Of a stretch of DNA of 64,000 nt, positions 1-64,000 are shown one piece after another. The translations under genes and the position numbers were made by a program. A model generated the notes under the pieces. It did not search any database. It saw only the letters and a list, made by a program, of their open reading frames with translations, and had not been told where the DNA came from. Origin of the DNA: Burkholderiales bacterium 39-55-53 (lineage in GTDB: Bacteria > Pseudomonadota > Gammaproteobacteria > Burkholderiales > Burkholderiaceae_C); contig NCJK01000005.1 in assembly GCA_002282445.1 (NCBI GenBank), forward strand, positions 1 to 64,000, given 5' to 3'. Every line of letters begins with the position of its first letter. Within the stretch, counting starts at the first letter, position 1.

Positions 1-1
1 G

Positions 2-127
2 CCCAAGCTTGATCCGCAAGCCATGGAAGAGTGCCTGCGCCAGTTGCCCAAAGACACCTTGGAAGCCGAGATGGCACGCGACCAACGCCTCATGGACCAA
101 TGGGGCAGTAGCAAAACTGGCCGATGA
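2..127 (+). CDS. C-terminal end of an unidentified protein (truncated by window edge)
   Basis: An open frame enters from the left edge and ends at a TGA, leaving 41 residues (it begins PKLDPQAMEECLRQLPK and ends WGSSKTGR). The piece is charged and apparently helical, with no motif that I recognise. It is convergent with the DUF2892 gene, whose stop lies 8 bases further on. The frame and the convergent stop arrangement suggest a real gene end, but the family cannot be named from this fragment. Confidence 0.45.
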   Translation, partial: PKLDPQAMEECLRQLPKDTLEAEMARDQRLMDQWGSSKTGR

Positions 128-135
128 TGTACTGA

Positions 136-363
136 TTAAACGCAGCAGGAATTTCCATCCTCTTTAATTCCTAGTGCCTTAAATATCTTCCCAGCTGGAC
201 AAAAGCCTGTAAATCCAGATTGAAACAAATTCAATCCAACAAATGCGCAAAGCCACAACCAGCCAGGCGAACTCAGATCAACTTGTCCATTTAAATGAGC
301 AAGGGCTAAACCCAGGGTCACCATGAAGCCTGCCATGATGCTGATTAGTTTATTGACGGTCAT
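136..363 (-). CDS. DUF2892 / YgaP-like small inner-membrane protein
   Basis: A 75-residue protein with two hydrophobic segments (about residues 6-23 and 33-50) and the pattern of the DUF2892 family, the membrane domain at the end of E. coli YgaP: an N-terminal MTVN, then NLFQSGFTGFCPAGKIF and a Cys pair near the C-terminus. The central FTGFCP is the hallmark. Its biochemical role is not settled. It follows the exporter operon on the same strand, 39 bases after the ATPase gene, so it could be its last cistron. I rate membership of the family as high and any function in export as speculation. Confidence 0.75.
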   Translation of the reverse strand: MTVNKLISIMAGFMVTLGLALAHLNGQVDLSSPGWLWLCAFVGLNLFQSGFTGFCPAGKIFKALGIKEDGNSCCV

Positions 364-402
364 TTTTCACTCCAATTAAAAATAAAACTGTGCTCTCTTA
401 AA

Positions 403-1119
403 TTATTTAAGAGAGCGTCCCTCACCTTTTTCCTCAACCGTCTGTCCATCACGAATGTGATAGATGCGTTTGAAGGTTGGGATGATCTTTTCATCGTGTG
501 TTACGACGATGATGGCTGTCTGTGCGAGACGGGCCATGTCATTAAGAATTCGAATCACAGAAAGAGCACGCTCGCTATCAAGAGGTGCTGTAGGCTCATC
601 AGCCAAAATTACAGGCGGTTTGTTTGCCAACGCGCGAGCAATGGACACTCGTTGCTGCTCACCACCAGAAAGCTGAGATGGTTCAGCCTTTGCGCGGTGC
701 AACACATCTAAAGATGTCAACAACTCAAGCGCTCTTTGTCTTGCAAGCTCATTGGGAACACCAGCCAACATTGGCAACAAAGCAACGTTATCTGTCACGT
801 CCAAAAAAGGAATCAGATAAGGCGCTTGGAATACAAAACCAATACGATCGCGTCGCAAGGTTCGTAAATCTGGAATCTTCCATCCGTTGTCATAGATAAC
901 TTCATCGCCCAAAGTCATTCGCCCCGACGTGGGCTCAATGATGGCACCCAAGCATTTGAGAAGCGTACTTTTACCTGAGCCAGAAGGGCCAACAAGTCCA
1001 ACCACCTCACCCGCAGAAACTTGCATGTTGACGTTCTTCAAAGCCTCGACGGCAGTGTCCCCATGCCCGTAGACTTTGCGTAGGTTTTCAATAAGGATGC
1101 CACCTGTTTTGTATGTCAT
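403..1119 (-). CDS. ABC transporter ATP-binding protein of a HlyD/FtsX-type exporter
   Basis: ATPase subunit of the tripartite exporter encoded here. The 238-residue protein has Walker A GPSGSGKST at 44-52, Q-loop Gln98, signature LSGGEQ at 150-155, Walker B ILADEP at 171-176 and H-loop His208, so it should be catalytically complete. It belongs to the MacB/LolD/DevA-like group that powers FtsX-type permeases. I chose the ATG at MTYKTGG because a GAGGTG ribosome site precedes it and it lies 10 bases after the permease stop; a longer reading frame starting inside the permease adds a stretch unlike the family. It acts on the cytoplasmic face of the inner membrane. The substrate is unknown. Confidence 0.85.
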   Translation of the reverse strand: MTYKTGGILIENLRKVYGHGDTAVEALKNVNMQVSAGEVVGLVGPSGSGKSTLLKCLGAIIEPTSGRMTLGDEVIYDNGWKIPDLRTLRRDRIGFVFQAPYLIPFLDVTDNVALLPMLAGVPNELARQRALELLTSLDVLHRAKAEPSQLSGGEQQRVSIARALANKPPVILADEPTAPLDSERALSVIRILNDMARLAQTAIIVVTHDEKIIPTFKRIYHIRDGQTVEEKGEGRSLK

Positions 1120-1129
1120 TTCGTACACC

Positions 1130-2332
1130 TCAACTGATGGCCTGAGCCGGATCAACAAGTAAGGCAACACGAATAGCCATCGTGCTAGCCAATGCGCAGA
1201 TAAGCATCGTGGCCCCAAAACCCACAATCGCATCTTGCGTCAGAAGCAAAACAAACTTAGGAAATACTGGTGCCCAAATCGTGGCAGCAACTTTGCCCAC
1301 CACAAACCCGATCACACCTAAACCCAATGCTTGCTGCAAGATCATGGCCGCGATGGTGACGTTATGTGTACCAATCAATTTCAATACAGCAATCTCTCGA
1401 ATCTTTCCAAGAGTCATCGTGTAGATGATGAAAGCCACGATTGCGGCACTCACAACAGCAAGGATGACTAAAAACATACCAATTTGTTTGGCAGATGTTG
1501 CAATCAATTTCTCAATCAGGATTTCTTCCATGTCTGCACGAGTGAATACGGTCAGATGCTTCCAGCGGCGAATAGGTTCAGCCACATGATCGGCAGACCA
1601 CCCATCTGACACTCGCACTAAGACCGCATTGACATTACGACTACTGGTTTGTAAGTTTTGTACAGCTTCTAGCAAACCGGGCACTGCTGGCCTATTGAAC
1701 GCACCATTTACGGCAGTTCGCACACGGTCGTTCACGATTGCCTCGTTGTCTTTGAGGAACTGTGCTTCTTGCGCATCCTCGAGTGGAATGAAGACCATAG
1801 GGTCCCCGCCCGATGACACCATGCGACGTGTCAGTCCTACTACTTCGTAGGTGTGGCGTCGGATCTCGACTTTGTCACCTATAGACAAACCACTTTTAAT
1901 GTCGGCAACCGCCTCGTAGTGGCTAAGCATGAGGTGACGCCCAGCTAACAAATAGCTGGGTTGCCCTGGTAACCCCTTGGCTCCTGGCTCAATACCAACA
2001 ACCATGGCTCTCGCCTCTTTACCGCCAACAGTTTTAACCTGCATGGTGAAGTAAGTGATGTTGGACGCCATGTCGACACCCGGCATTCCCGTGATGCTTC
2101 GAACCACATCGTCTTTGAGACTTGAGGCTTCTGCATAAGGGCCTTGGGTGTCTTTTTGAACTACCCATAAATCAGCGCCGCTGTTGTTGAGCAGCGCCTG
2201 CGCATCATCAACCATGCCGCGAAATACACCAGCCATTGTTAGCGTGACGCCAATCAGCAAGCCTAGACCTAGGCCTGTTAAAACGAACTTAGCCCAGCTG
2301 TGTTGAATGTCGCGTGCAGCGAGATTAATCAT
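1130..2332 (-). CDS. FtsX-like ABC transporter permease
   Basis: A 400-residue inner-membrane protein with one N-terminal helix (about 15-38), a large periplasmic domain, and a C-terminal FtsX domain with three hydrophobic segments (about 285-395). This is the MacB/DevC topology, in which the permease transmits ATP-driven movement to a periplasmic adaptor instead of forming a channel. Its start overlaps the HlyD gene stop by 4 bases (ATGA), so the two are translationally coupled. With the adaptor and ATPase it makes a complete export unit; an outer-membrane partner is not encoded nearby. Confidence 0.82.
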   Translation of the reverse strand: MINLAARDIQHSWAKFVLTGLGLGLLIGVTLTMAGVFRGMVDDAQALLNNSGADLWVVQKDTQGPYAEASSLKDDVVRSITGMPGVDMASNITYFTMQVKTVGGKEARAMVVGIEPGAKGLPGQPSYLLAGRHLMLSHYEAVADIKSGLSIGDKVEIRRHTYEVVGLTRRMVSSGGDPMVFIPLEDAQEAQFLKDNEAIVNDRVRTAVNGAFNRPAVPGLLEAVQNLQTSSRNVNAVLVRVSDGWSADHVAEPIRRWKHLTVFTRADMEEILIEKLIATSAKQIGMFLVILAVVSAAIVAFIIYTMTLGKIREIAVLKLIGTHNVTIAAMILQQALGLGVIGFVVGKVAATIWAPVFPKFVLLLTQDAIVGFGATMLICALASTMAIRVALLVDPAQAIS

Positions 2333-3522
2333 GGCTTAATCTTTTTAACTAAAGCATCCACCACACGAAAGTTGGCACCTTCAGACAGTGCCTTTTCGCT
2401 ATAAACAACCACGGTGTCACCTGAAGCCAGCCCTTGAATTGCCTGAACTCGACCATCAAGGCTGGCAGCGCCCCATTGGACTTGCACAAACTCAAGTCGG
2501 CCATCAATGACTCGCCAGACACCTGAACGACCTTGATAAGTTTGCACACTGGCTTGCGGTATGGCTAAGGCGTCCGTTGCTTCCTTTAAGTTAAGTGTGA
2601 CTTCAGCCATTTCACCAATAGATAAAGATGGCGGCATTCGCTCAAAGGCGACCTGAGCAATTCGCTCTTCAGTTACAGCGTCCGCTTGTAGTTCCACCCG
2701 TTCAACCTTACCTAGGAGCGAGTGCTGAGGACTAGATCTCAGTACGATCTGCGCAGGCAACCCAACTTCAAGACCAGATGATCGCCCTTGGTCTACCCGC
2801 AACTTGATCCATAAACTGGATGGATTAGCCAACCTAAGAACAGGTTGCCCAGCGACAACCGTGCTGCCCGATTCAGCATCTCTGCTAATTACGACGGCAT
2901 CAGCTGGTGCTACTAATTTGGTGTTTTGCTTTTGCAAAGCAACCGCAGTTCGTTCAGCCTGCAAACGCAGGGTTTCTTGCTTAGCGGCTTGCAGGTTAGC
3001 TTGAGCAGCTTGATACGCCGCATCCGCAGATTGCAGCTCTTGATCTCGTCCCTCTAAAGCCGCAGGACTGATGAAATTTTGCTTTGCTAATTCTTCATAA
3101 CGCTTCAAATTTGCGTTCGCAAGTTCTCGTCTTGCCTTGGTGTCAGCGACTTGAGCTTTACCAGCCATCTCCACGCTAGATGCTTTAGACAAAGCAGCTT
3201 CTTGTGCATTCAAGCGTTGGTCTAGATCGACTGGGTCCATTTCTGCCAGCAACTGACCTGCTTTTACCGCCTGCCCCACATCCACATGTACTCGCAACAC
3301 ACGACCAGCTACGGTTGGACCCATAAGCCAACTTTGACGAGCCTCCACACTGCCGATTCCAAACACAGAGGGGGTTAGGCTCTCTTTTTTAATTTGGATG
3401 ACAGTAACTTTTGTTGGTGCTAACGGTCCCATGCGAAAAGCCACGAAACCAATCGTGATTAGCACTAGACCAGTTGCTGCAACCATTACGACCTGTTGCT
3501 TGCTTAATTTTGGAATTTTCAT
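2329..3522 (-). CDS. HlyD-family periplasmic adaptor (membrane fusion protein)
   Basis: A 397-residue membrane-fusion protein: N-terminal membrane anchor (about residues 10-30), a lipoyl-type half motif near 75-95 (VAGRVLRVHVDVGQAVKAGQ), a long alpha-hairpin/coiled coil rich in Ala, Gln and Glu (about 105-200), the second lipoyl half, then beta-barrel domains. Such adaptors bridge an inner-membrane pump to an outer-membrane channel. It is overlapped by 4 bases at both ends, by tetR upstream and the permease downstream, so the set is one transcription unit. DevB and MacA are the nearest named relatives by architecture. Confidence 0.85.
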   Translation of the reverse strand: MKIPKLSKQQVVMVAATGLVLITIGFVAFRMGPLAPTKVTVIQIKKESLTPSVFGIGSVEARQSWLMGPTVAGRVLRVHVDVGQAVKAGQLLAEMDPVDLDQRLNAQEAALSKASSVEMAGKAQVADTKARRELANANLKRYEELAKQNFISPAALEGRDQELQSADAAYQAAQANLQAAKQETLRLQAERTAVALQKQNTKLVAPADAVVISRDAESGSTVVAGQPVLRLANPSSLWIKLRVDQGRSSGLEVGLPAQIVLRSSPQHSLLGKVERVELQADAVTEERIAQVAFERMPPSLSIGEMAEVTLNLKEATDALAIPQASVQTYQGRSGVWRVIDGRLEFVQVQWGAASLDGRVQAIQGLASGDTVVVYSEKALSEGANFRVVDALVKKIKP

Positions 3523-4145
3523 TTGGACGTACCTGCTTTTTTCACGGAAGAAGCAAGAAGTCCCGCCTCATAAATGCTGAACACTGTTTTTGCTTGCTGT
3601 TTTATCTTTTCGAGACTGCCAGTAATTAGTGACTGCATCACCAGGCCTTGGATTGCGCCAATAAACAGAACCACAGCTGCTTGCAAATCAGCTTCAGGTG
3701 AAATCTCAGCATCCTTGCGAGCTTGTGCCAGGAGTCCAGAAATCAATTGCCGGTAGTCAGCCATAAGCAGCTGAACCCTCTCTTTAAGCAGGGTCTGCTC
3801 GGGATGCTGAAGCTCCTGAAAGATCAACCTAGGAACGCCTGGATATTGCTGAACAAAGCTGATATGAGCCATGAACACAGCTCTTAAGGACTTAAAGGCC
3901 GTTTGATTTCTTACTTTGGCTTCCAGCATCAATTTTTTCATTAGATCTTGATGCGCCCACTCAATAGCAGCAAGCCAGATGGCCTCTTTACTGTCAAAGT
4001 GCTTAAACACACCGCCTTGAGTGATTCCAATGACATTTGCCAAGTCACCCGTAGTAATTTCACTGGGACTCTTAGTTGCAGCCAAAAGCAAAGCAGCGGC
4101 TACTAACTCGGCTTGCCGATCTTCAGTTTTGAGCTTGGGTCGCAA
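3519..4145 (-). CDS. TetR/AcrR-family transcriptional regulator
   Basis: A 208-residue one-component repressor. The N-terminal HTH (about residues 8-55) has the TetR signature, ending in GGVFKHFDSKEAIW; the C-terminal half is a helical ligand domain. It is the first gene of the exporter operon and so probably represses its own transcription and that of the pump. The start is TTG: an in-frame TGA lies two codons upstream, and GAGGGG sits 7 bases before the TTG. A 20-bp perfect dyad lies 20-39 bases upstream and is the likely operator. The inducer is unknown, presumably a pump substrate. Confidence 0.85.
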   Translation of the reverse strand: MRPKLKTEDRQAELVAAALLLAATKSPSEITTGDLANVIGITQGGVFKHFDSKEAIWLAAIEWAHQDLMKKLMLEAKVRNQTAFKSLRAVFMAHISFVQQYPGVPRLIFQELQHPEQTLLKERVQLLMADYRQLISGLLAQARKDAEISPEADLQAAVVLFIGAIQGLVMQSLITGSLEKIKQQAKTVFSIYEAGLLASSVKKAGTSK

Positions 4146-4164
4146 AAGTCACCCCTCATTAATT

Positions 4165-4184
4165 AAGTAATTGATGAATTACTT
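4165..4184. promoter_or_regulatory. Candidate TetR operator (8-4-8 dyad)
   Basis: Perfect inverted repeat AAGTAATT-GATG-AATTACTT placed 20-39 bases before the tetR start. Arm length, AT-rich core and position are typical of autorepressed TetR operators. The assignment to this TetR is inference from position. Confidence 0.6.
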
Positions 4185-4236
4185 TAACACGTATTGGTTT
4201 AATGTGTGTCTTTACAAATTCATCTTCAAAACTGAT

Positions 4237-4252
4237 CAACTTTGACAAGTTG
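4237..4252. promoter_or_regulatory. Short dyad upstream of the HTH gene
   Basis: Inverted repeat CAACTT-TGAC-AAGTTG lies 69-84 bases before the start of the HTH gene at 4321. HTH proteins of this size often repress themselves, so this could be its operator. Arms of six bases can occur by chance, hence the low score. Confidence 0.3.
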
Positions 4253-4320
4253 CAGCAATCACTGATGTCGCTGAAAATACTCGAACTCACTCACCTTTTC
4301 TAGCTGAATAAACATTACAA

Positions 4321-4746
4321 ATGACTACCTTTGCCAATCAGCTCAAATCTGAAATCGCACGTATTGCTAAAAAAGAGGCTCGCGCTGAGACTCACCAACT
4401 CAAGAAAGCATCTGCCCAATATCGATCAGACATCGCCGCCTTGAAGCGTCACATCGGTGCTCTTGAGGCAACTGTGAAGAAGTTACAAAAGGGTCAACCA
4501 AAGCCTGTACTTAAAGTTGAGGAAGAGCCAGCCACCGCCCTTCGCTTCCGTGCTGGTGGTTTTGCAACCCTTCGCAAGAAGCTGGATTTATCCGCAGAAC
4601 AGATGGGAAAGTTGATTGGCGTTTCAGCGCAATCGGTCTATCACTGGGAAGCTGAGAAGTCTCGCCCACGTGCAAGCCAACTACCAGCCATAGCTGCCGC
4701 TCGTAAGCTTGCAAAGAAAGAAGCTTGGGCGAAGTTAGGTCTCTGA
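4321..4746 (+). CDS. XRE-type HTH protein with N-terminal coiled coil
   Basis: A 141-residue protein in two parts. Residues 1-60 are strongly charged and helical (Lys, Glu, Ala-rich), consistent with a coiled coil. Residues 80-130 form a XRE-type HTH: a run of LRKKLDLSAEQMGKLIGVS followed by QSVYHWEAEKSRPR, where the second helix of the fold and the SxxxYxWE recognition pattern are clear. A Lys-rich tail follows. It is followed 6 bases later by the GIY-YIG-like gene and is probably cotranscribed with it. No clear Shine-Dalgarno is seen. A role as DNA-binding partner or regulator of the nuclease-like protein is inference. Confidence 0.75.
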   Translation: MTTFANQLKSEIARIAKKEARAETHQLKKASAQYRSDIAALKRHIGALEATVKKLQKGQPKPVLKVEEEPATALRFRAGGFATLRKKLDLSAEQMGKLIGVSAQSVYHWEAEKSRPRASQLPAIAAARKLAKKEAWAKLGL

Positions 4747-4752
4747 TCAAAC

Positions 4753-5073
4753 ATGCGTGAACGTCACAACGTCTACGTCATCGAATTAGACAAAGACGTT
4801 CTTTACGAGGCCAAATTCAAGAAAGCCAATCCGGATTACGTAACTGGCAAGCCTTGTGTCTATGTAGGCATGACTGGTCAAGACCCCGACACTCGCTTTG
4901 ACCAACACAAGGCTGGTATCAAATCCAACAAGTACGCCATGAAGTACGGCATTCGACTGATGCCCGAGATCTACGAAAAACTCAACCCAATGCCCTATGG
5001 TGATGCTCAATACATGGAAGTCGATCTAGCCATCAGGTTGCAGCAGTTGGGCTATGGAGTTTGGCAAAGTTAG
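4753..5073 (+). CDS. GIY-YIG nuclease-like small protein
   Basis: A 106-residue protein whose first 70 residues fit a compact GIY-YIG fold: VYVIEL at 4-9 replaces the GIY strand, CVYVGMT at 35-41 replaces YIG, and DPDTRFDQHKAG supplies the usual Arg and His. The Glu near the C-terminus (ME at about 92-93) could be the metal ligand. The family cuts DNA, but divergence in both core motifs means activity cannot be assumed. It follows the HTH gene by 6 bases, probably coupled, and is convergent with the SRAP gene. Confidence 0.65.
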   Translation: MRERHNVYVIELDKDVLYEAKFKKANPDYVTGKPCVYVGMTGQDPDTRFDQHKAGIKSNKYAMKYGIRLMPEIYEKLNPMPYGDAQYMEVDLAIRLQQLGYGVWQS

Positions 5074-5109
5074 TGTTCCTGTGCCAATCGTAGCTCTTGG
5101 CTAGAATTT

Positions 5110-5745
5110 TTATAGTCTCGGCGCAGACATGGCTCTGAGCTCTGGCATATGTGACCAAGTCATCAGTTCGGATGCTTGCGCTACGTCAGCGCCTAACCAT
5201 GCATCGTGGAGATCTGGAGCAATGATCACAGGGGTGCGCTTCTCGTCACCCGGCTTGTGAAACTGACGCATTACAGGGTGCTCGTCGGCGTTGACCGTGA
5301 GCATGGAGAAACTGACCACCAGTTCGCCAGATGCTGAATCAGTCCACCGGTCCCAAAGGCAAGCAATTCCGAACGGCTCCTTTGAAGCGAGTTCAATCTT
5401 CCAGCGCATCGCCCTGCCCGACTCATAACTTGGCTCATAGAAGTTATCGACCAAGACGAGACCGTATTGACGTTGACGCCACGCAGTTCGGTAACTTGGC
5501 TTCTCCGCCGCTGTCTCACTCCTGGCGTTGTAGGTGTGACGTGCAATTTTCTCGTCTTTGGCCCATGTTGGGATCAGTCCAAACTTAGCCAACCCGCAGG
5601 CTACGCGCCCTGTTTGGTGGCTTTTCACAACTACGGGCGCAGCAAATCCCGGGTATGACTCCGCTGGGTAATCAGCTGGTAGCGCTACTCCCAGCTTATC
5701 TTTGACCCACTGGCTCTTTTTGGTTGGCGTGAAATTTGTGCACAC
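5110..5745 (-). CDS. SRAP domain protein (SOS response-associated, YedK/HMCES type)
   Basis: SRAP proteins form a covalent thiazolidine link through Cys2 with abasic sites in single-stranded DNA, shielding them from cleavage. The 211-residue product has Cys2 directly after Met1, Asn73 in NARSE, Glu104 in FYEP and His163 in QFH, matching the four active-site positions of E. coli YedK. The segment after His163 (KPGDEKRTPVII) is longer than the usual HDRMP and is a variant. Translation begins at ATG immediately followed by TGC, which fixes the start because Cys2 must be exposed. The gene is divergent from the gp32-like gene across 85 bases. Confidence 0.88.
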   Translation of the reverse strand: MCTNFTPTKKSQWVKDKLGVALPADYPAESYPGFAAPVVVKSHQTGRVACGLAKFGLIPTWAKDEKIARHTYNARSETAAEKPSYRTAWRQRQYGLVLVDNFYEPSYESGRAMRWKIELASKEPFGIACLWDRWTDSASGELVVSFSMLTVNADEHPVMRQFHKPGDEKRTPVIIAPDLHDAWLGADVAQASELMTWSHMPELRAMSAPRL

Positions 5746-5830
5746 AATTGCAGTTTAGTGTTCGGGACTGTAGTTTGCTTGCCTGATGAGTAGAAGTTGG
5801 TAATGCTCATCAAACCGGAGCTTTGAATGT

Positions 5831-6631
5831 ATGAGTAATTCTCTTGAAAAAATGCGTAAATTGCTAACCACTAAGAATCCTGAATTAGCAACTCTAGCTT
5901 CGAAACCTCGCGCAGATACATCCATCTACCGGCATTGGGAAATGGCATTGAACGCGACAGCAACACTGCGGTTTCTTCCTGATGGGAACACTAACAACTC
6001 ATTTTTTTGGGTTGAGCGAGACATGATCAAACTTCCATTTGCTGGCATCAAAGGGAAACCAGAAATTAAACCTCTACAAGTTTTGGTGCCATGCATGCAG
6101 ATGTACGACGAAGAATGTCCAGTTCTTCAAGAGGTTCGAGCATGGATGAAAGATCCAACCCTTGAAGAAATGGCACGACGGTATTGGAAAAAGCGTAGCT
6201 ACTTCTATCAAGGCTTTGTTCGCGAATCACCATTTCACGAATCAGAGGCACCTCAAAATCCGATTCGTCAGTTCATCATCGGCCCACAAATTCACTGCCT
6301 AGTGCTGAACATGCTGATGCACAGAGACTTATTAGAGTCTCCTTGCGACATCGAACGGGGCATGGACTTCACTATTAAAAAGACTGATAAAAGTGGTTAC
6401 GCCAACTATGACCAATCGTATTGGGCATTCAAGGAATCGGCCCTCAGTAGTACTGAACGAGAAGCAGTAGATGTTTACGGACTTAAGGACCTTGACACAC
6501 ATCTACCACCCAAGCCCACCGCAGATGGAGTCAGAGTGATACGTGAGATGTTTGAGGCTAGCATTGATGGTGAGTTGTATGACTCAGCTCGATGGGCTGA
6601 GTACTTTGCGCCTTATGGCTTAACTACTTGA
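5831..6631 (+). CDS. Phage T4 gp32-like single-stranded DNA-binding protein
   Basis: A 266-residue protein that fits the core of T4-like phage gp32 proteins, which coat single-stranded DNA in replication and repair. In order: RFLP at 47-50, a Cys segment at 88-98 with CPV, YWKKRSYFYQGFV at 118-130, FIIGPQIHCLV at 148-158, GMDFTIKK at 177-184, and YANYDQS at 190-196, the last two matching the GxDF and YxNYDxS pattern of gp32. The third zinc Cys of T4 gp32 is Leu99 here, so a zinc site may be lost. The acidic C-terminal tail of gp32 is not evident. The assignment is from motif recall, not a search. Neighbours are SRAP (divergent) and a CWC protein. Confidence 0.7.
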   Translation: MSNSLEKMRKLLTTKNPELATLASKPRADTSIYRHWEMALNATATLRFLPDGNTNNSFFWVERDMIKLPFAGIKGKPEIKPLQVLVPCMQMYDEECPVLQEVRAWMKDPTLEEMARRYWKKRSYFYQGFVRESPFHESEAPQNPIRQFIIGPQIHCLVLNMLMHRDLLESPCDIERGMDFTIKKTDKSGYANYDQSYWAFKESALSSTEREAVDVYGLKDLDTHLPPKPTADGVRVIREMFEASIDGELYDSARWAEYFAPYGLTT

Positions 6632-6677
6632 GAGCAGCTGATCTCCTCTACGACTGATACAAGTCCTGAAAGTACAA

Positions 6678-6881
6678 ATGCACCCAATTGATCCAACTCG
6701 TTGTCCGATCTGTAACGAACTGAATATTTGTGCCATGGAAAAGGCAAAGGCAACTGGCAGCGAGCTCGAGCGCTGCTGGTGCGTGGATGCAGTGTTTACG
6801 CCCGCTATGATCGATAAAGTACCTGAGTCAGCTAAAGGCAAGGCCTGCATTTGCGCCAGATGTGCTGCTGCGGGAGCATGA
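6678..6881 (+). CDS. Cysteine-rich CWC family small protein
   Basis: A 67-residue protein with Cys at 9, 12, 18, 33 and 35 and further Cys near the C-terminus, in the spacing CPICNxxNxC ... CWC ... CICxxC typical of the Cys-rich CWC family, probably a metal-binding knuckle. Function is unknown. It follows the gp32-like gene by 46 bases on the same strand, and could share its transcript. Confidence 0.75.
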   Translation: MHPIDPTRCPICNELNICAMEKAKATGSELERCWCVDAVFTPAMIDKVPESAKGKACICARCAAAGA

Positions 6882-7019
6882 ATCTGTGAAATATTTCGAC
6901 TCTGTGCGGGAGAGGCAAACTCACAGCTTGAGTCATACTTAGTTCATATGAAATATGAAGTAACCAGGTTTAAAGATCTTCAAAAAATATTCCAGATTAA
7001 TCATTTACAGTTTTGAATT

Positions 7020-7043
7020 TTCTTGCTACATTTGTAGCAAGAA
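7020..7043. promoter_or_regulatory. Operator of the toxin-antitoxin operon
   Basis: A perfect 24-bp dyad with 11-base arms (TTCTTGCTACA and its complement, spacer TT) ends 18 bases before the antitoxin ATG. A GGAGAAG ribosome site lies between them. Type II antitoxins bind such palindromes and autorepress. The core TGCTACA/TGTAGCA is a common pattern in such promoters. Confidence 0.7.
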
Positions 7044-7061
7044 TTAATTTTTGGAGAAGTT

Positions 7062-7286
7062 ATGGGACTGCCCGTTCGAATCGACAGTGATCTTTACGAT
7101 CAAGCCAAGTCACACGCGCATGCAGAGCGAAGAACTATATCTGGACAAATTGAGTTTTGGGCCATGATTGGTAAGGCCGCCCTGGACAACCCAGACTTGC
7201 CCATCGACTTTGTGCGCGATTTGATGATCGCAAAAGGTGAAGGTAAATCCTTGGCCACTCCGTTTATGCCGCAAAGCAAACACTAA
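7062..7286 (+). CDS. ParD-like antitoxin
   Basis: A 74-residue protein beginning MGLPVRIDSDLYDQAKSHA, the ParD-like (ribbon-helix-helix) antitoxin start, with ERRTISGQIEFWAMIGKAALDNPDLP as the second helix. It should neutralise the adjacent RelE toxin and bind the upstream palindrome. The stop overlaps the toxin start by one base (TAATG), giving tight coupling. GGAGAAG precedes the ATG at good spacing. Confidence 0.85.
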   Translation: MGLPVRIDSDLYDQAKSHAHAERRTISGQIEFWAMIGKAALDNPDLPIDFVRDLMIAKGEGKSLATPFMPQSKH

Positions 7287-7567
7287 TGGCTTCAAAGCAA
7301 ATTCAAGTCACCCAATCCTCAGCTTTTGCTCGAGGCTACAAGAAATTACACCTTAAGCAAAAAAATGATGTCGACGCAGCTGTTGATGTCATCGTTGCTG
7401 ACCCTCTAGTAGGCGAACCTAAGCGCGGTGATCTCGCTGGCGTTTATGTCTATAAATTCAAAAGTCAAACGCAACTCATGTTGCTTGCCTATGAGTTCGA
7501 TCCCAAGACGCGTCATCTGCTGCTACTTGGCTCGCATGAGAACTTTTATAGAGAACTCAAACGCTAA
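7286..7567 (+). CDS. RelE/ParE-superfamily toxin
   Basis: A 93-residue toxin with the RelE/StbE fold signature: an N-terminal AFARGYKKLHLKQK segment, a central VGEPKRGDLAGVYVYKF strand pair, and the end LLLLGSHENFYRELKR, which carries the conserved HENFY and basic tail. RelE-type toxins cut mRNA on the ribosome; ParE types poison gyrase, and sequence alone does not separate them here. Translation is coupled with the antitoxin. A degraded HU gene follows. Confidence 0.83.
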   Translation: MASKQIQVTQSSAFARGYKKLHLKQKNDVDAAVDVIVADPLVGEPKRGDLAGVYVYKFKSQTQLMLLAYEFDPKTRHLLLLGSHENFYRELKR

Positions 7568-7594
7568 ACACAGGCAACTGACCTGCGAAACTAG

Positions 7595-7810
7595 GCCGGT
7601 ACCAGCGCACTTGAATCCATCATTGATGCATTCAAGAAGACGCACAAAAATGGCGGCACCGTTTCCTTCGTTGGTTTCGGTTCTTTTTCTGTTGGTAAGC
7701 GTGCTGCTCGCACAGGTCGTAACCCACGCACTGGTGCAGCAATCAAGATCAAGGCAGCTAAGGCACAACACAATCGAATGATTAAGTGCCTCAAACTAAC
7801 ATCCCTTTAG
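7595..7810 (+). pseudogene. Broken HU (histone-like) gene, 5' end and 3' tail lost
   Basis: Translation gives a stretch reading AGTSALESIIDAFKKTHKNG, then GGTVSFVGFGSFSVGKRAAR and TGRNPRTGAAIKIKAAK, which is the middle and beta-arm of a betaproteobacterial HU protein. An in-frame TAG precedes it (7592-7594), and the first about 20 residues of HU are absent. After KAAK (ends 7762) the frame diverges from the HU tail (which should read VPKFRPGKALKD) and stops at 7810, overlapping the ureG stop on the other strand. It is a remnant, not a working gene, and sits exactly at the junction between the AT-rich accessory DNA and the urease operon. Confidence 0.8.
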
Positions 7811-8444
7811 TCTCGATGAACTTCACCACCTCTTGCAAACCATCCAGCGTGCGCAGGTTGGTCATAACAAAAGGCTTCAAGCCACTCGCGTTGGTACGCA
7901 TGCGTATGGTGTCGGCCTCCATCACATCCAAGTTTGCGCCGACGTAGGGCGCGAGGTCTGTTTTGTTGATGATGAACAAATCGCTCTTGGTGATGCCAGG
8001 GCCACCTTTACGGGGAATCTTCTCACCAGCCGCCACGTCGATCACGTAAATCGTCAAGTCGCTCAGCTCGGGGCTGAAAGTGGCCGCCAAGTTATCGCCA
8101 CCACTTTCGATGAACACCACGTCGGCATCTGGAAACTCAACCAACATGCGATCAATCGCTTCGAGGTTGATCGACGCATCTTCGCGAATGGCGGTATGCG
8201 GGCAACCGCCCGTTTCTACACCCATGATGCGCTCAGCAGGCAGCGCGCCGCTGATGGTCAACAAGCGTTGGTCTTCCTTGGTGTAGATGTCGTTGGTGAT
8301 GGCAACGAGGTCGTAGGTGTCGCGCATGGCTTTGCACAGCATTTCCAACAAAGTGGTTTTGCCTGAGCCCACAGGCCCACCGATGCCCACGCGCAAAGGT
8401 GGAAGTTTTTTGGTGCGGTTGGCGATGGTATGTAAGTGCTTCAT
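7791..8444 (-). CDS. ureG: Urease accessory GTPase UreG
   Basis: UreG supplies GTP hydrolysis for nickel delivery to urease. The 217-residue protein has the P-loop GGPVGSGKT at 22-30, the NDIYTKEDQ stretch and the metal-binding CPHTAIRED (Cys-Pro-His) near 80, and FIESGGDN and NKTDL motifs of the SIMIBI GTPase class. It starts 4 bases inside the ureF stop (coupled). Length is normal. It is the last gene of the minus-strand urease operon and meets the HU remnant on the opposite strand. Confidence 0.97.
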
Positions 8445-9148
8445 GATCTGAACAGTCGAGAGTATTGAGTTTCATGCTGAGCCGACAGAATGGCCAGCAT
8501 GGGTGAGAAAGCTTGTCGTGTGTCGTCCGTCACTTGCAGTGCGTTGCTGACGGCGGGTGCGATGTGTTGGGCCAATTTAGTCAAGATGCGTTGGCCAGAG
8601 TTTTGCCCCAGAGGCACCGACTTGATGGCGGCTTGCACCATGTTCTCGGCCCAGCCAAAGGCATAGGCTTGCAGGCATTGGTCAAGGGGCGCGCCAGTGC
8701 GCGATAGCGCCAAGGCAAACATCAGCGGATAGGTAGGCACACAACGGTTGCACATGGCGATGGTGTGGTCGTCAATCGCGTTTTGGTTACGCAGCCACTC
8801 CAACATGGAGCGACCCATTTGTTCGCTTTGCAAGCGTAGCTCGGCGCTTTCACGGGTCGCATGCACCCACTGACTCAAAGCTTCCAGACGCGCCTCATCG
8901 CGAGCTTTCCATGCCGTGATCATTTGACCGAGCACCGCCATGTCGCCACGCGACTGCGTGAGGTGCAGCTGGTCCACCAACCACTCGGCTGCGCTGTGTT
9001 CGTCATGCACCATGCCATGATCAATCGCTGCTTCTAATCCTTCGGAGTACGAGAAGCCCCCAATCGGCAACGCGGGTGACGCGAGCCAGATGAGTTGAAG
9101 CAGCACTGGCGTTGACAACGGCGCTGCAGTGGCGGCATCAATGGTCAT
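8441..9148 (-). CDS. ureF: Urease accessory protein UreF
   Basis: UreF links UreD and UreG to apourease and acts as a checkpoint for nickel loading. Its [14 protein letters not shown] stretch is diagnostic. I chose the ATG reading [21 protein letters not shown], giving 235 residues, the family length; the longer frame up to 9277 adds a Met-rich stretch overlapping ureE out of frame. This start overlaps the ureE stop by 11 bases. Confidence 0.95.
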
Positions 9149-9701
9149 GTTTGCAGTTGGGCCCATGCACATGACCGTGTGAGTGATCTGCGTGATCATG
9201 GCTGTGGCTGTGCTCATGGGTGTGACCATGGCCTTGCGCATGCCCATGGCTGCTGTACGCGCCACCTTCTGGCTCAAACGCTTCTTGCACGGTGACCACC
9301 GTCATGTGCATGGCACACAGCATGTCGGCCAACACATGGTCGGGCTCGATCTTCAAATGGTCGGGTTGCAACTCAATCGGCACATGTCGGTTGCCCAAGT
9401 GATATGCCGCACGCGTCAAATCAAACGATGAGCCGTGCTCGGCACACGCGGTGATGCGCAGCACTTCTTGCGGAGCAGCTTGCACACGCACGAGTGAGCC
9501 GTCTTCCAGCACCAGCACATCGCCGCCGCGCACCAAGGTGCCGCGTGCCAAAAAAACACCAAAGGCACGGCCATTTGAATCGGTCGCATCAAATCGGCTT
9601 TTTTGGCGCACATCCCAATCCAGCTCCACCGTGGCGGCGCGTTTGACCAGTGCCGCGGCCAAGCCTTGGCCACCCGCGATTAATTTAGAACAAGTGAGCA
9701 T
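9138..9701 (-). CDS. ureE: Urease nickel-binding chaperone UreE
   Basis: UreE carries nickel to urease. The 187-residue protein has the UreE N-domain ([22 protein letters not shown]) and a metal-binding domain ending in a strongly His-rich tail (about residues 155-187, with [19 protein letters not shown]), a nickel-storage tail that many UreE proteins lack. The central YHLGNRHVP motif holds the conserved His of the interface. It is followed by ureF with an 11-base overlap and lies 9 bases after ureC. Confidence 0.97.
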
Positions 9702-9710
9702 CAGAGAAAT

Positions 9711-11453
9711 TTAAAACAAGAAATAACGTTGGGTCATGGGCAAACTCACCGCAGGTTCGCAGGTAAGCAAATGACCATCGGCGCGCACCGCATAGGTTTG
9801 CGCATCCACTTCCATGCGCGGCGCGTAGTCGTTATGAATCATGTCACGTTTTCCAACGCTGCGAATGTTCTTCACGACACTGAGAGTTTTGTGCAAACCA
9901 AACTTTTGTCCAATGCCTGCGGTCATACCCGCTTGCGACACGAAGGTAAGCGAGCCGCGATGCAGCGCACCGCCATAGGCCCCAAACATCGGGCGGTAGT
10001 GCACGGGCTGAGGCGTTGGGATAGATGCATTCGGGTCGCCCATCGCCGCCATGGCGATGAAGCCACCTTTCAAAATAATGCTGGGCTTGATGCCAAAGAA
10101 TGCTGGCTTCCACACCACGAGGTCAGCCCACTTGCCTACCTCCACACTGCCCACTTCATGGCTGATACCGTGTGCAATGGAGGGGTTGATGGTGTACTTG
10201 GCGATGTAGCGCTTCACGCGTGCGTTGTCGTGACGGTCGGTATCGCCGGGTAACAAGCCGCGTTGCGCTTTCATCTTGTGCGCGGTTTGCCACGTGCGAA
10301 TGATCACCTCACCCACACGGCCCATGGCTTGGCTGTCGCTACTCATCATGCTGATGGCGCCTAGGTCGTGCAAGATGTCTTCAGCCGCAATCGTCTCGCG
10401 GCGAATGCGGCTTTCGGCAAACGCCAAGTCTTCGGCAATCGCGGGGTCGAGGTGGTGACACACCATGAGCATGTCCACATGCTCGTCGAGCGTATTCACC
10501 GTGTAAGGGCGGGTTGGGTTGGTCGAGCTGGGCAATACATTGGCCTCGCCCACCACTTTCAAAATATCTGGCGCGTGGCCACCGCCTGCACCTTCGGTGT
10601 GGAAGGTGTGGATGGTTCGGCCTTTGAACGCGGCCACCGTGTCTTCCACAAAGCCCGACTCATTGAGCGTGTCGGTGTGGATGGCCACTTGCGTGTCGGT
10701 GGCTTCGGCCACGTTCAAACAGTTGTCGATGGCAGCGGGTGTAGTACCCCAGTCTTCGTGCAGCTTCAAACCAATTGCGCCTGCGTTGATTTGCTCGTGC
10801 AACGAATCGGGCAAAGCGGCATTGCCCTTGCCTAAGAAGCCTAGGTTCATCGGGAAGGCATCCGCCGATTGCAACATGCGCTCAATGTTCCAAGCCCCCG
10901 GCGTGCAAGTCGTGGCAAAGGTGCCAGTGGCGGGGCCTGTGCCGCCGCCGAGCATGGTGGTCACACCGCTCGTCAACGCTTCTTCAATTTGCTGTGGCGC
11001 GATGAAGTGGATGTGTGTGTCCACACCACCTGCGGTCACGATGTTGCCCTCGCAACTGATGACCTCGGTGCCTGGGCCAATGACGATGTCCACGCCCGGC
11101 TGTGTGTCGGGGTTGCCCGCTTTGCCAATGGCCACGATGCGGCCACCTTTCAAACCAATGTCGGCCTTAACGATGCCCCAGTGGTCGATGATGAGCGCAT
11201 TGGTCATCACCGTGTCTACAGCACCGCCCGCTTGCGGGCCCGTGCCTGCACCTTCGCGTGTGCGCTGCGATTGCGCCATGCCATCGCGGATGGTTTTGCC
11301 ACCGCCGAACTTCACCTCTTCGCCATAGCCGCCCGCTTTGAGTGTGAAGTCTTGTTCAACTTCCACTACCAAATTGGTGTCTGCCAAGCGCAAGCGGTCG
11401 CCCACGGTGGGGCCAAACATTTCTGCGTAGGCGCGTTTGCCGATGGTTGCCAT
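9711..11453 (-). CDS. ureC: Urease alpha subunit
   Basis: Catalytic subunit of urea amidohydrolase (urea to ammonia and carbamate). Nickel ligands are present: His147, His149, the carbamylated Lys230, His259, His285 and Asp373, plus catalytic His333 of the flap. These are exactly 13 positions beyond Klebsiella aerogenes numbering, and the protein is 580 residues instead of 567, so there is one 13-residue insertion before residue 147, most likely at 62-76 (rich in Gly, Thr and Gln). ureB stop and ureC start overlap (TAATG). It should be active. Confidence 0.98.
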
Positions 11454-11788
11454 TACTTGTGTCCTTTATCGGCTGCGCCTTGATCAATCGCGCCGTTCAC
11501 CAAACCGCGAAAGCCAAACACTTGGCGGTCGCCACTCAGGTCCACCAACTCGACTGTGCGTTGTTGGCCTGGTTCAAAGCGCACCGCGGTGCCTGATGCG
11601 ATGTTCAAACGCATGCCATGTGCAGCAACGCGTTCAAATCTCAGGCCTGCGTTGGTCTCTGCAAAGTGGTAATGCGAGCCCACTTGAATGGGGCGGTCGC
11701 TGGCGTTTTGTACGACGAGTGTGTGCGTGCGTCGTCCTGGGTTGAGGATGTGTTCCCCCTCGTCGATAAACAGTTCACCGGGTGTCAT
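11453..11788 (-). CDS. ureB: Urease beta subunit
   Basis: Beta subunit of urease, 111 residues, starting [16 protein letters not shown] with the conserved FIDEGE and the [11 protein letters not shown] segment. It folds as a beta-barrel that packs against UreC. Its stop overlaps the ureC start by one base. The gap to ureA is filled by a separate small membrane-protein gene. Confidence 0.97.
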
Positions 11789-11800
11789 GCATTCCTCGCT

Positions 11801-11965
11801 TTATTTGTCACGACCGAGCCACCACATGACCGCGACCACGCAGGCAAATGCGACAAAGCCCCATACATCGGTCGCGTGGTAATGCGAAGCGCTTTCGATG
11901 CCATGGCCTTCATGAGCAACCGCCATCACAGGCAAAAAGGAGGTGAGAGAAACAAGTTTTTTCAT
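11801..11965 (-). CDS. 54-residue membrane protein inside the urease operon
   Basis: A complete short gene between ureA and ureB. The product begins MKKLVSLTSFLPVMAVAHEG, continues HGIESASHYHATD, then has a hydrophobic helix (about 30-48) ending WWLGRDK. The first 17 residues resemble a signal peptide with cleavage after AVA or AHE, leaving an HEGHG-type motif at the periplasmic N-terminus and one membrane helix. The HEGHG pattern and the helix resemble the start of HupE/UreJ nickel permeases, but only one helix is present, so it is not a transporter by itself. Spacing: 6 bases after ureA, 12 before ureB. A nickel-related role is inference. Confidence 0.75.
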   Translation of the reverse strand: MKKLVSLTSFLPVMAVAHEGHGIESASHYHATDVWGFVAFACVVAVMWWLGRDK

Positions 11966-11971
11966 AGCTGT

Positions 11972-12274
11972 TCAAACAATGGGTTGATGCACGGTCACAA
12001 GTTTGGTGCCGTCGGGGAATGTGGCTTCAACTTGGATGTCTGGAATCATCTCGGCCACGCCATCCATCACGTCGGCACGGGTGAGCACATTGCGGCCTTC
12101 GCTCATCAATTGCGCCACGGTTTTGCCATCGCGCGCACCTTCCATGACAACGGCGCTGATAAGGGCCACGGCCTCGGGGTAGTTGAGCTTTAAGCCACGG
12201 GCTCGTCGGCGCTCGGCCAACAAGGCGGCAGTGAAGATCAAGAGCTTGTCTTTTTCGCGGGGTGTGAGTTCCAT
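11972..12274 (-). CDS. ureA: Urease gamma subunit
   Basis: Gamma subunit, 100 residues, beginning [12 protein letters not shown] and containing the conserved [17 protein letters not shown] and VPHQPI-type tail (here TVHQPIV). With UreB and UreC it builds the (UreABC)3 trimer. It is the first gene of the minus-strand urease operon. A ribosome site is not evident before the ATG, and the best promoter-like match would give a leader of about four bases. UreD is encoded away from this operon. Confidence 0.96.
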
Positions 12275-12289
12275 AGTTCAATTTTCTAT

Positions 12290-12304
12290 GCAACTTGCGT
12301 GCCC
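12290..12304 (-). promoter_or_regulatory. Sigma54-like -24/-12 match facing ureA (uncertain)
   Basis: On the minus strand the sequence reads GGGCAC-GCAAG-TTGC, close to the TGGCAC-N5-TTGC consensus, with GG and GC separated by 10 bases. The predicted start at about 12278 would leave only about 4 bases before the ureA ATG, so it would make a leaderless message. It may be a chance match. Confidence 0.35.
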
Positions 12305-12342
12305 TGTTTTGCACAGCACTCCACAGCCCAAATGCACGCTTT

Positions 12343-12432
12343 GGTGCGCAAATCCTTTCTTGGTGCGCATTTTTTGAGGCAAATTTCAGCCCCAGTATGG
12401 TGCATATTTATTTTTTTGACCACAAATGGTGC
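12343..12432. promoter_or_regulatory. Cluster of four GGTGC half-sites (possible NtrC enhancer)
   Basis: GGTGC occurs in the same orientation at 12343, 12362, 12399 and 12428, between the two divergent operons. NtrC binds TGCACC-like dyads with GGTGC halves. The third site, GCCCCAGTATGGTGC, has a full 15-base dyad with one mismatch in the left half; the others are half-sites, the first with a six-base gap instead of seven. Placed about 95-180 bases before the urtA start site, this is the usual NtrC enhancer position. Confidence 0.5.
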
Positions 12433-12498
12433 AGTCTGTCTCGTCCTTAGCAAGCCCTTATATAGACATCATTTTGTGCATCTAGGAGAAATACAAGT

Positions 12499-12513
12499 TG
12501 GCACAGGGTTTGC
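12499..12513 (+). promoter_or_regulatory. Sigma54 promoter of urtA
   Basis: TGGCAC-AGGGT-TTGC is an exact match to the sigma54 -24/-12 consensus, with GG and GC 10 bases apart. The predicted start is near 12525, leaving a leader of about 57 bases and a GGAG ribosome site before the urtA ATG. This implies activation by an enhancer-binding protein, NtrC being the obvious choice for a urea transporter. Confidence 0.8.
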
Positions 12514-12581
12514 GATAGGTCTTTCGAAGCGCACCGCTACCGCGAGCGCCGAACAACCCTTAATTTTTGGAGTGAACCCCC

Positions 12582-13856
12582 ATGATGAATCGTCGAGGAA
12601 ATTTGAAAGTTTTGGCTGCTGCAGCAGCACTGTCTGTCGGCACATTGGTCTTAGCGCCACAAGCGTCGGCCGCAGACACCATCAAAGTTGGCGTGCTGCA
12701 CAGCTTGTCCGGCACCATGGCAATTTCTGAAACCGTGTTGAAAGACACCGTGCTCATGGCCATCGACGAAATCAACGCCAAAGGCGGCGTGTTGGGCAAG
12801 AAGCTCGAACCCGTGGTGGTTGACCCCGCTTCTAACTGGCCATTGTTCGCTGAGAAAACCAAGCAACTCATCGGTCAAGACAAGGTGTCTGTCATCTTCG
12901 GCTGCTGGACATCGGTGTCTCGCAAATCGGTGTTGCCCGTCGTGGAGGAAATGAACGGCTTGCTGTTCTACCCCGTGCAATACGAAGGTGAGGAGCTGAG
13001 CAAAAACGTGTTCTACACAGGCGCTGCGCCAAACCAGCAAGCCATCCCAGCTGTGGATTACTTGATGAGCAAAGACGGTGGCGCTGCCAAGCGATGGGTC
13101 TTGTTGGGCACAGACTACGTTTACCCACGCACCACCAACAAAATTCTGCGCGCTTACCTCAAGAGCAAAGGCGTGGCTGACAAAGACATCGACGAAAAGT
13201 ACACGCCGTTTGGTCACAGCGATTACCAAACCATCGTGGCTGACATCAAGAAGTTTTCTGCCGGCGGCAAAACTGCCGTGGTGTCAACCATCAACGGTGA
13301 CTCCAACGTGCCCTTCTACAAAGAACTCGGCAACGCTGGTTTGAAAGCCAAAGACGTTCCTGTGGTTGCCTTCTCGGTCGGTGAAGAAGAGTTGCGCGGC
13401 GTGGACACCAAGCCTTTGGTCGGTCACTTGGCAGCATGGAACTACTTCATGTCCATCAAGAACCCAGCCAACGACGAGTTCATCAAGAAATGGGCTGCAT
13501 ATGCCAAGGCCAAAAACATCGCTGGCCACAAAGACAAGCCCTTGACCAACGACCCCATGGAAGCCACCTACATCGGCATCAACATGTGGAAGCAAGCGGT
13601 TGAAAAAGCCAAGTCCACCGACACCGACAAAGTGATTGCAGCGATGGCTGGCCAAACTTTCAAGGCACCGAGCGGCATCACCTCGAAGATGGACGAGAAG
13701 AACCACCACTTGCACAAGTCGGTGTTCATCGGCGAGATCAAGGCTGACGGCCAGTTCAACGTGGTTTGGAAAACACCAGGCCCTGTGAAAGCCAAGCCAT
13801 GGAGCCCCTTCATCGAAGGCAACGCTTCAAAGCCTGATGAACCTGTGAAGAAGTAA
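12582..13856 (+). CDS. urtA: Urea ABC transporter substrate-binding protein
   Basis: Periplasmic receptor of the urea-specific branched-chain-type ABC transporter. The 424-residue protein has a signal peptide ending ASA (about residue 30) and the UrtA-type text IKVGVLHSLSGTMAISET, GCWTSVSRKSVLPV and FYPVQYEGEE, which separate urea receptors from amino-acid receptors. It is preceded by a sigma54 promoter. A strong terminator follows the stop codon, so UrtA should be made in excess over the membrane subunits. Confidence 0.96.
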   Translation: MMNRRGNLKVLAAAAALSVGTLVLAPQASAADTIKVGVLHSLSGTMAISETVLKDTVLMAIDEINAKGGVLGKKLEPVVVDPASNWPLFAEKTKQLIGQDKVSVIFGCWTSVSRKSVLPVVEEMNGLLFYPVQYEGEELSKNVFYTGAAPNQQAIPAVDYLMSKDGGAAKRWVLLGTDYVYPRTTNKILRAYLKSKGVADKDIDEKYTPFGHSDYQTIVADIKKFSAGGKTAVVSTINGDSNVPFYKELGNAGLKAKDVPVVAFSVGEEELRGVDTKPLVGHLAAWNYFMSIKNPANDEFIKKWAAYAKAKNIAGHKDKPLTNDPMEATYIGINMWKQAVEKAKSTDTDKVIAAMAGQTFKAPSGITSKMDEKNHHLHKSVFIGEIKADGQFNVVWKTPGPVKAKPWSPFIEGNASKPDEPVKK

Positions 13857-13880
13857 ACCTTTCTCCGAGGGATCGACTTG

Positions 13881-13907
13881 GGGGAGGGCCGTACCCTCCC
13901 CTTTTTT
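13881..13907 (+). terminator. Intrinsic terminator between urtA and urtB
   Basis: Perfect stem GGGGAGGG / CCCTCCCC with a five-base loop (CCGTA) followed by six T residues. Located 25 bases after the urtA stop, it probably makes a urtA-only message with partial read-through into urtBCDE. A longer start for urtB would lie within it and is excluded. Confidence 0.85.
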
Positions 13908-13919
13908 ATGGGAATTTGG

Positions 13920-15533
13920 ATGACTTGCTTTTTTTTACCCGTCTGGTTACGCCAGATCGCTCTGCGGAGTATTTGCGCATTGGCACTTGGTGTACTCAGC
14001 CACACACCCTCAATCGCGTTGACCGCTGATCAAGCACGCGCACTCACATTGGGCGACACAGATTCACGTGTGACTGCTCTGCAAAAAGCGCTGGCCGCAC
14101 CTGACGCACAAACCGCCGCCTTCTTACAAGCCATGGCCGATGACGCGGTGAAAGTCAACGGTACACAAGTGCTGATCGTTCGCGATGGTAAAGCGACCGA
14201 TCCCACAAGCGGCGAAGCCACCGCCTTACCCGATACCGCAGAAGACGTGATCAACAACAACCGCATGCGCGGCGAGATTGATGCCGCTTTGTCTGCCCTG
14301 CAATTGCTCAGCCCTGATGCAGCGTCACGTGAACAAGCGGCCAAGTCAGTACTGAAAGAGCCCGACCCCACCAAACTTGCCTTGCTGGAAAAAGCCTTGG
14401 CAAGCGAAGCAGATGAGGGCGTCAAAAAACACATGCTGTTGGCACGTGCTGCAGTTCTGCTTAACAGCGACAACGCCGATGAACGCTTTGTTTCTGCAAA
14501 AGCCTTGGCCGACAGCCAAACCCCGGACACCCAGCTTTTACTCAACCAACGTCTGAACCTAGAAGACGACAAAAAGGTTCGCGCCCAACTGCAAACATCC
14601 CTGCTCACCATTCAAGCGGCATTGAGCTGGGGTGAAAAACTCGGCGCTTTATTCACGGGCATCAGCTTAGGCTCCATCTTGTTGCTGGTGGCTTTAGGCC
14701 TAGCCATCACCTACGGCTTGATGGGCGTGATCAACATGGCCCACGGAGAGCTGATGATGATTGGTGCTTACGCCACCTACGTGGTGCAAGGCATATTCCG
14801 CCAATATTTACCCGGCATATTCGACGCCTATTTGTTGGTGGCTGTGCCGGCCTCATTTCTCACTGCCGCGCTGGTTGGCGCGGTGTTGGAGCGATTGGTA
14901 TTGCGCCACTTGTATGGCCGCCCACTCGAGACACTGTTGGCCACTTGGGGCATCAGCTTGGTGTTGATGCAAGGTGTGCGCAGCATATTCGGCGCACAAA
15001 ACGTAGGCGTTGAAAACCCATCTTGGATGAGCGGTGGCGTGCAACTTCTGGCCAACCTCTCGTTGCCCTACAACCGTTTGATCATCATTGGCTTTGCAGT
15101 GTTTGTGTTGGTGGGCATGACGCTGCTGATTAGCAAGACACGTTTGGGTTTGTTTGTGCGCGGCGTCACCCAAAACCGTCCAATGGCCTCGGCCTTGGGT
15201 GTGAACACCGCACGCATTGACACCTATGCGTTTTCGCTCGGCTGCGGCATTGCAGGCTTGGCCGGTTGTGCGCTTAGCCAGATTGGCAACGTGGGACCAG
15301 ACCTTGGCCAAAGCTACATCGTCGACGCCTTCATGGTGGTGGTGTTGGGTGGCGTGGGCCAACTGGCAGGCACGGTGTACGCCGCGATGGGCTTAGGCCT
15401 GATGAACAAATTACTCGAAGGCGTGGCCGGCGCGGTACTGGCCAAGATTGCGGTGTTGGTGTTCATCATCATCTTCATCCAAAAACGTCCCCAAGGCATT
15501 TTTGCCATGAAAGGCCGCAGTGCGGAGGCATGA
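13920..15533 (+). CDS. urtB: Urea ABC transporter permease UrtB
   Basis: First membrane subunit of the urea transporter. The protein has an N-terminal signal-like segment, a periplasmic all-helical domain rich in Ala and Asp (about residues 35-230) as found in UrtB, then a LivH-type permease domain with MAHGELMMIGAYATYVVQ and AxGLGLMNKLLEGVAGAV. I chose the ATG at MTCFFLP because GGGA lies 6 bases before it; the ATG at 13908 sits directly after the T-run of the terminator and lacks a ribosome site. Precise start is uncertain by a few codons. The stop is one base from the urtC start. Confidence 0.92.
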   Translation: MTCFFLPVWLRQIALRSICALALGVLSHTPSIALTADQARALTLGDTDSRVTALQKALAAPDAQTAAFLQAMADDAVKVNGTQVLIVRDGKATDPTSGEATALPDTAEDVINNNRMRGEIDAALSALQLLSPDAASREQAAKSVLKEPDPTKLALLEKALASEADEGVKKHMLLARAAVLLNSDNADERFVSAKALADSQTPDTQLLLNQRLNLEDDKKVRAQLQTSLLTIQAALSWGEKLGALFTGISLGSILLLVALGLAITYGLMGVINMAHGELMMIGAYATYVVQGIFRQYLPGIFDAYLLVAVPASFLTAALVGAVLERLVLRHLYGRPLETLLATWGISLVLMQGVRSIFGAQNVGVENPSWMSGGVQLLANLSLPYNRLIIIGFAVFVLVGMTLLISKTRLGLFVRGVTQNRPMASALGVNTARIDTYAFSLGCGIAGLAGCALSQIGNVGPDLGQSYIVDAFMVVVLGGVGQLAGTVYAAMGLGLMNKLLEGVAGAVLAKIAVLVFIIIFIQKRPQGIFAMKGRSAEA

Positions 15534-15534
15534 C

Positions 15535-16665
15535 ATGACACACAACACTTCTACTTTGCAGTTGCCCGAGCCTCCCGCGTTATTGGGAACCAAGGGCTGG
15601 CTATTTTTCTTAACAGCGCTGATCACCATTTGCATGGTGGTTCCGGTGCTCAATTTATGGGTGCCCGCTGGCAGCATATTCCACATGAGTGACTACGCCG
15701 TGGCCTTGGTCGGCAAGATCATGTGCTATGCCATCTGTGCGCTGGCCATGGATTTGATCTGGGGTTACACCGGGATTTTGTCGCTCGGCCATGGTTTGTT
15801 TTTTGCGCTCGGCGGCTACATGATGGGTATGTATCTGATGCGTCAAATTGGCACGGACGGCAACTACAAAAGCAACCTGCCAGACTTCATGGTGTTCCTC
15901 GACTGGAAAACCTTGCCTTGGCACTGGACCTTCAGCGACAGCTTCCTCGCCACATTACTTTTGATTGTGTTGGTGCCAGGTGTGCTCGCCTTTGTGTTTG
16001 GCTATTTCGCGTTTCGCTCCCGCATCAAAGGCGTGTACTTCTCTATCATCACGCAGGCCATGACGTTTGCGGCCATGCTGCTGTTCTTCCGCAACGAAAC
16101 GGGTTTTGGCGGCAACAACGGTTTCACCGATTTCAAGCGGATTTTGGACTTGCCAATTGCTACGCCAGCCATGCGCATGACCCTGTTTGTACTGACAGGT
16201 TGGATCTTATTGATGAGCTTCCTATTTGCTCGTTGGTTGGTACAGAGCAAGTTTGGCCGCGTGCTGCAAGCCATTCGCGATGCCGAGAGCCGCGTGATGT
16301 TTTCCGGCTACTCGCCCATGCCCTACAAGCTCACCATTTGGGTCATTTCGGCCGTGATGTGCGGCATTGCCGGCGCCTTGTATGTACCGCAAGTCGGCAT
16401 CATCAACCCCAGTGAAATGAGCCCTGCCAATTCGATTGAGATGGCGGTGTGGGCTGCTGTCGGAGGACGTGCTTCTTTGATTGGCCCCATCGTGGGAGCA
16501 TTCCTGGTCAACGGCATGAAGAGCTGGTTGACGGTGACAGCGCCTGAATTTTGGTTGTACTTCCTTGGCGCGTTGTTCATTGGCGTGACGCTGTACATGC
16601 CACACGGTGTGGTGGGCTTGATACAAAAGCTCAGCACCAAGAAAAAAGCAGAGGAGCGTGTATGA
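15535..16665 (+). CDS. urtC: Urea ABC transporter permease UrtC
   Basis: Second permease subunit, LivM-type, 376 residues with about ten hydrophobic segments. Family motifs include DLIWGYTGILSLGHGLFFALGG and RVMFSGYSPM. I start it at MTHNTST because GGAG lies 7 bases upstream, immediately after the urtB stop; the frame is open from 15520 but that would overlap urtB without gain. It ends in a 4-base overlap with urtD. Confidence 0.95.
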   Translation: MTHNTSTLQLPEPPALLGTKGWLFFLTALITICMVVPVLNLWVPAGSIFHMSDYAVALVGKIMCYAICALAMDLIWGYTGILSLGHGLFFALGGYMMGMYLMRQIGTDGNYKSNLPDFMVFLDWKTLPWHWTFSDSFLATLLLIVLVPGVLAFVFGYFAFRSRIKGVYFSIITQAMTFAAMLLFFRNETGFGGNNGFTDFKRILDLPIATPAMRMTLFVLTGWILLMSFLFARWLVQSKFGRVLQAIRDAESRVMFSGYSPMPYKLTIWVISAVMCGIAGALYVPQVGIINPSEMSPANSIEMAVWAAVGGRASLIGPIVGAFLVNGMKSWLTVTAPEFWLYFLGALFIGVTLYMPHGVVGLIQKLSTKKKAEERV

Positions 16666-17534
16666 CCCCCGACTTGTTTGAACAAGGAACTGAACGCTTA
16701 GCCACGCACCAAGCGCGTAAGGTCACTGAAGTCACCTCAGGCGACCGCAGCGCAGGCTACGGCCGCGTGCACGAACCTGGCAGCCTAGACCTGACGCATG
16801 GCCGGATCTTGTACTTGGAAGATGTGCATGTGAGCTTTGATGGTTTCAAAGCCATCAACGGTTTGTCTCTTGACATTGCGCCTGGTGAACTGCGTTGCAT
16901 CATCGGCCCTAACGGTGCTGGCAAGACCACGATGATGGACATCATCACCGGCAAAACCAAACCCGACTCGGGCCAAGTGTTCTTTGGCAGCACCATCGAC
17001 TTGCTGCGGCATAACGAACCCGAAATTGCGCAACTGGGCATTGGTCGCAAGTTTCAAAAACCCACGGTGTTTGAACACTTGAGCGTCTTTGATAACTTAG
17101 AACTGGCTTTGAAAACACACAAAGGTGTTGCGGCTTCGATGTTCTTCAAACTCAACGGCACGCAACGCGATAGCCTGAGCGAAGTGTTACACACCATTCA
17201 CTTGGAAGGTAGCGTCACAAGACAAGCTGGCAACCTGAGCCACGGCCAAAAACAATGGCTGGAGATTGGTATGCTGCTCATGCAAGACCCCAAGCTCTTG
17301 CTGCTCGACGAGCCCGTAGCTGGCATGACGGACTTTGAAACCGAGCGCACAGCAGAACTTTTCTTGACCCTCAAAGGCAAACACTCGCTAATGGTGGTGG
17401 AGCACGACATGAGCTTCATCAACACCATCTCCGACATCGTCACGGTGCTGTGCGATGGCTCGGTGTTGGCGCAAGGCACGCTGGCACAAGTGCAAGCCGA
17501 CGAGCGCGTGATTGAGGTGTACCTAGGCCGCTAA
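16662..17534 (+). CDS. urtD: Urea ABC transporter ATPase UrtD
   Basis: ATPase of the LivG type, 290 residues, with an unusual N-terminal extension of about 40 residues before the ABC core starts at ILYLEDVHVSFDGF. Walker A is GPNGAGKTT, the signature is LSHGQKQW and Walker B is LLLLDEPVAGM. The LSHGQ signature instead of LSGGQ is normal for UrtD. ATG overlaps the urtC stop by 4 bases. Confidence 0.95.
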   Translation: MTPDLFEQGTERLATHQARKVTEVTSGDRSAGYGRVHEPGSLDLTHGRILYLEDVHVSFDGFKAINGLSLDIAPGELRCIIGPNGAGKTTMMDIITGKTKPDSGQVFFGSTIDLLRHNEPEIAQLGIGRKFQKPTVFEHLSVFDNLELALKTHKGVAASMFFKLNGTQRDSLSEVLHTIHLEGSVTRQAGNLSHGQKQWLEIGMLLMQDPKLLLLDEPVAGMTDFETERTAELFLTLKGKHSLMVVEHDMSFINTISDIVTVLCDGSVLAQGTLAQVQADERVIEVYLGR

Positions 17535-17539
17535 CTCTG

Positions 17540-18262
17540 ATGTTGACTATGCAAACACACGACACTCCCATTCTTCAAGCTGCTCACATCAACCAGTTTT
17601 ACGGCGGCTCACACATCCTGCGCGATGTGAGCTTTGAGGCCCATCTAGGCCGCATCACCGTCCTCCTGGGCCGCAACGGCGTGGGTAAAACCACGTTACT
17701 TAAATCACTGATGGGCGCTGTACCCATTCGCGATGGCGACATCACTTTCAACGGCCAATCGATTGAACGTGCAGCGCCGTACGAGCGCGCGCGCGCAGGG
17801 ATTGGGTATGTCCCACAGGGGCGCGAAATTTTTGCGCGTCTGACGGTAGAAGACAACTTGCGCATGGGCCTCGCCACGCAACCCCCAGGCACAGAGATTC
17901 CTGCGGAGTTGTTCGAACTGTTTCCTGTGCTCAAGCAAATGCTGCATCGCCGCGGCGGCGATTTGTCAGGTGGTCAACAGCAGCAACTGGCAATTGCACG
18001 TGCGCTGGCTTCGGGGCCGAAGTTGTTGGTATTGGACGAACCGACCGAAGGCATTCAGCCCAGCATCATCAAAGATATTGGCCGCGTCATTCGCATGTTG
18101 GCGAGCCGTGGCGACATGGCGATCTTGTTGTGCGAACAGTATTACGACTTTGCGGAAGAACTGGCTGACGACTACTTGGTGATGGAACGGGGTGAGGTAA
18201 TTGCGCGCGGCTTAGGTTCGGACATGCAACGCAACAACGTTCGCCAATTAGTGGCTATCTAA
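17540..18262 (+). CDS. urtE: Urea ABC transporter ATPase UrtE
   Basis: Second ATPase, LivF type, 240 residues. Walker A GRNGVGKTT, signature LSGGQQQQ, Walker B LLVLDEPTEG and an H-loop-like segment in LLCEQYYDF, where Gln replaces the usual His (a UrtE/LivF feature). GYVPQGREIF is the LivF hallmark. An alternative start lies three codons in (MQTHDTP). It starts 5 bases after urtD and meets ureD tail to tail 10 bases past its stop. Confidence 0.94.
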   Translation: MLTMQTHDTPILQAAHINQFYGGSHILRDVSFEAHLGRITVLLGRNGVGKTTLLKSLMGAVPIRDGDITFNGQSIERAAPYERARAGIGYVPQGREIFARLTVEDNLRMGLATQPPGTEIPAELFELFPVLKQMLHRRGGDLSGGQQQQLAIARALASGPKLLVLDEPTEGIQPSIIKDIGRVIRMLASRGDMAILLCEQYYDFAEELADDYLVMERGEVIARGLGSDMQRNNVRQLVAI

Positions 18263-18272
18263 AAAGGCAAAA

Positions 18273-19106
18273 CTACATAAACCAAATACGCGGTGGCTTG
18301 TCCCCCATCGCCCACAACCCGCGACGCCAAGCTGCCCAAACCCCACGCAACAAATTTTGCGCTGGCTCCACCAATGGCGACAAGGTACGCAACACCACAA
18401 TGCGGGGATGCGGCGAGGTCACACCAGCAACCAAACCCGCTGGTACAGCCTCAGTCAACTCACGCGCCAAGGCCAAAGCCAAATCGCGTCGTTCCCGCGG
18501 TAAATCGGCGCCGCACGCAAACACCAATGTGGCCATGCAACGATGCTTCGCCAAACCCAGTGGACCATCCATCAAGCGTGCATCACGTGCGTCAATCAAA
18601 CCGCGCTCTAACCACACACCCGACACTTCCATGTGCTGCTGCAACTGTCCATGCTCGAACGGTAAGTTGGCATTGGGCAATCCGAGGGCCGTGATGTCCC
18701 ACGCCATCATCTCGGCGCTGGGTGCAAGGTCAAACACAGCATGGTTCAAACCGTGGCATCCGTTGTAGGCAATGGTTTCGAGTGGCAGCCACTCTAGGCG
18801 TGCGCAATCGCCCACATGAGCTTTGACTTGTTGCGTGGCTAAGCCTTGTTCGCTTCTGTAAAAACGTGTCGCCCCTGGTGTTGTGAGTAGCGCGTGAGTG
18901 TTGGAACCTAGGTTCAACTGAATGTCTAACAAGTCACCGCCCACTAAACCGCTGGGTGGGTGCACTAGCACGTTGTGGCACACAGCATCGCCTTCGGGGT
19001 AAAGGCTTTGCAAGACGCGCAGTGGGCCTTCGTGTTCGAATTTAGCAACCGTGCGCTCAGCGCTAAGGGTGTATTCGAGTTTGAGATGTGCTTGCCAACC
19101 GGCCAT
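18273..19106 (-). CDS. ureD: Urease accessory protein UreD, separated from the operon
   Basis: UreD (UreH) binds apourease and, with UreF and UreG, passes nickel to it. The 277-residue protein shows the family text HNVLVHPPSGLVGGDLLDI, TPGATRFYRSEQG and LEWLPLETIAYNG. It sits on the minus strand, convergent with urtE, and 6 kb upstream of ureA. Thus it needs its own promoter. The start at MAGWQAHLKLEY fits the family; the 362 bases before it lack other genes. Confidence 0.95.
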   Translation of the reverse strand: MAGWQAHLKLEYTLSAERTVAKFEHEGPLRVLQSLYPEGDAVCHNVLVHPPSGLVGGDLLDIQLNLGSNTHALLTTPGATRFYRSEQGLATQQVKAHVGDCARLEWLPLETIAYNGCHGLNHAVFDLAPSAEMMAWDITALGLPNANLPFEHGQLQQHMEVSGVWLERGLIDARDARLMDGPLGLAKHRCMATLVFACGADLPRERRDLALALARELTEAVPAGLVAGVTSPHPRIVVLRTLSPLVEPAQNLLRGVWAAWRRGLWAMGDKPPRIWFM

Positions 19107-19257
19107 TTTTACTAATTTTTTCTAAGCGCTGCAATCATAGCTCTGACAAGCAGAACGCTATTCGCTCCAAATCAATTTTGCCACACCCAAAAGAGGCTAG
19201 AAAAATTTCACAACGAATTAGACGCACTATACATAAGCAGCTAATTCAGGAATCACA

Positions 19258-19276
19258 AAACGTTTCCTAAACGTTT
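19258..19276. repeat. Tandem AAACGTTT palindromes
   Basis: Two copies of the palindrome AAACGTTT begin at 19258 and 19269, 11 bases apart, that is one helical turn. They stand 190 bases before the TonB receptor gene and just before the first double-hairpin repeat. They could be a paired regulator site. Confidence 0.4.
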
Positions 19277-19287
19277 CAGGGCTCATT

Positions 19288-19348
19288 GCGTCAAAATTCT
19301 TGACGCCCCTGCCCCGTCCAGAGCACCCTAAGCGTCCAGATTCTGGAC
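19288..19348. repeat. Double-hairpin repeat, copy A
   Basis: A 61-bp unit with two perfect stem-loops 27 bases apart: GCGTCAA-AATTC-TTGACGC and GTCCAG-ATT-CTGGAC. Copy B past the TonB gene has the same architecture and the same 27-base spacing. By eye 48 of 61 bases agree; all stem bases are identical and most changes fall in the spacer. REP-like or recombination-site functions are possible. The rest of the 19107-19468 gap holds AT-rich DNA with no gene I can support. Confidence 0.7.
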
Positions 19349-19468
19349 CCGACTATGAGTTCGAGCGGCATGTCAGACTGCACTATGAAAAGTGTCTGCA
19401 GGTTTGGAAGAATGCCAAACATCCTAAAATTCAAAAACAATGAGTCCTAATTTTGCTCATGAATTTGA

Positions 19469-21565
19469 ATGGTGATTAGAAAAGATAATCAGTATATCTG
19501 GTGCACTTCCAACTGGTGCTTAACCATAGCTCTGACCATCGCTCCGTGCATCAGTCCAGCTCACACTGGTGTTGCAGAAATTGAAGTTGTAGGAAACTAC
19601 GATAACTCTGTGGGTAGCAGTGACTCAGCCTCTCAAGGGGTGATCAACTCTCAAATCATAGAAAACCGCCCTCTTCTACGCCCCGGTGAAATGCTTGAAT
19701 ATGTTCCGGGCATGGTTGTCACCCAACACTCAGGCGACGGCAAAGCTAACCAATATTTTTTGCGTGGTTTCAATCTCGACCATGGCAGTGACTTCGCTAC
19801 CAGCATCAATGGCATGCCGATCAACATGCCAACCAATGCACACGGTCAAGGCTACAGCGATTTAAACTTTTTGATCCCTGAGCTTGTGCAGCGAATCGAT
19901 TACCGAAAAGGACCTTACTACGCACAAGATGGAGATTTCTCCTCTGCTGGTTCCGCCGACTTTCACTACAAGACCAAGCTAGACAAGGACTTCACGCAAT
20001 TCACACTGGGTCAGCGCGGCTATCAACGCTTTGTAGGAGCAGCATCGCATGAACTTTCCAACGGAATGAACTACGTTGTGGGTCTAGAGCGAATGAACAA
20101 CAACGGCCCTTGGTCAACGCCTGAGGGTCTTAGAAGAACTAACGGCATCTTCATGCTCAGCGATGGAAGCAAAGCCAACGGGTGGACCGCAAGTCTTATG
20201 AGCTATCAAGCTCGTTGGACGTCTACAGATCAAGTACCCCAATCGTTGATCAACTCAGGCCTGAACAATGGGCAACCCTTTGGGCGATTTGACAGCCTAG
20301 ATTCATCAGATGGAGGAAAGACTGATCGCTCAAGCCTATCTCTGGATTGGAGACAGTCACACGGGAAAGTTTCCGACAAAGTCATGGCCTACGCCATCAA
20401 CTATGACCTCACTCTGTTTTCAAACTTCACTTATTTCACCAATGATCCCGTCAATGGTGATCAGTTCATGCAAAAAGAGCATCGCAATGTCTATGGCGTC
20501 AAAAGTTTACGTCAATGGGTGATTGATGGCGACGTTGAATGGATCAACACGCTAGGACTTCAAAGCAGAAGCGATTTAATAAATGTTGATCTAGCCAACA
20601 CTCAATCACGCTCAGTCAGTTCATGGATTCGACAAGATAATGTGAGGCAAAACTTGACTGGGATTTTTAGTGACGCACAGGCAAACTGGACGCCATGGCT
20701 CAGAACTAACTTTGGATTGCGATATGACCAATACAGCACCCATGTTAAGAGCGTTTTGCAAAACCAAAATTCTGGAGCAGCTACTGCAGGCTTATGGTCA
20801 CCAAAATTCAGCATGGTCCTTGGTCCATGGCAAAAGACTGAATACTTCTTCAATGCTGGGAAAGGATTTCACAGTAACGATGCTCGCGGTACGACAGCAA
20901 AGGTTGACCCCATTGACTCCACTAAAACTGTTGCAAGCGTTCCTGGTCTAGTTGCATCCAAAGGCTATGAAGTCGGCATAAAAACCGAGGCCATACAAGG
21001 CTTGCAGTCCTCCCTTTCACTATGGCGATTGGATTTCGATGCTGAGTTGGTTTACGTAGGGGATGCAGGAGGAACTGAATCAGGAAGTTCTAGCCGAAGA
21101 ACTGGTGTCGAATGGAATAACCGCTGGATGCCAAGTTCTACGTTAGTCATAGACGCTGACCTTGCTTGGACAAAACCTCGTTACAACACTGAAGGTGGAT
21201 CTGGTGTGTTTGTCCCTAATGCAGTTGAGAAGGTAGCCTTGTTAGCTGCCACAGTAAAAGATGTTGGCAAGTGGAACTTAACTGGACAACTCAGATACAT
21301 CGGACCTGCTGCATTAGTTGAAGATAACAGCGTCAGATCGAATTCGAGCTCAATCATCAACTTCAAAGCTCGTAGAAATTTCGAAAACAACCAAGCGATT
21401 TATGTTGATGTTCTCAACGTCTTTGATCGAAAATTCAATGACATTTCGTACTACGCACCCGACCCATTAAGAACCGTCCGCAACGGCACATTGATCTCGG
21501 ACAAAGCACTGGTCCACCCTGGAGAACCGCGATCTATTCGAATAACGTACTCAATTAAATACTAG
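19469..21565 (+). CDS. TonB-dependent outer-membrane receptor
   Basis: A 698-residue receptor. After a short signal-like N-terminus (about residues 15-32, ending in SPAHT) comes the plug, with LLRPGEMLEYVPGMVVTQHS, YFLRGFNLDHGSDFAT and GPYYAQDGDFSSAGSADF, then a beta-barrel ending ITYSIKY with the terminal aromatic residue used by the Bam machinery. TonB receptors take up metal chelates, vitamins or sugars; the substrate cannot be read here. Being next to a nickel enzyme it might import nickel, but that is a guess. A paired repeat lies on each side of the gene, and base composition is AT-richer than in the urease genes. Confidence 0.88.
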   Translation: MVIRKDNQYIWCTSNWCLTIALTIAPCISPAHTGVAEIEVVGNYDNSVGSSDSASQGVINSQIIENRPLLRPGEMLEYVPGMVVTQHSGDGKANQYFLRGFNLDHGSDFATSINGMPINMPTNAHGQGYSDLNFLIPELVQRIDYRKGPYYAQDGDFSSAGSADFHYKTKLDKDFTQFTLGQRGYQRFVGAASHELSNGMNYVVGLERMNNNGPWSTPEGLRRTNGIFMLSDGSKANGWTASLMSYQARWTSTDQVPQSLINSGLNNGQPFGRFDSLDSSDGGKTDRSSLSLDWRQSHGKVSDKVMAYAINYDLTLFSNFTYFTNDPVNGDQFMQKEHRNVYGVKSLRQWVIDGDVEWINTLGLQSRSDLINVDLANTQSRSVSSWIRQDNVRQNLTGIFSDAQANWTPWLRTNFGLRYDQYSTHVKSVLQNQNSGAATAGLWSPKFSMVLGPWQKTEYFFNAGKGFHSNDARGTTAKVDPIDSTKTVASVPGLVASKGYEVGIKTEAIQGLQSSLSLWRLDFDAELVYVGDAGGTESGSSSRRTGVEWNNRWMPSSTLVIDADLAWTKPRYNTEGGSGVFVPNAVEKVALLAATVKDVGKWNLTGQLRYIGPAALVEDNSVRSNSSSIINFKARRNFENNQAIYVDVLNVFDRKFNDISYYAPDPLRTVRNGTLISDKALVHPGEPRSIRITYSIKY

Positions 21566-21566
21566 T

Positions 21567-21585
21567 TTGCACCCCATTGGTGCAA
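21567..21585. promoter_or_regulatory. NtrC-consensus-like dyad after the TonB receptor gene
   Basis: TTGCACC-CCATT-GGTGCAA, a perfect dyad directly after the stop codon, matches the NtrC consensus (GCAC-N7-GTGC) better than any site before urtA. No sigma54 promoter is seen downstream. It might instead be a weak transcript-end hairpin, but no T-run follows. Confidence 0.4.
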
Positions 21586-21731
21586 TGGCGAATTATGCGA
21601 TCAAATTTTCACAAGCATTCTTGTCACGTAGCGTGAGCATATGAATTTTTGTAATCCAATTCAACAAGTTCTAGCGTGATGCATCCAACAAGAAGATGCA
21701 GCAGCCATGAGATGCCCTACTTAATGCCTCA

Positions 21732-21792
21732 GCGTCAAGATTCTTGACGCACCCTACCCGCCAAAAGTCCTCCAAGCGTCCAGAATCTGGAC
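21732..21792. repeat. Double-hairpin repeat, copy B
   Basis: Same plan as copy A: GCGTCAA-GATTC-TTGACGC, 27 bases, then GTCCAG-AAT-CTGGAC. It is in the same orientation as copy A and about 2.4 kb from it, so the TonB gene lies between two direct copies. The remaining 21586-21961 sequence holds no other gene or clear signal. Confidence 0.7.
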
Positions 21793-21961
21793 AGCCCTAC
21801 CCCATGTAGTCTCGAACTTCCACAGGTTTTAGTTCGATGACTTACGAGAGAGTCGAACCACGAGAGTTGCTAGCTAACTTAATCTGACTATATCTAGACA
21901 AAATCGAGGACACACCCCCGATAGAAAAGCTAACCCAATTTCCACTGCCGCAAAACCTAGG

Positions 21962-22240
21962 CTAATTCTTGAACTTCATTTCCGCAGTCCATAGATCTAA
22001 CGCCCCCTGCATACGAAGCCAACTCTCAGGCGTCCCCCCCACTACTCTGGCAATTCGAATAGCCATCGCCGCTGTCACGGATCTCTTCTCATGCAACAAA
22101 TCTGAAACAGTTTGCCTGCTAACCATCAAACGCGCAGCAAATTCAACTTGCGTCCAGGCCATAACAGGCAACACGTCTTCACGGAGCACAGCTCCAGGAT
22201 GAGTAGGTTTACGGGTTCGATGACGCAAAGACTTCATCAA
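21962..22240 (-). CDS. HigA-family antitoxin, no toxin gene found
   Basis: A 92-residue HigA/VapI-type protein: the start THPGAVLREDVLP, HTH text FAARLMVSRQTVSDLLHEKRSVTAAMAIRIARVVG, and the tail GTPESWLRMQGALDLWTAE are typical. The usual higB toxin should lie just upstream of higA, but the 90 bases before its start and the next minus-strand gene do not encode a HigB-like protein. It may be an orphan or have lost its partner. Confidence 0.85.
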   Translation of the reverse strand: MMKSLRHRTRKPTHPGAVLREDVLPVMAWTQVEFAARLMVSRQTVSDLLHEKRSVTAAMAIRIARVVGGTPESWLRMQGALDLWTAEMKFKN

Positions 22241-22330
22241 TGATGGTCCTCAACTCAATTTCCAGTCTTCTCAACTTTAAAAATATTTTTGACAATGCGA
22301 CTTAGCTTGTTTCGGAAAATTTCAACACTT

Positions 22331-22621
22331 TCAAATCTGATCGCGCATCGACAAGCGACTTTGAATAGATGCCATTTTCGCAATATTTAGCGGCGGTAGA
22401 ACAGACTTGACAAGATAATCTATTGCTTCATTGAGGACAGCTATTCGCCGTACCGGAATACGGGTTTTCTGAAAATCAACCGCCATCTGCTCCAAAATTA
22501 CTGAAGCTTTTGCAAGTTGATTTTTTGCATGAAGCAATGCTTTTAGCGCGTCCGCCCTCGCCTCACGAGCTTCAACAAGCTTGAGCTCATCAATTGTCAT
22601 TTCGTCTTTACTACGTTTCAT
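22331..22621 (-). CDS. Uncharacterised 96-residue protein
   Basis: A charged helical protein, beginning MKRSKDEMTIDELKLVEARE and with a region LLHAKNQLAKASVILEQMAV that could be a coiled coil. No known domain is recognised. It is on the same strand as the HigA-like gene and 90 bases before it. Its reading frame looks codon-like but is not supported by any homolog that I can recall; it could be a chance frame in AT-rich DNA. Base composition matches the accessory region. Confidence 0.4.
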   Translation of the reverse strand: MKRSKDEMTIDELKLVEAREARADALKALLHAKNQLAKASVILEQMAVDFQKTRIPVRRIAVLNEAIDYLVKSVLPPLNIAKMASIQSRLSMRDQI

Positions 22622-22901
22622 TCGCGTAGTGTTGCTTCTGCTTTGTTAATGAGCAACCTAGCCCCAATAACCCATCACTCAGAAAGTTCATTTTTGAGCA
22701 GCATGTAAAGTGCGATGAATTACACAACTTATTCCACGGTTTGATTCTGGTTTCGTTTGATTTTTTTCTCAGCAACAATGACAATTTTAGGTATACCTTT
22801 TTTTGAAATTTTTATGAAATTTCAAGCTGGCAATAGCTTTCTCGGTTGAGTGGCGAGAGTAAAATGGCAAACCAATAGTGCTAATTTTGCTCTTTTGTCG
22901 G

Positions 22902-22924
22902 AAAAGTTGCGAAACGCAACTTTT
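22902..22924. repeat. Isolated perfect hairpin in a gene-free stretch
   Basis: AAAAGTTGCG-AAA-CGCAACTTTT is a perfect 10-base-arm dyad. It stands about 85 bases before the tRNA-Asn fragment. The rest of 22622-23008 is AT-rich (with a tandem ATTACACG pair near 22931) and holds no gene I can support. It could be an attachment arm site, an operator or a terminator; A/T tails fit the last. Confidence 0.45.
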
Positions 22925-23008
22925 GACCCAATTACACGAAATATTACACGTTTATCAAAAACACCAATAAGTCATTGATTTATATAGGATTTTGACGAGC
23001 ATGTTTTC

Positions 23009-23053
23009 CTGTTAATCCGTAGGTCCCTGGTTCGAGCCCAGGTCGAGGAGCCA
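23009..23053 (+). tRNA. 3' fragment of tRNA-Asn (attachment-site scar)
   Basis: Sequence from the anticodon loop to the CCA end: CTGTTAA-TCCGT, variable region AGGTC, T arm CCTGG-TTCGAGC-CCAGG, acceptor end ending GAGGAGCCA. Anticodon GTT identifies Asn. The 5' half (acceptor, D arm, anticodon 5' stem) is not upstream, where AT-rich unrelated DNA begins. This is the shape of an integrase attachment site, where the copy left at one end of an integrated element is the gene's 3' part. It is not a working tRNA. Confidence 0.75.
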
Positions 23054-23061
23054 ATAAAGAC

Positions 23062-23090
23062 AAGGCCTTGCAGAGATGCAAGGCCTTTTT
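23062..23090 (+). terminator. Intrinsic terminator after the tRNA-Asn fragment
   Basis: An 11-base perfect stem (AAGGCCTTGCA and complement) with a GAGA loop, then a T-rich run. It follows the tRNA fragment by 8 bases, as terminators do after tRNA genes, so the right flank is probably the original chromosome. Confidence 0.8.
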
Positions 23091-23523
23091 CTTTTGGGTC
23101 ACGGCATTCATGTAGGCACTGTGTAGGCATTTCAAATCAACATCGACGCCAGACTCATCAAGTTCAAAAGAAATTTTTGACCTCTACTGAGTGATAGTAG
23201 ACCCAACTGGTGCAACCAAGATGACAACAGTAGCCATGTCTGACTTTGATAGTAGTGGCCAAGACCTGCCCCACTAGCCGCACCACTAATCTAGAAGATA
23301 GTCCTCGTGATCAAGGTTATTTTTAAACTTGATTGTTTGTATTTGTATCAGCATTTGAATTAATCCGATGCTGTTGCGCGAATTGAGCCGAAGGAATCCG
23401 AACCAAGCTGCTTTGTGGCCTGACTTCGAGCGACAGACCTGCCGCCCAAGACTCAATTTTGGTCTCTGCAAAGAGCCATGAGACACAGCGCATCTACCGC
23501 ACAAGAAATGTCCTACAGAAATG
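23091..23523. other. Gene-free stretch between tRNA-Asn scar and tRNA-Ser
   Basis: About 430 bases without a convincing gene. Near the start there is a tandem TGTAGGCA pair (23115-23132 region). A short open frame (minus, 23286-23504) has no protein-like features. Probably decayed DNA of the inserted element or its target. Confidence 0.5.
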
Positions 23524-23545
23524 AAAAACGCCCCGTGAGGGGCGT
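23524..23545 (-). terminator. Intrinsic terminator of tRNA-Ser
   Basis: On the minus strand a seven-base stem, ACGCCCC / GGGGCGT, with a four-base loop and then a run of five T, placed just after the tRNA-Ser 3' end. Confidence 0.8.
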
Positions 23546-23559
23546 CTTTGCTTGTTTGC

Positions 23560-23652
23560 TGGCGGAAACGGAGGGATTCGAACCCTCGATGAGGCTCTAC
23601 ACCCCATACTCCCTTAGCAGGGGAGCACCTTCGGCCACTCGGTCACGTTTCC
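23560..23652 (-). tRNA. tRNA-Ser (GCT)
   Basis: On the minus strand a 93-base class II tRNA begins GGAAACG, has GACCGAGTGGCCGAAGG in the D arm, anticodon loop CTGCTAA (GCT), a long variable arm, the T loop GTTCGAATC and ends CGTTTCCGCCA with encoded CCA. Acceptor pairing GGAAACG/CGTTTCC is perfect. It reads AGC/AGU codons. A terminator follows. Confidence 0.95.
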
Positions 23653-23676
23653 AGCAGGTGCATATTATGCCCTAAC

Positions 23677-24945
23677 TTAAGCAGCAGGCTGGTCCAAATC
23701 GAAAGCTTTATGCAACGCGCGCACAGCGAGTTCCATGTACTTCTCATCAATCACCACAGATGTCTTGATTTCAGATGTCGAGATCATTTGGATGTTGATG
23801 CCCTCTTCGCTCAATGAACGGAACATTTTGCTGGCCACACCCACGTGGCTGCGCATCCCGATACCCACGATAGAGACTTTGCAAATCTTGGTATCGCCTT
23901 GCACATCAGATGCGCCCAAGGCTGGCAACACTTTGTCTTTCAACAAATCTGTTGTGCGAGCGTAATCGTTACGGTGCACGGTGAAGCTGAAGTCGGTTTT
24001 GCCATCCTTGCTGATGTTTTGGATGATCATGTCCACTTCAATGTTGGCTTCAGCCACAGCGCCCAAGATTTGGTAAGCGATACCTGGCTTGTCTGGCACG
24101 CCGACCACAGAGATTTTGGCTTCGTCACGGTTGAATGCGATGCCCGATACGATTGCTTGTTCCATTTTTTCGTCTTCCTCAAAGGTGATCAACGTGCCTG
24201 ATTTGGCTTCTTCGTTGATGTCAATGTCCCACGAGGTGAAGCTGGACAACACGCGCAGCGGCACCTTGTATTTACCTGCAAACTCAACCGAGCGAATTTG
24301 CAAAACTTTGCTACCCAAAGATGCCATCTCCAGCATCTCTTCGAAACACAGCGTTTCTAAGCGACGGGCTTCAGGCACCACACGTGGGTCGGTGGTGTAC
24401 ACACCATCCACGTCGGTATAAATCAAACACTCTTTGGCTTTGAGAGCTGCTGCCACGGCAACTGCCGAGGTGTCAGAGCCGCCACGGCCTAAGGTGGTGA
24501 TGTTGTCGTGTTCGTCTTTGCCTTGGAAGCCCGTGATGATGACCACTTTGCCAGCATCCAAATCAGCACGAACCCGCACATCGTCAATCGACTCAATGCG
24601 GGCCTTGGTGTAGGCGTTGTTGGTGCGAATCGGCACTTGCCAGCCAGCGTAGCTCACTGAGGGCTGGCCTTCGGCCTGCAAAGCAATAGCCAACAACGCT
24701 GAAGACGCTTGCTCGCCCGTTGAGGCCAGCATGTCGAGTTCGCGGTTGTAGGCCGAGTCGGCTTTGGAAGGGGCCAATTCTTTGGCCAGGCCAAGCAAAC
24801 GGTTGGTCTCACCGCTCATCGCGGAGGGAACCACCACCATTTGGTGACCTGCACGGGCCCACTTGGCCACGCGCTTAGCGACGTTGCGAATGCGCTCTGT
24901 CGAGCCCATCGACGTGCCGCCGTATTTATGAACAATCAATGCCAT
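23677..24945 (-). CDS. lysC: Aspartate kinase
   Basis: First enzyme of the lysine, threonine and methionine branch; phosphorylates aspartate. The 422-residue protein begins MALIVHKYGGTSMGS (the kinase start), has FQGKDEHDNITTLGRGGSD in the active site, and two C-terminal ACT domains (about 265-420) with GVPDKPGIAYQIL and SIVGIGMRSHVGVAS, meaning feedback control by lysine and threonine. Length is the usual one for the single-function enzyme of Burkholderiales. Confidence 0.97.
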   Translation of the reverse strand: MALIVHKYGGTSMGSTERIRNVAKRVAKWARAGHQMVVVPSAMSGETNRLLGLAKELAPSKADSAYNRELDMLASTGEQASSALLAIALQAEGQPSVSYAGWQVPIRTNNAYTKARIESIDDVRVRADLDAGKVVIITGFQGKDEHDNITTLGRGGSDTSAVAVAAALKAKECLIYTDVDGVYTTDPRVVPEARRLETLCFEEMLEMASLGSKVLQIRSVEFAGKYKVPLRVLSSFTSWDIDINEEAKSGTLITFEEDEKMEQAIVSGIAFNRDEAKISVVGVPDKPGIAYQILGAVAEANIEVDMIIQNISKDGKTDFSFTVHRNDYARTTDLLKDKVLPALGASDVQGDTKICKVSIVGIGMRSHVGVASKMFRSLSEEGINIQMISTSEIKTSVVIDEKYMELAVRALHKAFDLDQPAA

Positions 24946-24980
24946 ATTTCTTTAAAACTGTTGTGTTATGGGCAAAAAAC

Positions 24981-25946
24981 CTACAGATTGTAGCAACGCA
25001 AGACCGCCCCATCTCGCCGCACAAAACCACGCCCCACCTTGATATCGATGTTGTGGCCTCGTGTGGTGCAAGCTTTCACCTGCACCAGCAATGCCTGCAG
25101 TTGAGCTGCGCTGGCTTGAGAGTGCTCTAGCGCCAGCCAAAGGCGCAACACGTTCGATTGCCGAGCCTCACTGAGTTGCTGCAAAGCTTTGATCGCAGGT
25201 GGATTGCCCACGATTTGCAAATCTTGTTCAGCCACCTCTTGCAGCAGGGTTTGCGCTTGCGCCGCATGCGAAGCACTGCGCGCAAAGGTTTGCCTAAAAG
25301 ATGGGAATGCCTGCTCAATCACAGGCAGCAACTCAGCACGGATACGGTTGCGTGTGTAGCGCGTGTCTTCATTGGTGGGGTCTTCAACCCAGGCTTGGCC
25401 TGAAGCCCTAAGAGCATCACGTAAGGCGGCCCCAGGCACATCCAACCAAGGGCGGTGATAAGTCACACCATGACGCTCAGCCACGGCTGGCATACAAGCC
25501 AGACCAGGCAAGCCTGCACCACGTGAGAGCGCCAGCAGCAAGGTCTCCACTTGGTCATCCGCATGCTGCGCCAAGGCCATGTCTTTGATGTGTCCACCCC
25601 AGTTATTTTGCAGTGCCTCAGCCAGCGCTCGGTAACGGGCTTGACGAGCGGCATCTTCTGGGCTTTCGCCCACTGCGTGAGCTGCGTTGACCCGTTGCAC
25701 CACCAGCGGCACATAAAGGCGCTCACACAGCGCCACGCAATGCGCTTCAAAATCATCTGCTGCCGTTTGTAAACCGTGATGCACATGGACAGCATGCACC
25801 TTGCCCGGCCAACGTGTGGCACAGGCAACTAGTAAGGCGGTGGAATCGGCCCCGCCGCTGAGTGCAACGGAGAATGGGCCTAAGTGCTGGAGCGCGTCCA
25901 GCGAGGGGAAATCAGCGTTCAGCTTTGGTGTCGGTGAAGCGGCCAT
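24981..25946 (-). CDS. tilS: tRNA(Ile)-lysidine synthetase
   Basis: TilS modifies the anticodon C34 of the AUA-reading tRNA-Ile to lysidine with ATP and lysine. The PP-loop SGGADST lies at 30-36 and [11 protein letters not shown] and [20 protein letters not shown] follow, as in the family. At 321 residues it is shorter than E. coli TilS (432), with a reduced C-terminal part, seen in many betaproteobacteria. The start overlaps accA by 35 bases; a later start is possible but the N-terminus before the PP-loop is normal. Confidence 0.93.
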
Positions 25947-26886
25947 AGCTTTGCAGACGCTCGTAACGCTTGTCGAGCAACTCTTTGACCTTCATGTCCG
26001 TCACTTGGCGCCAAGCGTCGTTCAGGCCGCGCTTGAGTTGAGCTGCCATTTGCTTGGGGTCACGGTGCGCGCCACCCACTGGCTCATTCACGATTTTGTC
26101 GACCAAACCCAAGGCCTTCAGGCGATGGGCGGTGATGCCCAATTGCTCTGCAGCATCTTCGGCACGGTCAGATGTTTTCCACAAGATCGAGGCACAGCCT
26201 TCAGGGCTAATGACTGAGTACACCGAGTACTGCAGCATCAGCACTTGGTCAGCCACGCTGATGGCCAATGCGCCGCCCGAGCCACCTTCACCAATGATGG
26301 TGGTGATGATCGGCACTTCGAGTTGGGCCATTTCAAAAATATTGCGGCCAATCGCTTCAGATTGGCTACGCTCTTCCGCGTCAATGCCGGGGTAAGCGCC
26401 GGGGGTGTCCACAAAGGTGAACACAGGCAGCTTGAACTTCTCAGCGGTCTTCATCAAACGCAAAGCTTTGCGGTAGCCCTCTGGACGGCTCATACCAAAG
26501 TTACGCGCTACGCGCTCTTTGGTGTCGCGGCCTTTTTGTTGGCCCAAGACCATGCAAGCATTGCCATTGAAACGGGCCAAACCACCCACGATGCTCAAGT
26601 CATCGGCAAAGTGACGATCACCATGCATTTCAACAAAGTCAGTGAAGATTTCTTTGATGTAGTCCAGTGTGTAAGGACGCTCGGCGTGGCGGGCGATTTT
26701 GGTGATCTGCCAAGGTGTGAGGTCGCTGTAAATCTCTTTGGTCAGCTGCATGCTTTTCTTGCTGAGCTGGTCGATCTCGTCCGAGATGTCCACCGCTGAC
26801 TCGCTTTGCACATAGCGCAGCTCTTCGATCTTGCCTTCTAGTTCAGCAATCGGTTGTTCAAAGTCGAGGAAAGTTCGTTTAGCCAA
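25912..26886 (-). CDS. accA: Acetyl-CoA carboxylase carboxyltransferase alpha subunit
   Basis: With AccD it moves the carboxyl group from biotin to acetyl-CoA, the committed step of fatty acid synthesis. The 324-residue protein begins [20 protein letters not shown] and has [43 protein letters not shown] and [11 protein letters not shown], all AccA hallmarks. Cotranscribed with tilS downstream (overlap) and near the glycosylase gene upstream. Confidence 0.98.
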
Positions 26887-26907
26887 AATTCATTACTCCT
26901 TAGCCGC

Positions 26908-27552
26908 TCAGTAAGCCACTGGCAGCGGATCTAGCGATCGCCAAATATACCAAGTCGCCACACTGCAGTAAGGCGCCCATGCCGCAGCCACCTCACGGGC
27001 TTCGCTGCGGCTGACCGCCTCGCCCGAGAAATAGTTGTGGCTAATCCCGTTGATCAAGCCCACATCGTCCAGCGGCAAAACATTAGGCCGCATGAGATGG
27101 AACATCAAAAACATCTCAGCCGTCCAGCGACCAATGCCGCGAATAGCGACCAACTCTTCGATGATGGCGTCATCCGTCATCTCAGACCATTTCTTCACAT
27201 GTAATGCGCCATTGTCAAAGTGCAGCGCCAAATCCACGATGTATTCGACCTTGCGGGCGGACAAACCTGCGGCACGCATGTCATCCACCTTGAGCTTGAG
27301 CACATTGACGGGTGTGATTTTGCGAGGCAGACTGGCAAAGCGGTCCCACACGGTTTGGGCCGCCTTGACCGACACCTGTTGGCCCACAATGCTGCGCGCC
27401 AGCGTGACAAACGCGTCGCCGCGCGACTGCAAGGAAGCTTCACCAAACTGAGGAATCAGGCGCTTCATCACCCGATCTTTTTTCATCAGGTGTTTGCAGG
27501 CCTCACCCCAGTATTCGGGTGTGGCAACAATGATTTTTTCGTTAGGGGCCAT
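26908..27552 (-). CDS. DNA-3-methyladenine glycosylase (AlkA-like, HhH-GPD)
   Basis: Base-excision enzyme that removes alkylated purines. HhH motif GIGRWTAEMF at 139-148, catalytic Asp in LPLDDVGL (162/163), and the fold text RSIVGQQVSVKAA at 54-66 identify the HhH-GPD class II family. I chose MAPNEKII (214 residues): this places the start 2 bases after the cysS stop; a start six codons upstream would overlap cysS. No iron-sulfur Cys cluster, so it is not a MutY or Nth type. Confidence 0.9.
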   Translation of the reverse strand: MAPNEKIIVATPEYWGEACKHLMKKDRVMKRLIPQFGEASLQSRGDAFVTLARSIVGQQVSVKAAQTVWDRFASLPRKITPVNVLKLKVDDMRAAGLSARKVEYIVDLALHFDNGALHVKKWSEMTDDAIIEELVAIRGIGRWTAEMFLMFHLMRPNVLPLDDVGLINGISHNYFSGEAVSRSEAREVAAAWAPYCSVATWYIWRSLDPLPVAY

Positions 27553-27554
27553 GT

Positions 27555-28928
27555 TTAGCCACGCTCCCACGTCGTGCCCGTGGGCGAGTCTTTGAGCACG
27601 ATGCCTTCGGCTGCCAAAGCTTGGCGAATACGGTCGGCTTCTACAAAGTTCTTGGCGGCCTTGGCGGCTGCGCGTGCAGCGATTTGCGCTTGAATAGCAT
27701 CTTCGTCTACGCCAGCGCCTGCTTGGGCAAAGGCTTTGGGATCGTCTTGCAACAAACCCAAAACGCCGCCCAAGGCTTTGAGCAAGCCAGCAGTCTGCGC
27801 AGACTGTGTACGGTTGACTTCACCAGCTAATTCAAACAACACAGCCACAGCTTCGGGCGTACCAAAGTCTTCGTCCATCGCGGCTTTAAAACGCGCTGCA
27901 TGGGGCTCGGTCCAATCGATCGTCACCTCATCAGGAACAACAGTACCCAACGCGGTGTAAAGGCGTTTCAAAGCACCACGTGCATCGTTCAAATGCACAT
28001 CGCTGTAATTGAGCTGGCTGCGGTAGTGGCTGCGCACCACGAAGAAGCGGACCGTCTCTGCATCAAACTCTTTGAGCACATCACGGATGGTGAAAAAGTT
28101 GCCCAAGCTCTTGGACATTTTTTCGTTGTCCACGTTAATGAAGCCGTTATGCATCCACACGCTGGCCATTTTTTGGCCATTGGCACCTTCGCTTTGGGCG
28201 ATTTCGTTCTCGTGGTGTGGAAACTGCAAGTCAGCGCCACCGCCATGAATATCAAAGCTCTGACCCAGCATCTCACAACTCATAGCAGAGCACTCAATGT
28301 GCCAGCCTGGGCGGCCTGCGCCAAAGGGGCTGGCCCACTTCACCTCTTCTGGCTCGCTCTCTTTGGCGGATTTCCAAAGCACAAAGTCCAACGGATCTTG
28401 TTTGCCGTCGTCCACGGCCACGCGCTCACCCGCTTGCAACTCATCCAATGATTTACCCGACAACTTGCCGTAGCCTGGGAACTTGCGCACAGCGTAGTTC
28501 ACATCGCCATTGCTGGCTTGGTAGGCCAAGCCTTTGTCTTGCAAAGTACCAATCATGGCCAACATTTGCGGCACATAGTCCATCGCACGGGGCTCGTGCG
28601 TGGGGCGCTCGATGCCCAAAGCATCCGCATCTTGGTGCAAAGCATCAATCATGCGATCAGTCAGGCCGCGCACGGTTTCACCATTTTCCAGCGAACGCTT
28701 GATGATCTTGTCGTCAATGTCGGTGATGTTGCGCACATAGGTCACGCGGTAGCCACTAGCTTTGAGCCAACGCTGCACCACGTCAAACGCCACCATCGAA
28801 CGGGCATGGCCCAGATGACACAGGTCATACACGGTCATGCCGCACACGTACATGCGCACATGGCCAGGTTCTAACGGCGAAAAGTTCTCCAGCGCACGCG
28901 TGAGCGTGTTGTGAATGCGAAGCGTCAT
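27555..28928 (-). CDS. cysS: Cysteinyl-tRNA synthetase
   Basis: Charges tRNA-Cys. Class I synthetase with the Cys29 zinc ligand in [14 protein letters not shown]-type HLGH at 38-41, GWHIECSAM and the KMSKS text [12 protein letters not shown]. Start at [11 protein letters not shown] is the normal N-terminus (457 residues); the eight extra codons upstream (MRSSLDSL) are not conserved. The glycosylase gene begins 2 bases past the stop. Confidence 0.98.
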
Positions 28929-29030
28929 GAGTGAATCGAGAGAAGACCGCAAAGATGGGTCGGTAATGAGGTGAAAGCCAAAGAGTCGTCCAGACCCTCT
29001 GTTTTACAATGTATGAAGTATACAAAGCAC

Positions 29031-29696
29031 ATGACAAACCCTCACGCACTCTCAAATCGCATGCCTTTGGCCATGATCGATAGCTTTCAACTTCGCACAC
29101 TCGCCCTTTGCAAAGTTCATAAGTTTTGCTTTTTGACATTGGGATTTTCGTTATTGGCGACCATAAGTCCAATCCAAGCCCAAAGCGTGGACGCAGAGGA
29201 ATGGCAACCGGGTCAATCGCTGACGATCAAAAAAATTGCCAGCACGCCCCATAACGATGTTCGAAAGTTGTTGCGCCAAGCGAAGTACCAACAAGCATTG
29301 CTGCTGGTCAATAAAAACCTAGCCACCAACCCGCGTGATCCACAAATGCGGTTTTGGCAAGGGTTTATCTTTGAACAGATGGGACAACCTGACATGGCGC
29401 TTCAGGTCTACCTAGAGTTGACCCGCGAGTTTCCTGAACTGGCTGAGCCGTTTAACAACTTAGGGGCCATCTACGCCGCCAAGGGTGACTACCCAAAGGC
29501 CAAAGCAGCACTAGACAATGCCTTGCGTGCCAATCCGAATTACGCGGCAGCCCACGAGAACATGGGTGATTTGCTGGTCAATATGGCGCGTCAATCCTAT
29601 GAACGCTCTTTGACCATCGAGCCCAAGCAAAGTGGCATTTCCCAAAAGATTGAACAAATCAAACCCGTCCTAGAAATTACCCAAGGCAAACCATGA
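29031..29696 (+). CDS. TPR-repeat protein, probably exported
   Basis: A TPR scaffold protein. The N-terminal segment (FCFLTLGFSLLATISPIQAQ) looks like a signal peptide ending AQ-S; three TPR units follow, in the text QALLLVNKNLATNPRDPQMRFWQGF, MALQVYLELTREFPELAEPFNNLG and PKAKAALDNALRANPNYAAAHENMG. Such proteins often precede the periplasmic cyclophilin in these genomes; the ATGA overlap with it shows one operon. The start is uncertain: the frame is open from 28971 and ATGs occur at 29031, 29061 and 29073; none has a clear ribosome site. Confidence 0.8.
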   Translation: MTNPHALSNRMPLAMIDSFQLRTLALCKVHKFCFLTLGFSLLATISPIQAQSVDAEEWQPGQSLTIKKIASTPHNDVRKLLRQAKYQQALLLVNKNLATNPRDPQMRFWQGFIFEQMGQPDMALQVYLELTREFPELAEPFNNLGAIYAAKGDYPKAKAALDNALRANPNYAAAHENMGDLLVNMARQSYERSLTIEPKQSGISQKIEQIKPVLEITQGKP

Positions 29697-30295
29697 CACT
29701 TTCATCTGTGACCCGCCGTTTATTGTGTAAAGCCAGCTTTTTGGCCCTCGCCTTCGCAGGCTTGACGCACAGCGCCATTGCCCAAGAAGCGCCACGCGTC
29801 AAGTTCGTCACCAATGCCGGTGAATTCGTGGTCGAGGTCTACCCAGACAAAGCCCCCAAAACAGTCGAGAACTTCTTGCAATACGTACGCGATAAGCATT
29901 ACGACGGCACGATTTTTCACCGCGTGATTGCTAACTTCATGGTGCAAGGTGGCGGCTACGACCAACGCTATTTGGAACGTCGCACACGCCCACCCGTTGA
30001 ACACGAAGGCCGTGAAGCCTTGGCCAAGGGCGGTCCGCGCAATACAGTGGGCACTCTGGCCATGGCACGCACCAACGCACCTCACTCAGCCACTGCTCAG
30101 TTCTTTATCAACGTGGTGGACAACGGTTTTCTGGACCCCAACCCACAGCAGCCTGGCTACACCGTGTTTGGCAAAGTCGTCTCCGGCATGGAAACCGTTC
30201 AAAAAATTCGCAGCGTGCCTACAGGCTTTGGTGGCCCCTTTCCCTCTGACGTGCCGCAAACACCCATCGTGATTCAATCTGCCCGCTTGCTTTAA
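29693..30295 (+). CDS. ppiA: Periplasmic peptidyl-prolyl cis-trans isomerase (cyclophilin)
   Basis: Cyclophilin with a signal peptide (about residues 1-30, cleavage after AIA). The active region reads [15 protein letters not shown] and [18 protein letters not shown], both canonical. It catalyses proline isomerisation in folding of exported proteins. The 200 residues compare with 190 in E. coli PpiA. A cytoplasmic paralogue follows 44 bases later, so these two are an old tandem duplication. Confidence 0.93.
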
Positions 30296-30339
30296 GCACA
30301 CGGCTTAAATCCCTCTTATTCAATTCAAGGAAATACACC

Positions 30340-30846
30340 ATGAGCAACCCTCAAATCGAACTGCACATCGCCGGCCAAGGCATCATCACCATCGAACTCG
30401 ATGCTGAAAAAGCGCCCAAGTGCGCTGAAAACTTCTTGAACTACGTGAACAAGGGTCACTACAACAACACCATTTTTCACCGCGTGATTCCAGGCTTCAT
30501 GGTGCAAGGCGGCGGCTTTGAGCCAGGCATGACACAAAAAGATTGCGACGAGCCAATCGAGAACGAAGCCAACAACGGCCTCAAAAACAACCACTACACG
30601 TTGGCCATGGCTCGCACATCCGATCCACACTCGGCCACAGCCCAGTTCTTCATCAACGTGGCTGACAACGACTTCTTGAACCACAAAGCACCCAGCATGC
30701 AAGGCTGGGGCTATGCCGTGTTTGGCAAAGTCGTAGCTGGCCAAGACGTGGTCGACAAAATCGCCGCTGTCAAAACTGGCCGCAAAGGCTTCCATGACGA
30801 CGTGCCAAAAGAAGACGTCGTGATCGAAAAAGCAGTGGCGCTCTAA
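30340..30846 (+). CDS. ppiB: Cytoplasmic peptidyl-prolyl cis-trans isomerase
   Basis: Cyclophilin without a signal sequence, 168 residues, PpiB type: [19 protein letters not shown] and [26 protein letters not shown] purine-rich CAAGGAAA lies before the ATG. It follows the exported paralogue and precedes lpxH by 9 bases. Confidence 0.96.
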
Positions 30847-30855
30847 GCCTCATTT

Positions 30856-31674
30856 ATGTCCACACCACCTCTGCTGCCCCAGCCTGTACCCAGCGTACAA
30901 GCACCGCAGCACTGGCAGCGTGTGGACTTCATCTCAGACCTGCATCTAGATGCCCATGAGCCCGCCACATTTGAGGCGTGGGCTCAACACATGGCGCACA
31001 CATCCGCAGACGCCATATTCATCTTGGGTGATTTGTTCGAGGTCTGGGTAGGCGACGACAACCAAGACCCCTTCGCTTTGAAGTGCATCGCCGCAATCAA
31101 AGCCACCGCGCAGCGTATGCCCGTGTATTTCATGTGCGGCAACAGAGATTTTTTGGTGGGTGCGCGCTTACTTGAAGCCACTGGCATGCAGGGCTTGAGT
31201 GACCCCTCGGTGCTTGACCTTGGTTCGGCGAACGGCGCAACACCCACGCGCATCTTGCTCAGCCACGGCGATGCCCTCTGCTTGGACGACCAGGACTATT
31301 TGGCGTTTCGCGCTCAAGTGCGCCAACCCGAGTGGCAAGCAACCTTCTTAGCCAAGCCTTTGGCCGAGCGCCAAGCCTATGCGCGAGACGTGCGAAGCCA
31401 AAGTGAAGCACTCAAGCGCAGTCACACAGACTATGCCGATGTCGATACCCAAGCGGCCATCGCGTGGCTCAAGGCAACAGATGCCCAAATACTTCTGCAC
31501 GGTCACACCCATAAGCCTGCGGTGCATGACTTGGGCAATGGCTTGAGCCGTTGGGTGCTGAGCGATTGGCATGCGGATGCCCAGCCGCCTCGCCTAGAAG
31601 TTTTGAGCTGGCTTCGCCAAAACGAACAAAGCCCCACACGGGAGCTTTGTCGATTGCCACTGAGCGTGGCTTAG
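30856..31674 (+). CDS. lpxH: UDP-2,3-diacylglucosamine diphosphatase
   Basis: Lipid A synthesis: splits UDP-2,3-diacylglucosamine to lipid X and UMP. Calcineurin-type metal sites are present: DLH at 28-30, GDLFEVWVGDD at 58-68, GNRDF at 95-99, SHGD at 136-139 and HGHTHKP in the C-terminal part. The protein is 272 residues, about 30 longer than the E. coli enzyme because of an N-terminal Pro-rich extension. Membrane-associated. Confidence 0.93.
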   Translation: MSTPPLLPQPVPSVQAPQHWQRVDFISDLHLDAHEPATFEAWAQHMAHTSADAIFILGDLFEVWVGDDNQDPFALKCIAAIKATAQRMPVYFMCGNRDFLVGARLLEATGMQGLSDPSVLDLGSANGATPTRILLSHGDALCLDDQDYLAFRAQVRQPEWQATFLAKPLAERQAYARDVRSQSEALKRSHTDYADVDTQAAIAWLKATDAQILLHGHTHKPAVHDLGNGLSRWVLSDWHADAQPPRLEVLSWLRQNEQSPTRELCRLPLSVA

Positions 31675-31694
31675 CGTTTGTCTGAACGCTTGAA

Positions 31695-34487
31695 TTAGCG
31701 CTTCAGCAACACCTTCAGTGCCGATTGCAGACGACGCGCCAACGCTTCGTCATAAGCACCACCCAACACCTGAGCCGCATCAGTCGCCCACGTCATTTGT
31801 GGTGATGGGTCATTGCGACGCGTGAGCATTTGCAACTGCAAGGCACGACGGGCGTCCATGTGCGCGGCAGGTGTAGGCAAGTCAGCTGCCACTTCCAAGC
31901 GCAACAAAGGTGTCACCACCTCGCCTTTTGGCTCGGCAGACACTGCTTGCGCCCATTGCGTACGCTGAGCAGGGTTGAGCTTGCTGCCAATCGCTTGCGC
32001 GGCTGGTACTTGGGCTGCATCGCGCTTTTCCCAAGCGTGCATCAACTGGGTCAACACTTCGCCGTGGGCTTGTGAAGCCAATCGACGCAAGGCGTCTTGC
32101 GCTGACTCCAAAGCATGACGTTGCGCACGGAAAGCCGCATCGCCCAAACGTGGACCACGAGGCGCAAAGCCTTCACGGCCGCCGTCACGACCAAAACCTG
32201 GCTTGTCGCCAAACTTGCCGCCTGGCTTGCCATCGCGGCCGCGACCAGCGGGTGCAACTTCGGTACGTTTTTGGCCTGGGCGGTCATCACCGCGCACAGC
32301 GACCACAGGGCGAGGTGCGACTTTGGGTTTGACAGGCGCAACTTCGGCTGCTGGCTCTGCGGCTTCTGCAGAGTTGTCAGCAGGCTGCTCTGCGTTTGCT
32401 TCAACGCTTGCTTCGTCCGAACTGTGTGCTGCACCGCTTGATGCAGCTTCGGCTGATGCGTCAGTCGTCATTTCTGTAGTGGGTTCAGCCGCGGCGCTGG
32501 CGGCGACCGCTTCAGCTGAAGCCTCAGGGGTAGCAACAGGCGCAGGGGTTGCCGCTGGGGCCACCACTTCACCACGCGCGATTTGCTCCAACACTTGCAT
32601 CGCTGCACGAATAGCTGCTGCATCGCCTTTGGCGGTGGCCGAATCCAAAGCCTTGGCGGCATCTAACACTGCTTTGTCGTGAGGTGTCAGCGCGGCTTGG
32701 GATTGTTCACGCACCGATGACTTGCGAGCAAACGCTTCGTCAATCGGTTGACGGAAAGCGTCCCACAGTTTTTGTTCCTGCTTGCGATCGAGCACCACAG
32801 CGTGAGCTTCTTCTTGCCAGCGTTGTTGCAAGGCTTTGACGGCATCCACACGCAAGGTGGGCGCAGCGCCCAAAGCTTGCGCTTCGGCAATCAGCGCATG
32901 GCGGCGCGCCAGGCTGGCCTTTTGCATCACTTCCAGCGGTTCATGCGCTGCGTGAATAGCGGCCTTCCAAACAGGCTGCAATTCGGCGAACATTTTTTCG
33001 CTCAGGTGGCCGCTTTCGCGCCAGCGTTGTGCGAACTGGTGCAACTGACGAGCCACACCTTTCCAGTCTGGGCCATTGGCATGCTCCACCGTCCACGCTT
33101 TGACTTCTTCAATCAAAGCCAAACGTTGAGCTTTGTGCGCCGTGGTTTGAGCACGGGCTTCTTTGAGCCAGGCATCCACCACTTCGTGGGCACGGTTGCA
33201 AGCGCTGTCAAAGCGCTTCCACAACGCGGGGTTGGGTGCAGCTTCTTTGTCGATTTTTTTCCATTGCTCGCGCAGGCCACGCAAGGTCTCTTGCATCTTG
33301 CGGCCGCCCATGGCGGGAATCCGAACCACTTCATCCGCTTTGGCAGCTGGTTTTTCTGCGGCAGGCGCTTGCGCAGAAGCGTCGGGCGCAGTCGTCTCGT
33401 TAGTCACTTCTGCTGGTGACGCAACTTCTAAGGCAGGCGCTGCACTAGCTTCTGGTGTGCTGACGACCTCAGTGGCCACTGCCTCATTCAAGATGACTTC
33501 AGCTGTTGCCTCGTGGGAAGGTGCTGCTTCATCAGCCTTAGCCACTTTGGCTTTTGCGGGCTTGGCCGAAGGCGCAGGCTTGAACAAAGCCTCTGCTTGC
33601 ATGGCCAGCTCTAGACGTTTTTGATCCACCACGGCTTTGTCAGCCGTAGGCTTGACCTTGCGGGTCGCGTCCACGCCAGCAGCGGGCTTGGCTGCTTTTT
33701 CTGGCACGGCAGCTTGGGGTAACACTTCGCCACGCGCCACACGAATTTGGTCAGACCATGCTGGCACGGCTGGCAACGGCGCTGCAGCATCGGCCGCAGC
33801 GGCTTCAGTCAAGGTCAAGGCCTCGCCAAAAGCAGTCCACACGGCTTGCACTTGTTGGGTACTGGTTTGCAGCGCAGGCGCAAACTTGGCGTCGACGCTC
33901 GGCCATTGGGTATCGGCCGCCAAAGCCTGGGCTTGGGCCAGCCAACGGTCGAGGTCGGCTTGCAAGGCTTCGCGTTGAGCCAAGGCTTCTTGCCAAGGCT
34001 TGGTGGACAAGACTTCAATGCGCTGAGCCAACAACACAGCGGCTTCGCGCTGCACTTGGGTTTGGTGTTGCAAGTCTTCAATGGCTTTGACACGTTCGGC
34101 CAAGGCGGTTTTCAATCCGGCCAATGGTTCGCGCGATAACGGCGCACCTGCTTTGGCCGCATCGCGTTGCCAACCCATGGCGTCAGCCAAATTGATGTGG
34201 GGCGCATCGCGCAGAGCTTCGCCTTTGGCGGCCCACTCGACGATCAATGCGTCTTGATCTTTGCTACGGCGCAATTCGTCCAACTTTTCGCGCAACACTT
34301 TGGCAGCACCTTTGTCGCGGTGGCTCATTTCGTCAAAGACGGCTTGAACCTGCTCCAAGGTGGGCTGGCCAGCCAGCCAGTCGCGCAGGTGCGCGGTGCG
34401 CTCTGCTGAGGTAGAAACGGTGAAGGCCCCGCCAGTCAATTTGTCTAAGGCGGCGAGGTCGAGGGATTTGTTGGAAGAATCAGTCAC
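31695..34487 (-). CDS. Large DUF349-repeat protein
   Basis: A 930-residue protein with DUF349 helical repeats (for example LKTALAERVKAIEDL, ETLRGLREQWKKIDKEA, KALQQRWQEEAH and HAWEKRDAAQ), separated by long Ala/Pro/Glu-rich low-complexity linkers (about 270-385 and 630-735) and one Arg/Gly-rich stretch (about 740-785) that may bind nucleic acid. DUF349 proteins are associated with nucleoid or stress functions in other bacteria, but this one's role is unknown. It is convergent with lpxH. Confidence 0.85.
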   Translation of the reverse strand: MTDSSNKSLDLAALDKLTGGAFTVSTSAERTAHLRDWLAGQPTLEQVQAVFDEMSHRDKGAAKVLREKLDELRRSKDQDALIVEWAAKGEALRDAPHINLADAMGWQRDAAKAGAPLSREPLAGLKTALAERVKAIEDLQHQTQVQREAAVLLAQRIEVLSTKPWQEALAQREALQADLDRWLAQAQALAADTQWPSVDAKFAPALQTSTQQVQAVWTAFGEALTLTEAAAADAAAPLPAVPAWSDQIRVARGEVLPQAAVPEKAAKPAAGVDATRKVKPTADKAVVDQKRLELAMQAEALFKPAPSAKPAKAKVAKADEAAPSHEATAEVILNEAVATEVVSTPEASAAPALEVASPAEVTNETTAPDASAQAPAAEKPAAKADEVVRIPAMGGRKMQETLRGLREQWKKIDKEAAPNPALWKRFDSACNRAHEVVDAWLKEARAQTTAHKAQRLALIEEVKAWTVEHANGPDWKGVARQLHQFAQRWRESGHLSEKMFAELQPVWKAAIHAAHEPLEVMQKASLARRHALIAEAQALGAAPTLRVDAVKALQQRWQEEAHAVVLDRKQEQKLWDAFRQPIDEAFARKSSVREQSQAALTPHDKAVLDAAKALDSATAKGDAAAIRAAMQVLEQIARGEVVAPAATPAPVATPEASAEAVAASAAAEPTTEMTTDASAEAASSGAAHSSDEASVEANAEQPADNSAEAAEPAAEVAPVKPKVAPRPVVAVRGDDRPGQKRTEVAPAGRGRDGKPGGKFGDKPGFGRDGGREGFAPRGPRLGDAAFRAQRHALESAQDALRRLASQAHGEVLTQLMHAWEKRDAAQVPAAQAIGSKLNPAQRTQWAQAVSAEPKGEVVTPLLRLEVAADLPTPAAHMDARRALQLQMLTRRNDPSPQMTWATDAAQVLGGAYDEALARRLQSALKVLLKR

Positions 34488-34564
34488 AAGTAGGGCTCAC
34501 AGTAAATTAGGGGTGATTGTCGCCGAGGCTTTAAAATTTCGGCTACTTCCTATTTAATTAATTT

Positions 34565-35401
34565 ATGTCTATTCCCATGTTCGCCCGATTACAGCTAGGT
34601 CTACGTACCTTTGCGTCGGACGTTGCGCAAGGCTTTTTTGCCATTTCCCACAACGGCTTAGCCGTCGTGGGCCTCTCCATCTTCTTCTTTGTCGTGGCGC
34701 TGACCGTGCGCCCCGACCTGCGTGTGGTTACCGAGGCCAAGATCATCAGCTGGCTACAAGAGCGCCAATACGACGAACTGGGCATTGCCACCGATGCCGA
34801 TGCTGTTGACCGCGCCACCGCCACCGACCCCCGCGACTTACCCAAGCAACAAGCCAATCTTGCCTATTGGTTAAGCAAAAAATACCGCGTCGCGCCAGAG
34901 CCATTGAGTGCCTTGGTGTCAGAAGCTTATGACGTGGGCCCAGACAACAACATCGAGCCCACCCTCATCTTGGCCGTCATGGCCATTGAGTCCGGATTCA
35001 ACCCATTTGCCCAAAGTCATGTGGGCGCTCAAGGCCTGATGCAGGTCATGACCAAGGTCCACGAACAAAAATACCAAGGTTTTGGTGGCGCATTGGCTGC
35101 ATTCGACCCCGTAGCCAACGTGCGCGTAGGCGTGAACGTGCTCAAAGAGTGCATCAACCGTGCTGGCAGCCTAGAAGGCGGCCTCAAACTCTATGTGGGC
35201 GCTGGCAATATGAAAGACGACCAAGGCTACGCGGCCAAGGTCATGGCCGAAAACGCACGCCTCCAACAAGTGGCCAAGGGCGTGCAAGTGCCGATTTCCG
35301 CCCCGCCATCCACCGCTGCCGAGGCTGCCACTGCTCGTTTGGAGAGTTTGTGGGAAAAAGCCCAGCGTTTAACCCCTTTTGGTAAAGATGACGAGGAATA
35401 A
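34565..35401 (+). CDS. Membrane-anchored lytic transglycosylase (SLT domain)
   Basis: Cuts the MurNAc-GlcNAc link of peptidoglycan. One N-terminal membrane helix (about 30-48) anchors a periplasmic SLT domain with AIESGFNPFAQSHVGAQGLMQVM, catalytic Glu142 and the LMQ of the fold. The C-terminal 40 residues are a Pro/Ala linker. It starts 77 bases from the DUF349 gene on the opposite strand, and a ZTP riboswitch follows. Confidence 0.9.
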   Translation: MSIPMFARLQLGLRTFASDVAQGFFAISHNGLAVVGLSIFFFVVALTVRPDLRVVTEAKIISWLQERQYDELGIATDADAVDRATATDPRDLPKQQANLAYWLSKKYRVAPEPLSALVSEAYDVGPDNNIEPTLILAVMAIESGFNPFAQSHVGAQGLMQVMTKVHEQKYQGFGGALAAFDPVANVRVGVNVLKECINRAGSLEGGLKLYVGAGNMKDDQGYAAKVMAENARLQQVAKGVQVPISAPPSTAAEAATARLESLWEKAQRLTPFGKDDEE

Positions 35402-35429
35402 GTTGTTGTGAAGCGCGGTAAACTCTGAC

Positions 35430-35548
35430 CCGCGCGCAACTGGCGATAGGCGTAACAGGTTGACCTGATACCGCTGACGTGGATGTATGACCACTGGGAA
35501 GCGCGCAGCCTCTGTTCACAGAGGTGTTTTGCCGTTCGCCTGGGCAGC
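35430..35548 (+). ncRNA. ZTP (pfl) riboswitch before glyA
   Basis: The region carries the conserved blocks of the ZTP riboswitch: CGCGCAACTGGCGATAGG, GACCACTGGGAAGCGCGC and GCCGTTCGCCTGGGCAG, with the two GC-rich arms pairing CGCGC/GCGCG. It senses the purine intermediate ZTP/ZMP, a marker of low formyl-folate. AGGA at 35568-35571 is the glyA ribosome site. The CTGCCAG just after it can pair with the aptamer's CTGGGCAG, so control of translation is a plausible mechanism. Confidence 0.9.
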
Positions 35549-35579
35549 CATTACTTCACCTTTTTCTAGGACTGCCAGT

Positions 35580-36824
35580 ATGTACAACCGCAACATCACG
35601 ATCGAACAAACCGATCCAGACCTCTGGGCCGCCATTCAGGCCGAAAACGCCCGCCAAGAGCACCACATTGAATTGATCGCCAGCGAGAACTACGCGTCTC
35701 CAGCCGTCATGCAAGCCCAAGGCTCGCAACTGACCAACAAATACGCCGAAGGCTATCCCGGCAAGCGCTACTACGGTGGCTGCGAAAACGTGGACGTAGC
35801 CGAGCAATTGGCCATCGACCGTATCAAACAAATCTTTGGTGCAGAAGCTGCCAACGTGCAACCCCATTGCGGTGCATCGGCCAACGAAGCCGTGTTCCTC
35901 GCTTTCTTGAAGCCAGGCGACACCATCATGGGCATGAGCTTGGCCGAAGGCGGTCACTTGACCCACGGCATGGCATTGAACATGTCTGGCAAGTGGTTCA
36001 ACGCTGTTTCTTATGGTCTGGATGCCAACGAAGCGATCGATTACGAAGCCATGGAAGCCAAAGCCCGCGAACACAAGCCAAAGCTCATCGTGGCCGGCGC
36101 TTCTGCTTACAGCTTGCACATCGACTGGGCACGTTTTGCCAAGATCGCCAAAGAAGTTGGCGCAATCTTCATGGTCGACATGGCCCACTACGCTGGCTTG
36201 ATCGCCGCAGGCCAATACCCGAACCCCGTGCCTCATGCGGACGTGGTGACATCGACCACCCACAAGAGCTTGCGCGGCCCACGTGGCGGCATCATCTTGA
36301 TGAAAGCCGAACACGAAAAAGCCATCAACAGCGCCATCTTCCCCGGCCTGCAAGGCGGCCCATTGATGCATGTCATCGCTGCCAAGGCAGTGGCATTCAA
36401 AGAAGCTTTGCAGCCTGAGTTCAAAGAGTACCAAGCCCAAGTGGTGAAAAACGCCAAGATCGTGGCTGAGACTTTGACTGCACGCGGCTTGCGCATCGTC
36501 AGCGGCGGCACACAAAGCCACGTGATGTTGGTGGACCTGCGTTCCAAGAAAATCACAGGCAAAGAAGCCGAAGCTGCTTTGGGCGCGGCCCACATGACGA
36601 TCAACAAGAACGCCATCCCGAACGACCCAGAGAAGCCATTCGTCACCAGCGGTGTGCGCATCGGCACGCCAGCGATGACGACCCGCGGTTTCAAGGACGA
36701 AGAAGCTCGCATCACGGCTAACTTGATTGCTGACGTGTTGGACAACCCACACGATGAGGCGAACATTGCGGCTGTGCGTGCCAAAGTGCATGCGCTGACT
36801 TCTAAGTTTCCTGTTTACAAGTAA
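35580..36824 (+). CDS. glyA: Serine hydroxymethyltransferase
   Basis: Interconverts serine and glycine and makes 5,10-methylene-tetrahydrofolate. The 414-residue enzyme begins [12 protein letters not shown], has [10 protein letters not shown] at 31-40, the PLP Lys229 in [13 protein letters not shown], and [16 protein letters not shown] longer frame from 35487 would cover the riboswitch and is rejected. Control through ZTP fits its folate role. Confidence 0.98.
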
Positions 36825-36834
36825 CTTTGTCTTC

Positions 36835-36862
36835 AACCCCGTCCTTTGTGGCGGGGTTTTTG
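36835..36862 (+). terminator. Intrinsic terminator of glyA
   Basis: Stem AACCCCG / CGGGGTT with a 10-base loop and a T-rich tail, 10 bases past the glyA stop. Confidence 0.85.
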
Positions 36863-36926
36863 TTTGTCTTCGCTGTTTTGTTCGGTTCTTCCTTCGCTCG
36901 TTAAGAGTTTCTCGCCGGATAGGGCA

Positions 36927-36996
36927 CGGGTTGCAGGTACGGCGGGCTCTTCATGCTGGGGTACCAGAAATCATCGCCCGCCGCACCTACAACCCG
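36927..36996. repeat. Long stem-loop element 1 (conserved 28-nt loop)
   Basis: 21-base arms starting CGGGTTGCAGGTACGG match the complementary arm at 36976-36996 with 19 of 21 pairs. The 28-base loop (36948-36975) begins TCTTCATGCTGGGGTACCAG. A second element 100 bases on carries almost the same loop (24 of 28 identical) in the opposite orientation but with wholly different arms. Both form large hairpins. The 36863-37239 gap holds no gene. Confidence 0.75.
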
Positions 36997-37095
36997 CGCT
37001 GCTTGAGGTTCGAAATGGTTCGCTCGTTGCTTTGCAACTTTGCCGCCTACCCCTTGCGACTGAAACATGCGAGCGAAGCAAAGCAAGGACGCAGA

Positions 37096-37173
37096 CTGAG
37101 GGTGTTTGGTATTGGCCGCTGACGATTTCTGGTACTACAGCATGAGGAAGCGGCCAATACCAAATGCCCTCAG
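37096..37173. repeat. Long stem-loop element 2 (conserved 28-nt loop, inverted)
   Basis: 25-base arms (CTGAGGGTGTTTGGTATTGG start) pair with 37149-37173 at 23 of 25 positions. The 28-base loop at 37121-37148 is the reverse complement of the loop of element 1 with four differences. The arms share no sequence with those of element 1, so arms and loop evolve under different rules. Between the two lie short repeats of TTCGCTCGTT and a complementary GCGAGCGAA. Confidence 0.75.
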
Positions 37174-37239
37174 CGAGCCCAGCACAAAACAAAGCACACA
37201 AAAGCACCGCAACCCAACAAGCAAAAGAGAGAACAACAA

Positions 37240-37689
37240 ATGAAATGTCCCTTCTGCGGCCACCTAGAAACCCAAGTCGTCGAGACCCGCATGTCCGAAG
37301 ACGGCGACTCCATTCGCCGCCGCCGCCAATGCGGTGCTTGTGAAAAGCGTTACACCACTTACGAGCGCCCCGACGTCAGCTTCCCCAACATCGTCAAAAA
37401 AGACGGTCGCCGCATCGAATACAAACGCGAAAAGATCCTTGAATCCATGGGTCTTGCATTGCGCAAACGCCCCGTTAGTACTGAGCAGGTGGACAACGCC
37501 ATCGAGCGCATCGAAGAAAAACTTCTCAGCCTTGGCCAACGCGAAGTGCCCTCCACACGCATTGGCGAGCTCGTCATGCGCGAACTCAAAAAGCTAGACA
37601 AAGTCGCCTACATCCGTTTTGCCAGCGTGTATCGCAGCTTTGAAGACATCGACGACTTCAAAAGCTTGGTGGACGAAGTTCGCAAGTAG
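37240..37689 (+). CDS. nrdR: NrdR, repressor of ribonucleotide reductase genes
   Basis: Zinc ribbon Cys3, Cys6, Cys31 and Cys34, then an ATP-cone domain beginning about residue 48 ([15 protein letters not shown]). It senses ATP/dATP and represses nrd operons. The 149 residues are the normal length. Its own terminator follows after 34 bases. Conserved neighbour of glyA in betaproteobacteria. Confidence 0.97.
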
Positions 37690-37723
37690 TTTTCGAGTCT
37701 CAGCCATGCGCTGATGCCCTTTC

Positions 37724-37763
37724 AAAACCTAGCATTTGCGCCATGCAATCGCTAGGTTTTTTT
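37724..37763 (+). terminator. Intrinsic terminator of nrdR
   Basis: Ten-base perfect stem AAAACCTAGC / GCTAGGTTTT with a 17-base loop, followed by T residues. It runs into the ATG of the next gene, so that gene's start must be read after the stem. Confidence 0.8.
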
Positions 37764-38267
37764 ATGTCTTCGCAATCCTCAACACAAGGTTTCACACTCG
37801 TTGAAATGCTGGTGTGTTTGGGCGTTCTCGGTGTCATGGCATCGTTTGCCATCCCAGAATGGCAACGCCTGCAAGAACGCAGCCGTGTCGAAGCAGCCCG
37901 TGACCAACTGATGAACGATTTGCAAACTGCACGTGTGCGTGCCTTGCAAAGGGGTGAAACATTGCAGCTGAGTCGGCTGCGTGATTGCACATGGGCCACG
38001 TCAGCCAGCAATGATTGGAGCTGTGGTTGGCAGCTGGTCGTCAAAGCGGATCAAACCGTGCTGCTCACTTCGCAGCTGCACACACCGCTGCAAGTCACGT
38101 TTGCCAAATCAGACCCGCTAGACGTTAGCCACCGTGGAGACCTTGGCACAGTGGGTGATCGATGGGTGATTAAGTCGAAACAGTCTTCACTCAACATGGC
38201 CAACGTGTTGTGCCTCAGCAGCGCCAGCCGCTTGCGCTGGCAATCGGGTGAGTCATGCAGCAACTGA
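37764..38267 (+). CDS. FimT/GspH-type minor pilin
   Basis: Type IV pilus minor pilin: a short leader, then GFTLVEMLVCLGVLGVMASFAIP, with PilD cleavage after Gly and Glu5 of the mature form. 167 residues from the ATG directly after the terminator; a start 7 codons earlier lies within the hairpin and is rejected. A weak AGG precedes. It heads an operon of pilV, pilW, pilX and pilE-like genes, which overlap or abut. Confidence 0.88.
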   Translation: MSSQSSTQGFTLVEMLVCLGVLGVMASFAIPEWQRLQERSRVEAARDQLMNDLQTARVRALQRGETLQLSRLRDCTWATSASNDWSCGWQLVVKADQTVLLTSQLHTPLQVTFAKSDPLDVSHRGDLGTVGDRWVIKSKQSSLNMANVLCLSSASRLRWQSGESCSN

Positions 38268-38812
38268 ACCTGCCACGCCAGCAGCGACGCTTGCAACTCA
38301 AAAGGCGAACAACAAAGCTGCCGTTTGGCATTGCGTTGCTCGAAGCCCTCGTCGCTTTGGTTGTGCTCGCGTTTGGGGTGCTTGGTTTGCTGTGGATGCA
38401 CCAACAAGCTTTGGTACAACAGCGGCAACAACTCATGCGCTCTGTAGCCATTGGTATCGCCGACGACTTGGCTGAGCGCATGCACTTGAATGCGGCTGAA
38501 CGTGCGATGTATGCCAAAGCATGGGGTAATACCAGCAGCAACACAACTGCTGCACAAGATTGCACCGCCAACGCTTGCACACGCCAAGAGTTGGCTGCGT
38601 GGGACTTGCAACAGCTGCAACTCACCTTGCAAAGCCAGCTCCCCGAAGGCGATGCTGCCGTTTTTACTTTGACGGGTACGCCTAACTGGTGGGGCGTCAC
38701 GATTGCTTGGCGCGATGCAAATGAAACCTACCGCACCGATACAGCATCTGGCTCTCCACCCTGCCCCGCACAGATGAGCTGCTGGCGCTTGCTCTTCAGG
38801 CCCGATCGATGA
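38255..38812 (+). CDS. pilV: PilV-like minor pilin
   Basis: Starts 13 bases inside the fimT-like gene. After a basic leader the pilin segment reads FGIALLEALVALVVLAFGVLGLLW, with the modified class III form ALLEALV. 185 residues. PilV primes pilus assembly with PilW and PilX. Confidence 0.82.
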   Translation: MQQLNLPRQQRRLQLKRRTTKLPFGIALLEALVALVVLAFGVLGLLWMHQQALVQQRQQLMRSVAIGIADDLAERMHLNAAERAMYAKAWGNTSSNTTAAQDCTANACTRQELAAWDLQQLQLTLQSQLPEGDAAVFTLTGTPNWWGVTIAWRDANETYRTDTASGSPPCPAQMSCWRLLFRPDR

Positions 38813-39600
38813 GCCCACTCGAACGCTCTATCGAAAAGCAGCGGGGCTACACCCTGCCTGAGCTGCTCTTTGGCATGGCGCTCGGCCTTCTGGTCATCGC
38901 CGCAGCCACATCGGCCTACGGCACCAGTAAGCAAACATGGAATGCCATGGCCGCCGCTGATGCGGTGCACACCAACGCACGCGCCGCCTTGCGCAACATC
39001 CGTGAGCAAGCGCACATGGCAGGGGCTTCATATTTACAAGCCAGCAGCTTCAAGGTGAGCACGAACGAAATCATCAGCACTGTCACCTTCAACGTCGAAA
39101 TTTCACCGTCCGAGGACATCGGACAAGCTGCGTTGGCAGGTGTCAACGGCGCCAAAAGTATAGAAAGTCTCACCCTTGGCCACTGGCGCGCGCTCGATGC
39201 CATTGACTGCCAAGGCAACACCGGCAGCACCCACACCAGCGTGCGCAACGACTACAAACTCAACACCAACAAAGAACTGAGCTGCAAAGACATCAACCCC
39301 AGCAACAGCACCTACCAAGCTTTGGCCGAAGGCGTGGAAGACTTTCAGCTGCGCTATGCCGAAGCCACCCCCAGCATGCAAACCATTCAATGGAAAACTG
39401 CCAACCAAGTGACAGACATGTCACAAGTGCTGGCCATTGAGGTGTGCCTTCGAGTGGCAAGCATCAGCACCGTGCACAACACCACGCCCAACACGAATAT
39501 CAAAGGCTGCCAAGATGAGGCCTTGCCGTCTGACGGTCGCGTGCGGCGCACCTTCAAACGCGTGATGGCTTTGCGTAACCGCGATGGGGTGATGCCATGA
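38809..39600 (+). CDS. pilW: PilW-like minor pilin
   Basis: 263 residues; leader ends QRGYTLPELLFGMALGLLVIAAATSAY, a type IV prepilin segment. The C-terminal part has Cys pairs and ends VRRTFKRVMALRNR. It overlaps pilV by 4 bases and pilX by 4, so translation is coupled. Assigned by position and the PilW-like EVCLRVAS and length. Confidence 0.78.
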   Translation: MSPLERSIEKQRGYTLPELLFGMALGLLVIAAATSAYGTSKQTWNAMAAADAVHTNARAALRNIREQAHMAGASYLQASSFKVSTNEIISTVTFNVEISPSEDIGQAALAGVNGAKSIESLTLGHWRALDAIDCQGNTGSTHTSVRNDYKLNTNKELSCKDINPSNSTYQALAEGVEDFQLRYAEATPSMQTIQWKTANQVTDMSQVLAIEVCLRVASISTVHNTTPNTNIKGCQDEALPSDGRVRRTFKRVMALRNRDGVMP

Positions 39601-40253
39601 AACACATGGCGCGAGGTTTTGCACTCCCCACCTTGATGGTCATGCTCTCACTTGCCAGCATCGCCACACTGCTAGCCATGCGCAATCTTTGGTTGAACGA
39701 CCAACTGCTCAACGCAGAAGCGGATCAGCTACGCACGCAGCACAAAGCAGAGGCGGCAATGCCCGTGGCCTTGGCGGACATCATGGGCTCGGCAACGAAC
39801 AGCGACGGAACTACCAACCTGCGCCACGTCGCAGGGAACACCTCACAAACCCACGCTTTCTTTCCCGCATCGATGGCCGAGTACGACCTGCTGCGCCAAC
39901 GCCTCGGCACACTGAGCAGTGCATGCAGCGTGGGCATTTGCGCACCCCACACACTCGACCCCAAGACGACAAAAGCCAGCTACTGGAAAACGCAAAATGC
40001 ATCCGCAATGCCCGTTGGCGCAGCCGATACACCTTATGGCGACAACACCGCTTGGTATTGGGTTGAAGTGTTTCCGAACGATGGCACAAGCGCTGCCAAT
40101 GTCACTTCTCCCCCGCCATTCGTCTACCGCATCACCGCCATGGCTCATGGCGTCATGCCAGGCAGCGCCACTGTGTTGCAAGCCGTTTGGGCAAGGCAGA
40201 ACAACACATCAATCACAGGCCAGTGGCGCAGCTGGCATGTGCTGCACGACTGA
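39597..40253 (+). CDS. PilX-like minor pilin
   Basis: 218 residues; the N-terminus RGFALPTLMVMLSLASIATLLAM is a prepilin-like hydrophobic segment (the Glu5 position is Thr or Met, the form seen in PilX). The C-terminal YRITAMAHGVMPGSATVLQAVWARQ resembles PilX. Overlaps pilW by 4. The next gene is only 6 bases away, so no pilY1 lies between. Confidence 0.72.
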   Translation: MKHMARGFALPTLMVMLSLASIATLLAMRNLWLNDQLLNAEADQLRTQHKAEAAMPVALADIMGSATNSDGTTNLRHVAGNTSQTHAFFPASMAEYDLLRQRLGTLSSACSVGICAPHTLDPKTTKASYWKTQNASAMPVGAADTPYGDNTAWYWVEVFPNDGTSAANVTSPPPFVYRITAMAHGVMPGSATVLQAVWARQNNTSITGQWRSWHVLHD

Positions 40254-40259
40254 ACACAC

Positions 40260-40670
40260 ATGACACACCCTCACAGCCCAAAAGGCTTCACCCTCATCGA
40301 GATGCTCATCGCACTGGCCTGTGTGGCCCTTTTAGCCAGCCTCGCTTGGCCTAGCTATCAAAGCTTGATCTTGCGTAGCCAACGCGCTCAAGCCCGAGCC
40401 TCACTGTTGCAAGCCGCGCATTGGATGGAGCGTACAGCCAGCGCCAACGGCAGCTACCCGTTAACAGCCGATGTACCCGCAAGCGTGCTACAAATTGACG
40501 GGCAACGCTACAGGATGACCTTCACCAGCACCGCACAAAGCTACACCCTCAGCGCTACGCCAGTTGGCACACAAACAGCCGACGCCTGCGGCACTTTGAC
40601 GGTCAACCACCTCGGCGTGCGCAACGTACAAGGGGCCAGCCAAACGGCCGCGCAGTGCTGGAGTCGATGA
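40260..40670 (+). CDS. PilE-like type IV pilin
   Basis: 136 residues; leader HPHSPKG then FTLIEMLIALACVALLASLAWPSYQ, a standard prepilin. Two Cys at the C-terminal side (ADACGTL and AAQCWSR) form the D-loop. Short, so a minor PilE/ComP-type pilin that could bind DNA for uptake. The family function is inferred from size and position. Confidence 0.82.
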   Translation: MTHPHSPKGFTLIEMLIALACVALLASLAWPSYQSLILRSQRAQARASLLQAAHWMERTASANGSYPLTADVPASVLQIDGQRYRMTFTSTAQSYTLSATPVGTQTADACGTLTVNHLGVRNVQGASQTAAQCWSR

Positions 40671-40697
40671 ACCTCGACTGGCATTCATAATTGCACC

Positions 40698-41801
40698 ATG
40701 ACTTTTTCTGCGCAAGACACCCGCCATATGACAAGCGCCTTGGCCCTGGCGCGCGAGGCTTTGTTTTTGACATCGCCCAATCCTCGCGTCGGCTGCGTGA
40801 TCGTGGGTGCTGACGGCACAGTGCTGGGCAGCGGCCACACGCAACGTGCAGGCGAAGCGCACGCCGAAGTCATGGCCTTGCGTGATGCGCAAGCCAATAA
40901 CAACGATGTCAAAGGCGCCACAGCGTATGTGACGTTAGAACCCTGCAGCCACCAAGGCCGCACTGGGCCTTGCTGCGACGCACTCGCAGCGGCGGGTGTG
41001 GCACGCGTGGTCGTGGCCGAGGTCGACCCCAACCCACAAGTGGCTGGTCAAGGCATTGCTCGCTTGCGTGCAGCAGGCGTAAAGGTGGACGTGGGCTTGC
41101 TCGGCGAAGCAGCCCACGAACTCAACATCGGTTTTTTCAAACGCATGACGCACGGCACACCGTGGGTGCGCATGAAAGTGGCTGCATCCCTCGACGGCCA
41201 AACCGCGCTTGAGAACGGCGTGAGCCAGTGGATCACCTCAGCCCCTGCGCGTGACGATGGCCATGCATGGCGTGCCCGCGCTTGTGCGGTGCTCACAGGC
41301 ATCGGCACTGTGTTGGAAGACGACCCGCAACTCGATGTGCGTGCCGTAGATACGCCACGACAACCCACCCTAGTGGTGATGGACAGCCAGCTCGAAACGC
41401 CACTCACGGCCAAACTATTCACGCCGCAACGCCCAGTGTGGATTTATTGCGCAGTCGACAACACCGAACGTCGGCAAGCCCTTGAGGCCAAAGGCGCGCA
41501 GGTCATTTGCCTACCCAACCCGTCTGGCAAGGTCGACCTAGCTGCCATGCTCAAAGATCTAGGCCAAAAGCAAATCAACGAAGTGCATGTGGAAGCTGGC
41601 CACAAACTCAATGGCTCTTTATTGCGCGAAGGCTTGGTAGACGAACTGCTCACCTACCTCGCGCCCAAACTGATGGGCCAAGGACGCGGCATGACAAATT
41701 TGGGACCTTTCATGACTTTGGACGATGCAAAAGCCTTGTCGTTTCACGAAGTGACACAAATTGGCCCTGATTTAAGGATATTGGCTCGCCTCAGCCGGTA
41801 A
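40698..41801 (+). CDS. ribD: Riboflavin biosynthesis bifunctional deaminase/reductase
   Basis: Two domains: deaminase with zinc ligands His55, Cys83 and Cys92 and Glu57 in AHAEVMAL, and reductase from about residue 150 starting PWVRMKVAASLDGQTA. Converts the GTP cyclohydrolase product to the ribityl-pyrimidine. 367 residues. No FMN riboswitch is present in the 27 bases upstream, so this operon lacks the usual RNA control. Confidence 0.96.
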   Translation: MTFSAQDTRHMTSALALAREALFLTSPNPRVGCVIVGADGTVLGSGHTQRAGEAHAEVMALRDAQANNNDVKGATAYVTLEPCSHQGRTGPCCDALAAAGVARVVVAEVDPNPQVAGQGIARLRAAGVKVDVGLLGEAAHELNIGFFKRMTHGTPWVRMKVAASLDGQTALENGVSQWITSAPARDDGHAWRARACAVLTGIGTVLEDDPQLDVRAVDTPRQPTLVVMDSQLETPLTAKLFTPQRPVWIYCAVDNTERRQALEAKGAQVICLPNPSGKVDLAAMLKDLGQKQINEVHVEAGHKLNGSLLREGLVDELLTYLAPKLMGQGRGMTNLGPFMTLDDAKALSFHEVTQIGPDLRILARLSR

Positions 41802-41831
41802 GCAGGCTGTAAACCTGCGAAAATATCTCCC

Positions 41832-42512
41832 ATGTTCACCGGAATCATCACCGGCGTGGGGCGCATCACCGCTGTCCACGACCTGGGTAGCTCTTTAAAC
41901 CACGGCAAGCGTCTCACCATCGAGTCGCCTGCTGGGTATCTCGACGACGTCGCACTGGGGGACAGCATCGCGCTCAACGGCGCTTGCATGACGGTCACCA
42001 GCTTCGACCTCGACACTCACACCTTCACCATCGACATCTCTGCTGAATCATTGGCACGCACCAGTGGTTTAACTGAGCTTGGCCGCGTCAACCTTGAAAA
42101 AGCTTTGCGCGCCCATGACCGTTTGGGTGGCCACATCGTGTCGGGCCATGTGGACGGCATTGGTCACGTGAGCCACTTTGCGCAAATCGGCGAAAGCTGG
42201 GAGCTGCGCATCATGGCTCCCACCGACCTTGCCAAGTACTTGGCCTACAAGGGCTCCATCACCATCAACGGCGTGAGCCTGACGGTGAACAGCGTGCAAG
42301 ACTTCTTCAACGCAGACGGCCCCTTGGGCTTGCGCGGCTCTGAAGTCAGCATCAACCTCATTCCTCACACTGTCGACAACACCGCTTTGGGTTCGCTCAA
42401 AACCGGCAGCACAGTGAACCTCGAAATAGACACCGTCGCCCGCTACGTTGAACGCATGTTGCGCGTTGACGCCACGCTGGGTGATGCTGCCGCATTGAAA
42501 GCCCAGCCATGA
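41832..42512 (+). CDS. ribE: Riboflavin synthase alpha chain
   Basis: Dismutates lumazine to riboflavin. Starts MFTGIITGVGRI and shows two lumazine-binding repeats (residues 1-97 and 98-200), the second with HIVSGHVDGIGHV and GSITINGVSLTVN. 226 residues. Sits between ribD and the ribB gene, which overlaps it by 4 bases. Confidence 0.96.
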   Translation: MFTGIITGVGRITAVHDLGSSLNHGKRLTIESPAGYLDDVALGDSIALNGACMTVTSFDLDTHTFTIDISAESLARTSGLTELGRVNLEKALRAHDRLGGHIVSGHVDGIGHVSHFAQIGESWELRIMAPTDLAKYLAYKGSITINGVSLTVNSVQDFFNADGPLGLRGSEVSINLIPHTVDNTALGSLKTGSTVNLEIDTVARYVERMLRVDATLGDAAALKAQP

Positions 42513-43648
42513 GCGCTACCCAAGGCTTAAAGCCCGTCGCCTCCCCCGTTTCTATCTCTCCCGTCGAAGACATCGTGGCCGACATGAAGGCCGGTCGCAT
42601 CGTGATCTTGGTCGATGAAGAAGACCGCGAAAACGAAGGCGACTTGGTGCTGGCGTCTGACCACGTCACCCCTGAAGCCATCAACTTCATGGCCCGCTTT
42701 GGCCGTGGCTTGATTTGCCTCACGCTGACCCGCGAGCGCTGCGAATATTTGAAGCTGCCCCCGATGGCCGCACGCAACGGCACGGTGTACAGCACCGCGT
42801 TCACTGTGTCTATCGAAGCTGCAGAGGGCGTGACCACTGGCATCTCTGCTGCTGACCGCTCACGCACCATCGAAGTGGCTGTGGCCAAAGCCACAAAGCC
42901 CACAGACTTGGTTCAACCCGGCCACGTGTTCCCGCTGCAAGCAGTGGACGGTGGTGTGCTCATGCGCGCCGGCCACACCGAAGCAGGTTGCGACTTGGCC
43001 GCGATGGCTGGTTGCTCACCCTCTTCCGTGATTTGCGAAATCATGAAGGACGACGGCACGATGGCCCGTTTGCCTGATTTGCAAATCTTCGCGGCCGAGC
43101 ATGGGTTGAAGATTGGCACCATCGCCGACCTGATTGCCTACCGCAGTCGCACCGAATCGTTGGTGCACAAAGTCAGCTCACGCCCGATGCACACCGCGCA
43201 CGGCGATTTCACGGCCAATGCCTACAAAGACATGACCAGCGGCGCAGTGCACATGGCTCTCGTCAAGGGCTCGTGGGGCGCTGACGCCGAAGTGTTGGCC
43301 CGTGTACACGAACCCCTCTCTGTGCTCGATGCGTTGGAACCCAACCGTGTCATGCACTCATGGGGTTTGGATGCAGCTTTGGCGCGCATCAGTGTTGAGG
43401 GCACAGGCGTAGTGGTCTTGCTCAACTGCGGCGAAAGCGGTGAGCAACTGCTGAATCAATTTGATGGCACAGCCCGTTCAGCCCACGGCCCCGAACGCGG
43501 CCGCATGGACTTGCGCAGCTACGGCGTGGGCGCGCAAATTTTGCGCGACTGCGGTGTTCACAAAATGCGCCTCATGGGCAACCCCCGCCGCATGCCCAGC
43601 ATGACGGGCTACGGACTTGAAATCACAGGCTATCTGTCTAAAGAATAA
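42509..43648 (+). CDS. ribB: 3,4-dihydroxy-2-butanone-4-phosphate synthase with degenerate GTP cyclohydrolase II domain
   Basis: The N-terminal part (about residues 20-215) is RibB with [19 protein letters not shown] and HTEAGCDLA, and should be active. The C-terminal GCH-II-like part (about 215-379) lacks the zinc Cys motif (GxLRCDCGEQL; here CGESGEQLL with a lone Cys) and the RGRGIGL/K region, so RibA activity is unlikely. This is the RibBX type described in other proteobacteria. RibA should be elsewhere. Overlaps ribE by 4. Confidence 0.9.
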
Positions 43649-43667
43649 AACCACGAAGAATAAAAAT

Positions 43668-44141
43668 ATGTTTGTCTCTAACCTCGCCTCCACCACCAAG
43701 CTCGACGGCAGCGCTTTGAAAATAGGCATCGTCCAAGCGCGCTTCAACGACGACATCACCAACGCATTGGCCGCAGCTTGCATCGCTGAACTCAAAGCCA
43801 TGGGCGTGGCGGATGACCGCATCACCCACGTGCATGTGCCTGGCGCTCTCGAAGTGCCATTGGCCTTGGCCGCACTCGCACAAATTGAAGACCCAGAACC
43901 GTTCAGTGCCTTGATCGCGCTAGGCTGCATCATCCGTGGCGAGACCTACCACTTCGAGTTGGTCGCCAACGAATCAGGCGCAGGCGTAACCCGTGTGGGT
44001 ATGGACTACCACGTGCCGATTGCCAACGCCATCCTCACCACTGAAGACATGCCTCAAGCTGTGGCGCGTCAAACCGACAAAGGCCGCGATGCCGCCCGCG
44101 TGGCGGTGGAAATGGCTTTGTTATTGGAGAGCTTGGCATGA
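43668..44141 (+). CDS. ribH: 6,7-dimethyl-8-ribityllumazine synthase
   Basis: Forms lumazine, the substrate of RibE. 157 residues, with [24 protein letters not shown] and [15 protein letters not shown] motifs. Start at MFVSNL 20 bases after the ribB stop; the frame open from 43617 overlaps ribB and is not conserved. Overlaps nusB by 4 bases. Confidence 0.96.
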
Positions 44142-44659
44142 GCGAACACCTGAATACCGAAGACAAAGCCCCGCGCAAAACAACCAGCACTGGCACCACC
44201 AAAAGCGCTGCCAAATCTGGCCGCAGCCGCGCACGTGAATTTGCCTTGCAAGGCCTCTACCAATTCTTGGTAGGCAACAACGAAGCCGCTGACATTGATA
44301 TGTTCACCCGCGACTTGAGCGGTTTCCATAAATCAGACTCGGTGCATTACGACGCGCTGCTGTACGGCTGCATTGAGCAGCGCGAAATTTTGGATTCACT
44401 CATTGAGCCCTTGCTCGACCGCAAGCTCGACGAGATCTCCCCCATCGAACACGCCGTGATGTGGATGGGCGCTTACGAATTCCAACATTGCATCGACGTG
44501 CCATGGCGCGTGGTCCTGAACGAATACATCGAACTTGCCAAATCCTTCGGCGGCACAGACGGTCACAAGTACGTCAACGGTGTGCTCAATGGCTTGGCCC
44601 CCAAACTGCGCGCACTCGAAGTTGAGTCGGACCGCGCCAAAGGCAAAACCCAAAGCTGA
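44138..44659 (+). CDS. nusB: Transcription antitermination factor NusB
   Basis: NusB helps processive transcription of rRNA. All-helical, 173 residues with an N-terminal Ser/Thr/Lys-rich tail, then [15 protein letters not shown] and [27 protein letters not shown], the NusB hallmark. It follows ribH, as in most proteobacteria. Confidence 0.96.
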
Positions 44660-44669
44660 TCCGCGACTG

Positions 44670-45857
44670 ATGATGAAAATTGCCCAGCGTGCGCAACGCA
44701 TAGAGCCTTTCTATGTGATGGAAGTGGCCAAGGCCGCCGCCGAACGCGCTGCTTTGGTAGCGCACACCGATGCGCCCATGATTTTTCTCAACATCGGCGA
44801 GCCCGACTTCACTGCACCGCCCTTGGTGCAAGAAGCTGCCGCACGCGCGGTGCATGATGGCGTCACTCAGTACACGCCTGCTCTTGGCATTTCAGAATTG
44901 CGCGAGCGCATCAGCGCTTGGTACAGCACACGTTTTGGTGTGAATGTGCCAGCACGCCGCATCGTCATCACGGCTGGGGCATCCGCTGCTTTACAGTTGG
45001 CTTGCTTGGCGCTAATCGAAGCCGGCGACGAAGTGCTGATGCCTGACCCGAGCTACCCCTGCAACCGACACTTTGTGAGTGCCGCAGAAGGCCGTGCTGT
45101 GTTGATCCCCACCACTGCAGCTGAACGCTTTCAGCTCAGCGCTGAGCAAGTGCGTGCGAACTGGACGGCTCATACACGCGGTGTGTTGTTGGCCTCACCG
45201 TCTAACCCCACCGGCACCTCCATCCAACCCGATGAGCTGCGCGGCATTCACAACGAGGTGTCGCAACGCGGTGGCACAACGCTGATTGACGAAATTTATT
45301 TGGGTCTGAGTCACGACGCACAGTTTGGTCAATCGGCTCTCGGCATCGACGACCAAATCATCAGCATCAACAGCTTCAGCAAGTACTTCAACATGACCGG
45401 CTGGCGTTTGGGCTGGTTGGTCGTGCCTGATTCACTTGTACCTGTAATTGAGCGCTTGGCACAAAACCTGTTCATCTGCGCTAGCACGGTTGCTCAACAC
45501 GCTGCCCTCGCCTGCTTTGAAGCCGAGAGCATTGCCGAGTACGAACGCCGCCGTGCTGAGTTCAAGACTCGCCGCGACTACTTTGTGCCCGCCCTCAACG
45601 CATTAGGGCTCAACGTGCCCGTCATGCCTGATGGCGCTTTCTATGCATGGGCAGATTGCACGGCAGCAGCAAAGAAGCTGGGCGTGAACGGCAGCTGGGA
45701 CTTTGCATTTGAAGTGATGAACAAAGCAAATTTAGCCATCACCCCAGGCCGCGACTTTGGCCATGCCGAGACCTCGCGCTTTGTGCGTTTTTCCACCGCC
45801 CGCTCGCTGCCTGAATTGCAAGCAGCGATTGGACGTTTACAAAAATTAGTGAGCTAA
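44670..45857 (+). CDS. Pyridoxal-phosphate aminotransferase (class I/II)
   Basis: Fold-type I aminotransferase, 395 residues. The PLP Lys is in INSFSKYFNMTGWRLGW; NIGEPDF and SPSNPTGTSI, plus the end RFSTARSLPELQAAI, are the aspartate/alanine-type marks. The likely substrate class is aromatic or aspartate amino acids, but not fixed. I use the first of two ATGs (10 bases after nusB) since the frame upstream lies in nusB. An unrelated frame from 44535 is rejected. Confidence 0.85.
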   Translation: MMKIAQRAQRIEPFYVMEVAKAAAERAALVAHTDAPMIFLNIGEPDFTAPPLVQEAAARAVHDGVTQYTPALGISELRERISAWYSTRFGVNVPARRIVITAGASAALQLACLALIEAGDEVLMPDPSYPCNRHFVSAAEGRAVLIPTTAAERFQLSAEQVRANWTAHTRGVLLASPSNPTGTSIQPDELRGIHNEVSQRGGTTLIDEIYLGLSHDAQFGQSALGIDDQIISINSFSKYFNMTGWRLGWLVVPDSLVPVIERLAQNLFICASTVAQHAALACFEAESIAEYERRRAEFKTRRDYFVPALNALGLNVPVMPDGAFYAWADCTAAAKKLGVNGSWDFAFEVMNKANLAITPGRDFGHAETSRFVRFSTARSLPELQAAIGRLQKLVS

Positions 45858-45860
45858 ACC

Positions 45861-46259
45861 ATGAGCACCGTTTTTGAGCACCCCATTCGGGTTTATTGGG
45901 AAGACACAGATGCCGGTGGCATCGTGTTCTACGCGAATTACCTGAAATTTTTTGAACGTGCTCGCACCGAGTGGCTACGCGCACTTGGTATTGGTCAGCA
46001 CGCCTTGCGCGAAGAAACTGGCGGGATGTTTGTGGTGAGTGAAACTGCCGTCAAATACCACCGCCCTGCCAAGCTGGACGACCAACTGCGCGTCACTGCC
46101 ACACTGGCTGAAGGCGGCCGAGCCAGCCTCGTCATTGCCCAACAGGCATGGCTGGGTGACACCCTTTTGTGCGAAGGCACAATTCGCATCGGCTGGGTCG
46201 ATGCTGCCGCCATGAAGCCTGCGAGAATCCCCTCTTCTGTATTGGAACGCCTGACATGA
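45861..46259 (+). CDS. ybgC: Acyl-CoA thioesterase YbgC
   Basis: Hot-dog thioesterase of the tol-pal cluster, 132 residues, with EDTDAGGIVFYANYLKFFERAR and catalytic Asp17. Acts on acyl-CoA or acyl-ACP at the inner membrane. 3 bases after the aminotransferase and overlapping tolQ by 4. Confidence 0.93.
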   Translation: MSTVFEHPIRVYWEDTDAGGIVFYANYLKFFERARTEWLRALGIGQHALREETGGMFVVSETAVKYHRPAKLDDQLRVTATLAEGGRASLVIAQQAWLGDTLLCEGTIRIGWVDAAAMKPARIPSSVLERLT

Positions 46260-46942
46260 CACAAGACTTTTCCATCGTTCATTTATTGCTCAACGCGAGT
46301 TGGGTCGTCCAAGTTGTGGTGCTGATGCTCATGACAGTTTCTATCGTGAGCTGGGCTGCTATCTTTCGCAAGATCGGCTCCATCAAACGCATCAAGGAAC
46401 TCAATGACGAGTTTGAGCGCGACTTTTGGTCAGGCACCAGCCTGAACGAGCTGTTCGCCGCTGCCGCGCAAAACGCCAAGACCTCTGGCCCCATGGAACG
46501 CATCTTTGCCAGCGGCATGCGCGAGTACCAAAAACTGCGCGAACGGCGCATCAACGACAGCAGCGCTTTGATGGACGGCGCACGCCGCGCCATGCGTGCG
46601 AGCTACCAACGTGAGATGGATGCAATTGAATCCAACCTCTCCATGCTGGCCTCTGTTGGCTCTGTGTCGCCTTACGTGGGCTTGTTTGGCACGGTCTGGG
46701 GCATCATGCACGCCTTCACCGGCTTGGCTGGTATGCAGCAAGTGACCTTGGCCAAAGTGGCCCCGGGTATTGCCGAAGCCCTGGTGGCCACCGCCATTGG
46801 TTTGTTCGCTGCGATTCCTGCGGTGTTGGCCTACAACCGTTTCTCACGTGACATTGACCGCGTGTCCATCAAGTTAGAAACCTTCATCGAAGAATTCAGC
46901 AACATCTTGCAGCGCAACAGCGCCAGCACGATGACCCACTAA
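46256..46942 (+). CDS. tolQ: TolQ, proton-driven motor subunit
   Basis: Inner-membrane protein of the Tol-Pal envelope-constriction system, 228 residues with three transmembrane segments (about 15-38, 135-160, 170-195) and the motifs SVSPYVGLFGTVWGIMHAF and GIAEALVATAIGLFAAIPAV. Starts at the ATG overlapping ybgC. Confidence 0.97.
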   Translation: MTQDFSIVHLLLNASWVVQVVVLMLMTVSIVSWAAIFRKIGSIKRIKELNDEFERDFWSGTSLNELFAAAAQNAKTSGPMERIFASGMREYQKLRERRINDSSALMDGARRAMRASYQREMDAIESNLSMLASVGSVSPYVGLFGTVWGIMHAFTGLAGMQQVTLAKVAPGIAEALVATAIGLFAAIPAVLAYNRFSRDIDRVSIKLETFIEEFSNILQRNSASTMTH

Positions 46943-46956
46943 GCCGGAGACGCAGC

Positions 46957-47388
46957 ATGGCTTCTATCGCCCCTCGCTCTGGCCGTGGCCGCCGCGCCAT
47001 GAACGACATCAACATGGTGCCGTTCATCGACGTGATGTTGGTCTTACTCATCATCTTCATGGTGACTGCGCCCCTCATTTCGCCAACCGTGATTGATTTG
47101 CCGAGCGTGGGCAAAGCCTCTAGCGTGCCTGATCAAGTGATTCATGTGGAGATCAGCAAAGAAGAGCGCATCACAGTCAAAAGCACAGGCACGGTGAACA
47201 AGTCGGTCAACAGCACTTTGCTTGGATTGGCCCGTGACGTGAAAGAGCTGCAAGGCGAGACATCACAAGGCCCTGTGGTGATCACTGCGGACCGCACCAT
47301 CAAATACGAAACTGTGGTCAAAGCCATGGACACGCTGCAGCGCTCGGGTGTGCAACGTGTGGGCCTCGCGGTTCAATTGGTCGATTGA
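46957..47388 (+). CDS. tolR: TolR
   Basis: 143 residues: one membrane helix (about 26-48), preceded by NDINMVPFIDVMLVLLIIF with the Asp of the motor channel, and a periplasmic domain. With TolQ it forms the proton-driven motor. 14 bases after tolQ. Confidence 0.96.
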   Translation: MASIAPRSGRGRRAMNDINMVPFIDVMLVLLIIFMVTAPLISPTVIDLPSVGKASSVPDQVIHVEISKEERITVKSTGTVNKSVNSTLLGLARDVKELQGETSQGPVVITADRTIKYETVVKAMDTLQRSGVQRVGLAVQLVD

Positions 47389-47398
47389 TTTTTAAGCC

Positions 47399-48361
47399 AT
47401 GAGCGCACAAGCAAAGCATCTGGAGTTTGCTCCACCGCCACCGGAAGGAACCGCCCGCTCTGTGGGTGCGGCCTTGGTGGTGCACGCTTTGCTCATCGTG
47501 GCGCTGACTGCGGGCATTCAGTGGAAGCAAGACAACAGTTTGTCTGTTGAAGCCGAGTTGTGGTCTGCCGTGCCCATGGCCGCAGCGCCGAAGTTGGTAG
47601 AGGTCGAGGAGCCCCCCCCTCCTCCCGCTCCCAAACCAGAGCCTGCGCCTAAGCCCGTGGTGAAAGCACCTGAGCCACCTGCACCCAACCGCGATGCAGA
47701 CATTGCGCTGGCCAAGAAACGCAAGATTGAAGAAGAGAAAAAGATTCAAGAGGCTTTGAAGGCTGAAGAGCGCCGCAAAGAAGAAGTGAAAAAAGAAGCC
47801 GAGAAAAAAGCCAAGGCCAAGCTCGAAGAAGACAAACGCAAGCTAGAAGCGAAGAAAGAAGAAGAGCGCAAGGAAAAAGAGCGTAAACAGAAAGAGAAAG
47901 AGCGTGCCGAAAAGGAACGCAAAGAAAAAGAAGCCAAGAAGCAAGCCGAGCAAAAAGACAGCAAAGCTTCTGCTGAAGAAGCCAAAAAGCTCGAAGCCAT
48001 TCGCAAAGAAAACATGAAGCGCATCGCAGGCTTGGCGGGCGCAAGTGGCAACGAAAACGCCACAGGCACGGCCATGAAGGCTTCTGGCCCATCAGACAGC
48101 TATGGTGGACGCATCCGCGCACGCGTCAAACCCAACATCACGTTTGACCCAAGCTCTGTGTCTGGCAACCCAGCTGCCGAAGTGGAAGTGCGCTGCGCCC
48201 CTGACGGCACCATCGTGAGCCGCAAACTGGTCAAGTCCAGCGGCAACTCAGCGTGGGACAACGCGGTCCTCAAAGCCATCGACAAGACTGAGATCTTGCC
48301 GCGCGACACCGATGGCCGTGTGCACTCGCCGCTGTTGCTGGTGTTCAAGCCCAACGACTAA
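47399..48361 (+). CDS. tolA: TolA
   Basis: 320 residues: one N-terminal membrane segment (about 21-40), a Pro-rich region (PPPPPAPKPEPAPKP), a long Lys/Glu/Ala-rich helix (about 100-205), and a C-terminal domain with VEVRCAPDGTIVSRKLVKSSG and DNAVLKAIDKTEILPRD. Links the inner-membrane motor to the outer membrane. No tolB or pal follows. Confidence 0.95.
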   Translation: MSAQAKHLEFAPPPPEGTARSVGAALVVHALLIVALTAGIQWKQDNSLSVEAELWSAVPMAAAPKLVEVEEPPPPPAPKPEPAPKPVVKAPEPPAPNRDADIALAKKRKIEEEKKIQEALKAEERRKEEVKKEAEKKAKAKLEEDKRKLEAKKEEERKEKERKQKEKERAEKERKEKEAKKQAEQKDSKASAEEAKKLEAIRKENMKRIAGLAGASGNENATGTAMKASGPSDSYGGRIRARVKPNITFDPSSVSGNPAAEVEVRCAPDGTIVSRKLVKSSGNSAWDNAVLKAIDKTEILPRDTDGRVHSPLLLVFKPND

Positions 48362-48382
48362 AGCGTCACAGGAAAAATTCGT

Positions 48383-49426
48383 TTGTTAGAGCGCTCCTTC
48401 ACAGTTGATGTGTTGAAAGTCATGGCTGCGCAGTTCATTGTGTGGCACCACTTTTCAGCCTACGGCCCGATGGCCGACACCATGAACCTGATGTGGCCAC
48501 ACTTCATCGAGTGGCTCTACCACTATGCGCGCTTGGCGGTACAAGTATTCTTGGTTGTGAGTGGCTACTTGGCCGCCCAATCGGTCATGCACAAGCCTGT
48601 CTTGCAGCCACTCAGCAGCATTGTCAAACGCTATTTGAGGCTAGTGCCGTTTTACGTACTGGCTTTGGCACTCATCAGCATGGCAGTGGCACTGTCACGC
48701 ACCACCATCCATGAGCCATGGCTTCCAAGTGCACCAACCTTGTGGCAATTCCTTGCACATGGTCTGCTGCTGCACGACATATTGGGATTTGAAGCACTGA
48801 CTAGCGGCGCTTGGTACGTGGCCATTGATTTTCAGTTGTATGCCGCCTTGATTTTGCTTTGTCATGCGCTTCAATCCGCTACCAACAAGCGGCTGTCTGC
48901 CATCGTCGCCTTGTTGTGTGTGGCCTCGATGTGGCAATTCAATCGCATGGATGAACTGGACATTTGGGCCATTTATTTTTTCGCCGCCTATGGCCTTGGC
49001 ATCTTGGCAGCATGGGCCAAAAGATCAGCATTTGAAGCCTAGGTATTTTGGTTCACCGCATTGCTGGCCATTGGCGCCTTGTGGATCGAATTCCGCACGC
49101 GTTTGTCACTGGCTTTGCTCACGGCAGTCTGGCTCGTCATCAAACCCAAAGGCATGGTGCATTGGACCCCGATGAAACGCGTGGTGCATCGTTTGTCCAA
49201 CAGTGCTTATGTGTTGTTCTTAACGCACTTCGGCGTGATCGTGCTCATCAGTGACGTGTGGAACAAGAGTCATTTTTATGACCCTTACCTAGCCTTGGCC
49301 ATGACTGGCATGGCATGGCTTTGTTGTGTGGGCGTCGGTTTACTTTTGCATGAAAAAGCAGAAGTTCCCATTCACCATTGGGTGTCGCAACAGACCAAAC
49401 AACTCTATATTCGATTCGCCCACTAA
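48383..49426 (+). pseudogene. Acyltransferase-3 family gene with an in-frame amber stop
   Basis: An acyltransferase of the integral-membrane OafA/NodX kind: early WHHFSAYGP (the catalytic His), then nine or so hydrophobic segments. The frame ends at TAG (49040-49042) after 219 residues but continues in the same frame for another 127 residues with matching membrane helices, ending IRFAH at 49426. A single base change therefore breaks one gene of about 347 codons. Starts TTG with AGGA at 10 bases. Sequencing error is possible. Confidence 0.8.
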
Positions 49427-49436
49427 AGCGTCTTGC

Positions 49437-50639
49437 TCATGGCTTGGCATGTTGTCGCATGCATTGCCATGCAGAGACACAAGCTAAGACAGCGGTCACA
49501 ATCGATACGGCATAGACTGATGACAGCCCCAAAGCGTCACTCAATGCACCACCAACCAAAGCCCCCAACACGCCGGGCACCCCGTAGCCAATTGAAGCAT
49601 ATAAGGCTTGTCCCCTGCCCCTTAAACGACCAGGAAAGTGGTGGGACAACAAAGCAATGCAAGCCGTGTGGTGCGTGGCAAACGTCAACGCATGCAACAC
49701 CTGCGCAAACAGCAATGCCCACAGCCACTCGGCTGCCCAAGTGGTGAGCACCATGCGCAGCACCATCGCAGCAGCGCAAATGAACATCCACATCGACAAA
49801 CTGAACTTGGGTAGCCAACGGCTTTGCGTGAAGAACCACACGATCTCCGCAGCCACCGACACCGCCCACAACACACCAATCATGGTTTTGCTGTAACCCA
49901 GCTCATCGAGGTAGAGCGAGAAAAACACATAAATGCCAATGTGCGACAGCACATGAAAAAACACGGTCGCAAAAAACCACTGCACCTTACGTTGGCGCAA
50001 TACCGGCATGACCGACGGACGCTCATCGTCGTGGTGCACCACTTCTTTGCGGTTGGGTAGCCACCACACACTCAGGTTGAGCAAGACCAACGAGCCTACC
50101 GACCACGCAGGAAAACTCTGCATGCCCTGCACTTCAAACCAAGCACCCGCCACAAACACCGTGACCAAAAAGCCCAACGAACCCCACAAGCGCACACGGC
50201 CATAGCGGCGCGAATCAAAGCCTTGGTCGGTACTCACCAAATGCGCCAAGGCTGCCTCACTCATGGGCATCATGGCGCTGGTGTGGATGAACATCAACAG
50301 CAACACCACTGCAATCCACACCACGCTGCCTTCCACCAACAAGCCTGCCGAACAGATCAGCGCAGCGCCTGCACAAAAGCGCAGCAGCTTGACGCGTTCA
50401 CCCGTGTGGTCGCTCAGCCAACCCCAGCCATAAGGTGCCAGCACGCGCGTAGCCGCCTGCACAGCGGTAAGTAAGGCGATGATGGTGATGGAAAAACCTA
50501 GGTCTTTGAGCCACAGCGGCAAGTACGGATTGAAAAACCCGATGTGCGCAAAGTAGCTCGCGGACAGCGCCGCAAAAGGAAAGAGCTGAAAACGAGAAAG
50601 CGCGTTACTCGAACGCGCTTCTGAGGTGGGAGATGTCAA
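49437..50639 (-). CDS. MFS transporter (HcaT/NhaT-like)
   Basis: 400 residues, 12 hydrophobic segments. FFNPYLPLWLKDLGFS and ERVKLLRFCAGAA with AGGWSDRG-like loop text (YGWGWLSDHTGERVK) match the 3-phenylpropionate transporter-like MFS group. Substrate unknown. The start is a TTG 21 bases after the aroC stop; a longer frame to 50735 overlaps aroC and adds residues unlike the family. Coupling to aroC is possible. Confidence 0.82.
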   Translation of the reverse strand: MTSPTSEARSSNALSRFQLFPFAALSASYFAHIGFFNPYLPLWLKDLGFSITIIALLTAVQAATRVLAPYGWGWLSDHTGERVKLLRFCAGAALICSAGLLVEGSVVWIAVVLLLMFIHTSAMMPMSEAALAHLVSTDQGFDSRRYGRVRLWGSLGFLVTVFVAGAWFEVQGMQSFPAWSVGSLVLLNLSVWWLPNRKEVVHHDDERPSVMPVLRQRKVQWFFATVFFHVLSHIGIYVFFSLYLDELGYSKTMIGVLWAVSVAAEIVWFFTQSRWLPKFSLSMWMFICAAAMVLRMVLTTWAAEWLWALLFAQVLHALTFATHHTACIALLSHHFPGRLRGRGQALYASIGYGVPGVLGALVGGALSDALGLSSVYAVSIVTAVLACVSAWQCMRQHAKP

Positions 50640-50661
50640 AGTAGACCTACGAGCCAGGCCA

Positions 50662-51759
50662 TCAGCCAATGTGACCTGGAATGGCAGGCATGGCCACATG
50701 CACATCACCGCATTGTGCGCGGTGCAACAAGGCATGGTCCATCACCACCAAGGCCAACAAAGCTTCGGCAATCGGTGTGGCACGAATGCCCACGCACGGG
50801 TCGTGACGGCCCTTGGTCACCACCTCGGTGGGCTGGCTGTTTTGGTCAATCGAGTCACGCGGGCTCAAGATGGAGCTGGTGGGCTTGATGGCAATGCTCA
50901 CATCCAAGTCTTGGCCGGTGCTGATGCCGCCCAACACACCGCCTGAATTGTTGGTGACAAAACCTTGTGGTGTGAGTGAGTCACCATGCTCAGTACCGCG
51001 TTGTGCCACGCTGGCAAAACCAGCGCCAATCTCTACACCCTTGACAGCATTGAGCCCCATCATCGCGTAGGCGATGTCCGCATCTAAACGGTCGTAAATG
51101 GGCTGGCCTAATCCAACCGGCATACCGCTGGCCACCACACGAATACGTGCGCCGCACGAGTCGCCTGCTTTGCGCAAGCTGTCCATGTAGTCTTCAAAAG
51201 CTTGCACATCCGCACAAGGCGCATAGAACGGGTTGTGGCCCACATGCTCCCAGCTCTCGAAGGGAATGGTCATTTCACCCAATTGCGTCATACAGCCGTA
51301 AAACGTGGTGCCGTATTTTTCTTTGAGCCACTTTTTGGCCACTGCGCCTGCCGCTACGGTGGGCGCAGTCAAACGTGCCGAAGAACGACCGCCGCCGCGA
51401 GGGTCGCGAATGCCGAACTTTTGGAAATAGGTGTAGTCCGCATGACCCGGGCGGAAGGTTTGCAAAATGTTGCCGTAGTCTTTGCTTCGTTGGTCGGTGT
51501 TTTGAATGAGCAGCGCAATGGGCGTCCCTGTGGTTTTACCCTCGTACACGCCTGACAAGATTTGCACTTGATCGGGCTCATTGCGTTGGGTCACATGGCG
51601 GCTCGTGCCGGGGCGACGACGATCCAAATCATGCTGGATGTCTGCCTCGCACAGCGACATGCCCGGAGGGCAGCCGTCAATCACGCAGCCAATGGCTGGG
51701 CCGTGGGATTCACCAAAATTGGTGACGGTGAAAAGGGTTCCGAAGGTATTGCCGCTCAT
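50662..51759 (-). CDS. aroC: Chorismate synthase
   Basis: Last step of the shikimate pathway; needs reduced flavin. 365 residues, starts [24 protein letters not shown] and has [18 protein letters not shown] and [15 protein letters not shown], the canonical motifs. Upstream on this strand is a CBS protein after 36 bases; possibly shared promoter. Confidence 0.98.
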
Positions 51760-51795
51760 GGGGTGGGATTATCCCACCACCACGCAACAGTCTGC

Positions 51796-52257
51796 TCACT
51801 TGTCGTCAGGGCTGCCTGCTGGCCAATCCTTGATGTAAGCCTTGAGCATTTGGTTCTCAAAGTTTTGGCTGTCCACCACGGACTTGGCCACGTCATAAAA
51901 GCTGATCACGCCTTGCAACACACGGTTATCCAAAATGGGCATGTAGCGAGCATGGCTCTCAAGCATCATGCGGCGTACTTCATCAATATCGGTTTCAGTG
52001 GTGCAGGTCAGCGGTTGCGTTTGCATGGCGTGGCGCACAGTCAAATCACCCAAGTTGCCACCGTTATTGCTCAAGGCTTGAATCACTTCGCGGAATGTCA
52101 ACAAGCCCACCAAGTCACCAGCTTCCATCACCAACAGCGAGCCCATGTCTTTGTCAGCCATGATGTTGACGGCGCTGATCAGCTGATCCGTAGGATGGAT
52201 GGTGTACAAAGTACCACCCGTTTGGCCTTTGAGCCGCAAGATATCGCTGACTTTCAT
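51796..52257 (-). CDS. CBS-domain protein
   Basis: Two CBS domains form a Bateman pair (about residues 1-60 and 75-130), which usually bind adenosine nucleotides. 153 residues, starts MKVSDILRLKG; the ATG at 52257 has a GGAG before it, and the frame open to 52338 is rejected. Divergent from metY. A regulatory role is inferred from family. Confidence 0.88.
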   Translation of the reverse strand: MKVSDILRLKGQTGGTLYTIHPTDQLISAVNIMADKDMGSLLVMEAGDLVGLLTFREVIQALSNNGGNLGDLTVRHAMQTQPLTCTTETDIDEVRRMMLESHARYMPILDNRVLQGVISFYDVAKSVVDSQNFENQMLKAYIKDWPAGSPDDK

Positions 52258-52336
52258 GGTTTTTCTCCTCCGCTGAGGCTTGCAATATAGCCCACAATGA
52301 CGATAGAAAACCTGACAAAACACCCCCGAGGAAACC

Positions 52337-53647
52337 ATGCCCGGCTACAACGATCCTAGTTTTGACACGCTCGCACTTCACGCAGGTGCAGCGCCCGACC
52401 CCACCACCGGCGCGCGCGCGGTCCCCATTCACCTGACCACCTCGTTTGTATTTGAGTCCAGCGACCACGCGGCCTCGCTGTTCAACCTTGAGCGCGCAGG
52501 TCATGTGTACAGCCGCATCAGCAACCCCACCAACGCGGTCTTAGAGCAGCGCGTAGCAGCACTGGAAGGCGGCATTGGGGCCATCACCACCGCTAGCGGG
52601 CAAGCGGCCTTGCACCTGACCATTGCCACGCTCATGGGGGCAGGCTCGCACATCGTGGCCAGCACAGCTTTGTATGGCGGCTCACACAACCTGCTGCACT
52701 ACACGCTGAGTCGCTTTGGCATCGAGACCACGTTCGTTAGCCCCAACGACATCGATGCGTGGCGCGCCGCTGTGCGTCCCAACACCAAATTGTTTTTTGG
52801 CGAAACCGTGGGCAACCCTGGCTTGGATGTGCTCGACATCCCCACTATTTCTGGCATTGCCCACGAAGCGGGTGTGCCGCTGCTGGTGGACAGCACGCTC
52901 ACCACGCCCTACTTGATCAAGCCCTTCGAGCTGGGGGCTGACTTGGTGTACCACTCAGCCACCAAATTCCTCAGTGGACACGGCACGGTGATTGGCGGCA
53001 TCGTGGTGGACGGGGGCAGTTTTGATTGGGAAAAGAGTGGCAAGTTTCCAGAACTCACACAAAGCTACGAAGGCTTTCACAACATGGTATTCAGCGAGGA
53101 AAGCACGATTGGCGCTTTCTTGCTGCGCGCGCGCCGCGAAGGGCTGCGCGACTTTGGCGCTTGCATGAGCCCACACAGCGCATGGCTGATTTTGCAAGGC
53201 ATTGAAACTCTCTCACTACGCATGGACCGGCACATGGCCAACACCGAAAAGGTGGTGCAGTTCTTGGCCAGCCATCCGCTTGTCAGCCGTGTGGGCCATC
53301 CGCTCATCGAGAGCCACCCCAGCCACGCCTTGGCAGAAAAGCTGCTGCGCTTTGGCGCACGCGGCGCGGGCTCGGTGTTCAGTTTTGACATCAAAGGCTC
53401 GCGCGAGCAAGGCAAGGCTTTCATCGAAGCTCTCAAAATTTTCAGTCATCTCGCCAACGTAGGCGATTGCCGCAGCTTGGTGATTCACCCTGCCAGCACC
53501 ACACATTTCCGCATGAGCGACGAAGCATTGGCTGGTGCAGGCATTGGGCCTGGCACCATCCGCTTGTCGATTGGACTAGAAGACCCCGCTGATTTGATGG
53601 ATGATTTGAAACGCGCTCTCAAAGCCGCAGAGAAGGCAGGTGCGTGA
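52337..53647 (+). CDS. metY: O-acetylhomoserine aminocarboxypropyltransferase
   Basis: PLP enzyme that adds sulfide to O-acetylhomoserine to make homocysteine. 436 residues, with SRISNPTNAVLEQRVAALEGG, the PLP Lys210 in YHSATKFLSGHG, and HPASTTH near the C-terminus. The length and GxYGGTxxL (here ALYGGSHNLL) favour MetY over MetB. No SAM riboswitch is seen. Its stop overlaps the hydrolase start by 4 (GTGA). Confidence 0.92.
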   Translation: MPGYNDPSFDTLALHAGAAPDPTTGARAVPIHLTTSFVFESSDHAASLFNLERAGHVYSRISNPTNAVLEQRVAALEGGIGAITTASGQAALHLTIATLMGAGSHIVASTALYGGSHNLLHYTLSRFGIETTFVSPNDIDAWRAAVRPNTKLFFGETVGNPGLDVLDIPTISGIAHEAGVPLLVDSTLTTPYLIKPFELGADLVYHSATKFLSGHGTVIGGIVVDGGSFDWEKSGKFPELTQSYEGFHNMVFSEESTIGAFLLRARREGLRDFGACMSPHSAWLILQGIETLSLRMDRHMANTEKVVQFLASHPLVSRVGHPLIESHPSHALAEKLLRFGARGAGSVFSFDIKGSREQGKAFIEALKIFSHLANVGDCRSLVIHPASTTHFRMSDEALAGAGIGPGTIRLSIGLEDPADLMDDLKRALKAAEKAGA

Positions 53648-54486
53648 TGAAATTGACTTTAAAAACTGCCGCAGGTCACGACTACGAAGCCTATGCCTAC
53701 ACAGGCGGCAAAGCGTTTGATGCGGCCAAACCCACACTCGTATTCATCCACGGTGTGCTCAATGACCACAGTGTGTGGATATTGCAAACGCGCTACCTCG
53801 CGCATCACGGCTTCAATGTGCTGGCGGTGGATTTGCCTGGCCATGGCCGCAGTGGAGGAGATGCGCCAACAAGCGTCGAAGAAGCGGCGCAGTTCGTCGC
53901 GGCGTTACTAGACGCAGCAGGCGTGGAGCACGCAGGATTAATTGGTCACAGCTGGGGCTCTTTGATTGCGCTGGAGACCGCTGCTCGACTGAAAGACCGC
54001 ATCACATACATCGCGTTGGTGGGCACAGCTTTCCCGATGAAGGTATCCCCTGCTTTGATTGAAGCCTCGCTCAACGAACCCATGAAGGCCTTGCAGATGG
54101 TGAATGTGTTTTCACGTGCCACGCTATCTGCGCCCCCATCGGCGCTGGGGCCTGGCACATGGGTGTATGGCGCTTCTATAGCGCTGGGCAGACGCGTGTT
54201 GGCGAGCAACACACAAGTCAACATTTTTCACCGCGGCTTTGTGGCGTGTGACAGCTATGCCAATGGTTTAGAAGCGATGGCTGCTGTCACCTGTCCTGTG
54301 TTGTTTGTCTTGGGTGAAACAGACCAGATGACACCACCGCGTGCTGCGAAGAGCTTGATTGACCAAGCCAAAGCCCATGACAAAACCTTCACAGTGGCGA
54401 AGGTTCCGATGGGGCATCACCAGATGACCGAGTCACCTGAAGAAACATTGGATGCGCTCAAAGCTTTCTTGGGCGTCAAAGCTTAA
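53644..54486 (+). CDS. Alpha/beta-hydrolase
   Basis: Serine hydrolase, 280 residues: oxyanion HGVLN at 36-40, nucleophile Ser103 in GHSWGS, Asp near 246 in LGETDQ and His near 257 in MGHHQM. Related to homoserine-acetyltransferase-like or proline iminopeptidase folds, but the reaction cannot be set. Coupled to metY by GTGA overlap; a start at the next ATG (53647) is equally possible. Convergent with yihY. Confidence 0.86.
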   Translation: MMKLTLKTAAGHDYEAYAYTGGKAFDAAKPTLVFIHGVLNDHSVWILQTRYLAHHGFNVLAVDLPGHGRSGGDAPTSVEEAAQFVAALLDAAGVEHAGLIGHSWGSLIALETAARLKDRITYIALVGTAFPMKVSPALIEASLNEPMKALQMVNVFSRATLSAPPSALGPGTWVYGASIALGRRVLASNTQVNIFHRGFVACDSYANGLEAMAAVTCPVLFVLGETDQMTPPRAAKSLIDQAKAHDKTFTVAKVPMGHHQMTESPEETLDALKAFLGVKA

Positions 54487-55715
54487 AGCACATCGCGCAA
54501 ACGCAGGTCCTGCCACTTCATCCACAGCCCTTCAGCCTCTGGGCTGCGCACCAACAGCAAGCGCTCCATCAAGGGCGCTAATGGGGTGCGGTGTGGGTCT
54601 GCCAGCATGACATAGCGGGCCTCTTGCACATGGGTTTGACGCGCATCCACGGACTCGCTCAATCGTGCAATCCAATCGAGATCCACCAGCGTCGCCAGCA
54701 CATCCTCTAGCTGCAAGGGGTCAAGCGCCAAGTCTTCACACAAGGTGCTCAAGCTCGCGCCGTGCTCATCTGTGGTGCGCGCGACTTGCAAACGCTGCAA
54801 CACTTCCAGTGCCAACTGAAAACGCCAGCCCACGCTGCGGCCATCACGCGAAATACCTGCCAATAAGCTGGGCAAGTTGGCCACCAGCACCGCGCCAATC
54901 AGCACAATCGACCAAGCCAGATAAATCCAGACCAACAAAATCGGCACTGTGGCAAATGCGCCGTACACCACCGAATAGGCGGGCATCTGGCCAAAGTAAT
55001 AGGCCAACACCTTGCGTGCCACTTCGGTCGCTGCTGCTACCCAAACGCCACCGACCAAGGCATGGCTCCAGCGCACTTGCGTGTAGGGCACAAAGCGGTA
55101 AAGCGCACTCACCGCCCATGACAAAAGCAAAAATTCCAACACACTGAATACCCAGCGCAAGTTACCAATCAAATCGGGCACTGCGCCACGTGAAGCCGCC
55201 ACAAACTGAGACATCATCACCAGGCTGGCCCCCATCACCAACGGACCTAAGGTAATCGCCGTCCAGTAAAGCAGCATGCTGTGCGCAAGTGGGCGACGCT
55301 TGCGTACGCGCCAAATGGCGTTGAGGGTGCGATCGATGGTGAATACCAAGGTCAATGCAGACAGCAGCAAAACTGCCACACCAGCAGCCCCCAACCGGCT
55401 GGCCTTGCTGGCAAACAAGGTCAGGTAGCCCAACACTTGGCGAGAAATGTTCTCGGGTACCAAGCTTTCAATCAAGCGCTTTTGCAGCACGGTTTGAAAA
55501 TCAGCAAACATAGGAAAAATGGTTAACACAGCCAAGGCCACTGTGACCATAGGCACCAATGCAATGGTGGTGGTAAAGGTCAAACTGCCAGCTGTTTGAC
55601 CCAAGCGGTCATCACGAAAACGTTGTCGCAGAGTGCGCGCCGTGTTGCGCCAAGGGAATCGGGCAAGTCGTTGAAAGAAATTCTGAAGATGCGTGACAAT
55701 CATGTCTTGAATCAT
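54483..55715 (-). CDS. YihY/BrkB-family inner-membrane protein
   Basis: 418-residue frame; I start at MIQDMIV (410 residues). Six hydrophobic segments and the typical RDDRLGQTAGSLTFTTTIALVPM and WAHALVGGVWVA. Earlier described as RNase BN, but its function is unknown. The C-terminal 140 residues form a soluble helical tail, with a TRR-like RQTHVQEARYV region. Divergent from the DUF2069 gene, whose ATG lies 10 bases away. Confidence 0.88.
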   Translation of the reverse strand: MIQDMIVTHLQNFFQRLARFPWRNTARTLRQRFRDDRLGQTAGSLTFTTTIALVPMVTVALAVLTIFPMFADFQTVLQKRLIESLVPENISRQVLGYLTLFASKASRLGAAGVAVLLLSALTLVFTIDRTLNAIWRVRKRRPLAHSMLLYWTAITLGPLVMGASLVMMSQFVAASRGAVPDLIGNLRWVFSVLEFLLLSWAVSALYRFVPYTQVRWSHALVGGVWVAAATEVARKVLAYYFGQMPAYSVVYGAFATVPILLVWIYLAWSIVLIGAVLVANLPSLLAGISRDGRSVGWRFQLALEVLQRLQVARTTDEHGASLSTLCEDLALDPLQLEDVLATLVDLDWIARLSESVDARQTHVQEARYVMLADPHRTPLAPLMERLLLVRSPEAEGLWMKWQDLRLRDVL

Positions 55716-55725
55716 CCCACTTTCT

Positions 55726-56142
55726 ATGCACGACTCCACCCTCGCCCCTCAAGAAATTTCTCTTCGTCACGTGACGCTCACGCGCTTTTTAGCCGTGAGC
55801 AGCTTGATGGGGCTCATCGTCTTGGGCTTAGTGTGGGAGCTCTGGCTTGCCCCCTTGCGCCCCGGTGGCACATTGCTGGCACTGAAAGTCTTGCCCTTGT
55901 GCTTTCCTCTCACGGGCTTGCTGAAAAACCGTATGTACACCTACCGATGGCTAAGCCTGTTGATTTGGCTGTACTTCACTGAAGGTGTGGTGCGCGCTTG
56001 GGGCGATGCATCGCCGAGCAACTATTTCGCATTCGCCGAGGTGGTTTTATGTGTGGTGCTTTTTACCAGTTGTGCCATGCATGTGCGCTTGCGTTTGAAG
56101 CACGCCAAAGCACATCCGCTGACTCAAGAGCCAAGCGCTTAA
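55726..56142 (+). CDS. DUF2069 membrane protein
   Basis: 138 residues with four hydrophobic segments (about 25-45, 55-75, 82-100, 103-120); the text LVWELWLAPLRPGGTLLALKVLPL and KNRMYTYRWLSLLIWLYFTEGVVRA are typical of DUF2069. Function is unknown. A tandem repeat and an inverted repeat follow its stop. Confidence 0.9.
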   Translation: MHDSTLAPQEISLRHVTLTRFLAVSSLMGLIVLGLVWELWLAPLRPGGTLLALKVLPLCFPLTGLLKNRMYTYRWLSLLIWLYFTEGVVRAWGDASPSNYFAFAEVVLCVVLFTSCAMHVRLRLKHAKAHPLTQEPSA

Positions 56143-56176
56143 AGAAACGCTTAAAGAAACGCTTAAGAGGCTTGGC
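56130..56176. terminator. Inverted repeat with tandem 12-mers between convergent genes
   Basis: GCCAAGC / GCTTGGC arms enclose two and a half copies of GCTTAAAGAAAC. The DUF2069 stop lies in the first copy and the regulator stop in the last. May be a bidirectional terminator, though the tails are weak. Confidence 0.4.
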
Positions 56177-56819
56177 GCTGGGGCGCTGGAATGTCCAAGC
56201 CGATCAGCATGTCAATCAACTCAGGCAGCGTGCTTGCGCCCATCTTGTCCATCACACGTGCGCGATGCAGTTTGATGGTGGCTGACGCGCCGCCATCGAT
56301 GGTGGCGATTTGTTGGTTGGAATAACCGCGCACCATCCAGTGACACACTTCCATTTCGCGAGGTGTCAAGCGTTGGAGTCGTTCTGAAACTTTCAAATTT
56401 TTATCTTCGTCGACGACCGCTTGGTGCGACATATTCATGGCACGTTGAATCACGTCCATCATGGACTGCGCAGTAAATGGCTTGAGTAAAAAATCCACCG
56501 CCCCTTGCTTCATCGCTTCAATAATTTCTTCTGGGCGACTGTCACCGCTGACAAATACCACGGGTACGCTTTGCGCTAATGTCTTTAATTGCGACTGCAA
56601 CCCAATACCAGTCGTTCCAGGCATGCGCATATCCAAAACAATCACAGCAGGTTTAGGAACCACAGGATTTTCTAAGAATGTATCTGCGCAATCGTACAAA
56701 CTGACCTCGTACCCCACACGTTCAAGCATTGTGCTCAAACTGCGACGAACCGAGGCATCGTCATCAATCACAATGACGTGCCCATGCGGGCGCATGTTTT
56801 CACTGCTCTTTGACTTCAT
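56163..56819 (-). CDS. Response regulator (FixJ/NarL type)
   Basis: 218 residues. Receiver domain 1-125 with acidic Asp20, phospho-Asp63 in VLDMRMPG and Lys113, then a LuxR-type HTH (about 150-210: LTPREMEVCHWMVRGYSNQQIATIDG). No histidine kinase is nearby. It overlaps the bactofilin gene by 20 bases, so they are in one operon, and may be a cytoskeletal or stress control. Confidence 0.9.
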   Translation of the reverse strand: MKSKSSENMRPHGHVIVIDDDASVRRSLSTMLERVGYEVSLYDCADTFLENPVVPKPAVIVLDMRMPGTTGIGLQSQLKTLAQSVPVVFVSGDSRPEEIIEAMKQGAVDFLLKPFTAQSMMDVIQRAMNMSHQAVVDEDKNLKVSERLQRLTPREMEVCHWMVRGYSNQQIATIDGGASATIKLHRARVMDKMGASTLPELIDMLIGLDIPAPQRQAS

Positions 56820-57183
56820 TACTACTCATCATTCCATATAGCTTCGCACCATGCTCGATTGCCATGGTGGCGTATGAAATATTACCTTTCACATCCGCTC
56901 CTGCATGGAGTTCAACACGTCCGGTTGATTCAATATTTCCAGTAACAACACCATTGACCACTGCTTGCTGAGCATTGATGTCGCCTTCGACATGCGCTTG
57001 TGACAACACGGACAATTGAGCATTTGGGCTGCCATTGACATCGATATTGCCGACCACATGCCCTTTGAGTTGCACCAAGTCTTGCGAGACGATGTTGCCC
57101 ACCACCACGGCCGATTGACCAATGATGGTTTTTTCAGTGTCAGCGCCTTGGACTGACTGCCCAAATTTCATTTTCTTAAACAT
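56800..57183 (-). CDS. Bactofilin (polymer-forming cytoskeletal protein)
   Basis: 127 residues of the DUF583 type: repeated beta strands with GNIVSQ, GNIDVNG, EGDINAQ and TGNIESTGRVELHAGADVKGN, the beta-helix rungs of bactofilins. Start at MFKKMKFG; the frame to 57309 is rejected. Bactofilins polymerise without nucleotides and shape the cell. 5 bases after the RodZ-like gene. Confidence 0.93.
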   Translation of the reverse strand: MFKKMKFGQSVQGADTEKTIIGQSAVVVGNIVSQDLVQLKGHVVGNIDVNGSPNAQLSVLSQAHVEGDINAQQAVVNGVVTGNIESTGRVELHAGADVKGNISYATMAIEHGAKLYGMMSSNEVKEQ

Positions 57184-57188
57184 GAGCG

Positions 57189-58208
57189 TTATCTGGCGAC
57201 GGGAACTTCGACCAGCTTCAATCGTGTCGTGTTTGCATCTGGCAATACGATGCGGCCACCTTGGAAATAAATTTGCGCTTTTTGTAAGCCTGCACCTGAC
57301 AACTGCCAAGGCGAGACACCATAGACACTGCGCTTATCGCCCGCGTTCAGTTGAAGCAAGGTTGCTTGTTTGTTGCCATCAACCACACAGATCTGAATGG
57401 CGCTCGCAGTTTCAAAATACACGTAACGCCCCTCTTTTTGAGCATAGGCTGACGTAATCTCTGGCATTGCGTCATTGCTGTAAGCACACGCCCCTAATTT
57501 TGTTGCCACCGCACTTGCTACCGCAGAAGCAGCCAAAGCAGGAGAAACAGCAGTAGCAGTAGCAGTAGCCGCAGTCGATGTTGAGGCGACAGAAACAGCC
57601 GCAGCAACGGAAGCCGAAGCCGAAGCAGGTAATGCGGGCACAACGATCTCGGTTGGCGATGAAGCCTGCACGGCACTGGCTGCGACAACAGTCGTCGACG
57701 TGGCTTCTACGGCGGGTACAAGGGATACCTCAGCTTCGTTTTGAATGCCATTCCAAACAAACAAGGCAACTGCTCCAACTAGCAAAAACAGAGCACCAAA
57801 AAATTGTTGATGTTGCTTGACCTTGTCCAACCCCGTTGCGAACACATCAGATGCAGGACGACTGATCGCAGGCTGATGGCTCATGGCCACAATTTGATCT
57901 AAGGTGTTGAGATGCGCCTCAGCCACTTTGCCAGGATCACGCAACTCTTGAGGCACTTCTACCGTGGGAGGCTCTGCCCCCAAAATCATCAGCAGACGCT
58001 TGTAGGCTTGCCGTTTGATGGCATCTGAATAAAACAAGTTGTCGCTGTCATCCGTTTCTAACTGCCGAACTTGTGCCACGGATAAGCATGCAGTCCGAGC
58101 TAAGACAACATGATCCATACCCGCAGCCTCGCGCAATTGACGCAGGTATTGCGGATCACAAGCGTCATAGACATTGCGCTTGGTTTCTGAGGGTTCGTGG
58201 GATGTCAT
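57189..58208 (-). CDS. RodZ-like HTH membrane protein
   Basis: 339 residues: HTH (about 20-75, YLRQLREAAGMDHVVLARTACLS), one membrane helix (about 136-155), an Ala/Ser/Thr/Val-rich linker (160-240) and a C-terminal beta domain with KRSVYGVSPWQLSG and YFQGGRIVLPD, as in RodZ. RodZ tethers MreB; here the next gene is a bactofilin, suggesting a partner switch. Start at MTSHEPS. Sequence resembles RodZ by architecture, not by close identity. Confidence 0.82.
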   Translation of the reverse strand: MTSHEPSETKRNVYDACDPQYLRQLREAAGMDHVVLARTACLSVAQVRQLETDDSDNLFYSDAIKRQAYKRLLMILGAEPPTVEVPQELRDPGKVAEAHLNTLDQIVAMSHQPAISRPASDVFATGLDKVKQHQQFFGALFLLVGAVALFVWNGIQNEAEVSLVPAVEATSTTVVAASAVQASSPTEIVVPALPASASASVAAAVSVASTSTAATATATAVSPALAASAVASAVATKLGACAYSNDAMPEITSAYAQKEGRYVYFETASAIQICVVDGNKQATLLQLNAGDKRSVYGVSPWQLSGAGLQKAQIYFQGGRIVLPDANTTRLKLVEVPVAR

Positions 58209-58392
58209 ATTTGACAGCTTTGTCACAACTTGGATAAAAATAAAAATGGTACTGTGGCAGTGCACGCAATAGTCGTCAATACACCACGTGGCGTAGATTA
58301 CTTTAATACTCACAGTGAATTACTTAATATGCTAACTTCCGAAAAGCGGTCTGCACTTAAACTCTGACTCAGTTTCTTACCCAATTACCCTT

Positions 58393-59220
58393 ATGCGCCC
58401 CATCCGCCGCCAATACGAAGACTTCATGCAACACGTGGACAACCATGGGGTTGCCAAGACCGATCGCACCGGCACAGGCACCAAAAGTGTGTTCGGCTAT
58501 CAAATGCGGTTTGACTTGAACGAAGGTTTTCCGCTTGTCACCACCAAAAAAGTACATTTGCGCTCCATCATTCAAGAACTGCTTTGGTTTTTGACCGGTT
58601 CGAGCAACAACAACTGGCTCAAAGAGCGCAACGTCACCATCTGGGACGAGTGGGCCCGTGAAGACGGCGACCTTGGCCCCGTATATGGCGTGCAATGGCG
58701 CAGTTGGCCCACACCTGATGGCGGCCACATCGACCAAGTTCAGCAGGTCATCGACACCCTCAAAAGCAACCCCGACAGCCGCCGCATCATCGTGAGCGCC
58801 TGGAACGTGGCCGAACTCGACAAAATGGCACTCATGCCCTGCCACGCGTTCTTCCAGTTCTACGTAGCACCGGCGCAAAACCCAGGCGAAAAAGCCAAAC
58901 TCAGCTGCCAGTTGTACCAGCGCAGCGCCGACATCTTCTTGGGCGTGCCTTTCAACATCGCCAGCTATGCCCTGCTCACCCACATGGTGGCCCAGCAATG
59001 CGACTTGGATGTGGGCGACTTCATCTGGACGGGTGGTGACTGCCACATTTATAGCAACCACCACGAACAAGTGGCGCTGCAACTGAGCCGCGAACCGTTT
59101 GCTTACCCAACATTGCACATCAAGCGCAAACCCGACTCCATCTTCGACTACCAGTTTGAAGACTTCGAGGTGTTGGACTACCAATGCCACGGCGCGATCA
59201 AAGCCCCAGTGGCGGTCTGA
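58393..59220 (+). CDS. thyA: Thymidylate synthase
   Basis: Methylates dUMP with methylene-THF. 275 residues, with catalytic Cys150 in [10 protein letters not shown] and the family start [22 protein letters not shown] and [16 protein letters not shown]. Divergent from the RodZ-like gene across about 185 bases. folA follows 15 bases after the stop; its DHFR product is the partner enzyme that recycles folate. Confidence 0.98.
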
Positions 59221-59235
59221 ACAAGGTCGTTAAAG

Positions 59236-59724
59236 ATGGCTTTGAATTTGATTTTTGCGCGGGCGCGTAACGGCGTGATTGGCAAAGACAACACCTTGCC
59301 TTGGCACCTGCCCGAAGACCTTGCACACTTCAAACAAACCACGCTTGGCCAGCCCGTGGTGATGGGCCGCAAAACATGGGAATCGCTCCCACCTAAATTT
59401 CGTCCCCTGCCCGGCCGCACCAACATCGTGGTGACGCGCCAAACCGATTGGCAGGCAGAAGGTGCAGTGGTAGCCCACTCCATCGAAGAAGCATTGCAGC
59501 AATGCCCTGCTGACGCACAAGTGTGGGTGATTGGCGGCGCTGAGGTCTATGCCCAAGCCATGCCGTTGGCTTCACGTGCAGTCGTCACCGAAATCGATGC
59601 CGACTTTGAAGGCGATGCCTTCGCCCCCACTTTTGACAACAGCTGGCAAGAGACGTCAAGAATCACACAAATGGCTGCCGACGGACTGACATTTAGTTTT
59701 GTTACCCTGCAGCGTTTTTATTAA
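59236..59724 (+). CDS. folA: Dihydrofolate reductase
   Basis: Regenerates THF after thymidylate synthase. 162 residues, NLIFARARNGVIGKDNTLPWHLPEDLAHF with the NADPH/folate motif and GRKTWESLP, TRQ and IGGAEVYAQ. Follows thyA, a common pair. The ATG has no strong ribosome site, possible coupling. Confidence 0.96.
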   Translation: MALNLIFARARNGVIGKDNTLPWHLPEDLAHFKQTTLGQPVVMGRKTWESLPPKFRPLPGRTNIVVTRQTDWQAEGAVVAHSIEEALQQCPADAQVWVIGGAEVYAQAMPLASRAVVTEIDADFEGDAFAPTFDNSWQETSRITQMAADGLTFSFVTLQRFY

Positions 59725-59737
59725 TCGGGAGATCTTC

Positions 59738-60313
59738 ATGTCTGGACACGGTTTTCACGTTCATGGCCCTCATGACCATGAGTTAGAACATGCGGCGCAT
59801 GGCCAAGGTGACAGTTTCACCAACAAAGTGGCCATGTTCACAGCGATCATCGCCACCGTTGGTGCGATCTTTGGCTACATGGCTGGCGCGACACAAGCCA
59901 ATTCTGGTTTGTACAAAAACGATGCTGCCATCAAAAAGACCGAAGCATCCAACCAATGGAACTATTACCAGGCCAAAAGCAGCAAGCAAAACCTGATGGA
60001 GTTGGCGCTGGAATTAGCGCCACCGGCCAAGAAAGACTTCTATGCAGAAGAGATCAAACGCTACAAGTCTGAGAAAGCCGAGATCAAGGTCAATGCTGAA
60101 AAGTTAGAAGCCAAGTCCAAAGAATTTGACGAAATGTCTGAAGCGCAACTGCACCAACATCACCGCTGGGCTCAAGCCACCACTGTGCTGCAAGTCGCCA
60201 TCGCCCTGGCTGCGATTGCATTGCTCACGCGCAAAGTTTGGGTTGAGTACGCCATGTTTGGCACAGGCGCACTTGGCGTTGGCGTTGGCATCTTGGCCGC
60301 GCTTCACATCTAA
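59738..60313 (+). CDS. DUF4337 membrane protein
   Basis: 191 residues with a His-rich N-terminus (MSGHGFHVHGPHDHELEHAAH), a hydrophobic segment (about 30-50), a charged middle and two more segments (about 145-190). Matches DUF4337. Function is unknown. Start at MSGHG has a CGGGAG before it. Confidence 0.9.
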   Translation: MSGHGFHVHGPHDHELEHAAHGQGDSFTNKVAMFTAIIATVGAIFGYMAGATQANSGLYKNDAAIKKTEASNQWNYYQAKSSKQNLMELALELAPPAKKDFYAEEIKRYKSEKAEIKVNAEKLEAKSKEFDEMSEAQLHQHHRWAQATTVLQVAIALAAIALLTRKVWVEYAMFGTGALGVGVGILAALHI

Positions 60314-60324
60314 AGAACTCACAC

Positions 60325-61089
60325 ATGCAACTCGCCACCTGGAATGTCAACTCACTCACCGTGCGCTTACCGCAAGTGCTGGACTGGTTGGCGGCCAACC
60401 CCGTCGATGCTTTGGTGCTGCAAGAAACCAAATGCACGGATGACAAGTTTCCGCAAGAGGCCATCGAGACCGCGGGTTACAAGGTGGCGTTCTTTGGCCA
60501 AAAAACCTACAACGGCGTCGCCCTGCTCTCTCGCACGGATGCCGTTGATGTGGTGAAAAACATCCCCGACTTTGAAGACGACATGGCCCGCGTGATTGCA
60601 GGCACAGTCGATGGCATGCGTGTGATTGGCGCGTACTTCCCCAACGGACAAGCGCCAGACAGCGACAAGTTTGTTTACAAAATGCGGTGGCTCGATGCCT
60701 TACGAAACTGGCTGCGCGAAGAACTCAAGCAACACCCCAAACTGGTGTTGATGGGCGACTTCAACATCACCGTCGATGACCGTGATGTGTGGGACCCTGT
60801 GGCTTTGAAAGACACCATCCATTGCACCGTCGAAGAACGCGACCACTTCCAAGCCTTGATCGACCTCGGTACGCATGATGCCTTCCGCTTGTTTGATCAA
60901 GCCGAGAAAAGCTATAGCTGGTGGGACTACCGCGAGTTTGCATTCCGTCGCAACCGCGGCCTACGCATCGACCACATCTTGGTGAGTGATGCGCTCAAAG
61001 CTTCCGTGCAAGCCTGTGTGATTGACAAAGCACCGCGCAAAAACGAACGCCCCAGCGACCACACCCCAGTGGTGGTGACGCTGGCTTAA
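60325..61089 (+). CDS. xth: Exodeoxyribonuclease III
   Basis: AP endonuclease of base-excision repair. 254 residues: MQLATWNVNSLTVRLPQVLDWL, QETKCTDDKFP, GDFNITVDDRDVWDP and DHTPVVV with the active Asp/His. Acts on AP sites and 3' ends. Ends 4 bases inside the ntrC stop, convergent. Confidence 0.95.
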   Translation: MQLATWNVNSLTVRLPQVLDWLAANPVDALVLQETKCTDDKFPQEAIETAGYKVAFFGQKTYNGVALLSRTDAVDVVKNIPDFEDDMARVIAGTVDGMRVIGAYFPNGQAPDSDKFVYKMRWLDALRNWLREELKQHPKLVLMGDFNITVDDRDVWDPVALKDTIHCTVEERDHFQALIDLGTHDAFRLFDQAEKSYSWWDYREFAFRRNRGLRIDHILVSDALKASVQACVIDKAPRKNERPSDHTPVVVTLA

Positions 61090-62624
61090 TCGTCCAAACC
61101 CAATTCTTGAATTTTGCGGGTGATGGTGTTGCGGCCAATGCCCAGCTTTTGCGCGGCTTCAATGCGTCGGCCTCGCGTGTTGGCCAAGGCGGTTTGAATC
61201 AACTTGGCTTCCACGCGATTGACCAAGGCATCCCACACATCGGTACGACCCGCCACGAGCATACTCATGGCTTCAGCCTCTAAGCCCTGCTCCCAATCTG
61301 CGCCTGGCATATTGAGCACCACAGGGGCGACGCCACTGTCACTCGCCACACTAGGCGTAACCGATGCATGAGGTGCATCAGTTGCTGGCACAGCGTGAAA
61401 GCCCGATGTATCTTGTCCCGTGTGATTGATGGCGGCGAGCGCTTCGCCCGTCAAGCTCACTTCGGGCGGCAAGTCTTTGGGCTCAATCACTTGTGCTGGC
61501 GCCATCACAGTTAGCCAATGACAAATGTTTTCAAGCTGCCGCACGTTGCCAGGAAAAGCAAACTGATTGAGCACCGTTTGGGCGCTATCTGCAATCCGTT
61601 TGGGCTCCACGCCCAATTGTTGTGCACTCTGCTGCAAAAAGTGGCGCGTTAAGGTGGGGATGTCTTCGCGTCGTTCACGCAAGGCGGGCAAGCGCAAACG
61701 GATGACGTTCAAACGGTGAAACAAGTCTTCGCGGAACACACCGTCTTTGACGCGCTTTTCCAAGTCTTGATGCGTGGCCGCAATCACACGGACATTGGCC
61801 TTGATGGCGTTGTGTCCACCCACTCGGTAATACGTGCCATCGCTCAAGACACGCAGCAATCGGGTCTGCAAATCAAACGGCATGTCGCCGATTTCATCGA
61901 GAAACAGCGTGCCGCCCTCGGCCTGCTCAAAGCGACCTCGGCGCGTAGTTTGTGCACCCGTGAATGCGCCTCGCTCGTGACCAAAGAGTTCGCTCTCCAA
62001 CAAGTCTTTCGGAATCGCTGCCGTGTTGATAGCCACAAACGGACCTTTGTTGCCTGCATCGCCACGGGGTGAATGCTTGTGCAGCGCACGTGCTACGAGT
62101 TCTTTGCCAGAGCCACTTTCACCAGTGATCATCACCGTGACATTGCTTTGGCTCAGGCGGCCAATGGCGCGAAACACGTCTTGCATGGCGGGCGCTTGGC
62201 CCAGCATTTCAGGGGTGGCGTCTTGTGCTTCGGTTTGCGCTTGCTCGCGCTGGCTCTCGTCCAAGGCTCGGCGAATCAGCTCCACCGCTTTGGGCAAATC
62301 AAAAGGCTTGGGCAGGTATTCAAATGCGCCACCTTGAAAGGCAGACACCGCGCTGTCTAAATCTGAAAAGGCCGTCATGATGATGACAGGCAGTGAAGGC
62401 AAACGCTCTTTCACTTTGGTGAGCAAATCCAAACCAGAGCCACCAGGCATGCGAATGTCACTGACCAAAATTTGCGGACCATCCGCCTCGCTCACCGAGT
62501 CGAGCGCTTGCAGCACTTCGCGTGGGCTGGTGAAACTGCGCGTGGGCAGGTTCTCGCGCAACAGCGCTTTTTCCAGCACGAAGCGAATTGACTGGTCGTC
62601 GTCCACAATCCAAATCGATTTCAT
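61086..62624 (-). CDS. ntrC: Nitrogen regulator NtrC (NR-I)
   Basis: 512 residues, three domains: receiver with phospho-Asp56 in [11 protein letters not shown]+ domain (about 140-370) with GESGSGKE Walker A and the sigma54 contact GAFTGA, and a Fis-type HTH (about 470-510). Activates sigma54 promoters in low nitrogen. It probably drives the urt/ure region in this window, where a sigma54 promoter is found. 40 bases after ntrB. Confidence 0.96.
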
Positions 62625-62664
62625 CTCGGCACTTTCTTTTCTAAGTTAGGGGCCACCTGAGAGG

Positions 62665-63744
62665 TCAAGGCAACGGGATGAGGATTTTGAAATCCGTGCG
62701 TCCCGGCACACTGTCACACTCAATCAAGCCATGGTGCTGCTGTACAAAAGTTTGTGCCAAGTTCAGCCCTAGGCCAGAACCGCCATCTCGTCCAGAAACC
62801 AAGGGGAAAAACAACCTGTCCTTGATTTCTTCCGGAATGCCGGGCCCGTTGTCTATTACATGCAATTCCAGTGCCAACCGATAGCGTTGTTTGCCAAAAG
62901 TGACCTGTCGGCTGATGCGACTGCGCAAAACAATTTCAGCATCGCCTGCGGCCAAACGATCGACCAAAGCTTGGGCGGCGTTATGCACGATGTTGAGCAC
63001 GGTTTGAATCAACTGCTCGCGGTCACCACGGAACTCTGGAATCGAGATGTCGTAGTCACGCACCACACGCAAGCCTTTGGGGAACTCGGCCAAGATGAGG
63101 CTGCGCACACGCTCACACACCTCATGGATGTTGACATCGCCCACCACATGCGGGCGGCGATGCGGAGCCAGCAATCGGTCAACCAACAGCTGTAAACGGT
63201 CCGCTTCGTGGATGATGACTTGGGTGTATTCGATGAGGTCTTTGCTTTCCACCTCCATCTGCAGCAACTGCGCTGCACCTCGAATGCCACCCAAGGGGTT
63301 CTTGATTTCATGGGCTAAGTTGCGAATCAGCTCTTTGTTGGCTTGGGCTTGGTCAATCAGGCGCTCTTCTCGGTCTTGGCGCGTCTGTTGCTCTAGGGGC
63401 AGCAACTCGACCAGCACTTCGCCCGCCACCTCAGTGGGAGCCACGATCACGTGCACCGGCATAGCATCTTGCAACGGACGGCGCAGCAAGGCGTCATAGC
63501 GCATGGTGGCAAACGCATTGGTTTGGGCACCTAGCAAGGCATTGTCAAACGACTGGGTTTCAGAGAAAAAGCTGCTCAGCGCCGAACCTTCGATGGTGCG
63601 GCGTGACACACCCATCACATCTTCGAGGGCCGCATTGGCAAACACCACCACACCATCGGTGCGCACCACAGCCACCAAGGTGGCCAGCAAGTCAAAAGCT
63701 TGCGCATAGCTGGGATAGGTGGGGGAATTAGGTACAGCCTTCAT
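62665..63744 (-). CDS. ntrB: Nitrogen sensor kinase NtrB (NR-II)
   Basis: 359 residues: PAS domain (about 15-115), HisKA with His145 in NLAHEIKNPLGG, and HATPase with GPGIPEEIKDRLFFPLVSGRDGGSGLGLNL. Phosphorylates NtrC and is controlled by PII. It overlaps the preceding gene by 4 bases. Confidence 0.95.
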   Translation of the reverse strand: MKAVPNSPTYPSYAQAFDLLATLVAVVRTDGVVVFANAALEDVMGVSRRTIEGSALSSFFSETQSFDNALLGAQTNAFATMRYDALLRRPLQDAMPVHVIVAPTEVAGEVLVELLPLEQQTRQDREERLIDQAQANKELIRNLAHEIKNPLGGIRGAAQLLQMEVESKDLIEYTQVIIHEADRLQLLVDRLLAPHRRPHVVGDVNIHEVCERVRSLILAEFPKGLRVVRDYDISIPEFRGDREQLIQTVLNIVHNAAQALVDRLAAGDAEIVLRSRISRQVTFGKQRYRLALELHVIDNGPGIPEEIKDRLFFPLVSGRDGGSGLGLNLAQTFVQQHHGLIECDSVPGRTDFKILIPLP

Positions 63745-64000
63745 GGCTTGGCTCCGGTCGGGGCGACGCTGTTGACACCGAGGCGTGCTAACTCTCGCTG
63801 AAGGCCCGCCACATCGGCCTGCGTGCGTTGCAACGCAGCGCGAAGCTGGGCCACACGGTCTTGGTATTTTTGAGGTTGTCTAAATTCATCGGCGCGGCGC
63901 TCGGGCTCGCCGTTGTTCCACTCGCGCAGCAACTCGGTCTGCTGCTGTTGCGCTCTTTGCAATTCAGCTTGCAACACCACCTGTGCTTGCGCATCGCGTT
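63741..64000 (-). CDS. 3' part of an unidentified coiled-coil protein (truncated)
   Basis: The frame is open to the window edge (preceding codons give RDAQAQ), so the N-terminus is missing. The 86 visible residues are Gln/Arg/Glu-rich and helical (QRAQQQQTELLREWNNGEPERRADEF), with Gln-rich coiled-coil heptads, and end TGAKP. A DUF4124-type exported protein often sits before ntrB in this group; only the tail is visible, so I do not assign it. It overlaps ntrB by 4 bases. Confidence 0.6.
   Translation of the reverse strand, partial: RDAQAQVVLQAELQRAQQQQTELLREWNNGEPERRADEFRQPQKYQDRVAQLRAALQRTQADVAGLQRELARLGVNSVAPTGAKP

What the first reader, a model, noticed from the sequence alone, without database searches (positions are those of the whole stretch)
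5831..6631. A T4 gp32-like single-stranded DNA-binding protein in a bacterial chromosome
Seen: RFLP, YWKKRSYFYQGFV, FIIGPQI, GMDF and a YxNYDxS block in gp32 order. Known: these mark the core of gp32 in T4-like phages, a family rarely met outside phages. Inference: it came from a phage and was kept. Odd points: the zinc site has lost a Cys and there is no acidic C-terminal tail, so its partner binding may differ.
Basis: partly seen in the sequence, partly recalled or inferred. Interest (0 to 1): 0.75.

Follow-up and report, generated by a model that had tools for sequence, protein, structure and literature searches.

The report
Tail-less giant-phage DNA-coating gene in bacterium
A bacterium carries, between ordinary genes, one captured gene of giant phages for a protein that coats single-stranded DNA, cut off just where the phage versions carry a tail thought to recruit partners; it may jam giant-phage replication, but it could also be a harmless leftover.

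Summary
[quoted passage not shown] Its nearest family is not T4 gp32 but the SSB of jumbo phages (PHROG 1192, E 1.8e-48; PA5oct, Atu_ph07, RaK2, 121Q type). It lies among non-phage genes beside the urease operon; one jumbo-phage terminase query finds nothing in the genome. It is found in 1 of 84 genomes of the genus. The missing third zinc cysteine is normal for this family (absent in 91 of 91 cores). The missing tail is not: 141 of 141 distinct phage-type relatives with a complete 3' end have a 53-89 aa tail with a conserved tip. The window protein and a second chromosomal copy, in a Polynucleobacter stretch with integrase and defence-type genes, stop 0-2 residues after the core. That stretch also carries a gp44-like clamp loader without its C-terminal third. 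Both SSB copies keep all 27 residues invariant in 144 phage cores. Best reading: a captured, trimmed SSB that coats ssDNA without recruiting partners and so poisons jumbo-phage replication (inferred, untested). Rivals: decaying relic, satellite module, partner of a defence gene.

The parts
5831..6631 (+). Tail-less jumbo-phage-type SSB (gp32 fold), 266 aa; coordinates include the stop codon
   Evidence: ORF; PHROG 1192 E 1.8e-48; fold; tail census
5817..5820 (+). Possible ribosome-binding site GGAG, 10 nt before the ATG
   Evidence: read from the sequence
5831..5905 (+). N-terminal helix and linker (residues 1-25), retained; position of the gp32 cooperativity (B) region
   Evidence: alignments; helix 5-15 in the model, low confidence (block pLDDT 61, 65, 41); role from T4 gp32 (PMC3012046 passages)
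5954..6622 (+). gp32-like core (about residues 42-264)
   Evidence: Pfam 41-199; alignments; Foldseek
6092..6127 (+). Reduced zinc region, C88 and C96 kept, position of T4 C90 is Leu99
   Evidence: hhalign; 91 of 91 counts
6623..6631 (+). C-terminal end (Thr-Thr-stop), where 141 of 141 distinct phage-type proteins continue for 53-89 aa
6632..6688 (+). In-frame stretch of 19 codons after the stop, rich in Ser/Thr/Pro/Glu; possibly the leftover of a linker, no conserved tip
   Evidence: translation; inference
5110..5745 (-). SRAP/YedK (HMCES) domain protein, divergent, 85 bp between the two starts
   Evidence: PF02586 E 8.3e-34; no record over 200 kb among the 12 listed of 49 phage records hit
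4321..4746 (+). HTH (Cro/C1-type) protein, neighbour
   Evidence: PF01381
4753..5073 (+). GIY-YIG-like small protein; also beside ureG in one sister genome (96% identity)
   Evidence: below gathering score
6678..6881 (+). Cysteine-rich CWC protein, neighbour
   Evidence: PF14375
7062..7567 (+). ParD-like antitoxin and ParE-like toxin pair, neighbour
   Evidence: PF11903, PF15781

Best explanation
Shown by computation: the gene encodes the N-terminal part and core of a jumbo-phage SSB, present as a single gene in an accessory stretch next to the urease operon, and it ends where the phage proteins begin their C-terminal tail. Inferred: it still folds and binds ssDNA, probably cooperatively, because the N-terminal region and the conserved core residues are kept. 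Inferred from T4 gp32 lacking its C-domain (*I form): without the tail it binds without the tail's self-inhibition and cannot call in tail-dependent partner proteins. Inferred: made before or during infection by a jumbo phage, it coats phage ssDNA together with the phage's own SSB and starves the fork of the proteins that the tail recruits. It would be a subunit-poisoning (dominant-negative) resistance protein. Confidence that it is a captured, tail-less jumbo-phage SSB core: about 0.95. Confidence in the poisoning mechanism: about 0.35.
For: Family and fold. Tail present in 141 of 141 distinct phage-type proteins with a closed 3' end, tip motif in 140 by pattern and in the last one by eye; absent in 2 of 2 intact chromosomal copies. 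The second copy lies in a Polynucleobacter stretch with two integrase genes, two SLFN-g3 helicases (one PADLOC PDC-S41, E 5.4e-282) and an Mrr-like PDC-S02 protein. The same stretch holds a 230-aa gp44-like clamp loader aligned to T4 gp44 14-212 of 319 (31% identity; PHROG 168 E 6.8e-30), so a second replisome-type protein without its C-terminal part. 59 of 260 columns in the window copy hold residues rare (<=2%) in 144 phage cores, yet 27 of 27 invariant columns are kept, hypergeometric p 6e-4; Polynucleobacter copy 57 rare, 27 of 27 kept, p 8e-4. T4 precedent: the C-terminal A-domain is said to contact gp61 primase and the gp59 helicase loader (PMC3012046 passages), and gp32 without the C-domain binds without the blocking step and destabilises helices more (PMC5892887 passages). 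Engineered subunit poisoning of a phage primase is on record (Sturino and Klaenhammer 2007; seen only as a reference-list entry).
Against: No expression or phenotype data. It is rare: 1 of 84 genomes of the genus, 1 of 40 of those with good quality, 1 of 399 of the family. Only two intact chromosomal copies are known, and whether they lost the tail once or twice is unresolved (AU p 0.375). The divergence may have built up in an unsampled phage before capture; divergent phage SSBs keep most invariant columns too. In phages of this family the tail's partners are unknown; T4 is an analogy, the tip here is short and partly basic, and the T4 review places the RNase H contact on the core in one passage and on the tail in another, so a bare core might still recruit something. 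The clamp loader's nearest phage hits are only about 31% identical and not shown to be from jumbo phages. The window locus has no integrase and no PADLOC match apart from weak HTH ones. A relic in a third genome shows that such copies can decay.
Confidence: 0.36

Rival explanations
1. A passive capture on its way to decay: a phage gene landed in a variable region, its tail was lost by a stop codon because low-complexity tails are easily lost, and it has no function.
For: 1 of 84 genomes of the genus; GC3 0.42 against about 0.70 for four urease/urea-uptake genes; a 41-residue relic of such a gene, stopping 7 residues later without a tail, near an integrase fragment in another genome of the order; a Ser/Thr/Pro-rich in-frame stretch after the window stop.
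Against: Intact ORF with a plausible ribosome-binding site; 27 of 27 phage-invariant residues kept despite 59 unusual residues; truncation at the same boundary (0 and 2 residues) in two copies that are only 46% identical.
Confidence: 0.3
2. A replication or hijacking part of a satellite of jumbo phages: the element carries trimmed copies of the helper's SSB and clamp loader to draw its machinery to its own DNA; the window copy is a leftover of such an element.
For: Polynucleobacter stretch with integrases, clamp loader and SSB but no structural gene among the proteins scanned there (not every ORF was scanned). Jumbo phages do carry satellites: island I55 is transduced by a jumbo phage (PMC12595487, abstract and passages).
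Against: No integrase or primase among the neighbours scanned and no convincing attachment repeats near the window gene; no attachment repeats recognised in the Polynucleobacter stretch either; a trimmed SSB would recruit poorly.
Confidence: 0.16
3. A partner of a neighbouring DNA-processing or defence protein (SRAP in the window, SLFN-type helicase in Polynucleobacter): the core SSB is a cofactor, a brake or a standing sensor decoy in a system that senses phage SSB.
For: In both intact cases the SSB gene is divergent from a DNA-processing gene, 85 and 125 bp apart. Phage SSBs are reported to activate AbpAB, Hna, Hachiman, Nhi and Retron-Eco8 (PMC10732053, PMC13381803, passages). The outer helicase of the Polynucleobacter pair (L011:6008-7903) has weak PADLOC similarity to Nhi, E 1.1e-11, the inner one E 3.5e-5.
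Against: The two neighbours belong to different families (SRAP; SLFN-g3 helicase). A protein like the trigger would be expected to set the system off in uninfected cells.
Confidence: 0.12
4. A domesticated accessory SSB for the host's own repair or recombination.
For: SRAP next door also acts on ssDNA (family knowledge, recalled).
Against: No match in the other 83 of 84 genomes of the genus (44 of the 84 are below the quality line); no tail to contact host repair proteins.
Confidence: 0.06

Closest known systems
PHROG 1192, SSB of jumbo phages (PA5oct/Ettore, Atu_ph07, RaK2, PBECO4/121Q, XbC2)
   Same: Core match E 1.8e-48; 48.7% identity to the PA5oct type, up to 58% to environmental contigs; same reduced zinc site
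   Different: Lacks the 53-89 aa tail and tip that 141 of 141 phage-type proteins have; sits alone, whereas in the annotated phages examined it lies near terminase and/or a RecA/UvsX-type gene in most cases
T4/RB69 gp32 (PF08804)
   Same: Same fold, RFLP, a KKRS/KRKTS basic stretch, GxxF and NYD blocks, two of four zinc ligands
   Different: Below the Pfam gathering score, zinc ligand C90 missing, no acidic A-domain
gp32 *I (T4 gp32 minus its C-domain; PMC5892887)
   Same: N-terminal region and core without the C-terminal tail
   Different: A truncated form studied in the laboratory, whereas here the gene itself is short; biochemistry untested here
Chromosomal SSB of Polynucleobacter sp. UK-Gri1-W3 (L011:9995-10786)
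   Same: 263 aa, jumbo-phage-type core, tail-less, divergent from a DNA-processing gene
   Different: 46% identical only; in a stretch with integrases, clamp loader and defence-type genes
SSB-sensing defence systems (AbpAB, Hna, Hachiman, Nhi, Retron-Eco8)
   Same: Phage SSB is the point of contact between phage and host
   Different: Those encode the sensor; here the bacterium encodes the SSB itself

Membership tests
PHROG 1192 jumbo-phage SSB | Core sequence match over the family profile | tested here: met
   E 1.8e-48, residues 1-257 to profile 1-249 of 326
PHROG 1192 jumbo-phage SSB | C-terminal linker and conserved tip (DILAMIRARQ-like) | tested here: not met
   2 residues after the core in the window; 141 of 141 distinct phage-type proteins have 53-89 aa. 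So it is called a tail-less derivative, not a full member
PHROG 1192 jumbo-phage SSB | Residues invariant across the sampled family | tested here: met
   27 of 27 columns invariant in 144 phage cores
gp32 (Pfam PF08804) | Score above the curated gathering cut-off | tested here: not met
   21.6 against 26.8 bits
gp32 (Pfam PF08804) | gp32 OB fold | tested here: met
   6 of 6 PDB matches at E<=0.001 are gp32 chains
gp32 (Pfam PF08804) | Zinc ligands His64, Cys77, Cys87, Cys90 | tested here: not met
   C77 and C87 kept, C90 is Leu; the position of C90 is L/I/H/N in all 91 cores; His64 has no clear counterpart, judged by eye only
gp32 (Pfam PF08804) | Binds ssDNA cooperatively | not testable with these tools
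   Only inferred from fold and conserved residues
Prophage | Surrounding phage structural, packaging or integration genes | tested here: not met
   ORFs examined on either side (403-4145, 7791-13856) are transporter, TetR and urease/urea-uptake type genes; one jumbo-phage terminase query has 0 matches in the genome
Phage satellite | Integrase and attachment repeats | tested here: not met
   No integrase in the families found for 4321-7567; no convincing flanking direct repeats. In Polynucleobacter the stretch has integrases, but no attachment repeats were recognised
Known anti-phage defence gene (PADLOC 2.0) | Match to a PADLOC model | tested here: not met
   0 families at E<=0.01 for the SSB of the window and of L011

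The most novel reading that the evidence does not exclude
Bacteria repeatedly capture replisome genes of jumbo and T4-type phages (SSB, clamp loader) and keep them trimmed of their partner-contacting ends as natural subunit poisons: an anti-phage strategy made from the phage's own replication proteins, carried in defence islands and little seen by current annotation because these SSBs match no NCBIfam family and fall under Pfam's cut-off.
Probability: 0.28. Interest if true: 0.85.

Novelty: new variant of a known kind. Interest (0 to 1): 0.55.

Why it matters
If the poisoning reading holds, it would be a natural counterpart of engineered subunit poisoning, directed at jumbo phages, and it would show that the SSB tail is the part that a host profits from leaving out. 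It makes a clear test possible: does a tail-less core of a jumbo-phage SSB block such a phage in a laboratory strain? Even if it is a relic, the tail census (141 of 141 against 0 of 2) points to the tip (commonly DILAMIRARQ) as a conserved feature of these phage SSBs, probably an interaction peptide whose partner I do not know.

Tried and rejected
(1) Lost zinc cysteine as a special feature: rejected, it is family-wide. (2) A remnant jumbo prophage: rejected; one jumbo-phage terminase query finds nothing in the window's genome and the flanks are metabolic. The same query gave one weak match in the Polynucleobacter genome (39% over 75 residues, E 3.9e-6, on another contig), not followed. (3) Phage-type clamp loader also in the window genome: PHROG 168 rings in all 14 control genomes, so its 16 matches in G000 say nothing. 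(4) SRAP as a jumbo-phage passenger: 49 phage records match; the 12 listed are all under 200 kb, 37 are not listed. (5) One common tail-less ancestor of the window and Polynucleobacter copies: paired in an 87-row tree (84/87, long-branch warning), not paired in a 34-row tree with wider sampling (0% of 200 bootstrap trees; window with L033 and L119 at 96/90), not rejected by the AU test (p 0.375): unresolved. Shared rare residues, 5 of 26 columns (among them position 224, F in the phages and H in both copies), are not clearly above chance (no formal test). (6) A first count of invariant columns (44, window 43 kept, Polynucleobacter 42; 89 phage cores, p) was replaced by the larger set, 27 columns from 144 cores. 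The leave-one-out control there shows divergent phage SSBs also keep most invariant columns (L007 27 of 31, L003 27 of 29, L121 23 of 27), so the test says 'still a working-type SSB', not 'selected in the bacterium'. (7) Spirochaete MAG hit L012 and MAG hit G1145 were dropped as phage contigs: L012 is a 3-kb contig with a terminase-like ORF; G1145 has a 403-aa SSB beside a RecA/UvsX-like ORF; both identities read from the ORFs by eye. (8) Clamp-loader search in viral contigs: 11 pattern matches, no relative; the unknown 276-aa protein before it has no match in phage records. (9) Closer viral relatives of the window protein: none by its own peptides. (10) The tail column printed was mis-computed (length from core start); hold the correct values. 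(11) Residue numbers printed lag the protein by 2, and looked up positions 222 and 243 by mistake for 224 and 245.

The genome-contig scan used two peptide patterns and would miss diverged copies. Distinct proteins in the census include close relatives, so 141 is not a number of independent events.

Full report
What is there. The ORF at 5831-6631 (+) is intact, starts with ATG behind a GGAG at 5817-5820, and encodes 266 aa. It matches PHROG 1192, a phage single-strand DNA-binding protein family, with E 1.8e-48 over residues 1-257, and the Pfam gp32 model only below its curated cut-off. NCBIfam has no match at E<=0.01, so standard annotation would probably call it hypothetical (inference). tblastn finds it in 77 of 50,697 phage records, all under 60% identity. 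40 are listed: Pseudomonas phages of the PA5oct type (284-288 kb, 48.3-48.7%), then Atu_ph07, Phosso, RaK2-like and 121Q-like phages, nearly all over 280 kb; three of the listed records are 86-110 kb, and 13 Synechococcus phage records are among the 37 not listed. No plasmid record of 72,556 matches.

Fold. The AlphaFold model from 38 window, Polynucleobacter and environmental sequences has pLDDT 85.3 and pTM 0.76. Foldseek finds six PDB chains at E<=0.001, all T4 or RB69 gp32, and 64 viral models at that level; the 50 listed are phage SSBs, DNA-binding or uncharacterised proteins where a name is given. hhalign against T4 gp32 places C88 on C77, C96 on C87 and L99 on C90. All 91 cores have both cysteines and none has the third.

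The tail. An alignment of the window protein with nine phage proteins first showed that it stops where they continue. The census took 179 loci (phage records, environmental viral contigs, the spirochaete MAG contig and the two chromosomal copies); 178 hold at least 150 model positions of the core. 168 of these have a closed 3' end, giving 143 distinct proteins; 10 ran off a contig end and were set aside. 141 are phage-type and every one has 53-89 residues after the core (median 69). 140 match a tip pattern near the end and the last one has the near-identical NILAMIRSRQ. The two without a tail are the window protein (2 residues) and the Polynucleobacter protein (0 residues). The tail is mildly acidic (median 10 acidic and 6 basic residues in 86 proteins) and ends in a short tip such as DILAMIRARQ, unlike the strongly acidic T4 tail.

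Other chromosomal copies. A pattern scan of genome contigs (84,980 species) returned two loci: a chromosomal one in Polynucleobacter sp. UK-Gri1-W3 (contig of 492 kb) and a 3-kb contig of a spirochaete MAG that looks like phage. Profile or protein searches of whole genomes gave 1 of 84 (own genus), 1 of 399 (family), 1 of 186 (genus of the Polynucleobacter genome, itself), 2 of 399 (order: own and a relic), 1 of 32 (family of the relic genome), 2 of 369 (class: own and a phage-like contig inside a MAG) and 1 of 398 (phylum). These sets overlap, and some genomes are incomplete.

The Polynucleobacter stretch. Around its 263-aa tail-less SSB lie two integrase genes, a MazG-like protein, two adjacent SLFN-g3 helicases (the one next to the SSB an almost full match to PADLOC candidate PDC-S41, E 5.4e-282) and an Mrr-domain PDC-S02 protein. 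It also has a 230-aa clamp-loader ATPase. Its best family is PHROG 168 (E 6.8e-30; best NCBIfam model 7.8e-16), and it aligns with T4 gp44 residues 14-212 of 319, so the C-terminal third is missing. Its phage relatives are distant (about 31% at best among those listed; 1757 records) and no viral contig relative was found, so that it comes from a jumbo phage is not shown. From general knowledge of clamp loaders the missing third is the collar through which the subunits assemble (recalled). Two replisome-type proteins in one stretch, each without its C-terminal contact region, is what led to the poisoning hypothesis.

Surroundings in the window. Neighbours are an HTH protein, a small GIY-YIG-like protein, a divergent SRAP protein, a CWC protein and a ParD/ParE pair; beyond them lie an ABC/HlyD/TetR set and urease and urea-uptake type genes. 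The ureG region was found in 16 of 16 sister genomes searched; flanks were fetched from 8. In those 8, DNA similarity begins within 12 bases of the ureG end, and to the left only the GIY gene has a match, in one genome (96% identity). Third-position GC of the SSB is 0.42; the eleven genes measured from 403 to 7567 range 0.40-0.58, while UreG, UreC and two further genes (12582-13856, and 15520-16665 named by eye) are 0.69-0.71. The gene thus sits in an accessory stretch at the start of contig C8. One jumbo-phage terminase query finds nothing in the genome.

Kept or decaying? Of 260 columns, the window copy has 59 with a residue that at most 2% of 144 phage cores show, yet it keeps 27 of 27 phage-invariant residues (p 6e-4); the Polynucleobacter copy has 57 and 27 of 27 (p 8e-4). 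This argues for a working SSB core. It does not prove selection in the bacterium: the change may have happened in an unsampled phage, and divergent phage SSBs behave much the same in the leave-one-out control. Whether the two copies lost the tail once or twice is open.

How it most likely works. In T4 the C-terminal A-domain is said to contact gp61, gp59 and RNase H, although another passage of the same review puts RNase H on the core (PMC3012046, passages). The *I form without the C-domain binds ssDNA without the blocking step and destabilises helices more strongly (PMC5892887, abstract and passages). A core with its N-terminal region but no tail should therefore coat phage ssDNA, perhaps together with the phage's SSB, without recruiting tail-dependent partners. 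That is subunit poisoning, which has been engineered with a phage primase (Sturino and Klaenhammer 2007; seen only as a reference-list entry). Shown: family, fold, missing tail, context. Inferred: ssDNA binding, expression, poisoning, benefit.

Rivals. A relic is nearly as likely (0.30). A satellite replication module is possible: jumbo phages are now known to carry satellites (PMC12595487, abstract and passages). A role as partner or decoy of a neighbouring DNA-processing gene is possible because several defence systems are activated by phage SSBs (PMC10732053 and PMC13381803, passages; PMC12409349, passages).

Literature. Ten searches listed no paper that by its title or abstract start deals with a chromosomal tail-less phage SSB or with natural poisoning by phage replisome proteins. 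Only open-licence PMC papers are held, listings show the best rows only, and I read passages, not whole texts.

Host. It shares its order (by code) with G704 and has 84 held genomes in its genus set; I did not establish its name.

Noticed in passing
L011:2429-3121 (Polynucleobacter sp. UK-Gri1-W3): gp44-like clamp-loader ATPase of 230 aa that lacks the C-terminal third, in the same stretch as the tail-less SSB, with an unknown 276-aa protein upstream that has no match in the phage records.
   Followed up: partly
window 7592-7795: 5'-truncated relic of an HU/IHF-type DNA-binding protein gene (FVGFGSFSVGKRAARTGRNPRTG) running up to the ureG end; it may mark an old insertion or rearrangement point. 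Family named by eye.
   Followed up: partly
L112 (Polynucleobacter), 417-19811: Eight copies of a 20-base palindrome (AGCGTCTAGTTGCTAGACGC type), mostly at gene ends, inside and outside the integrase/defence stretch; perhaps a repeated terminator.
   Followed up: no
   Followed up: partly
L102:8660-8980 and window 4753-5073: A small GIY-YIG-like gene of 106 aa, 96% identical in a sister genome at the same place beside ureG, while the genes around it differ; it may be mobile.
   Followed up: no
tails of L002-L010, L013-L092, L116-L202: Jumbo-phage-type SSBs end in a conserved tip, commonly DILAMIRARQ, after a variable Ala/Pro/acidic linker; it looks like an interaction peptide of unknown partner.
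   Followed up: partly
L111 (unnamed MAG G1145, contig C266): A MAG contig with dUTPase-like, T4-type SSB (403 aa with tail) and RecA/UvsX-like genes, so probably phage DNA binned with a bacterial MAG (functions read by eye).
   Followed up: partly
G477:C2:109147-109383 (L203): Weak match (39% over 75 residues, E 3.9e-6) to a jumbo-phage terminase on another contig of the Polynucleobacter genome.
   Followed up: no
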